Shown here one piece after another: positions 1 to 64,000 of a stretch of DNA of 64,000 nt. Under the pieces are notes generated by a model. It did not search any database. It was not told the DNA's origin and was given only the letters and a program-made list of their open reading frames with translations. Each line of letters begins with the position of its first letter. Position 1 is the stretch's first letter. This stretch comes from Owenia fusiformis (lineage: Eukaryota; Annelida; Polychaeta; Sabellida; Oweniidae), in the NCBI GenBank assembly GCA_903813345.2, contig CAIIXF020000001.1:4030001-4094000 (forward strand). Direction: 5' to 3'. A program made the translations under genes and the position numbers.

Positions 1-3000
1 TTTACCTCCAAAGCATGGAGATGTCGCACAGCCATCCAAGTCATCAGAGCATGACTCCCCAGACCAACCATTGTAGCACTGACAGGAGGCATATCTAAAT
101 GTACCCTCACCACCCTAAATGGGAAAAGATGTAGAATATTACGTAATACATGCAGATTGGTCTTTCAAAAGTCAATTTACATTTAATACAACATTATAGA
201 AAATTCTGGAAATTGTATTATCCCCTATTCATTACCTATATCATTACCTTTGGTAGATCATAGTGACAAAGGCCTTCATGGTTGCACGCACACAGTATTA
301 GAGTAGGACGCATGACATCATACAGGCCACTAGAATCTGTTGCTATGATCTCTAGCTGCACAATATCTGAGCCAGGTAGCCACTGAAAGGTCGCTTCATA
401 TGCACCAGGTGATGATGGGCTCTCATTAGTTATTAACTCTCTCCTGTCCACTTCACCAGTGTTACTTGTCAGAGATACAGTGATTGAAACCTAGAATCAA
501 TATTTTTAATCTATATGGTGGAAATGGTGGAAATAAAATTAATTGTAGGGCAGAGTTTCACATTATCAATATCAGGGCTCAAAAATTCTCAATTAAGTAA
601 TAATATTTTTAAGAATAATCACTCAAGTCTTTATACAACAAGAATATTCGAAAATAATTAAATGAATCCTAATTGGTTTAAAACAATGGCTACCTGTTGG
701 CTATAACGATCATAGGCAGCTAGTGGAATAAACATCAATTGGTTTGCCTTGGCCTCAATTCTCTCAAGGACTGTTAGAAAGATGGGTGGTCCATCACCTA
801 AACAAATACAAAGTTACACAAAAATGTGTCTTGTTAGTGGAATATATCATTTCCTATTTAAGTTATTAGAAATAAATTCAAATGATTAAGTAAAATACAA
901 GCAAAATAGTAGCATGGGCGACTGAAACAGATTTTTTCATGTAAAATATTCAAAGATAAAGCATTTAATAAAGATTTTATTCAGTGATATCTAATGCATG
1001 ATATTTAATACATAGTAACATGTGTCACTGCAAAATTTGGTGTATATAGGTTGGGAAATAATAAAAAAGTGGCGAATTTTGGCCCACCATGTATTTGGTA
1101 CCCTCTCTTTCCATACCATTTTTATTATTCGAACATAAAACTGATGTGCAGAGTTTGATGTGGGTTCTGTATGCAACAGAGTGAAAATACATACATATTC
1201 ATCACATACATAAACTTCATAAAATTAAAAATTCCTAAAGTCAATTGTTATGTTACTATGACATCATTCTCTATCCATGGTATTACTATAACATCTCTTT
1301 TAAAATAGAAAATAACCCACTTACTTAATCTTTCATTGATAGAATCAAATGCCTCATTCTGGCTACTGATCCTTGATGCTGCCAATGGGTCTTCATACAT
1401 GATCATATCAAATAAACATGCATTGGACACTGGTGTGTTGTTATATAAAACGCAGTGTGCCAACTCTGAAGCACTCAATGTTATTGGGTCAACGATGTAT
1501 GGGTTGAAGTCAGGTCTGAAGTAGCTGTTAGCATTGTCAGGCTCCTGAGGATATATGCTGAATAAAGTGCCCTTTGCAGCATTTGTAGGCCCAAACACAA
1601 ATCTTAGGGACCCTATAAATACATGTTTACTGTATAAACCATACACAAATAATTGTATGAACTAATATATATGTAGAAGCATAATCCATGTTTTTTTAAA
1701 CAAGAAATATAATACACAAATGTAAAATACAGAAATGGTTGTATTTGTTTTATATCTGAATGTTGTGAGCATTTTTCATCTTTTTTTGCCTTTTCTCCAA
1801 TTCCTAATGAAACCCAGCAGTCCAAACTCTTTCGAACACCAGTAAGTCGCAAGTTGAAGGTTGAGAGTGAGGGTCACAGGTTAATCGGTTTTTATAGCAT
1901 TCCATTATTAATGACCATGTTTCAATTATGGGAGCAAAATCATTCAACAATCCAAATGACCAGATTTGACTGATTGATGGATTGAAAGCCCATGATATGA
2001 CATTGTACAGCCAAGTTATCACTGAAATAAATGACTACGAGTTCAGTTAGCAAATAGATGTAAAATAGAATATGTTTCACATTTCACCCTTTATATTATT
2101 TATACTTAGTATAAATAATATTTCATTTCAAATATATAATGAAATGAAATATTATTTATACTAAGTATCTTACAGAGAGGAAATTCAACCATTCTTTAAA
2201 ACAAGAAACATCCTCACACATTTAGATCACATATCAAAAATTCAAACTTACAACTTTCTCCAAACCTGTAGATATCTTCATTACTCAACAAGTGTGTATC
2301 AAATAATGCACCACGAGAGTCAACAATATCATTGTCGTCCACACCATCGAAATTGCCCATGAGGCCTCTGAAATAACTCTCCTGCAGAAGCAAAGGAACT
2401 TGTAAAGTCAATGCTAAAGCTCTATTCTTAGCCTCAGCAATCACTGTGATGTCTCCTGCAAATGCCAACACTACACTGCCATCTAAAACAAGGCAAATCT
2501 AATTTATAATGCATGTATCATCATGGAATTAACATGGAAAATGTCACCACCTGCCATTTGTTATATATGCTTTACACCAACTGCTGTGTCACAAAGAAGT
2601 TGGAGAATATAACAATATGGCACTACATGTAATATAGGAGGTTAAGGTTAGAAACTATTTAGAGCGATCAGAAGGTACTGTAAAATGTTTGGAGCAATCT
2701 TCAAGCCAAAGATTTCAGGATTGATGGTTTTAAAGCACTTACTGGTTTTGGCAACAGCAGCTCCATGGATGACATCTCCGGGTTTATATACATCTTCATC
2801 TACGACCACATCGACATCCATAGCATCTGAGCTGAGGTAGGCTTGCAGACGTGGACCATCACCCACTCTCCCTGCCACACCACTAAAATCAGAGTTATCT
2901 TGATACTTGCGTAGTTTTAGGCCTTCTTTTGACTTTATCAGCCTACATGTACATAAAAAAGCTAGCTTTATTGTGACCATGCATCCTTTGTCCAAAATAT

Positions 3001-6000
3001 CACAATTAGAACTTCAATTGTTTTAGCTAAAGGGTGAAACATATTTCACATTGGATTACATACCTAGTAGAGTAACCTACTTTGTATCGGAGTCAATAGA
3101 AAAGTGGCAGGCTACAAAGACCTTATACAAATATCTACCTAACATAAATTACCTAACAACTTGTTCTTAGTTTCATTTATAGAAGGAAATAAGTGATGTA
3201 TGTGTGACATCACAATACAAAGCTGCCTTGATAATAATGGTATACTTGTACAATGAATTGATTCAATGTATCAAATATCTGTTAGGTATACATGTATTAC
3301 CATTCTGAAAATGAAAATGACAACACGAGACAATGAGATGCGGAATAATTACTCACTTATTTCTATAGTTTCACTTACCTGATATACACAGCCTGTTTGC
3401 CATCAGGATGCACAGTGTCTGCAATGGAGGTCCTTATCTGCAGCATAATGTCAACAAGGGCCCCAGTTTTGGACCAAAGAAGCATGTATTCACCATAACC
3501 ATTAAATGTATACTCATACGCATCAAGGGTACTGTAATGTGGACCACCAAGAATATAACCTAAAAAGCAACAAAATGAACATGTAATTGACACGTGGAAT
3601 TAATATTGCCAGTGACTTACATTGTTCAGTTCTTTTATGACTTTTGCAAAAAATGAAATTCATCTCACCTTGTTCCAAATATTTGTACGCCAAACTATTA
3701 GCAAGTGGCCGCTTTTCAATATAGCGATCACAATATGATGTCATCTTAACATCCTCACAGCAGAGTTTGTATGGGAGGTAGTCATGTTCATGGTGCAGCT
3801 GTGCATCTATGTTTGGAGAGTACCTCATGACAAGCCCCAGATCAGAGTAATCAACCCCCAGATGGTAGTTTCCCACTAATGTACTAGAGGACTCGTAGCA
3901 ACATCGGACACTAGCACCTGGACAATAGACACCATTATTATATTACCACCTTTCATAAATGCCACATTTCAAGTTGAATTTGAATGCTGCAATCATTATA
4001 TAGCATGAACCTTGAAATTATCAAAGTGTTACCACAATCTCCTATGTTGTCTAAATTGTTATGATTATCCTTAGTGTTACATTAATAGTATGTACAGTAC
4101 ACTGATGTAAAGCTATACCTCATCTCTGAAGTCTCAACATTTAATTGCCCAAAGTGTTACCATTGTCTGAAGTGTTACCATTATCTAAAGTGTTGTCAAC
4201 CAGTGTCTGTAGTGATACCAATATCAATATCATCTTGTCTACAGTGTTACCATTATCTAAAGTGTTGTCAACCAGTATCTGAAGTGATACCAATGTCAAG
4301 ATCATCTTGTCTACAGTATTACCATTATCTTAAGAGTGAATAATTACCATTGCCTAAAGCAACTAATTTGTTGTAGCAGTAAAAGCCACTTGTAGTTGGT
4401 AACTCTTCTCTTAGGAAGTTTCTGTCAAGGTCTGCTAGCTCTGTGCTTGGTGGACAGACATTGTTAACACCTTCTGCCCAATCACTTGCACTACCCTCAT
4501 TCTAGAATAGAAATGTTACATGGATAACAGAAATTGAGGGATTGCAAGGTATGTTATGTTAATAATTGTTTAAAACAAATAAGTTTGAATTGTTTGAATC
4601 TAAAACAATTTGTTCATGAAAGGTATATATCTGGTCTAACCGATGCAACAATGCAACAATTTTTGGATTAATAACATAATTTCTCACAAAAAATCATTTC
4701 TCACATTTAACCAATCATTGCAGCGCTTCCTTGGGTTAATAAAGCTATCATCATTGAAATCCAATCTATAGCCTGCTATGCCTTTAACATTAAGACCCTG
4801 GAGGTTTTTCTCTGATACTCTATATGCATTGAGGCTGTCAGGTGTGGCGGCCCATTCGCCAGAGTTCTCATCCTCAACCACAAAGAGTGTATCATCAGAT
4901 CTACAGAGGAAATATCCGATTTTCGCTGGGTAGCCATTGTAGCGGAACAGGTTTTCTGAGAAGCTGGAATTTTAAGGCAATGGTTAAGTAAATGATTGTT
5001 GAATTTAAAGTGAATCTTTTGAGAAAACCTCCTTTCCACAAAATCTAAGTTTTTCATTTCCAACCAAAGTAATGAAGCAATGAAATTCTATACCATGAAA
5101 TAAATCTACTTCATGTATATTCTGTCTTTTGACCCATCACAGGGGACCATGTTCAGGGTCAATAAAAGCAGAAAAGTTTAAATTTTTAACTTTCATTTTA
5201 AAGATCTCTCTGAAAAGTTTATTATTCCTAAATGAAACACATTTTTTAGGGCAAATGTTCTTACTTGTAGCCAGTAGGCTGCCAGGTCATCCCCTCATCT
5301 TCATAGATAAAGAAAGTGAATGATGATATTGAGTTTGTCACGATTATGGCTTGGAATGTATTTCGCTGAAATATACAGTATACATGTAGTACTATGCATT
5401 TTTTAAAGCATGGCTTGAGAAAATGGCAAGCTATGGACACATACATCCTTCTTGAAATGACAAAAATCTTCTCTGACACTAATTAGACCACATGCGTTCA
5501 TACTTAGAATACCATTAGTGTGAACCATTAGTTATTCCTAATAAAGTCACAATTCATCTACTTCTATAAATTGATTTGTTCAATAAGAAATGTTGACCAT
5601 TGTGTTAATGGACAATCAAAGAAGTGACGACAAAAAATATTTGTGGAGTTACACACCTCCGTGGAGCTAGCAGGATAAGCTGGAGCCATGTTATCCCATG
5701 TGGCTTTCAGTATAAACTCAGGCTGGTAGTCAAACACACCTAAGACACTGAGCATAAGATACTGAACTTGAGACACAATGTCTGTGTGTGTCTTGTCATA
5801 GACTTGATACCACACCTACAACATGTGAACAGTGTATAAATATTGGCTATAATATGAAGGGATATATTGTATATTTAAGTTTATCCTGAGGGATGATATG
5901 ATATGTTCCCAAGGGATCTATGTGAACCCCCACATTATACAAACAAATAAAAAATATCTTGAGTGAGTAGTTACTGCAGGCATTGTACATTGAGTAGATG

Positions 6001-9000
6001 ATATTTTGTGAAGACACCTACAAAAGTGTGTTGTTTTTGAACAGATGTCTCAAGACAATGTGTGCAATAAATAAATGCTATTCTGCATCATACAAACAAC
6101 CAAAACATTTGTGTCATTGTATGTATGTCCCAGATAAATGAGAATGCATTGGAAGCATACAACTCATGTATTAAGTATCCTATGTAAAGCACTACCTTAA
6201 AGAACCTTGAAGAAGGGTGATTGTCTGCCCAGAATGGCATAATAAAACCACCTATTTCTTCCTCCATTGTTGGCAGTGTATACTGTGCTAGGTTCACAGT
6301 ATGTTTGAACGTGTTCTTCTGGAAAGATGGCACTAACTTGTTGCTGATTATGATCATACCATTTTCAACGAGCTGGAAGGAAAGCCGTCAAAGTTAATAA
6401 ACATAGAGCTCAAAGTACATGAAATTATAAAACCAAGGAGCCATCCAAAACTTAATGAACTCATTAGCATACTTGGTGAAGATTGCATGCCATGATTATG
6501 AAATATTGATATACTACCATTCTTGCTGCAGGGGTATTTTACAAGTATGAATTTAAGCATAAATGATGTCTTTTGAAGAAGGATGACACTACATTCGTCA
6601 TTAAGTTATAACTAAACAAGTCATCTCAGAAACTTACATAAAGTGAGTTGTACAGCTGACCATCTATTGTTGGGAATCCCTCATCAATTGTGATATAGTC
6701 AGAGACTCTTTCTTTGCCCACATGGCTGTATTGTGTCACCTCAATGTCTCCCACTTCAGCACCAAAATCAAACAAACGCTTCTCTACATTGAACAAGAAA
6801 GAATAACTCATTAAAGATGGAATGGTGATCAGCAAATTAATGTACGAGGCCCGATCAGAAAGTAAGTAACCAAGTGCTCTTATTTTTCCATACTTTATTC
6901 AATCACATTGAAATTTTCACAGATGATGTAGAAAATATTGACCTATTTAACAAGATCTAAGGAAATGGTCTTGCGTCAATTCCATTGTTATGGCTGTTGC
7001 TATGGTGACAATTGTTTTGGGTAGGCGGGGCACCCTTTTGTGGCGTTTGAAGATACTCAGGTAGAGTTTTTCTACATGTTGTTATACCCCCAAATATATC
7101 AAATTTACATGTGTGACTACATTTTAATTCCTAGTTCTCCCAAATAATCGCTACCAAAGTCAATGCAGTTAAAGCATTGAATCAAAATGATAAAAGCTTA
7201 AGAGTAAGTCTTTGGTTTCTCGTATCCTAGTTTGGACTATTGCAGCATTTGTGTTTGAGAGATTGTTATTATGTGTTTTATGTTATAAGTAAAAACTGTA
7301 CAATGAACAAGAAGTACACAGATACATACCTATACATTTCAGTGTGTCTGAGCCTGGTTTTGGTTTGTATCTTTTATCACAGTGGCATAAATGTGAACCA
7401 ATTATGTTCTCACATGTTGAGTGGGCAGGACAGTTGTGGGTTTCCTCTGAACACTCATCAATATCTGTAAATACAGAAAGACTTACCCTGAAGTTCAGCA
7501 AGCCACACTAGACTCTGATTATAACATGATTTAAGTTTTATTGCTGTATCTGAACAATTTCATATTTAACTTGAACTTAAATGAAAGTTGTAATAGGAAA
7601 TGTATGCATTTTCTGATGAGATCTATATGAATGCACTGCAGGTCAGAAAGTGTCTCTGATTTGAAAAGTGCAGACAAATACGAGTTTTTCTAAGGATAAA
7701 ATTAAGAGAAAAAAACATCAAATGGGGAAAGTCATAAATTGATATTTCTTACCAATGCAGTCTCTTTCTTGTGGTTTGAATCCCTGTTTACAAGTACAGG
7801 TGAAACCACCAGGTGTGTTCATACAGGTGGAGTTAATGTGGCAGTCATTTTTAGAGAACTCACTCTCCTCTGCTAGACTACACTCATCAATATCTGAAAA
7901 TGTTTTATTCACATACATTATATGAGTAGTAACTACATAAACTGCTAGCCTAAATTGTTCAGGTACAATGTCGGTATCATCTTCCACATCTTTTCTCAGA
8001 TTTTTCTTTGCCTGAAAAAAAGGTATTCAATCTTTTTTACTTAGTTTTTGAATTACTTTTAATTTTCTCAATTGTACTTCATGTTTAACAAAATCAATGT
8101 TCGCAAAATCGATATGGGCTGCAAGTATTGTTTGGATATGTTGTCTGTACATCGTATATTAAACACTTTCACTCCTATACATCAAAGGTTTACTCTTGTC
8201 TATGTTTTCAAGGCATTGTTTTCAATTCAATGAATTGAAAATAATCAATGAAAAATACATGACTTTTTTCATCTGTTGAAACAAAACCTTGAAAATCCAT
8301 TGAACAACCATAATACAACCATTGATGTCCAAAATTCAAGATTGAACATTTTTAACAGGGATATACCTTCACATCTAAGGAAGATTTCTGGATTCGTCTC
8401 ATTCATCTTTTTAGTATATCCTATGGCACAGTCACAACTGAAGGACTTGCCCTTGTCCTGGTACAGACAAATACCTCCCTTATCAGCAAAGCAGGGGTCC
8501 TTGTCACACCATTTGATGTGATCTGAAAAGAGCAATTAGTCATTTAATGGATCATTTTTATAACTTTTCGAGTTTGTCATTTAAACATCCTTTAAAATGT
8601 GTTCAGTGAAGATTTTATAAGTGTATGCTTTTATATGTAGACTTCAAATAATGTATGATATCACTTTCATTTGAATATCTTATGACTTAAATCCAGAATA
8701 TTTTTATTTGCATCTAGCTAATCTATTGTAACATTGCCAGAAGTAATAGGTCAAGATTATCATATTCTACTATACCATCTTCACAGCCCCTGATAAAGCA
8801 ATCTGTGCTTAGAGTGTTAGATATGCCATTCTCCCAGAGACAGTAGCGCCCTCCATTAGCGGGGGCAGGGGAATCACAAGTTCGATGTCTGCAACGAAAA
8901 GAAAGTACTCTTGGTAATTGGGCTAAACAAAATATCAGAAAATAATTCTATTTCACTAAGTAATACTTGTCTCAGAAGACATTCTCAGAAGTTATTCCTA

Positions 9001-12000
9001 TATTTCATAAAGCCTCAAACAGGCTTGTGATTTACTCAATAAGATAAAAGATAAATTCAAGATTTTTATAAAGATTTATCTAAATTTACCTGTAGAATTT
9101 TCCAGGTCCACAACCAGAGCTACAATCTGTCAGACTGATTGCTGACCACTCACTCCATCCACCATTTGCTGGAGTAGAGTTTAAATTTCGTTTTCAGAAC
9201 TTGGTGAAATAAACAAAATACTAACAGTATGTTGTCCTTAAGTGACTCATAGCGTCCTTTTCAGTATTCTTGAGCAAAATAAAGACTTCATTTTCACCAC
9301 ATCAGGTCTACACATAATGATGTATAAAAATTGTTACTTTTGAAGTTTGGATTATATACACTGTATCAGTGGTAATTTTTCCTAATCATTTAATTGCCTT
9401 AATTGCCAGGTTCGGAAAATTAAATGTCGGAAATATTATCTTCATAATGTTAACCAATGGGAAGTTTTTTGTCATTAGGAAAATTAAAATTAGGAAAAAA
9501 TAATAAACTTGACCATTCGTCAAATTAACCACTCAGATTTAATTCCACTTATACAGTATACATGGAAAGACAGTTTTCCAAAAAGACAACAGAAACAACT
9601 TATAACTATATGAACTTCAAGACAAATATGTGGACAAACAGGATCTGAACTTATGAGCAATTCCTGAGAGGATATATAATAATCCTCCTTTCTTTTGTAA
9701 CTTACTATGTTCACAGGCAGGTCCAGAGAATGTGTCTCTGCAATCGCACGTGAAGCTGTTAACGCCCTCTATACACTCTCCTTTATTGTTGCAAGAATCT
9801 TCTTTACAATCGGGAATATCTGCAAAAAAATCGTATTAAAACAGTATTGACATAACACGAGGGTTTCTCATACAAAGGTTGTGAAGTTCACAGAATATAT
9901 GTGAGTAATATAATCAGAAGTCTACTTTTTAGAAAAAAGTTCTCTAAAACAAAAAAAAAATTAGTACTGTGGGTACTGGGCTCACATGGTGACAGAAAAA
10001 AACGGATATAATTTTTTGTTGCAAAATTATTTCAAGCAGTCTGTTTCTCAGTCAATTAAAATGGCTGAAAAAAAAAACGGATATAATTTTTTGCCAATAA
10101 TTTGTAACAAAATTATTTCATACAACTACTCTTTACAGTGACATGGCTTTTTGCAATGCAAGACACCTGAAATTATTTGTAAAGCTAGGAAATGGGCCAA
10201 AATTGAATGGCAACCATTTTGAAATCAGGCAAGCTTTTGAACCAGGAGTCATAGGGGAGTTTTTTGTATTGATGTTGAACAAAAATAACTTGAAACTGGA
10301 ATCCTATCGACAGAGGTTTTAAGCAAATGGTCCAAAAGAGGATTTCGCGAGACAGATGGACAAATCAATGTTAACTAAAATGGCTGAAAATAAAAAAAAT
10401 GGATATAATAGTTTGCCGATTTTTTGTAACAAAATTATTTCATACAACTACCTTTTACAGTGACATGGCTTTTTACAAGGCAGGACAGCTGAAATTATTT
10501 GTAAAGCTAGGAAATGGGCAAAAAGTGAATTTCGCGAAACAAGAATAGCAACCATTTTGAAAGTAGGCGAGCTTTTGAACCAAGAGTCATAGGAGAGTTT
10601 TTTGTATTGATGTTGAACAAAATTAACTTAAAATGGGAATCTTATCGACAGAGGGTTTAAGGTAAATGGTCCAAAAGTGGATTTTGCGAGACAGATGGAC
10701 AAATCAATGTTAACTAAAATGGCTGAAAATAAATAAATGGATATAATTTTTCGCTGATTTTTCGTAACAAAATTATTTCATACATCTACTCTTTACATTG
10801 ACATGGATTTTTATCAAAAGTGAATTTCGGAAGACAAAAATGGCGGCCATTTTGAAAATAGGCGAGCTTTTGAACCAGGAGTCATAAGGGAGTTTTCTGA
10901 ATTGATGTCGAACAGAAATAACTTAAAACAGGAATCCTATCGACAGAGGTTTTAAAACGTGCCACTGTTATTGACAGAAAGTGGATTTCGCGAGTCAAAA
11001 AGACAAATCAATGTTAACTAAAATGGCTGAAAATAAAAAAATGGATACAATTTTTCGCTGATTTTTTGTAACAAAATTATTTCATATATCTAATCTTTAC
11101 ATAGACATGGATTTTTACAATGTAGGACACCTGAAATTATTTGTAAAGCTAGGAAATGGGCCAAAAGTGAATTCCGCGAGACAAAAGTGACGGCCATTTT
11201 GAAAATAGGCGAGCTTTTGAACCAGGGGTCATAGGGGGGTTTTCTGTATTGATGTTGAACAGAAATAACTTAACACAGGAATCCTATCGACAGAGGTTAG
11301 CTAGGAAATGGGCTAAAAGTGAATTTCGCGAGACAAAAGTGAAGGCCATTTTGAAAATAGGTGAGCTTTTGAACCAGGAGTCATAGGGGAGTTTTCTGTA
11401 TTGATGTTGAACAGAAATATCTTAAAACAGGAATCCTATCGACAGAGGTTTTAAAACGTGCCACTATTGTTGACGGACGGACAGACAGACGGACAAGTGA
11501 GTGATTGCAAAAGCTCACCATGTGAGCTAAAAACAGCTTTTGATTCCATTTGAAATAATATTTTGACGTTCATAACGTAGATCAAACTTGGCATCATGGC
11601 ACTTTATATAAAATGTGTCTGTACCTGTGCAATTAAAGCCATCTCCTTGGAAGCCATCTTTGCAGTAACATGTAAAACTACCATCAGTATCTTTGCACTC
11701 TGCATGCTCACTACAGGGTAGGTCAGATTCCATGCACTCATTTATATCTAAATAAATGAAGTGTGCCAATCAGTAGCAGAATACATTTACATGGTGGATG
11801 GGAATCAACAGCAAAAGTTAGGCATAAAAAACAACATAAGCAAAGTTTTGGCACTTGTGCGTACATGTCTGGTGACTATAAAAGCAAAAATAGCAATAAA
11901 AAGATAATTTCAGGTGAGCCTTGTTGGTTCACACATAGGCTTCAAAATATTTTTTAGTGATAATAGCAAATATTATCTGCTAGCATTTAGGTTTGCACTG

Positions 12001-15000
12001 TGCATTGTTTTATTTGAAATACGATAAATGAATCCTGAATCTATGCATTTTCATGACAAGAACTTTATGAACTAGCTTACTACTGCAAACTTGGTAACCA
12101 TCGTCAACATGTTCAGAGTAGCCCTTGTTGCATATACACTGGTGTGTGCCAGCAAGGTCTAGGCAGTGGGAGTTAGGTATAGTAAGACAAAGGGTGTCAT
12201 CTATAGCACATACATCAATGTCTGAAACATACAATAAACATATTAATACACAAGTACATGTACATTAGCACATACATCAATATCTGAAATATAGAAAAGA
12301 CATAAATATTTTCATTATTATTTAATAACAATTCAACTACAGTTCAAGTAAACCACTTTCAACACTAATTTTTAATTAGTTTCAATTTATTGGTTAATTG
12401 CGGTTGACCCAATAAATCAAACACATACGTAATTAAACATCACAAATCAATACATTTGTAATGTACATGTTTACTGAGACTAACATAAAATAATATTTCA
12501 TGTTAGTCTCAGATGTTTATAACTGACCTACGCAGGTGAATCCATCTCCAGCAAATCCTGTGAGACACGTGCATTGAAAGCCTGCACCAGCGAGACTGTC
12601 TATGCTGTAAGGAAGGTCTGTACATGTGGCGTGTATGTCACAGTTGTGAACACCACTGTCACACTCATTCACAGAATCTGAAACCCATTAGTAATTCGTA
12701 AATAATCAGCCAGTTGTTTGAGAAAAATTCTTTAAAAGTTTTTAAAGTCTGCTTTGTTAACAAAAATGGTTGGTGAAACAGATTATGTCAGTGTATGTGT
12801 AGCATTTATTGCAAATTTTAAAGTTGTTATAGTTACATTCTTACCTCCACAATCTAATATGAATCTATAGAATTGTATATTGTTAATCATGTTGTCCTCT
12901 GTCTTGTTGTTTGCAGTTATATGTACACCGAGGTATGGGTGTTGCCAACAGTACTGGTAGACAGACTTTGTAAGAGGAATAGAGAGTCCAAACCCACTCA
13001 AGTCAATGGTCACTGTGCTTTTCATACCTATTTCAGCCTAAAAGAAATGTTCAAATAGGTAAAACGACTGTTTTTATTTTATTCAACAAAAATGTGTTTA
13101 TGTTGGTTGTACATCGTTTCAGATCACTATGATGATAGATCAAACTTGGTAACAAATTTGCATCATCCCAATAATTTCAAAAATCTCACTGCATAATTGA
13201 AGAAATCAAACTGAAAGGATAGTTAATCTACTATCTAACCCAAAGCTAAACATTATTTGCCAGGATAATCTCTTACCTGTAAAACCTTGAGTTGCTCTGA
13301 ACTCATTTCCCCAAATGGTAGAATGAGATCATCTCCCCCAAATATGGGATCATTAGACAACACAAACATCATATCAAAATTGGTATCTAGTCCTGTTTTC
13401 TGAGGAAACATTGCATTCCCAGTGGTTGTGACAAGTATATCTATGGTATATGAGAGTTCCTGACCAGGCATATAAGTTCCAGCTTGTAAATTGTCTATGG
13501 TGAACTTCTGCAATTTGATGTCTATGGAATCATCTGTAATTCAGAGGATATCCTGTTATTCATGAGGGATATCAAGTTGTCACTGTGTAATCCTTACTAA
13601 AGCAGCCGAATGACAGCCATTCATCATTTCATGTGTTATTGTATACAAAAGTTGAGATTCCCACAAAACAAGTGCACACACTTGTAATAATAAATGTTTA
13701 AATCAGTATTCAAATTTTCTTGAATATTCATTTGAATCCTGGATTAGAAGGATGTACATATTTTCAAAGTACTCGATCAGAAATGTATTTTCCTAACTCA
13801 CCATTACACTGATCAGGGCGCATGGACACTCCAGTAACATAGGTATTAATATCATTGAAGTACTCACCATTACACTGATCAGGGCGCATGGAAACTCCGG
13901 TAACATAGGTATTAATATCATTGAAGTACATGTACTCACCATTACACTGATCAGGGCGCATGGACACTCCGGTAACATAGGTATTAATATCATTGAAGTA
14001 CTCACCATTACACTGATCAGGGCGCATGGACACTCCAGTAACATAGGTATTAATATCATTGAAGTACATGTACTCACCATTACACTGATCAGGGCGCATG
14101 GACACTCCGGTAACATAGGTATTAATATCATTGAAGTACTCACCATTACACTGATCAGGGCGCATGGACACTCCAGTAACATAGGTATTAATATCATTGA
14201 AGTACTCACCATTACACTGATCAGGGCGCATGGAAACTCCGGTAACATAGGTATTAATATCATTGAAGTACTCACCATTACACTGATCAGGGCGCATGGA
14301 CACTCCAGTAACATAGGTATTAATATCATTGAAGTACATGTACTCACCATTACACTGATCAGGGCGCATGGACACTCCAGTTACATAGGTATTAATATCA
14401 TTGAAGCACTCACCATTACACTGATCAGGGCGCATGGACACTCCAGTAACATAGGTATTAATATCATTGAAGTACATGTACTCACCATTACACTGATCAG
14501 GGCGCATGGACACTCCAGTAACATAGGTATTAATATCATTAAAGTACTCACCATTACACTGATCAGGGCGCATGGACACTCCAGTAACATAGGTATTAAT
14601 ATCATTGAAGTACTCACCATTACACTGATCAGGGCGCATGGACACTCCAGTAACATAGGTATTAATATCATTGAAGTACTCACCATTACACTGATCAGGG
14701 CGCATGGACATTCCAGTAACATAGGTATTAATATCATTGAAGTACTCACCATTACACTGATCAGGGCGCATGGACACTCCAGTAACGTAGGTATTAATAT
14801 CATTGAAGTACTCACCATTACACTGATCAGGGCGCATGGACACTCCAGTAACGTAGGTATTAATATCATTGAAGTACTCACCATTACACTGATCAGGGCG
14901 CATGGACACTCCAGTTACATATGTATTAATATCATTGAAGTTATCTTCATTTGTCTCATCAACCTGTAAAAGTATATCTACCACTGCTGCCACCTTTATT

Positions 15001-18000
15001 TGACCAGGGTAGTTACACAAGTAGAGATGTTCTAATTGTGTGATGACAAAGCCAGAGTTAGTTTCTGGGGCTGAAATAAAATAAACATATACACCTACAG
15101 TACTGGGAAAAGTTATAGAATAACTCCCATATCCACTTATTATATTATTTTGAAGTTAGACAAGGCGTTTCCATGATAAAGGCATTTCCTTGAGCAGATT
15201 TCTACTTCATGTAAAATGTTACTTTATAACAATTTTATTTCTGTTGTAACAGGTTTATACCTGAAAGATCTATGTCCCTTGTGGCTCTTGTTTTCTCATT
15301 GATCACATCCATGTGTACTGCAGTATCGAAGAAAGCACCCTGTTGGATGCCACCAGCTTCCAGAATGAATAGGAAGTCAAACATCATTGGTTGATCATTC
15401 GACTGAACTCCCCATCCACCATCTAGACCTGAAACATTTTGTCGAATTGTTATGATTCAGCTTTGTCTCTGTAATTTTTAAAGAAGCATTTTTGCTTCAT
15501 CAAAAGTCAATTTAGAAAAGCATGCCATCTTCCAATGAATTTAATGCATTGAGATAACATGTACATTAAATAAAAAATTGGGGACCTCCCAGCAAGCCTA
15601 AAGGCAGTGGTTATTAAATATAATATGCCTATCCAAAATATGCAATTTTTTCAGATGTTATGTACTCAATGCATGATGTACAACATACCTGATACCTTGG
15701 CCCTGACTGCAAAGTTATATGGATTGAATCCAAACACAAGATCTCCTGACACCAGAGAAAAGGGTTTGTCAGGACTTCCCAATAAATCAGTGCTGTCTAA
15801 AAAACAATGCCTTAATCAATACTGTATTAAAACTGTCACTTTCATTGTCACATCCATTGATGTATCTTGTATGTGTTTGTCACCAAAAGAGTTTAGTTTA
15901 TAAGTAGAGTTTATAAGTACAGGAGTTACACTATCCATACTGTAGGTTACCAGTAGTGAGATCTCCCTCAATTACTCCATATTACAAGTATAAATATTAT
16001 TCCATGACTTTACCATCTTCACAGTTGACTTCCACGCTAACACTGTAGACATTATTGTCGAACACTGCTTCCACTACATTATTGACATAACTACTGTGAC
16101 CCAGGCGCACTTCAAACACTAGCAAAGCATAACTAACAAGACTGTTGTGGTCTTCTAAGATAGGATCTATTGATGCCTCACATGCTGTTGTGATGTCTAT
16201 CTCACCAGACACACTGTAAAATGGCATATTACAATCATATATTGCAACGATACCACATTTCTTTGATAGAGTTCATAGGGCATTGTGGAATGGCTTTAAA
16301 GATGTTGACAACTCAATCTTTTTTTGGCGGGATCATAATATAGACTTACTTGAAAGTTGTTGCAGACCTAGCTGGTATGACATCAACATTAAATGGTGTC
16401 CGTCCTTTTGTGAAAAACCATTGCTTGGGTGACACATCATGATGCAATTTATCATCACTATTTTCATTAGTGACATACACCTAGAAAAATTGACATGATG
16501 TCAGGGTTTGTTCTTTGACCTATTATAACTAATTTGCTCACTGACTATTGATCTGCTTGTTTTTGTGTCTTCTTCTGAATCTTATATTGTTTCTTGCTCA
16601 ACAGGAGGGGTCATTTAACTGTCAAATTTAGATTAATTTTTATCAATAAGGAAAGAGGAACTAAGGTGTCATTGTGATGTGTTTCCAATTAGAGTTGAAG
16701 CTATTTTATTTTTTTCAAGAATTCTTCATACAACTTAAATGAGTTGAAGACATTATATTTTTTCAAGAATTCTTCATTAAACTTAAATGTGGACAAAATG
16801 TGTGGTATTTTAACAAGTGCCATGCATTTCAAAAGTTTGTATATGGTTTGTAAAAGCTTTCAAACCTTGATAGTTAGCATTAAACTTCACTACAATTTGC
16901 ACACTACACCTTGATATCAAAAGGCTGATAGAATTCATCTGCTATGAGGTCCATTTCTAGTAGATTGATAAGGGTGAACTCAAGGTCCAATAATGCAGGT
17001 GCTTTGTGGAAAGGATTCAGAGGATACACAGCTTCATTTGTCATATCAAATACATCTGCAATGCAATGTTATGGTGTAAAGAGATTTAGTAAGTAATTTG
17101 ATTTGTACAGGTAGGCAACTGATTTAAGGGTTGTGTAAGTGACATTTAGAGTTAGAGATGTACAAGTTGTTTAAGTGATAAACATGTGTAAAGTAAGATA
17201 TAATGTACATCCTTTTTTAACCAAAGATTACTATACTTGTACTAGTTCATATGTTTTACCATAATGGTATGCTTGACTAGTCATAACCAATGGGACATTG
17301 CCAAGATTAGCTAGTTGGTCCATTTTGATTTAGACACACAAATTGAGAAAGTCAATGTAATGTTTAGTAACAGATGTCAAAGTTGAGTATGGAATCTTTT
17401 AATCCATGAACTAAAAGGAGAAAATAGATGAATTCGTAAAGGAACCTACAGCTGTATCTATGTTAGCATACTTACCATGTAAGCATAGAAGATCAACAGG
17501 TAGTGGATAAACATTGTTATATTCTGAGGTTTCCTCTATCCACTTCTCACTGTCTACAACTGCCAAGAGGTACACCCTGCCACAGAGTCCAACATCCAGC
17601 ATGTATGGGATGTACAACAGCTCAAATGTACTGTCCAGTATCAAAGAACTTGAACCCGTGAATACACCATCAGTGTAGACTCTTTGTAACAAACCCTTAT
17701 AGTCCATTGCATAGTCTTCATCATCTAGAACCCTATCTAATGACACATAAAACTGAAACTTGAATAGTTGTTCATCTTCTTTGCCCAGGGACATTCCCAC
17801 TGGAACGTTGACAGAGACCTGGAGGTTAAATGAATAGTGATGGCCCAGGTGGATGTCCTGCAGGGATGTTTGGTGTGGGGATGTATGGTGCAGTGATGTT
17901 ATACTGAACATGTCCACACGGATATCAGGGGCACTAGAGCTGCAGCGTAGCATGCTAGATATGTCCAACACATAAAAGTTGTTATTGGGAAACATGTCCT

Positions 18001-21000
18001 TCGTATCTATGGCAACTCCAGGGTTAAGCATAAGGATTAAATATGGCAGAGTGCATGCCCCTAGAGGCACATTTACAACCATTTCTCCATCAATCAAGAG
18101 GTCCTCTTCAATATATCCACTAAGAGCATCTTTAATGTAGTCGTCTGTTTCAACAATAGCTACCTCCGAGTCAGTCTTATAGCTTAGATATTTATCCTCA
18201 GACAGGTAAAGATTCAGTTGAATATTGGCTCTGTTGTCTATAGTTGCGATAATTGGTTCACCATATTGATTAATATGTGCACTGATATGTACTTGAATGT
18301 CAACATCACTATAAAGGAAAGGTACAAGTGGCTGCAGGGTGAACCCTGTCAACTGAAATGTGTCACCATCGCATGGTATAAATATGGGAACACTCTGTAC
18401 ATTCTTCACCAAATTTGGATCAATCACAGTCAATGACTTCAAATTCTCTAACTTGGCAATAATATTCACTTTTCCACAATACTTTTTATATTGTTCATGT
18501 TCAAAGACATTTATCATCATGTTATCTGCACCTATGTTTAGTACTACAGTATCCAACATCTCATCCAAGATACCTCGTCTTAAGATGCTACTCTGTGAGT
18601 CTGTGTATTCGTAGTAGAGCTTGGTGTCATCAATACTGAGGTGGGAGTCTAGACTCAGATAGAAGTACAGTCCAATACTCAAGTCTTTACGGTCTACTAC
18701 AGATGCTGCTGGGATTTCACCTGAATACAAAAACAGAACAGCCCTGAGGTAGGAGTCTATATTCAGACATAAGAACACTCCAAAACTAAAGTCTTATATA
18801 TGCTGTAGGATCGAGAAGGTGGTTATGTTGTGTTTTAATTCACCATTGTTATTTATCTTTGTTGAAGATACATGTATGCATTGACATGATTGAATGAAGT
18901 GTGAATTTTGTTTAATAGATTTAGAGCTGGTCTGATTCTAAAAGCACATCTATATGTCCATAACTTTGCAACAGTAAATGACTCATTTTGTATATGTGGT
19001 GCTAAACAGCATACAACACATCACTTTTTTTTAAACTGCCCTCTGCTGCAACAAGAAAGATGCACTCTCCAAGCAGGACTAAAAACCTTAGGATTTCTCA
19101 ACAGTTTCCAAAACTTAAACTCCAATGAAAACCTAATCTATTGTATTTCCATTATTTGAAGTTTGATATGTTTTGTATATTGCCAACAATGTTGAAAAAC
19201 ATTTGGGTGGCAATCAAATATAACAGTAGAAATGTAGTTAAAATGTCTTCTAAAATATCTATTTGAAATACTCTGTGTATGACAGTTACAAAACTCTAGG
19301 CAACACTAACTAGTAAAGGGACAACACCCCAACTCAGCTACATGTGAGTGAATGCTATTATATGGAATACAAAAACAGTATGAAACAATCACACCATGAA
19401 AAGCTAAAAAACTGGTTTAAACAAAGGAAGCTCAAGTAGAAAGTATACAAAAGAAATGAAAACATTGTAATTAAATATTTGAAACTGGTGTAAAGTAATG
19501 AAGGGACCTGTTAAAATGACATGGATGGGGATTGGTCAATATGAATAGAAGAAATATAAACAATGTGAAAATGGCCATGTTACAATTGTATTTTTATATA
19601 TTATATTATTATTATTCAAATTGTATATGGAATAAATGAGAAATGAAAAAAAGTCTGTTCCACTATTCACCATACTCTAAAAAGACAATTTTAACATCAT
19701 CAACAATTTTAATTTCATCTAACATGTATGTAAAAAGAACAAGTATGACAGATCACAGCAAATGGGTATACATGCACATTTGCAAGAACACATCTAGCTG
19801 TTTATTTCATTGTCAAACTAACCTCCACCAAATTTGTGAACAGACATGTCAAGTTCATAAGCAAACATTTCTAATTTTTCAATCTTTTCTTTGTAGTTCT
19901 CCTCAAGCTTGAACCCACTGAGGGACAGATCAACCTGTTGCTCCTGGCAGTGAAACATGGACTTGTCCAGTGGGTATTGAACAATGTCATTTCCGGTGAA
20001 AAGTGACAGCTCAGGGGTGTTAGGTTTCAACCTCCAGAACATGGTTGGATTAGACCAGTCTGCCATGGCATCTTGACACATTGACATAGTTGGAATCTGT
20101 AGTACACCTGTACAAAAATACACCATACACTGATTAACTGGTCTGGTGGTTTATCGTTCAGAATATACTTCCCTCCATTGTAATAAATTCTCTGAACTTT
20201 CTTATATTATATATTATATCATATTATATATAGCTTTAAAATGTACCAAATGTAAGTGATTGTTTACCTGCTAGCATTGAACTTTTCACTTTGGCTCTTG
20301 GTGCTATCATTCCCGGGTACTCATACACTTCACTGTCTTCATAAACATTTGTCTTGACATCCTCATCTTCATCCAATATATCATCTAAGGAGAAAAACTG
20401 CTCCAACTGCAAATATAGAATGAATGGAAGGTCTAATACACCAAGCAACAGCCCTAGATACTTAGTGCTATTATACATAGAACTCTCAGGATTTCATTTA
20501 TTTAGAAATGACAGGTTAAATTATCAAAATATTATAATTACAAATGAAACAACTACATGTATACAGAGCCAGTGGCTCAATATTACAAAACATGTACCTT
20601 GTAAAGCCAAGAATCTGCAGAGATTGTTGAGTATCCGAGATTCTGTACTTCAGCCGTAAATTGGACTTCATTCTCAGACAGTGGCCACCAGGATTCTGGC
20701 CATTGTACATTCTGAATGTCCACTAACGTAAGCTGGTCATCTTCAATAACATTAAATCATGCAAATATTAATTTAGCAGAATAACCTAGATGATCACTGA
20801 TAATATAACTTAATGAATCATTTGAAGTGGAATACAGGATATATTCTGCTTAAGAAATTCTGTATTTGAACGAGACGAAAACATTTTTATCGTGTGATCC
20901 TCTGTATTGCTACTGAGAATGTCCCCTCCGTACCAATATTTTCTGTATTGCGACGGAGATGATCAATGGGGAAAAATCTCAGTAGCAATACAGATTGGTA

Positions 21001-24000
21001 CAGCACAAGAACTGACCAATCAGAAGGCTTTATTTTACAGATCATACGATAAAAGAAAATATTTGTCAATTATATGGTGCCAGAAGTGATTATTGTTACC
21101 TGCACAAATAATATTTATATGGTGTCTGAAGTGATTATTCATTTCATTCATATCGTCAACTGTATCAGGTAGAAACATCACTTTTACTTCCATCAACCTA
21201 CATAATAAAATGTAAGAACATTAATATGAAACACTAATACTGTTATGTGTGTTGAAAAGGTCAAGTCACAAATTATGATCATATGCTATGAAATGAGGAT
21301 TTTTGTCAAAAAACTAATTAGTAACGAAGTAGTTTAGCTGTCATGTATTAGGTTCCATTTACATATGTTTGATGAAATATTCATGAATTTGTATCAGCCT
21401 GTTTTAAAGGTAACACCTACCAAGATTTTCCACAGAAGCTCTGTATTCCTGGTATATCAATGGGTGGTATATTCTCCAGATTCAGTGGACTAACATGTGC
21501 CTGACCAGGCTCAGAGATAGGTGCAGTCAAGTTAGCAATGAAACCATCCACCCCATTGGAGTCATACCTTATCTCAACACCTAAAATTAACAATAGTGTA
21601 TTAAACCCAGGTCTATATTAACTCTGAAGCACAGAGGCTTCTAGTAACTATTACAGTGGAGATGAAGGTCTCTAAAGAACCAATGTCTAATGCTACATTT
21701 ACTTCACTCACTCGTGTTGACGTGACAAGTTGATGAAAATAATATAACTTAAAGTGAACTGATATTCTATATTTGTTCCATGACTCAAAGGTCATAGTGA
21801 TCTAAAATAGGTGAGCATCTACAGTAGTAGATCACTATGATAACCACATCTGTAACTTTTGATTCCTACATATAATATGTTATATGTAAATCCAGTGCTC
21901 TCAAAGCACTCTACAAAAAACAGAGACCATAACAAAATGTCACCACTTTTTGGTGGTGACATAACAATCCCGAAATTGTACCAAAAATGTTCACCCTAGA
22001 TGGGTTTTAGTGTACTACATAATCATTCATCACAATAATCTTTTCTGAAGTAACCTATACCACCCACCTTCATCCTGTCCTGTACCATCATATAGTGTTA
22101 CACTTAGATATATGTTCTGCAGTGTATCATTGAATGCACTAGGCTGTAGACCTGGCCCTACAGTAACCAGATCAACAGCCAATTCAAACTCTAACTGGGA
22201 ACCTGACGTAGCAACGGCGGAAGCCTCAAAGTCTCTCATAACCAGATCAAACCCATCTACAGTTAAAGAATAAAGGATTTATTTCTAAAATATTTCAATA
22301 GATAATTGAAATATGAGGTGAATGGTTACATTAATATAATCAACAAAGTACTGTAGGATTATAAAACCTGTTCTGTAGGAACATTACTTTTCAAAAAAGA
22401 TTGTGGCTACATGAGAGGAGATTCTTCACCAGATGTAGCCACCAGATAAATAAAAAACAGTTTTATCCTTATATGGACTTAACTAGCCTGAGACCAAGAT
22501 GTTAGCATTAAAACACTACCCTATGAATATCTTAGATGATAAAGCTCTCATTTAAAAACATATTGTTAAGGGTAAGAATTAGTCACCTGGACAGTTGGCG
22601 ACGGTTATTTGTACATGCTTGATGTTGTTTGCTTCATCCGTCTCCCACCACTCCCCATAAGGATCAAGGTATATACCCAAATACACCTAAAACACATACA
22701 GAACTACAGACAGATGAATAGTAAAAAATGCATAGCCTAAAAACAAAATTTTTCATGGCACATATCCGGATGGAGGTTAAGCTTTGCCTCAACTATTAAA
22801 ATTTGCCTCTCTGAAGATCTTCGCTAGCCTCTTTAATTTTCTCACCTGCTGCCCACAGAATTTCATCAATGGGTCTTTGGGTAATTGAAAGCTGACTTGA
22901 GTAAATTGATACACCTGGCCATCAATGAAATCTTTTTGTTGCATTTCCTCAAGATCTGTCTCAGTGAAATTGTACCCAATGTCGATATCATTTCTGTCGA
23001 TGGTGGCATCCTCTAGAAACATGGCCAGTAAATGCATTATAAGAACTGATACAGCCAGGCAGAAAAAATTGATGTCCATTGACAAGTTTAACATATTGGA
23101 AATACATGATTTGACAATTGAAAGTAATAATAATTTTGTGGTTGAAAGAATTCTACATGTTATATATGATGGACCAAGAAACTGACAAATGGAGGGAACA
23201 ATGTTGTTGTCTATTTTACCAACAAATGAAAAACATTTTGCCCCAAAGTTTACCAATGTGATCTTGTTTATAGGTGTTACTGACCAGAGAGGTACATCTT
23301 GGCCCCTATAAGTGGCCCCTCAGCAGGGATGTCTGGAACTGTGTGCGGTATGGTGACACCTACATTAAACAACAGGTAGAGGATAGTATCCCGATTCATT
23401 TCAATTTGGATATCTTCTAGCTGACCATCTAGTGAGAAGTCTGACACAAAGAAGTCAATTGCGGCTGAAACATTGAATAGGTTCATGTCAAATGACAACT
23501 GCAAATGCAACCTGAATATAATTGCTGTATTGGAAAGGTCAGAAAAGCAAATACAGTGAGCAAAACTGCTTCACTACACTTTTTGATATCTGAAATATCA
23601 CAAACATGGATCAAACCAATACATAAAATACAGGGTTGACAGAACTCTTATTCACTATGCCCACCCTGTATTTTAAAACATAATATTCAAGTAATTTCGT
23701 TTGCTCATACAAAATTCTGGCAGGTAAAACTGTTATCATATCTGTCCTAGTTGGGAAAATAATCAATCAAACAAATACATATATTCCAGTATACATACCT
23801 GGATTGCAGTTTAACTCAAATGGCTGAATCCTGATGTCATTTTCAGTGATTCCCCAATTCCCATTGGCCACTTCTTCACTGTCTCCAGGCTCAAGGATCA
23901 GTCCAATATACATCACCTGACTGCATGTGTAGATGTTGTCAAAGCTGAACACTCCAGCCATTCTCAAATGCTGGGAATTTCCTACAAGAAATCCTTGTTC

Positions 24001-27000
24001 ATATACTCCTGATACCAGTAAGTATAATTTAACCTATTATTATTTTGTGAAAAATACCCGGTACGAGAAATTTTGGATAATGGAGTGCCTTATATTTGGC
24101 ATCATGGTGTTAAATCCTGGAATATTGTCTCACCTGGTTGCAATGTAAAGTCAGTCTGTAATCCAGCCAGAGGTTCAAATAGAGTAAATGTATCACCATC
24201 TCCTTCCATGTTCACAACCCAACCAGCATCTATTCTACCAGGGTTCATCATATCTACTTCATTGAATTCACTGTCATACAGCTTAAATCAGAAGACAAAC
24301 TAGAAAATGCCAGTGGTGGGGGAAATGACTGACAGAAGGACAGGTAGACACATGGGCCAGAAAGGAACTACACTGTACATAGGCTCATCATATGAGCCAA
24401 ATGGATGACGAAGGATTGGAGAGATTTTTTAAAAATAAGAATGTCCTGGATTTCTTTTTTAATAAAATGAATTCTGAATTATAAAACTAAGACTCACTTT
24501 CAATAAAAAGTTGAAATGAACAGGAAAAGATACTGTAGGTGAAGTAGCTGCAGTTGGACAATTAGCGCTGAATGGACATCTTACATCAACATTTATCTCC
24601 ATTCTGAAGAGCTCCTCTTGCCAGGGTTTGGTTGTTGACAGATGGTACTGGAAGTTTGAGGTGTAGAACATATCTGGAAGAAAATACACTATATATCGAA
24701 TTGAAAGTAATATTCACATACACATTAAGTCAGGGTTCATACAATCTTTTAGAATGATATTCTCTAAAGCAGCAGTCTGGATGACAATTCAGGCGACACA
24801 TTGTCAAGTTGGATATTTGGTCTAAAACAAGGGGTTTTACTGCATCAGTGTTAGAGGAGACAGTGAATATACTGTACTGATTATATATAGTGATACTAAC
24901 CTCCTGTGCAAACTATAGTGAGAGGAGCAGCCTGCCAGTTATTCCCCTCATCTATCTCCTTAACAGCAGTGCCAGAGTCTAGTACAACTATGACATACAC
25001 TTCACCACAGAACATCTTATCAGTGCTCTCTGGTATAACTAGACTAGTGTAATCATCATAGCTGAAAGAAACACAAGACTGTGGACACCACATGTGCAAT
25101 ATACACAGCATTCACATTAACATTTTATAAGAAGTGGGATTTGACTGAAATTGGACTGAATGTATCTTAGATATTGAGAATTCAAAATTGGATTTTAAGT
25201 GTTGGTAAACTCACTATTTGGTGCTAAGTAACTATGGATCAAATTCTATGCAGTTTATTTAGGGATGGTGCAAAAAGGTCATATTACTCCTCAATGGGAA
25301 TCGAACCCCCAACCTCCCAACTACATGTCAGAATGGGCTTACAATTTGAGCTATAGAGCAACCTGCCCACATCAACATTGCATATGTATGACTTACATGC
25401 CAAGAATCATCAGATATCCTGTTGTCAATGTCAAGCACACTTAAAAACATAAATGCATTTTGGATAACCATGTACTGTATTATCATACCTGCTGAGGTCT
25501 AAGATAGTGGACTCTGAAGGGGCCATGATGAAAGGTTTGTTGCTTGGCACTGTGTACTCAAGTGGACTGTCCACCAAAGCCTGGAACTCATCATCAAGTG
25601 ACAGCCAGAAGGAATACTTAAAATATTCTGGAATCAGAAGAAATTATATGCTGAATTTATGGTATGAGTAAACTAAAGTATTATATGAAATAAATATAAT
25701 TTATAATGAAATTGGTGCATTTTGATTTTCTTCCCTCAGTAGCTTACGAGTCTTCCATTACAAGAGCTAGACTTTGTTGACCATATGCAATCAGACAATA
25801 ACATCAGAATTTTTTTGGCTTATAACTACATGTAGCTTACGTTTATTGCACATTCCGAAATTCCTACTAAAATGCAATGAAAAATACTTAAACATTAAGA
25901 TGTTCCGATCTTAACATCACAAACTTAATTGAAACAAGCAGACACTAGCATGTGGCTTGCCATTAAGTACTTGTAAGCCAAGTCCACTAAAACAGGTGTT
26001 ACAATACACACATGTCCAATACACATATACCAAATGAAAACCTGGTAACACCAGTAAAATCCTACCTTATATAATATCCCCTGTTAACTTCCTAAAATCT
26101 AAAATTCTAGATTTTACATATTGACATGGTTTGACTTACCTAGTTCCTCATCACTGTCATGTGTAAGCTGAGCAGCCAAAGAGAACATGACAGTCTCACC
26201 TAAGTCAACTGGACCTTCCATAGAAAATGACTCTACATACAAATCAGTGGCATCTGAAACAGAAGTTGGGACCTCTCATTACTTGTCAGAGATTACAGTA
26301 GGTAGCTATAGATCTAAACACCTCTCGAATCTGAACACCTCCCAATGTGAACAATTTTTGGTCCAATTTTCTATTTTCCCTCGACTACCATGCTAATACC
26401 TCCAAATGTGCCAGTCTTGGCCAGTCCCATTGGGATTCAGTTTACAGAGGTTTTACTGTATGTTCAAGATCAGAGAAATAGTCAAGATTTGGAACACAGT
26501 TACACCTCAAATAAAGATGGTAATAATTTATATTCGGTTGAAATATTTACTGTTCTATTACTAGTTTGTGTAGATGACTGGGAAATTGATCATTACAGAC
26601 ATGAAACGGCCATGATTTGTATTTGGGTCACTCACCTTGACATAAAAGATTCAATCCAGTGGGATAGTAGTTATTCTCTGTGTACTCTTCTGTGGTAAGA
26701 TGGTGGCTCCCAGGCAGCACACCCACTATCATATAAGAATAGGCCATGCAGTCAGTAGGGTTCACAGTCAGATCAAATGTCAGTCCTAACATCTCAAGAG
26801 TCTCATCAGGCTTTAATCCACGCTGGGCCTGGAGTGCTCCATCTGAAAACATTGAAGGAGATGACTAATTATAGCTGATTAAAAGATGTTTTCAGACCCC
26901 CAATTTTGGCCAGCACTAAACTGTACAAGCTCTTGGTAGATCTTAACGAGTTGAACTATTTAACATTGTTTGACATGTATTTTTACAAAAAGTCCCAAAA

Positions 27001-30000
27001 ATTTTATATATCATATGCCATTGTTGCTTTGGCAACCTTACACAGACATGACACCGCAAATCTACATTGGGTGCCATAAAAGAGCAACAGTGAGGTCTCA
27101 AGGTATGGTATAACATAAAAGGTAAAATGACAGTACCTTTTGGGACTCGAACATTGACAGTTAGTACTTTATCTGAGACATCAAACTGATTATCTCTAGA
27201 CAGTGCCAAGACATAGTAGATAGCGCTACAGTTGATACAAGGAGCAATGGCCTGTGTCCCTGAATTCACAATAGATAGATCTAAGGTCAAGGTCACAGGG
27301 GTATTCTGCCATATGAACTCTGGTTGTTGTAGGCTAGCTGAGCGCAGGGCAATCATATCTGGAATATAATAGAAAATACATTAGCCTAGCCAGATGTGGA
27401 GCATCTACATTTTTTCAAGGACATGAAAAATGATATATTGGTGTGGAGAGTTATGTTTAACAAGTAATTATATTATGTTTGGATTAGACAAGTTTTACTT
27501 TTGATTATAGGTGAGTGCAAAAGTGGAACTGTCTATGATCAGTTAATAAGGATACCAGTTCTTTAACTCAAATATAGGAAGAACTGCTCTACCTTGATCA
27601 GAAATTAATAAGCGTCAAGTACAACCATATAACTTAGGATAGAATACAATGTATATTGTGACATACCTTTATTACAATTCACATACACTGGAACATTGGC
27701 TATATTATTGCTCTTCCAAGTCTCTTTGATCTGATTCCTTGTATCTACATAAAAGATAATGTTCTGATTTCCACAATGTCCTGCTGGAACGATGATACCT
27801 GAAATATATAGTCATGTAGATAAAATGCTCACTTACAGTTATTGTTAATATTATAATGACATACATTTTATATGTATAAGTGATCTAGCAAAGCTCCCTA
27901 GTCATATATATTAATATGAAATGTATTAAGATTATTTATGAATAATAATCTAAATTCTTTTTGATTTGGTCAAAATATCTGAAAATAACATCCATCTGGC
28001 AGGATGCAAACAGACTGAGTTTTATGACAATTGATTTTTGAATTTTCAAGAAGGCAGCTCCTCTTATGCTGAGAACACAGAGTGCATCATATATTACCTG
28101 TTAAATCTTGAAAGGTCTTAATCTGGCCATCTTTCCACTGTGTGTTGACCAGGCGACTTAGACCTCTTGTCATACCATCATACAGTGGTGTATCCCCATT
28201 ATCCAGCTTATCATCCTCAGATACATACACATCGACTTGCATTCTGAAATAAACAAGGTACACATCAACTTGAGCAATATTGCACCTAAACATTCAGTGA
28301 GTATACATTGCAGTGAATTGACATGAACATTCACGGTAATTTCTTTTGATATGCATAATGCACCTTTTGAAAACCTCTTTTGATTTTCATAATTTTTTGT
28401 TATATTTTGGTGATCATTTTTAACAAGGGTGCTGTAATGAGACAATAAACACAGAGTTGTAAGAGAGCATAAACAGAAACAGTTTCTACTTGATCAGTCA
28501 TTTATTGAATTCAGAACGAGGCTATAACATCACATCACATTTAAAGGGATGCTATTACTTTAGTCTTACATCGTTATATGACAGGTGCTTGAAAAAATAG
28601 GTCACATAACAAAAAAAGGTCAAATGCAAATTACTATCTGCTGTTACCTTGAGGCAGGATAGTATCCTTCCCATAACTGGAGTGGCAAGCCATCAAGCCT
28701 CACTTTGGCCTCATACTTCACAATGGAACCAGGATAGAGTATGCTGCCATTAAACAGCCCGAAGCTTTCAACAGCAAGATCTCTCTCTATGCCTACAATA
28801 TGAAAGGAAGACCATACAGCACATTATATACTATACATGTTTGGTAAATTAATAAGCCTCCTTGCTTGCTCTTCATGCACTTAAACTTTCATAATGTCTC
28901 TCACAACTTGGTTATATGTTCAATGTTTAATGGCTTTGAATAATCTTAGGACTGCCCCTCAGTATATTCACTAGCCATTCAAAGATTGAATAAAGGCAGG
29001 TGTTCATGTGTATTTGGCCCTGATCTGATTTGTATAGTGCTCAACCAGTGCCAGTAACACGTATATACATGTAGAAAGAAGACCATATTTCCCAGGGGAC
29101 AATTATCTCTTTTGCACTGTCTCTTTCTTTGATATTTATCCATTTCCTAACCCCTATACTGACAGAATTCTAATAAACTAATTCACAGATCATTATTTAT
29201 TCTCTTACTTTTGACACATGGGTAGGAAACAGACATCTTTGAGTTCTCTGGGATCCCGTCAACCTGTCCAGTTAGGCTAGCACCAAAGTCCAAGGACAAC
29301 ATCAGTGTATTGAAGCCGGATATGTCACATCTGCCATTTGGAACCTGAAGGAAAAACCTATTACTCTTATTGGTTACCACACAATTCTCTGAAAAGAACT
29401 GATAATTTCTAGTTCTGGGGTTCAACCAATGAAAAGCATCAAAGAATGAGTGGCACAAATGTGTTCAGGTCTCTAGAAATTATCACAAGTTATTAGCTCT
29501 AGAAGACGGAGAAATCATTGTCCTGGATTCTCAATGACAAAAAATGTTGCCGAAAACAATATGCTACCACATCTTAATAAAATAAGAATAAAGTCCCCAA
29601 ACCTTGAGGTTTCCAGAAAGATGGAACTTCTTAGTATGGCCTTGGAAATTAAAGCCAACATCAACTCCTGGTGATACTGTCATCTTAAAATCATTTTCAT
29701 CCTTCCCGGTTGTCTCGTCAGCAATTTCAGTTTGATTCATAGAGTCGTCACCAACTCCTGAACCTGAAACTAAACCTGACCCTGAGCCCGACACATCAGA
29801 ATCCATATTCTCGCCAGATTCTCCTGAACTTGTTTTCTCATTTGGAGTGATGACTTGACGTGAGGATTTTGACAATATATCCACAAATCTAGTAAAAACA
29901 AAACATCAAAATCCTAGGTTCACATAATTATTCTTCTGTTCATAGATATTTTTCATTTAGCTTCTAGATAACAGACTAATAACGTCAACAACCTATTTCA

Positions 30001-33000
30001 GATGAAGAATCTTTCCAATATCTATATTCTAAATAACAATATTGAATTTTAAAAGAAATACATACTTAATAAACGCCTTATTCTATTTCACATTATTAAT
30101 GTACCTTGTATTAGAAGGCGTGTGAGATTCCAGAGTGAATCTTATATTCTCAAATGCAGCTGGTACATTACAATTCTCTTTAGTACAAGTGATCTCTAGA
30201 TCTATACCGAACTCAGATGTATACCCCTCAACCAGTGTACCACCAAAGCTCTCAAAATCCATGTTAGAAATACTGAAGAAATCTGGAAAAGTATATACAC
30301 CATGAAACGGAAAAGCTTTAAGGCAATGATAAAAATTATTCAAGTTGGAAGCTGAAGACTACTTTTTTGAGTGAGGATGTGATGGGGACATTTTTGCATA
30401 GTCACATTGTTTAGAAGGTTGTAGGATGTTCTAGTTTCTGTGTTGTATACCTTCATCACATATGATGGTTGTCTTGGCAACCTTAACATCATTGGTTCTG
30501 TCTCTCTGTAGTAAGTCAACATCCTCATCCACTACAGCAATCATATAAATAGGACCACAGTAGCTCATGTCTGATGGCACACCAAGTACAAAATCATCAG
30601 GTAGTGGCGATAATTTGGCATAGCCTTGGATCACTGCAAAAGTGAGAAGAGTGTTATTAAGTATTTTGAAACACACTTATTATTTTGTAGAGTAAGAGCT
30701 TACACTATAGACTGCAAATATCGGAAAGGCGGAAATTTCTGAGATTGCCTTTTGTTTATATCTGAATAAGTGAGCTTTACAACACAATAATTTTCTATCC
30801 AAAAAACCAGTGCTAATTCATACACTGTGAAAACATAGATGTCATACTTATTTGGATTTCAAATTAATATTAGATTTGTATTAATCTTTATTCTAGTTCT
30901 AGTCATTTCATTTTTTACTTACTCAGGGTGCCATGGGCAAATGCATTGTACTATCAAATATGTAACATCATGGACTATTTCTTGAAATTTGTAAGATCCA
31001 GTACATAAAATACAAGCTATTACCTTGATTACTATACATATTCTGCAAGAGAACATCTCCTTTATCTAAAATGCTATCTTTAGACATGTAAAGCCTTGTT
31101 ACAAAGTCCCATGGGTGCAAGGCTGGTGCCAGATCCCCCACTTTAGCTACTACTGACAGACGAAGCTTTGGCTCCCCAGGTACTCTGATAGAACTTGGCG
31201 CTGTTAGTGCTTGAAGCTCAACATCGCCATAATCTAACATGAAAAAAACATATAGTACATGGAAACATTATGCAAATAAGGTACAGACTGAATATAAGTG
31301 TTTTATAAAACATAGAAATCCAAATTGGCAGGGGACATTTTTGGGAATAAAAGCTGAATGAACAAAACTTTATAAATACTGAAATTTTTTTAATATAGTC
31401 AAACAAGATATCACCATGTGAGCCAAAAACATTAAACACAAACAGGTAAATTGGTTCTAATACTGTACGTACATTTAACATTTCCTCAAAGCCCTAAAAT
31501 GATGTACTTACATATTGGCTGCTTGCATCTTCTCCATTGGCCTGGGAAGATTGTTTCCGTAAAACTCACTGCACCACCTACAAAGTCAAATAACAGATCC
31601 AAAAACACAATATTACCTTTATCTTAGACTGAAGCTAGGCCTAAACAGTCATTTTAGGCACAGTTTCTTGTTTTTATATTTCCTGAGTTTTAGGTCCTTC
31701 ATGAATATAAACATGTAATATCTTAGGCTGCTTCAATTCTGGAGATGATAATTCTATTCATCAAGGCAAAGATGAGCACAAAAGGTAACAAGAAATTATA
31801 CCTGGCATAATCTCCACTCTCAATTTTTCAATCGCCTCACATTTCTCAGGAATGAAGAAATCTGGGTACAAAGTGGCAGTAACTCCTTCTAATCTGACCT
31901 TTTCAAATGGTCTCATAGGTTGGTAGTATTCTGGTGGATAGGTGAAGTCAGTCAGGAGGGTTAAGATCTGAGACTCAAACTCATCTAGTTCAGTATTTAT
32001 CCATGTTGCATATACCTTAAAATAGGAAATTAAATATTCATCCAAGTTGCATATACCTTAAAATAGGAATTAAATATTCATCCAAGTTGCATATACCTTA
32101 AAATAGGAAATTAAATATTCATCCAAGTTGCATATACCTTAAAATAGGAAATTAAATATTCATCCAAGTTGCATATACCTTGAAATAGGAAATAAAATAT
32201 TCATCCAAGTTGCATATACCTTGAAATAGGAAATAAAATATTTATCCGAGTTGCGTATACCTTGAAATAGGAAATAAAATATTCATCCAAGTTGCATATA
32301 CCTTAAAATAGGAAATAAAATATTCATCCAAGTTGTGTATACTTTGAAATAGGAAATAAAATATTCTTCCAAGTTGCATATACCTTGAAATAGGAAATAA
32401 AATATTTATCCCAGTTGCGTATACCTTTAAATAGATAATAAAATACTAACTTAAGTTGCAAACACATGTAGCAGGTTATAAAATATAAAACATTTATCCA
32501 GGATACATGCACCAAAAAGTGGATGACATTTTGAAGAAATCTTCAGTGTGCAAAACTGTTTCTAAAACCATCAGTACACAAACGAGCATTTGAGTTAAAG
32601 GCCCTCATAGTTTAACTGACAGAGAGATGGTATCAATAAACCAAAGCAAAATTTGCATTTGGACAATTTATCATGGTATTAGTACATTGTATTAGTATAT
32701 GTTTTTTGAGAATCAGTGACTGTTTTATTGAAATATTAACATTAACTTACATTAAAGATGTAGTTTGGTGCACTAGGGACTGCTTTTGGTAGAGTTTTCC
32801 TCCTCATGTTCTGTACTGTGATATCAAATTGAAACTGAGAGGCATCAACTGCAAACAATGGCTGGATGGGCCTGAACACCAATTCACTCAGTTTGAATAT
32901 TTCTGGAAAATATATATGGTATTCGGAAGAAACCTGTCGGATCAAATGCCTCTCTGTAATCAAAATGGTGGACATATTGAATATCTGTTTCTACTGACAA

Positions 33001-36000
33001 AAAAACTTGGGTTTTTGCAAGGTTTTGAAAGCCCGTTTTGAAACGAAAATGACGTCGTTTGTATTATGAACGCTGGTTGACATGTATTATAATAAATTTG
33101 AAGTTATGATATACCAAATTAAAGATATTTAAATTCCCTATTCACTGGTATATAATATGACATGTTTTCCTCATGTTTATTTTTGAAATATACGAATGTC
33201 CCATTTTTTGGACCACCCTGTACATAAGTTTTACTATACTAGAAAAATATTTTTGACAAAACGATAGCCCTGAACTTTCAGTTATTTCATCAGTATTTCT
33301 AAAACAAAGACCTTAATGATGACGAACATACTGATTCAATAGCTGATGAACCACCACTTACATGTAAGTAATTCATACTGGTAAAATATGGTACTCAGTC
33401 TAATGGGATGACATTACAACATAGCAATTGAATAATGAACAATCATTATACATAACTGGAAATAAATACTCTAATGGATTCATATGTTTCAATTATTTCC
33501 ACTTTGTTATCTACTTTGGTGAGTAAATAATCTGCAATACCACTTAGTGATACATTTATTAATGATTTAGACTACATTAAGAGAGTTACATTAACTTTAT
33601 TAATATATTTTGTTTATTGTATTAGAACATTATAGTTCACTAAAAGTAGCTTCAAAATGTGTTATATAATTGTCAGTCCTGGGGTCCCCATACCCCATAG
33701 AAGTAATGATAATGTTTCATAGATTTGTCTTTAGGTTGATAGATAATTGAATAACGCATCACTTGTAAGAAAGGGAATAATTATACAGGTGTGTAGTAGA
33801 TTAAAAGTGTCTATGTAAAAAAAGCATCCATTATTTCTAATTGCATTGATCACCCCTCATATTTGTTTTCAGTATATTTTAAACAACATGTATTTGAAAT
33901 AGCATTTCCATTATGGTTAGCAAATCTATTCATTTCTTAAGAAGTCAGCAAAAGTGAATAACAATGCCAGATTTCTGAAGAAATCAAGTAAACGTAATAT
34001 CATTGGACTTCTCCCATGATCTTGGAACACTGTTGGCAAATCAACTCAAATATTCATTCAGTCAATAATGTTATGGATTAATTGAGACAGTTCTTCTAAA
34101 GAGAGTATAATATTATTGAGGTGTATGAGATGAGCCTTTAAGATTAAAATGAGAACATCCTTTAAGAAGAGAGAACTAACAAGCAGTAGCAGGTAGTTTG
34201 AGGAGTCTTTGATCTGAATAAATCCATATACATTAATAATGATTATTTCTACTAATGTATTGAAACAATAATCAAGTGTTTAATGATATCCATTACTTCA
34301 GATCGAAGCAGCATAATGTACATCTATAGATCTTTTATGTATTAAAACCTGGCACTCATTAGTGAAGATCATCTCATTTAGAACTATGGCAGGGAATCAA
34401 AGCAATGAATTGGTGTTTTATCCACCAAATAGTGAAGAGAACAATATATATGACACTGACAAGACAAACATTACAATCTCTCATATGATTAAAACACAAG
34501 CAGAGGATGACAATTGTCACGACTCAAGTGAAAGCAAAGCAGATGAAAAAGTTACTAAACTAAGAGATACTTTTTTACAGGTTATTGAAGCAAATGACAT
34601 GAATGGCTTCACTATGTGTACTGATGAATACCATGAACTGTTGGAACTAGAGATAATAACAGGAATATATGATCCTCAGCTAATATCTAATGATACAAAC
34701 CTTCTGAGGCATGCAGTCACACATACATTTGATGAGGCTGCATGCATTCTATTAGAGCTAAGTGACAATGGAGCTGTCATGAAAGATAAAAAACATGGAG
34801 TGGGATTACTACATGATACTGTTATAAAGAACATGCCTCGTATTGTGGAGGCCATCTCTGAAAAACTGACCAAAGAGGAATTCCATGAATTAATGGCAAT
34901 GCGGGCAACTGGTACATTCTTTAAGGAGCACTTTAAAGGATTGGAGCTCTCATTAGAAATAGCATGTTGGGCAGGTAATTATAAAATGGTGAAGAGTCTG
35001 CTCCAAATCAACCCCATGGGGGTATACCTGGAGAATTCCAAGGGTCATAACTTGCTTCACACTCTTATACTTCTATGTGATGAAGATAACCACAAAGTAA
35101 CAGATTTTGTCAAGGATGTATTTATGATGATTTATAATGCAGAAAGTGGCAAGATGGCATTAGAGTATCTCCTAGATATGAAAGATAACAATGAAATGAC
35201 ACCAATGTTGCTAGCGATGAAAAGGGGAGAATTCCCATTTGTCATGCTTGTTCTGAATACTGTATTAAAGGAGGTGAATAGTGAGTATGGGCCAACAAGG
35301 TACGTTAACTATGACATCACAGATATTGAGAAGTGCCCAGGTGCTGTGAGCAAAGGGCCAACTGGGATCATGTATGTCGCAACATCCGCTGACTCTCATC
35401 GGCTTCCAAATATGCTCTCTCTGCAGCCCTGGAAGAAGATTCTACAACTTCGCTGGAACATGTATAAATGGTATCTTTTGTTCATGATGCTGTTTCACTT
35501 TGCTGTTCTAGCATACTTTGCTGTTAATGTTACAATATCCCCTTCACGTGATGAACTCATACTTATGAATAATGCCACATTTGATTGGATTAACGGCAGT
35601 TCAACAGGAGTTGGATTTCTTGAACAAAGGGGCTATGTTGGTTTGCAGGGACTGATGCAATTTGGTGCAGAGTGCTGCTTCATCCTTTATGGTCTTACAG
35701 GATTCATCAACCAGTTTGCGATCATGATGAGAATGGTGGTGAGATTGTTCAGAGCTAGGCTGACAATGAGTGAAATGATTCAACGTATGTTCAACCCTGC
35801 GACAGGGTCAGGCTTATATGGAGTGACCAACCTGGTTTTCACATTCAATCTTGTCCTTTCCTATTCATTTAAAATCCTGAATCTCTCTCAATATGTTTCT
35901 CGTTTATCAGCTGCAGGTTCTATCATATGTGGTTTCATATATTTGACCTTCTACTATCGCACCATTCCCTACACATCATTCTTTACTGTCACTATCAATA

Positions 36001-39000
36001 AAATGATCTTCGGTGACGTTCTGCGATTCCTCGTCATAGCATTTGGATACCTTATTGGATTCAGCACTGCCTTCTACATCCTATTTAAAGACACAGAAGG
36101 GGGAGCACCCCCTGATATGGACAGCTTTTCCAACGCTCTCATTTCAACATATAAACTTATGTTGGGAATCGCAGACTTGAAAACAATGAAGGTTGCCAAT
36201 GGTTACTACATCGTTACTTTCTATATTCTTTATACAATAATTATGACAGTGATGCTGTTTAACATGTTAATAGGCATCATGGCGAACACAATAAATGATG
36301 TGTCGGTCCATAAACAATGCTTCAGCAAATTTCAACGTTTATCAACACTGATGATCACAGAATTCGGACAATTCTGGTCTGGTGGTTTTATTAAGAAATC
36401 TTTAGAAAAAGGAGATGTTAGTGTAAAATCAGTGATGTATGCTGGGAGAAAACAGAAGAGGCTTTTTATAGAATGTTTGGAAATTGATCACGAAGCAAGG
36501 TTTTCTTGGATATCAGACAATAAACAATATGAACATTTCACTTAAACAATCGAACTAAGGTAGGTAATTGTCGGACACTCAGTATGTGCAGTCATGTGTC
36601 AGACAAATACCTACATGGACGACATTGCCTCCCTGTACTCTAATATGCATCAGAACACATGTTTCTGAATGGTGATTAAAAGTACTTGTCATTGTCATTT
36701 TCAAACATATTTCATATATATGTGAATTGCTGTCAGAATAAATCCTAAAATATGAGTAAATGTAAGTATTTTGAAAAGATGAATACCCTCTGGCGAGGCC
36801 TACCATTACCCTAAATCTGATAAGTTATTGGAAACCAAATGGAGAAAGATTCCAATGAACAGCCACTGTCCTTTTAACTTCAATTCCAGTCAGTCAAACA
36901 GTGGTTGTAATGGTACCATGGTATGAAAAAAGTCATAACTCCTTGGTATTGACATAAAAATAGTATTACATTCCTATTGATATAAAATATAAAAGCTGAT
37001 CTACATACCTGCAGGACAGTTTGTTGAGACACGTTCAGCAATGTAGTTATTGCTCTCATTTATCTCTGCCACTGAGTTATCTACAAAGTTCAATAATGCA
37101 ATTTATTCAAACTTTAATTTAACAAAACTGACATCAAGTAAAATTGAGAAAATTTACATACATGCTATGGAAAAGTGGACTGTTTAGTGGTAACATGATT
37201 TCATAATTGCATTATTTATGGAAAATAGTGGCCATTTTGAAATGAGTAGCCATATTGGAAATTCCTTCTCAAGCTGAGGTCTCACATCTGTATAACCATC
37301 ACATGTCAGACTATGAAATATGAACCAAATGTGGCGACTGGTATTTGAATTATTGTCCAAACAGAGCCAAAGGAGCCTATGTATTATATATATCTCACCC
37401 TACCTTTATCTATAAGGGCAATAATGTAGACATCACCACAAAGCTGTGGGTAGTTAGTGGACAAATCATCTGGGAGGTAGAGAGGGATACCACCAAGGTT
37501 GATGGTATGGACTCCAACTGGCAAGAAACGCTTCATTTCTCCCAAGCCAGACCCAAGAGTAAAACCATCATATGGAACCTAAATGTAAAGTTAATTTTGT
37601 AGTACATTTTATTGTTATACAGTAAAACTTGTGTTACTCAAATAGCCTTGAGACTAAAGAAAACAATCCAGAGGTATGGCCTTACAGGATGTTTACAGTT
37701 TTTGCCATTCAGCTATATTTAAACATGGATTTAACCTTGTGTTATATTGAATCCATTATGAAATCTGAGCACATTGCTGTTACAGGGTGTTCTGAAAGTA
37801 ATAATGGGACTGACGATAAATATTCTTACTTCCATGTCAATGTCACCCTGTAGTTGATCATCCTCAGAGAGATAGAGCGCAGTGTTGTAGACTAAAGACC
37901 TGCCTTCTCCAACTATTGCAGTTTCAACAAGTAGACTAAACATGTTGCCAACATCACTGGAGAGTGAGCCACTGCCAACATCTAGTAGAACTGGCTTTAG
38001 ATCAACAGTATCTGTAACAAACATAAAGTAATCACTTTAAAATTGGTCAGTAATATAACATATAACTGATGAGTGTATAATATACTGTAGACAAAAAAAC
38101 ATGTAAAAAAATGTATAGTGACCCATATGTCGGAGAGACTGACATGTTTCAAAGTCAATAAAAGATTATACTGTTGTACTGATTAGGCATTCAGAGATAA
38201 TCCAGTTCATTAATAGCCTTACCTCCAGAGCAGCTTAGCAGAGCAGTGATATTTGTGCAGATGGCATCATTGGAGCCATTGGTATCATTTATAGGGGCCA
38301 GCACCTCATCAGTCATCATATACTTTATACACACATACACCTCACTTAACTCACACATTGCATCACTGATTACAATTGGGATTTCTCCTGATAGAGGATA
38401 ACTAGTATCGCTCATGAGGATGTCTTCTAAAGCTAAAATAAACGGAGGTTTTCAAGTAAAAGTATCATGTTACAATGACATCTTGGTAGAATATCTCATT
38501 CATTTAATTAACAATTTAGAATATTTAACATATCCCACGCATCACATTTTAACATATTCTGCCTCTTATATATGCTTTCAATATCAATATGCAAATGAAA
38601 TTTTGTATATTTCTATGAAGCTTCAGTTCAATATTCCTTGAGTACAGCAGTAAGTGATGGATGAAATCATGAAATGATACAATATTTCAACAGTTATATA
38701 TTCATGGAAAAGTAATCTTGATTTTCATCCATAAATAACAATTTAAAGTGATATCATATTTAAAATAGAGAATAGTTCCTTACTTTCTTCAGAGTAGCCA
38801 TCTAGAACAATTCTCCCAAGTATAAGAGGAACTCCATTGTTAAACCCAGCACTTGGTGTGATATGTGGAGTATCACTAAGGAAGGTTTGGAGCTGAAGGA
38901 ACCTTCCAGTCATCGGTCTCCCAGTGAATTCCAGAACTGTTGCCAAGTGGAGTGATGTGTTGACATCTTTATACAGGTATGCTAGGGACCCTGAGGTGGC

Positions 39001-42000
39001 CTCTAAACTTGAAAGTCCAATGTCTGGAATCATGTACAATCACTATAATTTACTCATCCTCCTTATAATAGCAAGTGTACACAAACTGCAATATAAGAGA
39101 CTTTTTGGAAATGTGATTAAAAACAGTACATATTCTCATAAACAATTTCCACTCTGTAATTAATGAAACTTCCTTTCAACACTTACACCAACCACAAAAC
39201 AAACTGATTCATGTGTTGAACCTAGAGCAAAACAATTATAAGATGGTGTCTAGTATGTTGTTACTTACCTCCAGAGCAAGACATGCGAACCTGTCCAGCA
39301 TTGAGGTCATAGCATGTTATATTATCTTTAATCAAATCATCCACCCATGCTGGATAAACACCCTCATCTCTCACAACATCCAAGCAGATAAATGTGCTAC
39401 CTAAAAGTGATAAACAGAAATTCAAAATATTAAATCATGGGACAAAATACAATTAATTTGACAGAAAACCATTTTAAAATTTTATGTAACTTCAAAGTTG
39501 AAATAAGGGATCCCATTTGACTATATCGTGTTACTACAGTACTTACTTATACATTGTTCTTGTGTTATGTATAGAGGGGTTGTGACATTTCTGTATCTTC
39601 TCACAGAGTAACCCTCCAGCTTTTCATTCCTGGGATCATGGTTCTCCCACTGTTCCTTGTCTAAGCGAATCATCTGAAGACAAACAAGAAATATACATAA
39701 ATGTTGCAAGACTAACAATAACAGGAAGGGATCATTCAAGATAAGCTTATAAATGAAATCCCTAAAAACAACATACAGATGGTGACTTTCAACAGTAAAG
39801 GGAAGAATACAAGTCTATCGAAATCAAGGTATCACCAATAAACTGCCCAAAACAACAGATGTTATCTGACTTGGTGGTGTATTGAGAGAAGTTTTTACCC
39901 AAAACCTGAAGGAGCTGCCTAGTTTTAATTATAACAACTTTGCCACTTTAACAAAGGCTAGTAAAATCAAGATTATGCTTTTTGGAGATTGTAAACTTTC
40001 AGATGAATGTAACAAAGAAATTACCAATTTATCAGCAAATCTTATTGACAAAATCATCTGATTATTTATAAAAAATTCATGATAATAAGGACAAAGTTCA
40101 ACCCATCTTTCATCAATCATTATCATTCATTCCTTACATTTCCCATAAGGACCATGTGACACTTACAAAAGACAGGACACATGTTTTGAGAACCGTTATA
40201 AATATATGTTAATTTTGCAAATTTTATATAAGGGAGGCCAATAATGTAATGTTTTACCTAGGCCTTCCTAGTATGTTAACAAGTGTAAAATCTTATTGCA
40301 AATAAATAAAACTTAACCTTAAAAAAAAAGAAAAAAAAAAAGAGACAAGGTAAAATATTTAAAAATCTTTGTATACAGGGTGTCCATAAAGCTTCATTAC
40401 ACAGACTTTGTACTGTAATTGTAAAGAGACTTTATGGACAACCTGCATATGTAAGAAGAATACCTGAAGTACAGAATCAGGGTCATCCAGTCCCCCACCT
40501 GTCATTAAGTACAACCTAAAGTAGAACAGGTTCTCATATGCTTCCAAAGGTTCCTGGATAGACACACCAATGTTTTGAACATCCACATCAAATACGATGA
40601 CATTGTTAGTGTCTTCATTTATGCTGGATCCATTTATCTTACCAGTTACTTCAAATCTTGATAAAGCCAGTCCTAGAAAGAAAAGAAAATTTATGGGGGA
40701 GTAGCTCCCTTGGTGTCCCAAAAACAGAATATTTTTCATTTTGCTTTAATAATAAAAATCATTATTCTATGGAGTCTAAAAACTAGCATGACCAAATTTC
40801 AGAAAAATTGGTAAATGTTTAGTTCAACCCAATGCCAAGTCAATATTGCACTCACACAACTCAGGGAATTCTAGCTTGGGGAAAAGTTACCTATTGTATG
40901 TCTCCATTACATACAAAACATATTTGTGTATGCAGAAACATGTACATTTGCTGTCCAATTGAGCACATATATATACAAGCATTACTGATACAACATCCAT
41001 GCAAGAAAATAGAACATTTCAACAGAAGATGAATATAATAATAACCTGAAATGTCAGAACACAGGAATTTCACTTGTGTCCAGGCAGACATGTCTTCTGG
41101 ATCATCTAAGCTGGACACAGCACTGTCGGAGTTCAAGTGAATGCCTATATATGGAGATTTTCCACATATTGCGTGATATTCTTCATGGGTGATATCTTCA
41201 CTTTTGAAAATAGATACTCTGTGACTTACTGGAAATATAAAAGGCAGAACTTTTTTTTAAAAAATAAAAATGGCGGCCATTTTGAAAATAGGCGAGCTTT
41301 TGAACCAGGAGTCATAGGGGAGTTTTCTGTATTGATGTTGAACAGAAATAACTTAAATAGAGAATCCTATCGACAGAGGTTTTAAAACGTGCCACTATTG
41401 TTGACGGACGGACGGACGGACGCACAGACCGACAGACAGACAAGTGAGTGATTGCAAAAGCTCACCATGTGAGCTAAAAACTACATGCTAGTACTTGTAT
41501 GTATCGTATACTATACTGGTTAACGTACAGTATCATGTCTTTCTTATATGAAGACATTTTAAGTGCAACTGAATTAAACTAGCAGAAACATAAAGAACTT
41601 ACAAGGCATATGGTAAATACTAAATATCCTAAATAAGAATTCAAAAAATGGTTGCCTTAAAATTTACCCAGTATGTCAAAATATGACACATTATAGATTT
41701 TCATAGCAAGAGACATCCGTGTTAATTTCAAATCAACCTATCAAGTGAGTTTAAGTCGTATATTAAAAAGTTGTGATATTTTGATGACAGGAATGTAATT
41801 CTTTGTCTGGAAATAAACAATGGTCTGATCTGAACTGATTTATTGTAAACCTAAATTACCACCCAAGTGAACACCTTGTACACAATACTTAAGTCAACTA
41901 AATGACTGTTTTACTTACAAGTATGTATGCCTGAGCCTGAACTCAAATCCACATTTGCTCCCTGTGCAATCCACACTTTACTACTGCTGTTCCAAGCTTT

Positions 42001-45000
42001 ATCCAATGAAATGACAATGTCATAGGTCACAGAGGTCAGGTCAGGTGAATCTCCACCAATCAGAATATCCACATCTATTAGGAAGTCAGTGGTTGTACCA
42101 GTATACAAGATAGGATTTTCATAGCCAGGACCAACCATCAACTTCTTTAGAGATAGACTCAATGCACCTTCAGTAAAAAAACAAAGAAAAATTATATGAA
42201 TGATACACCATGTAAAATCCGTTGAATATTAAATATTCAATTCTAAAAATATAAAATGATTTTTTCTGTTTCTATGTAAAACTCCTCGCCAATTCACCAT
42301 TTAATTTACAAAATACAAAATTATATTTTGTCTGTTTCTATGTAAAATGCCTTGACAATCCTACATTAATTTTCACAATAAATAATGATTTTTTTCTGTT
42401 GAGAACTGACCACTGCACAATGGTCCCTCCACTCCAACATCCTCAATGACAGCGTAGTTGTTGTTGAGATCAAACTCTGGCATTACATCATTGGGGTTAA
42501 TCTCTACATCCATTCTCCACTGTGAGCCACACATACCAAGGAAGTCTACTGGATCAACATATATATGCTGACCTGGAATACATGCAATACCTAGTTGTAG
42601 ACTTACATCTGTAGTTATAGATTACAGCAGGTTAGCACTCATGTTGAAGGGAATAAGTTATTATTTCATACAATATGTACCATCTATATGTGGGTTAGAT
42701 GACCCATGACCTGTATTTCTGTGTCCAGAATATGTTATTTACTCATATTCCATTACTCAAATCAATTTAACTAAACATTGACGAAACAGACACTCAATCT
42801 CTAATACTAATTCAAAAGGCATCTATACTGTATGATACATGTTTTACTGATGTCATAGATTGCTTTAACTATATAAACTTTCAACTACATAATTTAGTTC
42901 AAAAAATTATGAGGACATTTTCATAATATGTTACATCTAACATGCAGTTGGACCGGGAAATAGAACCTCAAAGTCCACAATTTTTCCATATTTTTTATGT
43001 TTTGGATGAGTTTATAGAATACATAGGTGTAATGTAATATCTCACCCAGGTCTATCACTTTAGATTCTGACAGTTCATCTCCAGAGAGGGTCACTGTGTA
43101 GTGAAATCTCTTCTCTATGCTTGATGTCCCAGAATAAATTCTCACTGTGTATGGTATATTCAGCATATCTAAATTATCTGCATTTGCTAAAAACAAAGAA
43201 AATGGTTGTTAAATCAAGAAGAACAGTATAGAATGACTTCAGGACCAGTTGGAATATAATTCAGTATGTATGCCTACTAACATTTACAATAAAAAACTGG
43301 TTTTAAATTCTTTCAAATACATATCAAATTTCCTTACGATTTACTTTCAAATCAGCTTCCAAATGGAAATATTTAGAATTCTCCAGGATGAGTTGATTGT
43401 TCTCTCCCTCAAGCTGAAAGATTAGATCACCACTCCTAACACTGCGAATACCCACATCAACTGCTGGTTGGTTATCTAGAACAAACATGTTTACACTATT
43501 TTGAATGAATATGGAAAATTAGATCACCACTCCTGACACTACAGACACCCACATCATCAGATGGTTGGTTCTCTAGAACGCAAGTTCATGTTATATTACA
43601 GGGTGTTATGTAAATATGTACCCCTCTAATCTTTAAACAAGACTTAAACATGCATAATATCACCACCTGCCATTTGTTACAGATGCCAAACACCAACCGC
43701 ACAATCACAAATATGGAGACCATAATGTGGTCACATAAAAAGTAAACCATGTTGACGGGTTAAAGCAAATACCAAGTACATGTATGAATACTGCATAGGT
43801 ACATGTACGAGGGTTGTCCCAGAAGTAATGCACTATATGTTCTAACTTTCTTTAATAATCATCAATTTAGCTGAAATTTTGTGTATATAACAATTGAAGT
43901 TTTATCTCTTATATCCTGAAGTTTCAGCATCCAATATTAATATTAAGTCTTAATATGGTTGCTATAACAACATGGGGGTAGGGGTGGGCGGGGCAGGTAC
44001 CAATTTTTATAATTATGAAAAGATCTAAAGTGTTATTTTATTAATATTTCTTTCCTCTAAATGGTCAAAATGTTTGGAAATTGTTAAATTTATTCAGCAT
44101 GATGTTAACCAAGTATGAATAATGACATTTAGCACTGTGATGCCATAATACCACATTTCAATAGTCACGAATTCAAATACAGTCACAGTCAAGAAATTGC
44201 AAAAATGGCTGCAATTCTCTCCTGATAACAGAAGGCCTTGTGTTTGGTGGCCTAATTTCATACTTCATCTGGACTCACAGCCAAGCAAAATGTATGCTAC
44301 TATGAAGAAAGTATATGAGGAGTATATACCAGATAGAACTACAATTATGGGGTGGCATAAGAGATTTCAAAGAGACGATTTGACCCTGTATGACAACTCC
44401 AAACATGGGAGGCAAAAACTCCACAAGTCACAGTGGAAGAAATTGCCGAGAGTGTTTGACCTGACAGGCATCAAAAGTACATAACACGCAAAGGGCAATA
44501 TTTTGAGAAAATGTGAAATGCGACACTGTGCAATATACATCCATTAAATCTAGGATGTGCTCAAAGTAATTTAGTATCTTAAAATGTATTTTTGAGCATA
44601 CTTCTTATAGCTACACCAAATGGTATACTAGTATGTTGATTAATTATTTCATATTTTCAATTTTTTATTCCTTTTGACGTGACTTTATAACCTGCCCCGC
44701 CCTACCCAAACTCACCAACTTGATTTTATTGTAACATCAATATAGTTTTATCAGTCAACATGAACATTTCTAGAATAATCAAAATGTCTCTAAGGAACAT
44801 TTACTGAAAATTTCATGGAAAAATATCAATTATTGATAAAGTTAGAGCATATAGTGCATTACTTCTGGGACAACCCTCGTATATGTACATTTGAGTATGT
44901 TCTTGTAAGATTCAATGTTGCCACAATAGAATGGGCCTTTAACAGGTAATATACTAGGGGTGGTTTACAAACCTGTTACACAGCTGACAGGTACAGCTTT

Positions 45001-48000
45001 GTAGTTGTTCTGAATCAAACTCTCTACATATCCATCAGCACCAGCAATGGTGGGGTTACGTGAGACCACCAATAGTATAATGTGATCCATCCCTAACTCA
45101 CACATACTCTCAGGTATAAGAACACTGCCAAATATCTGCAAGAAATTAATAACACTGTATAATGCCCAATTGGAGGTGAAAGTATACCAACTAGATTTTG
45201 ATATTGTTTGAATCACTGTAATCTGAGCATTTCTAATGCATAAGAGTAGCAACATGACTTTTCTCAACTTCACTGATATGCTTGCACATGCTGAGACTAT
45301 CCACAAAATCCCACACCTTATTTGTTGTGAATTCCAGTTGCAAACAGACTTGGTTAGTACTTCTAGAAGTGAGGATCCAACAGTGAACAATGCATGAAAT
45401 TCAGAGATTCAACTTTACATCATTACCTTTCAGTTTTCCCCCTGCACTTGTACTTAAATAATTACAGTTATCATTGATACTGTACAATACCTTGCCAAAT
45501 GACTTGCTGGTCTCTGTGTCATGTGATTCAGTAAACTGGGACCTATCCTCAAAGGGCATGATCCACTCGGGTGTAATATCAATTGCCTCTGCTACGTTCA
45601 GATTACTTCCATGTTGTCCATATAGCTGTAATAACAACACAATTTAGACAAACCATAACTTAGTAGCCTGGCCAGAACAAGTCATGCCTCTCTATTTTCT
45701 CAATAACTTTCTCAATTTTGAATATTTTTTCATGAAATTTTCACAGAATAAACTTTAAAGAATTCTGAACGCTACTATATTTGTATTACCAACACAACTA
45801 AACATACAACTACAACAACACAACTTGAAATAGAACAATTAAGACATATAGTTTATAAGAGAGTAGTTGGGTAGTAGAGTAGAGTATTAGTTGATCAGTA
45901 TTAGCTAAACAGTGTACTTTAAACAGAAGTTATGTGTTTGCTTACCTTGAATTCAAAATTGTCATCTCCATTATTTGTTTCAATATTGTTTGAATGTGCA
46001 TTATAGATATCTGCTTGAAATGTAAGAGTGACAGGCAGATCACCGTAGACTTCAGACTGTATATTAACATCAGCCACCATACTGTAGACATCTGAAATGA
46101 GAGAGAAACAGAGCATAAAATAATACAATGTATATACAGTTTACAAACTTTGGAAGGGATAGAGGTGATAGTCATTGCTACTTATAGCTTATTTGAGTAT
46201 CATTTTGGATATTGGGGGTTTGTCTTCCATATCATTGGCTGAACCCTTGGATATCTCTCATTGGTCTTTCCCCATTTGGCACTTGCACAATCATATATAT
46301 GTAAGCAAATTATGGAGTTATCTATCCTGGTAGTGTTAAGCAGTGTGCAAGAAGATTCTGGATTTACTGGTCAACAATGAATTATGAACAAGTTGGTAAA
46401 AAATTTTCAAGTAGATACTGAAAAATTCATCTGACCCAGATTGAAACGGACTTTGAGAAGTTGGGCTGGTGTTGATTTCACATCCTGTATCAAATTAATA
46501 TCTTTAGTCACCTCTACCATCAAGTTTTATGTAGTATTTGGACACCATTTTTACCTTCATCACATGCTATAAATGCCACTGCTGCTTTGATGTTGTTCAC
46601 TTTATTGGGCTCATCAATAGCATTAAGGTCATCTACTTGCATTATAATGTACACAGCACCACAATACTCTGGCACATGACTTGCCTCTAGCTCCTACAAT
46701 ACAAAATACATTTTTTAATATACTGGGATAATACTACACGATGTATATGTACAATATATCAGCTATAAACAAGACCATTTATTTGTATTTTACAGTACCA
46801 ACATTACCTGGCACAACTCCTAAATCTAGCTCCTACAAGACCATAAACAAATACAATATTCTGAAACAATACTATACAAAATACAAGTACAATGATCACA
46901 ATATACACATACAATATATTAGCTATTGCAGCAAAAATAATATTTTTACCCATTTCACAAATCATAAATCATGTAAAGGGCGTGTTCAAAATAGAGTAAG
47001 ACTCACCACTTTATTGCTAGCAGTAGCATCTATGACAATACTATTAGAGGAATCAAATGCTGCTCCCAATGTGCTTGCGTGAGGGCTAGTGTCATATCCC
47101 AAGTCTACGTCAGTGTCCATGTCTAGTTGGTCATCATGGGAGAGCCATAGCTTGAAGCTGAAGTGACCACCAGCATCTTGAACATATGACCTGGTTCCAA
47201 GTTCCTGAAAGAAAGTAAAATATAGTACTAGTTACTGTATGCAACTGCTACTGTTTCAGGTGACTGGCAAAAACATTTAGCTAAGAGCTAATCAAGGACC
47301 TTGACTACCTTCAATACCTGAATGAATTGATGCTAGAGGGGTATGTTGTATTGACATAGTTGGAAGCACAGAGATAGCTTCGATTTGATTTCTTGAGGAC
47401 CGAACCCAAACTTGCTGTATATGTAACTATATAAATTGTATAATGTACCTGTATAACAGCTTGGAATGGTAGTTTGCCATTGCCAGATGACTCCATACTG
47501 GAAATACTCAATGTGGAAACTGTTATGTCACTGAGATCTGAAAATCATGAATATTAACTGAACAGACTGGAACAAGGTACCATAACAAACCATGACACCC
47601 ATTATATAAAAGTGGTACCTTATAAGATTTTATATGAAACATATGAGACACCTTAGCCTACATCACTTATCCTAGCCATCACATTTTAACGGACTTAGTT
47701 CACATCACTAAGTTTAGACATGCCATCTTAATGCCCCTTTTTGCTTACAGTATTTTCCAGCTCTTACCTGTAGCTGCGTCACAGCTTACACCTGTAATGA
47801 CAATAACCTCATTGTCATTGTAGAGGTCTATAAATCCCTGGGGCATCCCTACACCTACACCTAAAGTCAGGTACCATTCACTGGAATGAAATAAATATCA
47901 CTGTACAAGTCCATCATGTATGAAGAATGCAGAGCTTTAAGCACATTGGTTGGAGAATTCAAAAATAAATCCCACATTAGACTAAAAGGTTGCCATTATA

Positions 48001-51000
48001 ATATTTCTTCTCACAACTTGTTTTAAAATGGCCACATACTGATCTAGCTTAGCAAAACATTACAGAATAGTAGAAAATCAAAACATAAAGAAAAATATTG
48101 TATTTTACTTTGCTTGTATCTTTGAGCACAGTACTGTATCAATGTCCAATGTCATCTTGAATGTGAACGTCAATGAATCACCAAACAAAAGCTGGTATGT
48201 GAGCTGTTCACGGTTGACGTCATCAAAGTCTATAGCCAGCATTGGTACTTCTATATCTGAGAGTCCCTCTTCTTTGTACACCTGGAAATGTGCAATAAAA
48301 CAAATTCTAGATTTCATTCCTGGATGGCATGACATTTTCACTTATATTAGACACATAAAAGGTTTGTATGAATCATAAACATTTAATTTTCAATAAATTG
48401 CTCATATCCCTTTAGTTTATCACAATATTAATCTATTAACTGCACTCACCTCAGGAACTAGATAAGGACTAGATTTCAGAAAAAGAAGGTTGCTACAATG
48501 AGGTTTGTTTAAGGAGTTCTAAATATCCACAATATACTACAAGACAAAAAGTGATAAATATTGCACTTAAAGGAGCAAAAAGTACACACCCAACAGCACA
48601 AGATAACAACAATATAGCACTTTGAAACATTCAAAAAAGTAATTTCATACCATAAAGTTGAAGTTTGGCTGTTGATTGGTTGATTCAGGTATGTCATAGC
48701 CCTGTCCATGTACATTAGTAACTGTCACAGAGACATCTATCTCACTAGGCCCAATTTCAAACAATGAAGGAGGGGTGATGTTCAAATCCTTCATTGCAAA
48801 TAAATCTAAAATACGGAAAATGGATAAAAATTAGATGCAGGAAAAAATTGATTACTCTACATATAAATGTAGATCATGAACTACAATAGTAGTTATAGGG
48901 AGTAGGGGTTGGTTAAGGTTTTTACACATTACTTATGACCTCACGTTGCCTTCATACAATATTTACAGTCTAGTGGTTACTACTAAAGATTTATAATTGA
49001 AGAATGGACAGTTTGTAAAAAGTATCAAACTAAAAGGAAAGGTATACCTCCAGGACATTTCAGTACCATCTCTCTTGTGACATAACTGTTTCTAAGTCTA
49101 GGGTCCTTGTTGTTTTGGACCAGTCTAGCATTCACATCTCCACTGGACACATCTGCAACATGCATTTTAATACAATCTTATTTTAGTACAACCTCAACAT
49201 AACAATTCAAGCAATCAACACACATCATCTATGAGATTTCAAACATTTCCTAGACCATCCACAATTTTATCCAACCATAAAATCCCTCAAAGAGAGATGT
49301 CAGAAAAACTGATTTCGATTTGAGAGATCAGGAAAAACAGGTTGTTATCCCTTATTTTACCTTCTAATCACCAAATGATCTAATACAAGCACACAGGCAT
49401 ACTTTTCACATCTAAATTGAGCTAAAATCAATTTAAGGCTTTTAATTAGGAGATCTCATACCAGGCCCTTTATTCTTCAAATCAAAGAGTACCACTGTGA
49501 AGTAGATTTTGCCACAGTATGAGCTAACATCAGCCTCTGCCAACATGAAATCATCATCTCCTAAACTGTGGATGGCAGTCTCCCCTGCTCCCACAGGAGA
49601 CTGCAGATCAGGCATATCAGGAGTGTAATCTGCAATATAATACCAAATTGTTTGTACACATTCACATGTGGCATTATGATCTCAAAAGCTTTCTATAGCC
49701 AAGGGAGCTATAAAAGGAATGCTGTATAATAGCCACACACAATAAAATGCAGGATCAAGAATCCCTGAGAAGACATTCTGATTGGATCTGTTTGAGGAAT
49801 TACCTATTTAATCTAAAGAGTAAACCAAATGAAACTCTTAGGAATGGGTAATGTATTGCATTGCATTGTATTCCATTGCATTGCATTGTATTGTATTATA
49901 TTACATTGTACTGTATAGTATTGTATTGCACTGGATTATATTGTATTGTATTGCACTCTCTTATTTCAATTCACTATATTATTTCTTACCTATTTCATAA
50001 TCAATATTTGCCTCATCTGTACTAAGGTAGAACTTATATTCATAGTTGTCTTCACCATCAGCAAATGATGTCACCCCATTGCCATTCACAGTGACACTCA
50101 CATTAAGGGTAAATGACGTTTCCTTGTCTATAGTGATCACATTAGTGGCCATACCATTCTTGTCTAACATCTCAAATTGGTCAACTGCCAAATCAATGTA
50201 AGCTAGAAAAAGAAAAAATGCATTCTAATGCTCATCATATCAAAGGTTCTTTCAAGATTGCGTATGTTAATTGATGACAATCCTAAGAACAAGGAAATAC
50301 CATCAAACATCTAATAAGTGTCAGACAAGACAGTAATAAGAAATTATTACTAAATGCCAACCATTTCAGAAATTCTTAAAAAATAGTCTTTATTTTTTCA
50401 TTTTTGCATGCATTTGCATATCAAAACACTGTAAAATAACACATATAAAATGGCCACATTTTTCATAATGGCCACCTACTAGACAAAATGTCATAAGACA
50501 TTACTACTTACAATCTGAACACTGAGTTGTTATAAAGCCACTGACATCCATTTGATGAGTTTGTACAGAATATCCCAATTCTAAAAGATGTTCCTCAGGT
50601 ATGATTTCAACTGTTACCTTCCTATCAGCATCAAACGCTGAACACTCTTCCGCAGAAACTTTTAACGCTCCTAGTGAAACAAAAACTCTTTTAAATAAAT
50701 ATTTAGAGAATGTAAATGTACATATACATGTATAACAAATTGTATGGTTGTTATAATCAACTGTCTTTTGTTCTGAGTCGATATGTTGCATAGTACATGT
50801 ATGTCAGGGAGACAGATAGGAAGCACTGTGATGCAACTTATTCAAAATGGCCTCAATTAATCAGATTTTTAGGAAGATTCAGGAAGACTGAAGCAGAGGA
50901 GGCAAAATGTTTTACAGAAAAATATTAAAGCAGACATTTTTCAATTGAAATTTTGAAAATGAAGGCTGATTCTAGTACATGTATAATATTGTCTTTAATC

Positions 51001-54000
51001 TATCTTTCACACCATCTCTCTTTTGCCTCCCCTATTTTAGATCCTGCCTTCACCCCTGTCATACAGATCCTTGACAAAACAATGGAAATATAAAGTGATG
51101 CCTCATAGAGTTCTTACCTTCAAAACTGACAGAGATAGTGTCATCTATTGGTTGATTAAGGCTGTTAGATGGGTCAACAAAATTTGTAATGTTTGTTGGG
51201 ATACCAGCATTGGAATCACCAAGGTAAACAAACACTTGGAAATTTCTACCACTTATAAATCTAGAGGTATCTTTGCCCTGGAAATTTCAACAAGGCATTA
51301 ACATGCAAAATGTCACAACCTGCCATTTGTTACAGATACGGACTGACAAACACCAACCACCAAACTCCATCCACAAAAAAAGATTATACCCATACAAACC
51401 ATCCTGTAAATTTTTTAAAAGTTTCGATCAGTTCTTTTTATTCAAAATACATAACTCTACTTGAGATGATTCCTTGGGAGAGCACTGAAACCACATATGT
51501 GATATAGTGCTACATGTGAAAATGCCTGTGATAACACTTTATTTATTGTATCCCACTTACCTCATGACTCAGATTAAGGTCAATTGTGAAGTTGTATTCT
51601 AAATCCTGCCAGATAACAGGTTCTGTTTGGACACCTTTTATCTCAGGCACAACTAAAATGCAACAATGCATGGTTTACTTTTCTCATATGACTAACAAAT
51701 ATACAGCCATCTTTACTCCATGCAAGATATTGCCATCTTTCATCCTAAAAAGTCACACGTGCAAGATGAGATTTACTTGTGACATCACTGGTCTATAAAC
51801 ATCAACAACATGGCAACAGGTACACCGTTAACGTTGCTATGGGTATTCATGCTCATTCTACAAAACTAAGCTGTGACGTCATAACAATGTAGCTTTGTTG
51901 CCACGCATATCCATGTATTTTCTACAATATCGGTATGAGGCCATAACAATTGAAAAAAAATGAAGTTCCATTAATTTCAAGCTATTTTTCACTTAGTTTT
52001 ATCATAAAAAGGTGAAAATATGGCATAATGCAGAGTCATATGAGAAAAACTTCCTTATACTCGTACCTGTGCAACATCGTCCATAATTGACTCGCTTTGA
52101 TAATGTTTCTTTATTTCGTCTGCGACTCGATAAAGAAAAATTATCGAAGCTCATCAAGAATGGACGATCTTGCACAGGTACTCATATAAGAACCTCTATT
52201 TATTATAGGATTTAAATGCAAAAACCTATCCATAAGATGAGAAGAAATGCACTGAATTCCATCACTGTATATGTAGTAAAACATGAGCCAAAGCCAAATA
52301 AAAGGACAACTGGATACTGAAACCTGAAGAAAATATGAACTCTGCTTTAGCATCTCAGATAATGCATACCAATACTGCATTCTGATTGGTCAGAGTGTGC
52401 TAATCTATACTTAACAATGTGTGAACACATTTCATCTGAAATAAAACATATTTCATCAAAGAACTATTTAATGAATAAAACAAGCCCTAAAGTAGTACCT
52501 TGTGATTGCCATTGTAACTTGGCATTATAATCTAATAATAATTAAATTAATCAAAAAAACAATTAAACCCCTCCCCTCGATTTAGCAGGTTGAAATTCAG
52601 TACACTTATTGAGGAAGGTATAAAGTTAAATTGACTGTCACATATTTAATCCTTATTTAATGAATCACAGTATGGTAACGATTTAATATATGACGATTTA
52701 GCTCCATTCTACCCATACAGTGCATGATGCCTACACATATTAATAATTAGTGTTTTGTACTTCATGACATCAGTTGGGGGTAGGCAATAAATGAGAAAAC
52801 CTATATTTGGAATCTTCAAAATATTAATATACTGAACCAGACACTTTTTTATTGCTATGTCGTGTGCCAATCACTATTAAAATCTAGAAAATTAGTATAA
52901 AAGCTGGACGTGTCAGCAAGGTGTGTTTAAGTCAAGTGATTGCTTCAGCGTGATGATCGATGAACTTTGGCGAAGGAATAAATCATCATTTCAAATGGCC
53001 AATGTAAAGATCTAGTTGATACACAAAGATGGGATATGTGACAATAAAAACAAAATGCGTGAAATGGATGATGCCATTGATTTTGAGAAGACAGAAATGA
53101 AAGAAATAAAAAATGATAATAAAAATTCTAACAAAGCCGATTAGAAACATAAAGACAGAAATCAAGATGATACTAAAGAACTGATTAAGAAAAAAGGATG
53201 AGTGTCATCAAAACCAAAATGGAGAAAAGTGATGACACCACTAGTTCTGAGATGACTGAAGTGAAAGAAATAAAACACGAAAATAAAGATTATAATGGCG
53301 AAATCATTGACATCATTGATTCTAAGAATACTGAGACGAAAGAAATAAAACAGGATAATAACGATTCTAATGAAACTGATACGAAACTTAAGGACACAAG
53401 TGGATGTGATACTAAAGGACATAACTCTGTATGTGATGCCAAAGTTAAATCTGTGGTAGCTATGATCAATGACAGTAAACCTGTTGCTATCAATATAAAG
53501 GTAACAATTTTGCCCACTGAGAATACAGGGGAATCTGACAATAAAGTGAAAATTGAGATATGTGAGATAGATAGGACCAGTGGTTCTGAGGATCCTGCAA
53601 TGGCTGAAGTCAAAGATGAAAACGAAGATGTAAACAAAGATATCAATGAAACTAAAACGAAAGATGACATCCAGGGGAGCAAGCACATTGGATTCTGGAA
53701 ATACGACATCTTGAGAACTCTCCTCATTTGCTAATGTTACGACTATCCATGCATGCCTAAATATCAGAAATGCTCGATCCATTGCTTCAGGCATCACTTG
53801 GTTGCTAATAGCAATAAGTGTGGCTACCATTGTCATCTTTGGACTAACTGAAAAGACAAAGTCATTTTTCAACTTTCCAACTGAGGATGCTCTCTACAGT
53901 GGAGAGGAAATAATTACATTTCCATCTATTACAGTGTGTTCAGTGGAACCCGTAAAGATGTCATCTCAACATGACAACCTACAAACATTCCGAAGGAATA

Positions 54001-57000
54001 CTTTGATCGTAAGTTCGCATTTTGAGAAGACAAAAGAGGTGATGCTACCACCATGTTCATTATACCAAGGGTATGATGTGCTTACCTTTTTCAACCGAAT
54101 GGCGTATATCAAAAAACGAACATTGTATTCTAATACAAGGTATGCAGAAAATCTGCAAGGCAAGGAAAATGAAGAGTTGTTTCGGAGTTATGAAGATCTT
54201 GTTTTGGAATGTCGATTCAATGGAGAAGTTTGTGACAAAAGTTCCTTTAAAAAGGTCTTCATACCCTTGTATGGTAACTGCTACACATTTGATACCAATG
54301 CCTCAGAAAGGTATATTGTGGCAGAAGCTGGTCCTGAGTCAGGTTTAATGATGATCTTGTTCATTAATTCCTACAATCCGATTGATTATAACACATTTGC
54401 ATACAAAAATGACCACACAACTGGTATAAATGCTTACATGAGTGACCACGCAACAGCAAGTGATGGAATTAGGTTAACGATACATGCACCAGGCACAATA
54501 CCTGAACCTGAAGAGAAGGGGATTGATCTCTCACCGGGACGTTTAACTGCTATTGGCCTTTCACAAGATGTGCGGACCTTAATGAAACAGCCATATGGGG
54601 AGTGTTCTGAGGAACTCTTCAACAAGGACACATCCTTTACTTACACTACAGATTTGTGTTATCGACAATGTATGCAAGAACTCACAATGCGTAAATGTGG
54701 CTGTTTGACCCCAAGAGCACCGATACCTTCGCATGTTGACAGATCAAAGTATGTTCCCTATTGCGGAATTTATTTACGATCAAACGGGACCATGCTGCGA
54801 AAATGGATTTCATTTGGACCACAATCACATTTAAACATAACAGACTGGCAAGATTCATTCCGAGCTATGGAATGCGAGAAAGAAGTGTCAGAAAAGATAT
54901 ATGAGACGACAGAAACACTATGCAATTGTAAAGAACAATGCAAGGACATCACTTACGATCCACTTATAAGTACAACACCATGGCCACATGAAAAGCACTA
55001 CAAACGAATAAACAGAAGTTTCATAAAGTACATCAAGCGATTTTCACAAATTGAAACACTATTCAGACTGAGGCTAGATAATTCAAATGGAAGGTATGAT
55101 CCATATTCTGATCTTTACTATTTCTATACCGCTCTCAAGAAAAATGAATAGCAATTCTGGGAAAAATTTTGGCCACACTACTATATGTATGCTGGTCTAA
55201 TATTTCCCCGTGACAATGTATTTCTAGACGATAAAGATCCGTACATCAAATGCAATTTCTATCCTGATTATGTCAATAGCACCGGATGGCCCATATTGTT
55301 TAAATTGGAGTTACACAATGTCACCTTTAACAAGAATCTTATCGCTAACAAGATCATCGAGAAAAACTTCCTTAAAGTGAACATTTTTTATCGGTCACTG
55401 AACGTCAATAGAATTGCGGAAGAAGCGAGTTATCCCTTCAATAAATGCAGACATTGGTGGAATCATAGGGATGTACCTAGGCATGTCCTTGTTCTCTGTT
55501 GTAGAGTTGGTGTACATTGTCATTTCATTGGTTATAAAGTTTGTGTGCAAATGTAGGAAAAAAGAAAGTGATAAAGAAGACGATGGGGAGTGAGAGAGGG
55601 TGAAAGAATGTTTGTAAGAGTGCGCGACAGAGATAGAGAAATATAGAGAAGTACTGAGAGGGGGGCAAGAGAGAGTGTTTGTGAGAGTCAAAGAGAGTCA
55701 GAGAGAGGAGGGGCAAGAGCATGTTTATAAGAGTGGGCCAGAGAAAGGGAGTGAGAGGGGCAAGAGTGAGACAGAGAGTGGGCCAGAGGTTTACATGGAG
55801 ATGAGTGGTGAACATATTAATAGTCACTATGCTTACCATGGTCAGAAGTGAAAATATACATCAGGGCTCTCGCTATGCTTTTAGACTGTGGTGCAGCACC
55901 ACAGTCTATTTAGCTCCCACCACAACCTTTTGTCAAATATTGATCATTCCCATTTTAAACTTAGCATGTAAAAAGGATAAAATATAACATAAATATAATT
56001 TATCAAAATTGAACAGATATACTGTAGATGTTTCCACCACACCTTAAATATTTTTTGGTAAGAGCCCTGTACATGGATTTTATGTCAGAGTTTATTACCT
56101 GCAAACTGACATAAGAGTGAGTTGATGAGTGCAGTGGCAACTCCAGTGGAAGTGTACCCAGATGCAGACCTTATGTTCTCAACAGCAAGTAACACCTGCG
56201 GTTCCCCTGCCTTTATAACAAGGCAGCTCTCATGGTCCAGGACATCAGAGTCAATTGTAACTGAAAAACAATGAATATAGATAAATGTATTTTGTAGAAT
56301 AAAATTTATGAGCATCTTTGAAATAAAAATGCAACATTAAAATCTAGTTATTGAAGAGTTCAGTGTATTCCCTTGTATTCTCTTGTTCTCAATGATCGCT
56401 AATAGCCTAATCTAAAAGCATCTTGTGAAGTAGATGTGGAATAAACTGGATATTATTTTCATTCTTCAGCTAATAATTGTATTTGAGGAATGCCCTCATC
56501 ACTTTCCAGTGAGTTTTGTTTTGCATTGTAAAAACTTCATTATTGTACCTGAATTTTGTATAGCTTCACATCCATTTTCTAATAAAAACTGTTGCGGCTT
56601 GTAATAACCATGAGATCAAATTATGTTAAAACGAAAGAGGCACAACAACCATCTCACCAAAAGTAAATGAGAAAAAATTGCTGATGTTTTTTTTTATTGA
56701 ATCTGAATTAACATGACGTTCAATGAAAGTATTTTACCCAGAATTATATCCCATGAAACTCAATTTTGCCTCAACCAGTTTTTGCCTCACCCATTTAAAT
56801 TTGCCTCACCAATTCTTAGAACCTGGCTGAACTCTGCTATACAAATACCATTTAAATAAATGAATGACTATTACCAGTGATTCCAATTAACACAGATCCT
56901 CCTGCATTGATCCCATTGTATGTTTTCTCCACATCAGCTGTGGCAATGGTGACATTCAGTTGTATATCATCATCATCCACAGTATCATCACTGGAGACAT

Positions 57001-60000
57001 AGACAGCAATGCCAAAATCTGGATCATCATCGGAGCCTCCAAGCAGAGCACTGCCTGCTCCATTCCTCAACTCCATCTGAAGAAAGTATCTTTCACTTAT
57101 AAATATGTGATTATTAATTCAAAACAATACATTTTTAATTTGGTAAAAGCACCTCTTTGGTGTATTAACATTGTAATTCTAAGAGGGGTGCAGGGAATAG
57201 AATGTACATATTTGAAAAACAATCATTTAGAGAATTGATTAATGCTATTCAATTTTTCACTATGTAGAGCTACTAATTTTATCAAATGGCAGCAATGGCT
57301 GGAACTGGCTATAGAACTGTTAATAGATTCTTATGTAAATGCGCAAAGTTATGAGATGTATGCCATATAAAAGGCATTGCTCACCTTCATTGGTGTAAAA
57401 ATAAAATCAATTTTTATTGGGGGAGGGATTACGTATCAAATAATGAAGCCACATAAACTAACCATTGAACAGAAAAATTAAGTTTGGAAAAATAAATCCT
57501 TAAGAAGGACTGTGAAAAAAACAGCAAATCAACATTAAGTTATATTAGGGGTAGGTTTAAACTTAATATTTGGACACCATCCCCTCCTGTTAATATTTTA
57601 TATTATTCATTGGTGATTCAGGTGTCAAAAAAAACAATTCATAGTCAAAGAAATATCTAAACATTATACTGATTGGATAAGTTACCAACTAAGTTTCCCG
57701 ATAAAATTGAAACAGACGGATGGATGTGGATGGAAGGTTGGACAAGAGGGCACATCTGTAGGATTGCTGTGTGAGCAAGACACACACAGAGTCATGTCAT
57801 TTTCAATGAACAGAAGCTTGCTTGCCTCTAGCTTTGAATTGAAAAACAATAAAGACAACCAGCTCATTAGGGTTCAGGTACTTACTGCATGTGAGTTCAT
57901 CAAGGAGATATAAATCATAGAGACATTGACAATAGGCACTTAAAGGGACTTGTAAATGAAAAACTATGGTATACCCATTGATATAAATTTAAAGGCATAT
58001 GAACGAAGGTGCCATACTTACACATTGCAATTGCTTACTTGATTGTGTTTCTATGTTTTTTTTAATTTATTTATTTTACATTATTAATACAAAAATACAA
58101 AATAGGTTTCATATTACTTGATTGTCAAATGTGGAATCTTTTGTGACACTTTTGTAACATCTCAACATGCATTTATTATACGGATTTCAAGTTATCTAGT
58201 TTTAAGTTCTTGAGTTATAGCAATCATACTTCCTTCTCAAATCTAGAGGCTTTTATAATATATCTGCATTTCTTAATGGTGACATAAAAATTATCAAAAA
58301 TAGATCCCTTAAATCATACATTATCGTTATAAACAGGATCCTTTAACAACTGTAGGTCTGAATCATACATTATCATTATAAACAGGATCCTTTAACAACT
58401 GTAGGTCTGAATCATACATCATTCGATATTCGTCTTAATACAGCAATCCTAGACTGCCATCTTGTTAAAAGTCAAATCCTTGGGTAAGTTTTAATAACTT
58501 TCTTCCAATTTAATGGAGAGTTATAAAATTATTTTGAATGAACAATATCAAAAAGGAAAAATGGAGCAGCTATATTCTTTTATAGACGGTACATTTAATA
58601 CATTTTGGATGGTAAGAACATTTTGGCTTTTGTTCAATCAATTTATTTTGTCAAAAAAGGAGTCAAATCTTAGCCACGATTCAAATTGTAAACATTGATT
58701 TTTCTCTAATGAGACATGTATAGTGCCTGTGTGTCAATGTATTGTGCCATAGGCCTTTATCTAAAAATAAGCGTTACAAAGTTTCACATTTTCAAATGAG
58801 GTCCTAGACCTGCAAGAACCAAATCTGACATTCAATACTTAAAAATAAATGTTATAGTATCACATTTATATGAGTGGCCATTTTGAATTGAGTGGCCATA
58901 TTTGAAATTCCTTCTAAAGCATAGGATCAACAATGAGGAAATATGCCAGAATTCATAGATGTCGTTCATTCAATTACTTGGCATAATTGCTTGGTACTAT
59001 TTCTAGAACTGCAAAGATGTTAAAACTCCTCCTTCTATGCTGCTTTTATGCTGTTTCTATGGCAATTGAAGATAACCAACCCATGATAACAGGTATATAC
59101 TTTGAAACATATGTGTAATATTATATATACTCAGTGAAACATATCATATCATTGGGTATGCAGACATCATAATTATAGATACCAATGCTTTGTACTTGTG
59201 TAGAATGACAACAGGACAAATGCTATCAATAATTTGTGTATTTGTGTGTAATGACTCTTGTTCATCATAAATACATGTGTTATGACTTCTGTTAACGATA
59301 TTGTGTAATAGAGGTTTTGCTATATTGCTTTGTAATCTCACCGAAGTCTCTTATTGAATGGAAATTTAGGAGATTCAGGAGTTTTTACTGATCTACCCCT
59401 AACAAAAATACTGCCATCGTCTATTTATCCATCTATATATCAGCTCTTTTAAGCCTTATGCTAAGAATATTGTGTTATGTCTGTATGCTAACAATATTGT
59501 GTAATCATGTGTAATGGCTTATGCTGACAATATTGTGTAATCATGTGTAATGGCTTACGCTGACAATATTGTGTAATCATGTATTATGGCTTTAATGCTG
59601 ACAATACTGTGTAATCATGTGTAATGGCTTATGCTATCTTGTTTTACAGCTATTGATGTTGATGACCCAGGTGAGCTTCTCATATTTGTCATATAATCTT
59701 ACAATTATTTGAAAGCATCTATCACTAAATCATATGTAATCTGGCTTCTTCAAAGAACATTTAAAAATAGTCTGATATTAAAGTGAATAATGAGATTCCC
59801 CAAATGCAGGGGTCTAGACATCATCCATTGTGTTCCTTGAAGAAGGAAGAAACAGACTGGCTGTCTGAACCCCTGCAATTGGAGAATGAAATTATCAGGT
59901 GTTTCTTCTAGATCGTTGCAAGACTGGCTACTTCAATGAGCAATCGGATGACTGCTGCCACTACTACCAATGTGACTTTAGTGGCAGGAAGGCATTCAGG

Positions 60001-63000
60001 AGGATGTGTATGGAGCCATTGGTCTGGAATGATGACATAGGGGGTTGTGCATTCAATTCTGTCCCGGACACATGTGATGATTCTGTCACGCAATGCTATG
60101 GTAATTTGCTTACATATATATTTGCTTGTATGTACCACAATACCACTTCTCAGAATTTTAATGCTTTGAGAATGTTTGAAAAGGATGTGAGAAAATCAAT
60201 GAAAATCATGCATATATTATGCACCATCAAAACACATTAAGTCACATTCAAAGTATGTTAAGAACTTCGTGCAATTTTGAATTGACTTGCAAAAGAAAAA
60301 CCCTGAATCGCTCATGCTTCTACCCATCAACTGAATTAATTTAATATGCCTATTTTCAGATCCCGTGCCCACCCCTAAACCATGTGACACTGAGGGAGAT
60401 CCAGACAGTAAGTTGCTTCCCAACAATACATTAGACTTGAACCAACATTTACATCAGCAATGAACACTATCATTTAACAGGCAATATGAACCATTAAACT
60501 GACTATAATTGACTAATGCTTACACCAGAAATGTTACTTACATGCTAAAAGTTATAGATACACATTCACTTCAACTCACACTTACAAACACCGATACTAC
60601 ACTAGGAATACAGACATAGTGAACTAATACTATGAATCATAATGACACTTATAATCATAACTTATAGAGTGTTGTGAGAGAGGAATAACATGGGACGATC
60701 ACACAACTGGTACTGGCAATATCTACACAATAAACCCAGAGCGACCAGATATTTACCAAGTATGCAACAAAAACCACAAGTGTCCACGCAGCAGCTTCAA
60801 TGTTACATCATGCAGCTGCAACCCAGTAGAAAGTGAGTAGAAAATGCTGCGGACTTATCTAAATTTTTGTAACAGTAAGTAAGACAACATACGAGTGTAA
60901 GTAGGCAACAAACGAGTGTAAGTAGACAACATACAAGTGTAAGTACACAACACATGAGTGTAAGTATGCAACATATGAGTGTAAGTAGGCAACATACGAG
61001 TGTAAGTAGACAACATACGAGTGTAAGTAGACAACACATGAGTGTAAGTATGCAACATATGAGTGTAAGTAGGCAACATACGAGTGTAAGTAGACAACAT
61101 ATGAGTGTAAGTAGGCAACATACGAGTGTAATTAGGCAACATACAAGTGTTAGTAGACAACATATGAGTGTAAGTATGCAACATATGAGTGTAAGTAGGC
61201 AACATACGAGTGTAAGTAGACAACATACAAGTGTAAGTAGACAACATACAAGTGTAAGTAGACAACACATGAGTGTAAGTAGACAACATACGAGTGTAAG
61301 TAGACAACATATGAGTGTAAGTAGACAACATACAAGTGTAAGTAGACAACATATGAGTGTAAGTAGACAACATACAAGTGTAAGTAGACAACATATGGGT
61401 GTAAGTAGACAACATATGAGTGTAAGTAGACAACATACAAGTGTAAGTAGACAACATATGAGTGTAAGTAGACAGAACGTCCCATTTCTCACTTAAATCA
61501 CAATAAATTAGATGCAAGTAGAAATTGATTTTCATCATTAAATATTCAAAATTTAGTCAAAGCGATATCATATTTGAAATTAACAGACAAAATTGCATCT
61601 ACAAACGAAGTTTTAAAACTTGTAGATCAACTCTGAAATTTTCTTTTCTTTGAAACATCACATCAAATTTTGAGATTTCCCATTGGCTCATTTGTTATGG
61701 GGCTCTTAATGGGAAAACCTGAATGTGTAGTCCCAAAGACATAAACTTCAAACATGTGTACTATACATATGAATGGGCTTATTTCCAGCTAACTGTGACT
61801 GTATGTACTGGTCCTTTTCTGCACCAGCTCCATTTGCTGATAAGAACCAAGGTGTCCCATTCACCAGGGGAAGCTGTAGAGCAGATGTAGATAATTCCGG
61901 AACTTTGGTCTGCGATGGTGAGAGCCCAGCAGAGTTGAAATATATGCAACTGGCCTATTTTGATTATGGTTTCACAATGTTTGCCAGCTTTGCCCCTGAC
62001 CTCAATGGGGTAGTGACCACAAATGAGGGCATTAATGGGCCAAGTGTTGAGGCTACAGTTAGTGGAGATACAGTCACAGTCACTGTTGGGGAAGTGAGCT
62101 TGTCTACAGCTTATGTGAGTATACAATTTTGAAAACTAGATGGCATGATATAGCAATGCATATTGGTTTATAAAGTCACAGTTACTGTTGTTTCAGTTAT
62201 TTTTTCATTTATTGTTGTCTCAGTTATTTTTTAGATACAGTTGTTTCAGTAACTGTTCTTTTAGATAGTGTTCATACAGTTACTATACTTTCTCAAAATG
62301 GCATTGTTGATCTTACAAAAGACGACATAAACTTAACTTGACTGATTTCATAGTTATGATACTCAATTGCGATACTTTAACTATTATTTATGAAACTGTA
62401 TTTTTATTTTCAGAGTGGTTCTTCTGGTTCTAAATGGTTTGTATTCACCAAGGAAACAAGCAGTAAAACAGTGTCCCTTTATGTGGGTGACTCCAGCAGC
62501 TTTTCAAAGACTGAGACCCTATTACCAGCAAACTGTAAGTGAACCTTGCACCATACATAAAAGTGACCATAAATTAATAATAAATTAAAGAACATTTTCA
62601 CATTTCAATTGCTTTATGAATCATTGCAGACAATCCCAAAGGGAACAGATGTACCTTGAAACTTGGGTTGACAGCATCAACATATGACAGTGTAAGTGGA
62701 AAGCATACAATAATGAAAGAAGACAGCATACAACAATGTTTAAGACAGCATTTTAATATTTCATAGAAATTGGATAAAAGGAGAATTGTAAATATTGGCT
62801 CCTTCCACATTCAACTTTGCTGTGCAAAATAATAATAAAAAAGATTAAACCACACGAGTTTTCCTATAATTTTTAAATATTTTACATGTTTTTACTCAAG
62901 GATGTTTTATATTTTAAATGATATATTCATATTTTTATACTTATAGTAACAGCTTTACAAATCTTTTACAAATCTATCAATTTTGTTTTAGTTTGGCCTG

Positions 63001-64000
63001 TGCACATATGGATGGACTGAAGAAGATGTGTCAAGCTTCCAGTCAAGTGGGGAACCGATTGCAAACCCTAATCCTGTTGTCATATAAGTCTCAAGCCCAA
63101 ACTCTATGGCAATTACTGACAACAAATAAAAGGACATTATGACCAATAATATTGTGCATTCCTATGAAAATACATGTAAATTGACCTAAATTGAATAAAT
63201 CACATGATTGTATGCTTTATCTCTGGTTAAAATAGAATAGAAATAACATAGTCCACTATCATACAATTACTCGTTAAGAGTTGACTGTAAAACAAATTGC
63301 ACAAAAAAAGATTCAAAATTGGGAAGATACTGTATATGGTGAGATTAATAGTAAATAACCTAAAAACTAAGTAAAAAAGGCATAATTTTCGCATTTTCTG
63401 GTAAATAAGGCCTCTCCGAAAAATCAGAAGTCTTCCTGATGAAGGCTGGCAACAAGCTTACATACTTCTAGTTATAACACAGGGGAAGGTAAATATACTT
63501 ACAGTTGCTGTGATCACATGCTGAGATAGAGGGTACAAGGGTTCTGGGACTCTGATGTTGTACCATGAGGGAGTCACTGGAATCATAGAAATATACACTA
63601 AGTACTAAATAAATATAAGGGATCTTAGGATCTCGCCACAATATCCTAAATTCTCACTTGCTAGCCATGTTACTTTTTGACTGTCACAAATGAATTTATA
63701 TTTTTGACGCTCATAGCAACTTAATGGCCTTAAATGTATCTTTCATAGCTTTTTATGGGGAGTTTGGATGTGAAATGAAAATTAGGTACTTATAGGCAGA
63801 GTCCATACTCTGTATGGGTGTACTTCAAAGAATTTTATGTGTAGACATAATTGAGCTTGGTATAAGCTGTTCCAAGTTATACTTACATGTCTGTGATGTC
63901 ACTGGCAGCCCACAAGTGAGTCCATTGATATTCCCCGCGGAGATGGTGACACTGCGGGTGACATCTAGAGAAGGTTTCATAATATAGGCTGATTGTGAGA
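1..64000 (-). CDS. Giant modular extracellular protein: ~27 CARDB-like domains, EGF, TSP1, NIDO-AMOP-VWD (partial at both ends)
   Basis: A single gene of 92 hand-placed exons (6..114 at the C-terminal side to 63887..63964 at the N-terminal side) stays open across every junction, and the exon phases agree at every join. Neither start codon nor stop codon lies in the window. The in-window product is about 5,300 residues, Cys-rich and without an evident membrane segment, so it is probably a secreted or matrix protein. Modules in order are CARDB/APHP-like repeats, EGF x4, TSP1, EGF x3, NIDO, AMOP, VWD and EGF. The NIDO-AMOP-VWD core is known from MUC4, SUSD2 and cnidarian mucin-like proteins. The long CARDB-like N-terminal part is not something I recognise in that family. 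Splice sites were placed by GT-AG, phase and domain continuity, so a few boundaries could be off by a short distance. Three unrelated genes sit in its introns on the other strand. Confidence 0.85.
6..114 (-). CDS. Giant gene, EGF-like exon at the window edge
   Basis: The exon is bounded by an acceptor AG (rc of 115-116) and a GTAAA donor at its left end. It is phase 0 to 1 and encodes CQCYNGWSGESC, an EGF ending, followed by the first two cysteines of a further EGF module (GCATSPCFG). The gene therefore continues beyond position 1 with at least one more EGF. Confidence 0.75.
248..797 (-). CDS. Giant gene, linker after VWD
   Basis: Exons 694..797 (phase 1-0) and 248..490 (phase 0-0) encode a beta-rich linker of about 115 residues. 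It has a DGPPIFLTVLERIEAKAN start and a TLILCACNHEGLCHYD end. The Cys-X-Cys-X4-Gly-X-Cys end looks like the start of an EGF-like or Cys-rich turn and leads into the EGF exon at 6..114. MUC4-like proteins have a similar VWD-linker-EGF order. Confidence 0.75.
1325..3559 (-). CDS. Giant gene, VWD domain and following segment
   Basis: Exons are 3379..3559, 2743..2882, 2252..2482 and 1325..1612. The VWD domain starts GGPHYSTLDAYEYTFNGYGE, has the central VVVDEDVYKPGD strand and the GLMGNFDGVDDND motif, then RFGESW. The expected acidic calcium site of VWD is present. Exon 1325..1612 continues with an AHCVLYNNTPVSNACLFD segment, seen downstream of VWD in MUC4/SUSD2-type proteins. Exon phases are 1-2, 2-1, 1-1 and 1-1. 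Confidence 0.87.
2102..2168. repeat. Perfect 28-bp inverted repeat with 11-bp loop
   Basis: Arms 2102-2129 and 2141-2168 are exact reverse complements, AT-rich, in the intron between exons 2252..2482 and 1325..1612. Confidence 0.9.
2535..2632. repeat. Dispersed repeat, copy 1
   Basis: The core TCACCACCTGCCATTTGTTA also occurs at 43655 and, with one change, at 51312. All three are intronic. Confidence 0.6.
3669..4963 (-). CDS. Giant gene, AMOP domain
   Basis: The end of exon 4705..4963 (RKRCNDWLN) with exons 4348..4501 and 3669..3917 encodes an AMOP domain. Landmarks are CNDWLN, then WAEGVNNVCPPSTELAD, FYCYNK, VRCCYE, HDYLPYKLCCEDV and CDRYIEKRP. AMOP domains occur in extracellular adhesion proteins and mucins, between NIDO and VWD as here. 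The 3' end of exon 4348..4501 and its donor lie beside degenerate tandem copies of the same splice site. Confidence 0.88.
4138..4350 (-). repeat. Degenerate tandem repeats copying the AMOP exon 5' splice site
   Basis: The exon 4348..4501 ends CTTTAGGCAATG/GTAATT on the minus strand. In the adjoining intron, near-copies of that junction (CTTAGATAATG/GTAATAC-type, CAGACAATG/GTAACAC) sit at exon-equivalent positions 4323, 4251, 4179 and 4161. The larger period is 72 bp, with sub-units of about 18 bp. Two further diverged copies (GTATC) lie near 4211 and 4282. Confidence 0.75.
4705..6783 (-). CDS. Giant gene, NIDO domain
   Basis: The exons are 6638..6783, 6196..6372, 5657..5815, 5265..5365 and the first part of 4705..4963. 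The domain shows the usual order: LFDFGAEVGDIEV at the start, LVENGMIIISNK, IMPFWADNHP, a VWYQVYDKT strand, FQAIIVTNSISSFTFFIYED and GYNFSEN. This is the extracellular nidogen-type domain that precedes AMOP and VWD in MUC4-like proteins. The 6196..6372 exon was read through an internal AG because the frame and the NIDO motif continue across it. Confidence 0.85.
6841..7235. mobile_element. Possible mariner-type relic
   Basis: The left part begins TACGAGGCCCGATCAGAAAG, similar in form to the mariner end at 43808. The interior GTTGCTATGG and GGGTAGGCGGGGCA resemble 43960-44000. The opposite end was not found. Confidence 0.35.
7330..8522 (-). CDS. Giant gene, EGF-like domain and two calcium-binding EGF domains
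   Basis: The exons are 8367..8522, 7753..7893 and 7330..7464, each phase 1-1. The first is EGF-like (CDKDPCFADKGGICLY, then FSCDCAIGY). The second and third open with DIDECSLAEE and DIDECSEETHNC, the classic Asp/Asn-Ile/Val-Asp-Glu-Cys calcium-binding start. They carry the Asn between the middle cysteines expected for hydroxylation in cbEGF modules (CMNTPGGFTC, CENIIGSHLC). They lead directly into the NIDO domain. Confidence 0.88.
8776..9168 (-). CDS. Giant gene, thrombospondin type 1 repeat
   Basis: Exons 9090..9168 and 8776..8888 together encode a TSP1 module. The first contributes GGWSEWSAISLTDCSSGCG, with the tryptophans of the layered W-R core. The second contributes the RTCDSP...NGGRYC half with the remaining cysteines. 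The phases are 1-2 and 2-1, so the module is symmetrical as a unit. TSP1 domains are extracellular and often bind glycosaminoglycans. The position among EGF modules is typical of adhesive matrix proteins. Confidence 0.85.
9706..12677 (-). CDS. Giant gene, four EGF-like domains (one calcium-binding type)
   Basis: The exons are 12528..12677, 12081..12221, 11625..11747 and 9706..9819. Each is a phase 1-1 exon encoding one six-cysteine EGF module. The third carries the calcium-binding signature DINECMESDLPCSEH and a CYCKDGFQGDGFNC tail. The second begins DIDVCAIDD. The first has an unusually long loop between its third and fourth Cys. The fourth is a plain EGF (CKEDSCNNKGEC). cbEGF modules usually rigidify extracellular rods when calcium is bound. 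The intron between the third and fourth modules contains a 1.55-kb TIR element. Confidence 0.85.
9980..11527. mobile_element. TIR element with internal tandem repeats, non-autonomous
   Basis: The ends are inverted: GCTCACATGGTGA at 9980-9992 and TCACCATGTGAGC at 11515-11527. The interior holds about four tandem units of roughly 300-340 bp, visible from recurring ACAAAATTATTTCATA (near 10107, 10429, 10767 and 11070) and GAGCTTTTGAACCAGGAGTC. A TTGACGGACGGACAGACAG tract precedes the right end. No protein-coding frame is seen. It lies in the intron between exons 11625..11747 and 9706..9819 of the giant gene. Similar ends are widespread in mollusc genomes to my knowledge. Confidence 0.75.
12204..12293 (-). 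repeat. Two-copy duplication of an EGF exon acceptor
   Basis: A 28-bp segment at 12204-12231 (end of the intron plus start of exon 12081..12221) is repeated at 12266-12293 with two mismatches. The second copy keeps TTTCAG and the in-frame start DIDVCA but then lacks the rest of the exon. Confidence 0.8.
12845..17055 (-). CDS. Giant gene, CARDB-like domains 25-27, including the repeated-donor exon
   Basis: Exons are 16910..17055, 16350..16480, 16014..16213 (25), 15689..15796, 15261..15428, 15070 down to a donor between 14882 and 13802 (26), and 13277..13533, 12845..13037 (27). Domain 25 ends NNVYSVSVEVNCEDG. Domain 26 has VDETNEDN and then a stretch ending RPDQCNG, whose coding end plus donor is repeated 17 times. 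Domain 27 has FVLSNDPIFGGDDLIL and closes LDCGG. It is the last CARDB-like domain before the EGF series. Exon 12845..13037 was started at 13037 because that gives the phase-0 join required by the exon before it. Confidence 0.78.
13798..14945 (-). repeat. Coding minisatellite: 17 copies of an exon end plus its 5' splice site
   Basis: Seventeen tandem units of 66 bp (13 units) or 72 bp (4 units with an extra ACATGT-type hexamer) run from about 13798 to 14945. On the minus strand each unit encodes FNDINTYVTGVSMRPDQCNG and then GTGAGT. All 17 keep the AATG/GTGAGT donor, and all unit lengths are multiples of 3. The frame is open through the whole array and stops 11 codons past the last donor. Units differ by only a few bases (two amino-acid changes), so the array is young or homogenised. 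Confidence 0.97.
17056..17475. other. Intron, no feature seen
   Basis: This 420-bp intron of the giant gene lies next to the 1,245-bp exon. No repeat or coding segment is visible. Confidence 0.5.
17476..18720 (-). CDS. Giant gene, single 1,245-bp exon spanning parts of three CARDB-like domains
   Basis: This exon is about eight times the length of its neighbours and is phase 1 at both ends. It encodes 415 residues: the tail of one domain (ending near VPIFIPC), a complete domain with NLYLSEDKYLSYKTD and a closing LRC, and another complete one with YVSLDRVLDDEDYAMD, then LCGRVYLLAVVDSEKW, EETSEYNN and LLC. None of the internal or inter-domain introns seen elsewhere is present, which fits local intron loss (for example by gene conversion with a cDNA). 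The donor is GTAAGT at 17470-17475 and the acceptor AG is at 18721-18722 on the minus strand. Confidence 0.85.
18850..19640 (+). mobile_element. LINE 3' fragment (C-terminal end of ORF2)
   Basis: The frame at 18908-19159 encodes FRAGLILKAHLYVHNF, CICGAKQHTTHHFFLNCPLL and QQERCTLQAGL, matching the Cys-Cys-His-Cys zinc-knuckle-like tail found after reverse transcriptase in many Jockey/CR1-type non-LTR elements. No upstream reverse transcriptase is present, as expected of a 5'-truncated copy. A 3' untranslated tail runs to the AT-rich end near 19640. It lies in the intron 18721-19822. Confidence 0.7.
19823..26253 (-). CDS. Giant gene, CARDB-like domains 18-22
   Basis: Exons are 26140..26253, 25489..25627, 24901..25061 (18), 24498..24673, 24134..24281, 23799..23981 (19), 23285..23464, 22846..23012, 22587..22686 (20), 22068..22256, 21421..21580, 21100..21197 (21), and 20598..20740, 20268..20406, 19823..20107 (22). 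Domain 18 is the clearest: CGEVYVIVVLDSGTAVKE, then IDEGNN and a closing CTGG. The start of exon 23285..23464 was set at 23464 rather than 23511 because only that acceptor matches the phase-1 end of the exon before it. Domain 22 is divergent and has a longer last exon. Confidence 0.77.
20902..20993. repeat. Inverted repeat, MITE-like
   Basis: CTGTATTGCTACTGAGA at 20902-20918 is the exact reverse complement of 20977-20993. A further TCTGTATTGCGACGGAG between them resembles the arm. Confidence 0.7.
25285..25375 (-). repeat. tRNA-like relic (SINE head or tRNA pseudogene)
   Basis: On the minus strand TAGCTCAAATTGTAA resembles an A box and GGTTCGATTCC is a perfect B box, with spacing as in a tRNA. 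The acceptor stem does not pair well, so a working tRNA is unlikely. It lies in the intron between exons 25489..25627 and 24901..25061. Confidence 0.5.
26636..32902 (-). CDS. Giant gene, CARDB-like domains 13-17
   Basis: Exons are 32751..32902, 31802..32015, 31512..31577 (13), 31024..31233, 30451..30633 (14), 30105..30282, 29603..29888, 29209..29344 (15), 28648..28792, 28098..28243, 27667..27798 (16), and 27137..27358, 26636..26842 (17). Landmarks are RLYMSKDSILDKGD (14), DVYVSEDDKLDNGDTPL (16) and CGNQNIIFYVDTRNQIKE (16). Domain 15 holds a long acidic Ser-Gly insert in exon 29603..29888 and uses a weak GTTTGG donor there. Domain 13 ends in a very short 66-bp exon. The acceptor of exon 31802..32015 is repeated 11 times in the preceding intron. 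Confidence 0.77.
31997..32455 (-). repeat. 41-bp minisatellite: 11 copies of a 3' splice site plus exon start
   Basis: The unit on the minus strand is a T-rich tract, CCTATTTTAAG, and then GTATATGCAACTTGG. The left-most copy is the real acceptor and start of exon 31802..32015 (GTATATGCAACATGG). Eleven copies with a 41-bp period (one is 40 bp) extend into intron 32016-32750. The AG is kept in every copy. Because 41 is not a multiple of 3, use of an upstream copy would read into an in-frame TAA within one unit. Confidence 0.95.
32903..34385. other. Intron/flank upstream of the TRPV-like gene
   Basis: No coding segment is seen. A mariner-like end (TGGACCACCCTGTACA, near 33208-33224) is present alone. 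A TTCAG at 34296-34300 could end an untranslated first intron of the TRPV-like gene, but I cannot support it. Confidence 0.4.
33230..34300. other. AT-rich intronic DNA, no feature seen
   Basis: Short frames only, with no recognisable motif, repeat or splice-supported exon on either strand. Confidence 0.4.
34386..36545 (+). CDS. TRPV-like cation channel, intronless
   Basis: This is a 719-residue open frame from the ATG at 34386. An upstream in-frame GTG at 34362 was not preferred. Residues about 95-310 carry ankyrin-repeat-like helices (LEIACWAGNYKMVKSLLQ, GHNLLHTLI, NNEMTPMLLAMKRG), then YGPTRYVNYDITDIEK, the linker typical of TRPV/Inactive-type channels. Six membrane segments follow from about residue 362. 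The pore has LGIADL at about 593-598 in the place of the TRPV filter GMGD, and S6 is MLFNMLIGIMANTI. No intron is visible, and an AATAAA lies at 36737-36742. It sits in the intron between exons 37009..37080 and 32751..32902 of the giant gene, on the other strand. The lack of introns suggests an origin by retroposition, but the frame is intact. TRPV channels pass calcium and other cations across the plasma membrane. Confidence 0.85.
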   Translation: MAGNQSNELVFYPPNSEENNIYDTDKTNITISHMIKTQAEDDNCHDSSESKADEKVTKLRDTFLQVIEANDMNGFTMCTDEYHELLELEIITGIYDPQLISNDTNLLRHAVTHTFDEAACILLELSDNGAVMKDKKHGVGLLHDTVIKNMPRIVEAISEKLTKEEFHELMAMRATGTFFKEHFKGLELSLEIACWAGNYKMVKSLLQINPMGVYLENSKGHNLLHTLILLCDEDNHKVTDFVKDVFMMIYNAESGKMALEYLLDMKDNNEMTPMLLAMKRGEFPFVMLVLNTVLKEVNSEYGPTRYVNYDITDIEKCPGAVSKGPTGIMYVATSADSHRLPNMLSLQPWKKILQLRWNMYKWYLLFMMLFHFAVLAYFAVNVTISPSRDELILMNNATFDWINGSSTGVGFLEQRGYVGLQGLMQFGAECCFILYGLTGFINQFAIMMRMVVRLFRARLTMSEMIQRMFNPATGSGLYGVTNLVFTFNLVLSYSFKILNLSQYVSRLSAAGSIICGFIYLTFYYRTIPYTSFFTVTINKMIFGDVLRFLVIAFGYLIGFSTAFYILFKDTEGGAPPDMDSFSNALISTYKLMLGIADLKTMKVANGYYIVTFYILYTIIMTVMLFNMLIGIMANTINDVSVHKQCFSKFQRLSTLMITEFGQFWSGGFIKKSLEKGDVSVKSVMYAGRKQKRLFIECLEIDHEARFSWISDNKQYEHFT
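36737..36742 (+). terminator. Polyadenylation signal of the TRPV-like gene
   Basis: AATAAA lies about 190 bp after the stop codon at 36543-36545, the first canonical signal downstream on the same strand. Confidence 0.5.
37009..43475 (-). CDS. Giant gene, CARDB-like domains 8-12
   Basis: Exons are 43338..43475, 43046..43186, 42411..42572 (8), 41919..42167, 41046..41228 (9), 40464..40672, 39547..39673, 39269..39400 (10), 38784..39023, 38223..38432 (11), and 37830..38011, 37404..37578, 37009..37080 (12). Domain 12 shows the repeat clearly: ALYLSEDDQLQGDIDME, then LCGDVYIIALIDKDNSV, then AEINESNN and a final Cys. Two-exon domains (9 and 11) have lost one internal intron relative to the three-exon ones. 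The acceptor of exon 41046..41228 directly abuts a fragment of a dispersed repeat. The intron after exon 37009..37080 carries the TRPV-like gene. Confidence 0.78.
37225..37275. repeat. Dispersed repeat pair, member 1
   Basis: GTGGCCATTTTGAA, GAGTGGCCATATT-like and GAAATTCCTTCT recur in the same order at 58872-58915. Confidence 0.55.
40376..40445. mobile_element. 70-bp MITE-like element
   Basis: The ends CAGGGTGTCCATAAAG and CTTTATGGACAACCTG are inverted with one mismatch and are preceded by TA. Its right end lies 18 bp before the donor side of exon 40464..40672. Confidence 0.6.
41253..41474. mobile_element. Partial copy of the same TIR element (right end)
   Basis: Sequence 41265-41474 matches the right end of the element at 9980-11527, including GAGCTTTTGAACCAGGAGTC, the GACGGACGGACGG tract and the terminal TCACCATGTGAGC. 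The left end is missing. It begins about 25-35 bp from the acceptor of exon 41046..41228. Confidence 0.8.
43421..43580 (-). repeat. Two-copy duplication of acceptor plus 55 bp of exon
   Basis: The segment 43421-43483 (start of exon 43338..43475 and its acceptor) recurs at 43518-43580, offset 97 bp, with about ten mismatches. The upstream copy keeps an AG and an open frame (NQPSDDVGVCSVRSGDLIF) but no obvious donor. Confidence 0.8.
43645..43748. repeat. Dispersed repeat, copy 2
   Basis: It shares ACATG, TCACCACCTGCCATTTGTTA, CACCAAC and a TATGG segment with the copy at 2535 in the same order. It lies just left of the mariner. Confidence 0.6.
43808..44879 (+). mobile_element. Mariner-type DNA transposon, internally deleted
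   Basis: TIRs of about 42 bp with one mismatch (CGAGGGTTGTCCCAGAAGTA at each end) are flanked by TA at 43806-43807 and 44880-44881, the mariner target duplication. A plus-strand frame at 44197-44484 encodes 95 residues resembling the N-terminal helix-turn-helix DNA-binding part of mariner transposase (KVYEEYIPDRTTIMGWHKRF, then NSKHGRQKL). The catalytic DDD part is absent, and the 1,072-bp length is below the usual 1.3 kb. It is a non-autonomous deletion derivative in the intron between exons 44973..45135 and 43338..43475. Confidence 0.85.
44973..51652 (-). CDS. Giant gene, CARDB-like domains 3-7
   Basis: Exons are 51561..51652, 51118..51277, 50512..50670 (domain 3), 49990..50202, 49462..49629, 49048..49152 (4), 48651..48805, 48109..48281, 47768..47880 (5), 47449..47537, 47007..47204, 46555..46693 (6), and 45946..46091, 45491..45625, 44973..45135 (7). 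Each domain is a triplet of exons opening and closing in phase 1, with one phase-0 or phase-2 intron at a fixed place. Shared landmarks are a strand such as FKLWLSHDDQLDMDTD, then YCG followed by VYIIMQVDDLNAIDEPNKVNN, cut here to its core, and a closing Cys-X(2-4)-Gly. The E-x-x-E-x-NN motif near the end is the CARDB hallmark. Confidence 0.78.
46669..46838 (-). repeat. Two-copy duplication of acceptor plus exon start
   Basis: Segment 46669-46699 (start of exon 46555..46693) is partly repeated at 46808-46838, offset 139 bp. The outer parts are identical, including the AGCTCCTACAA acceptor side, and the middle has diverged. The copy has an acceptor and, 25 bp later on the minus strand, a GTAATG donor, so it resembles a micro-exon. 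Confidence 0.65.
49850..49965. repeat. Degenerate pentanucleotide repeat
   Basis: Runs of TTGCA and TTGTA lie in the intron between exons 49990..50202 and 49462..49629. Confidence 0.9.
51296..51375. repeat. Dispersed repeat, copy 3
   Basis: ACATGCAAAATGTCAC, ACCTGCCATTTGTTACAGAT and AACACCAACC are in the same order as in the other two copies. Confidence 0.6.
52064..52180. repeat. 117-bp imperfect palindrome (fold-back element)
   Basis: Arms of about 51 bp (TACCTGTGCAACATCGTCCA at the left and its near-complement TGGACGATCTTGCACAGGTA at the right) flank a 15-bp loop. It would fold into a long hairpin on either strand. Confidence 0.8.
52896..52903 (+). promoter_or_regulatory. Possible TATA box of the DEG/ENaC gene
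   Basis: TATAAAAG lies 159 bp before the first ATG with the tail motif (53055) and about 300 bp before the main ATG (53198). A retained promoter would argue against a simple processed copy. Confidence 0.4.
53198..55590 (+). pseudogene. DEG/ENaC-family channel, intronless, disrupted
   Basis: The N-terminal part (53198-53734) is a charged, Lys/Asp/Glu-rich cytoplasmic tail with repeats of the EVKEIKHENKD type. The body (from about 53715) has the TM1 preamble NVTTIHAC, a TM1 helix WLLIAISVATIVIFGL, FPSITVC, the finger/palm cysteines (CYRQCMQELTMRKCGCL, CNCKEQC) and a C-terminal TM2 with ADIGGIIGMYLGMSL, whose GMS matches the family's G-X-S filter. Three breaks are visible: a frame change near 53715-53731, an in-frame TAG at 55149-55151, and a frame change near 55440. 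Length and order of parts otherwise match a whole channel. A further short frame with the same tail motif (53055-53144) lies upstream and ends in TAG. No introns are seen. Sequencing error is an alternative to decay, but three separate breaks make a pseudogene more likely. The gene lies in the intron between exons 56099 and 51652 of the giant gene. Confidence 0.8.
55560..55800 (+). repeat. Purine-rich GA tract
   Basis: A GAGA-rich low-complexity stretch follows the DEG/ENaC TM2 coding end. Frames on the complement are Leu/Ser-rich and have no domain. Confidence 0.85.
56099..63964 (-). CDS. Giant gene, CARDB-like domains 1 (end) and 2
   Basis: Exons are 63887..63964, 63503..63576, 56875..57076 and 56099..56260. 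The first holds the end of a domain (phase 1 both sides, a Cys near the end). The next three form a whole domain with an acidic calcium-loop-like strand, DDDPDFGIAVYVSSDDTVDD, typical of the middle of this repeat. It ends with the LLCQFAG motif before a phase-1 intron. The intron 57077-63502 (6.4 kb) is the largest in the window and houses the chitin-binding/LamG-like gene on the opposite strand. The intron 51653-56098 that follows houses the DEG/ENaC gene. The family call rests on pattern similarity to CARDB (a strand-rich bacterial adhesion fold), not on a search. Confidence 0.75.
58310..58425. repeat. Two-copy tandem repeat, about 54 bp
   Basis: Two nearly identical units (AATCATACATTATC, then ATAAACAGGATCC and AACTGTAGGTCTG) are followed by the start of a third. 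Confidence 0.9.
58872..58920. repeat. Dispersed repeat pair, member 2
   Basis: This is a diverged copy of the segment at 37225-37275. It lies about 100 bp before the first exon of the chitin-binding gene. Confidence 0.55.
59017..63087 (+). CDS. Secreted chitin-binding and LamG-like protein, Pif/BMSP-like
   Basis: Nine exons join in one frame of 367 residues: 59017..59092, 59650..59670, 59912..60100, 60360..60407, 60668..60832, 61789..62114, 62414..62534, 62630..62691 and 62992..63087 (TAA at 63085-63087). Residues 1-16 are a signal peptide (MLKLLLLCCFYAVSMA). Exon 3 is a peritrophin-A/CBM14-type chitin-binding module (CKTGYFNEQSDDCCHYYQC, then FRRMCMEPLVWNDD and C-X-F). Exon 5 is a second Cys-rich, divergent chitin-binding-like module (CCERGITWDD, then CNKNHKCP and CSC). 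Exons 6-9 look like a LamG/ConA-like fold: FTMFASFAPDLNG, SKTVSLYVGDSSS and FGLCTYGWTEEDVSSF at the end. CBM14 followed by LamG occurs in mollusc shell-matrix proteins Pif and BMSP, which also have a VWA domain that is absent here. The role in shell or cuticle matrix is inference. The gene is nested in an intron of the giant gene. Confidence 0.82.
59454..59640 (+). repeat. ~36-bp minisatellite in intron 1 of the chitin-binding gene
   Basis: About five units of ATGCTGACAATATTGTGTAA-type sequence with TCATGTGTAATGGCTT end just before the acceptor of exon 59650..59670. The real acceptor is not itself copied. Confidence 0.85.
60873..61480 (+). repeat. 21-bp intronic minisatellite with GTAAGT in nearly every unit
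   Basis: About 29 units of GAGTGTAAGTAGACAACATAC-type sequence fill the intron between exons 60668..60832 and 61789..62114 of the chitin-binding gene. On the sense strand each unit carries TGTAAGTA, a strong match to the 5' splice site consensus. Variation is almost confined to the second half of the unit. As 21 is a multiple of 3, long open frames appear on both strands, but none has a start context, domain or splice support. Confidence 0.95.
63125..63199 (+). terminator. Two polyadenylation signals of the chitin-binding gene
   Basis: AATAAA occurs at 63125-63130 and again at 63194-63199, 38 and 107 bp after the stop codon. Confidence 0.55.

Follow-up and report, generated by a model that had tools for sequence, protein, structure and literature searches.

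The minisatellite of IFI6 (6-16, G1P3), described by Turri et al. in 1995, reportedly provides multiple splice donor sites. In IFI6 variants two downstream repeat units serve as donors and three mRNA species are found, according to an excerpted account (PMC4526556, citing Turri et al. 1995). For the amphioxus globin genes BflGb6 and BflGb9, tandem duplications of exon-intron boundaries that resemble minisatellites are described as "mirages", with Adh3 cited as a further case, in excerpts of PMC3087553. According to these excerpts, mirages occur at either exon border, their units measure 10-72 and 150-160 bp, two haplotypes of the BflGb6 mirage carry 6 and 3 units, and the Adh3 mirage shows somatic instability (PMC3087553). 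The boundary copy is left out of homogenisation, and the copied splice signals could serve as cryptic sites; regular splicing appears not to be disturbed, based on Adh3 data and globin RT-PCR (same excerpts of PMC3087553). A further related process is the origin of new introns by tandem duplication across an intron-exon boundary, which likewise copies splice signals.

Here we describe a tandem array of splice donors located in a window of 64,000 nucleotides, which is the whole stretch of DNA analyzed in this study. The array shares with the mirages a unit that spans a splice junction; in the excerpted description of mirages either border is copied, many units keep AG/GT, and boundary copies escape homogenisation. 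It differs from the described mirages by its 17 copies and its in-frame open unit. As in IFI6 a minisatellite is located at an exon end, and the donor function of the IFI6 repeats is matched here by a donor consensus in 17/17 repeats; use of more than one donor is reported in the account of IFI6, whereas in our array it may occur. The comparison with new introns differs in that a single duplication suffices there, while an array of donors is present here. Among the matches listed in the open-access literature, none presented a 17-copy in-frame case in its title or the start of its abstract. Junction-spanning repeat arrays are of a kind already known, and this array is a well-formed mirage-like member of it with an unusual in-frame unit.

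Structure of the donor array

All 17 tandem copies carry a donor, G|GTGAGT, on the minus strand, and thereby confirm the original prediction of 17 in-frame tandem donors at one exon end. Copies 2-17 (13802..14881, minus strand) consist of 16 units, 12 of 66 bp and 4 of 72 bp, with an open frame and a GTGAGT donor after each unit, and 16/16 steps are divisible by three. The units end with ...TGT AAT G|GTGAGT, and the 72-bp form has six additional bases directly after the donor. With the junction placed from the sequence, a unit is composed of 58-60 bp of exon end and 6-8 bp of intron start, which supports the proposed capture of an exon end plus its donor by a minisatellite.

The exon starts at 15070 (minus strand) and is preceded by TTTATTTCAG. 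The last exon bases for the 17 GGTGAGT donors are located at 14882, 14816 ... 13868, 13802, and the resulting candidate exons of 189, 255, 321 ... 1,269 bp share one end phase (phase 1). The predicted range of 189 to 1,269 bp with an open frame was recovered on the minus strand, the coding frame across all copies comprising 422 aa. Read-through past the last donor (GTGAGT, followed by TAGG; 13796..13801, minus strand) leads to a TGA 12 codons later. TRF placed the array at 13796-14941 with 17.0 copies, and a 17-base core yielded 17 matches at ≤3 mismatches compared to 1.18 expected. The two bases following GTGAGT are AC in 15 donors, GC in one, and TA in the last.

The open frame alone proves little, because two other frames of the consensus unit, one sense and one antisense, are open as well (the third sense frame contains ten stops in two units). 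Since one founding unit of 66 bp and one class of 6-bp indels would suffice, the frame kept in all copies does not represent 17 independent facts, and the chance that a founding unit is a multiple of three is one in three. The absence of stops is uninformative as well, as the probability of zero stops among eight random changes is 0.75. An invariant block of 31 bp around the donor was not significant (P 0.06).

Tandem arrays are easily mis-sized in assembly. An expansion of a shorter array during assembly would have a parallel in one draft-genome mirage that was apparently aberrantly assembled, as stated in the excerpts of PMC3087553. However, the 16 added units comprise nine distinct types in mosaic order and have a mean pairwise difference of 2.1% (with the 6-bp insert set aside), so that a plain one-unit assembly stutter is unlikely; we regard assembly expansion in general as highly improbable.

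Gene context and the probable native donor

We infer that a single gene comprises the minus-strand exons between ~1 and 40 kb. The array is preceded by an upstream exon of 168 bp that ends in phase 1 (15261..15428, minus strand; assigned by its open frame and AG/GT borders). The putative native exon of 189 bp (14882..15070, minus strand) contains repeat copy 1, ends with ...TGT AAT G, and is followed by the donor GTGAGT of copy 1 at 14876..14881 (minus strand). The downstream exon of 257 bp (13277..13533, minus strand) begins the next module. The intron would span 1,348 bp if the first donor was used and 268 bp (13534..13801, minus strand) if the last donor was used.

At 7/9 sibling module ends a phase-1 G|GT donor is located 4 or 7 nt past the Cys codon, and in copy 1 this distance is 4 nt. 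The remaining 2/9 ends (near 18368 and 17942) sit within one long exon. These nine module ends were chosen by eye from the list of open reading frames, their membership in the gene being presumed; 12 peptides had been looked up, of which the array's own and two near 22852 and 30557, which by our reading contain the first Cys of a module instead of the terminal one, were excluded. Near 42411, another module end reads TGC AGT G|GTCAGT. Since the donor position of copy 1 matches those of seven sibling module ends, the array has most likely expanded on the intronic side of a junction that was already there, with copy 1 providing the native donor. Two variants of copy 1 were distinctive, ACA being absent from the 16 others and GTA being common to copy 9 only. 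At bases 28-35 past the last donor the sequence agrees with GAGTACTT from the unit junction (E 0.18). This may be a remnant of the founding duplication and is no evidence by itself.

The host gene product looks extracellular because of sub-threshold matches to CARDB, VWD, and AMOP together with EGF-like stretches recognized by eye. The label "CARDB-like" of the original prediction turned out to be weak: the joined exons had no match in Pfam, and two of four scanned sibling ORFs reached 17.1 and 15.9 bits, below the CARDB (PF07705) cut-off of 22.7 bits, while the other two were without a match. The 62-aa translation of the native exon had no relative in collections of non-eukaryote genomes and viral contigs, where none of the 110 and 6 stretches matching the pattern could be confirmed. 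An exact match to 34 bases of the unit was likewise absent from the viral contigs. Scans for Rfam families and tRNAs were empty.

A Pfam search with the array ORF returned six matches, with DUF5339 (38.4 bits versus a cut-off of 27.7) and Colicin_D (25.4 bits versus 25) above the whole-protein cut-offs. Membership in these families was rejected, as in all six matches no single stretch passes and we regard the scores as sums over many near-identical repeats. AlphaFold2, run on the array ORF without an alignment, predicted a beta-rich structure with a mean pLDDT of 80.5 (53 to 80 across five models), which we read as a solenoid; we judged this prediction to be uninformative on the use of several donors. 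The AlphaFold2 model of a sibling had a pLDDT of 32 and was useless.

Other repeat arrays in the window

Two other arrays in the window also span a splice junction, in line with a mirage-type origin of the donor array. The first is an acceptor-side array of 11 copies with a 41-bp unit (one step of 40) at 31994..32445 (minus strand), in which the true exon starts at 32015. In each unit a pyrimidine-rich stretch is followed by AAG, or by AAA in one copy, and then by an exon-like start. With the phase set by the upstream exon (phase 0), the frames entered at all 10 upstream acceptor copies (nine AAG and one AAA) run into a stop codon 8 to 60 codons later; presumably these copies are mostly ignored by splicing or give rise to non-productive mRNA. 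The second is a donor-side array at 4151..4347 (minus strand), where four sites resembling the exon donor AATG|GTAA (first intron base at 4347) lie downstream of it, at 4322, 4250, 4178, and 4160. These sites are located 25, 97, 169, and 187 bases beyond the exon donor. None of the distances is divisible by three; the steps between the four sites are. The frame would be kept on use in 1/3 junction-spanning arrays, and since the two others would lose it, being in frame is by itself weak evidence. One frame-keeping array of three could be what chance gives, and three are too few to judge.

Two further repeats on the plus strand lie near a probable junction without including it. A 36-bp repeat at 59471-59636 ends ~13 bp before an exon, and in three of its units GCTGACA resembles the branch-point consensus. 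A 21-bp repeat at 60875-61474 starts 43 bp after a probable exon end and contains 27 exact GTAAGT sites, which amount to a field of U1-like decoys in the intron. Closeness of an array to a junction is not rare here, because introns and exons measure only a few hundred bases.

Donor strength and donor choice

For 15 donors the predicted energy of pairing with the U1 end was −10.6 kcal/mol; one donor reached −10.3 and the last donor −9.2. A preference of the splicing machinery based on exon length points to copy 1, whose exon of 189 bp resembles the neighboring exons of 168 and 257 bp. In contrast, a preference based on intron length points to copy 17 and argues against use of the first donor, as the 268-bp intron is closer than the 1,348-bp intron to the neighboring introns of 190 and 239 bp. 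Because these two rules give opposite answers, the locus is a useful test. The donors used most are probably that of copy 1 or the first few, as judged from sequence features, and some in-frame extension by later donors is plausible. In RNA folding, four units folded better than shuffled sequences (z −2.8), and the donors in the three-unit consensus fold were 45% unpaired compared to 33% overall, so they are not specially buried. Each unit also holds an AG after a pyrimidine-rich stretch, the use of which as acceptor would leave an intron of only ~59 nt.

Several donors could be used at substantial levels and produce a regulated ladder of isoforms that differ in length. Such regulation would agree with the identical 11-nt sequence and predicted U1 energy of 15/17 donors, to which the other two come close, with the mostly synonymous nature of the variants among the copies (6/8), and with IFI6, for which three mRNA species and two downstream repeat units acting as donors are reported in the excerpted account (PMC4526556). 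However, mirages are reported not to interfere with regular splicing (PMC3087553), and the array sequence and its predicted donor strengths gave no sign of regulation. Moreover, decoy splice sites arranged in a ladder appear to be tolerated, since all 10 upstream acceptors in the 11-copy acceptor array lead to a stop. We thus consider a regulated ladder of isoforms quite unlikely.

Variation among the copies

The 17 copies are separated by eight variant sites, and six of the eight changes are synonymous. This exceeds the expected synonymous fraction of 0.20-0.26, which depends on the transition weight (binomial P 0.0013-0.0052), and third codon positions were affected in 6/8 cases (P 0.02). 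The excess persisted for copies 2-17 alone (5/7 synonymous, P 0.005-0.015) and after dropping the variants also present in copy 1 (4/6 synonymous, P 0.018-0.043). In comparison, 2/7 changes were synonymous among the seven codons of exon origin in the 11 acceptor copies, true exon included (0.19 expected), and the difference between both arrays was not significant (Fisher one-sided P 0.10). The synonymous excess is a hint that the array is translated, and not a proof, because there are few variants, homogenisation affects the inner copies, and the array could have received synonymous alleles from the true exon.

If the whole array was an exon, with the last donor used in most transcripts, selection would maintain 16 extra repeats of 22-24 residues between two modules. 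The throughout open frame and the synonymous variants fit this scenario, as do the neighbor-like size of the 268-bp leftover intron and an open exon of 1.2 kb at 17476-18720, which seems to be part of the same gene and makes a long exon possible. Yet the last donor is slightly weaker in its predicted U1 binding (−9.2 versus −10.6 kcal/mol) and 16 similar donors precede it, every repeat would bring one Cys in addition to the pair flanking each module end (in fragments cut by hand at those Cys), and the two sister arrays would break the frame. On balance a whole-array exon appears unlikely. A mirage with a selected, copy-number-variable coding segment is doubtful; here most transcripts would contain many copies, and splice choice together with unequal crossing-over would set the length of the spacer between two extracellular modules.

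Origin of the array

Our preferred interpretation is that the array is a mirage-type minisatellite, in which splicing mostly occurs at the native donor or at one of the first few and the inner copies leave with the intron, and we consider this probable on the features described above. A duplication across the exon-intron junction would have created the founding unit, and slippage or unequal exchange would have expanded the array. The spliceosome would mostly pick the native donor or one of the first few, so that the further copies would be removed with the intron. Since the founding unit would have been a multiple of three, transcripts spliced at a later donor would stay in frame and carry inserts of 22 or 24 residues between two modules. 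Such in-frame inserts would make the array tolerable and may bring weak selection against amino-acid changes. The synonymous excess speaks against copies 2-17 being always intronic, unless coding alleles of copy 1 spread into the array. As amphioxus mirages vary between haplotypes, the length of the array likely varies between individuals, too.

Other features of the window

The window has a G+C content of 35%. A long single ORF at 34317-36545 (plus strand) encodes a TRPV-like channel with TRPV3 as best matches in PDB and lies on the strand opposite to the flanking exons of the host gene. An ORF for an ASC (DEG/ENaC-type) channel is located at 53715-55151 (plus strand) and is closest in PDB to FMRFamide-gated channels, which are found in molluscs and annelids; a lophotrochozoan source would be a guess from this. 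A locally tandem sequence (AFEPGVIG in translation) is repeated at 10101-11450 and 41110-41385 (plus strand) and is perhaps a dispersed element.

Implications

An array that multiplies a splice junction amounts to a natural experiment on how splice sites are chosen. As the 17 donors have near-equal predicted strength and differ mainly in position, counts of their usage would separate control by exon length from control by intron length. The presence of three arrays across splice junctions within 64 kb suggests that the process known from amphioxus may be widespread in the genome of this animal, and the in-frame array could show how such arrays turn into coding sequence or new introns.
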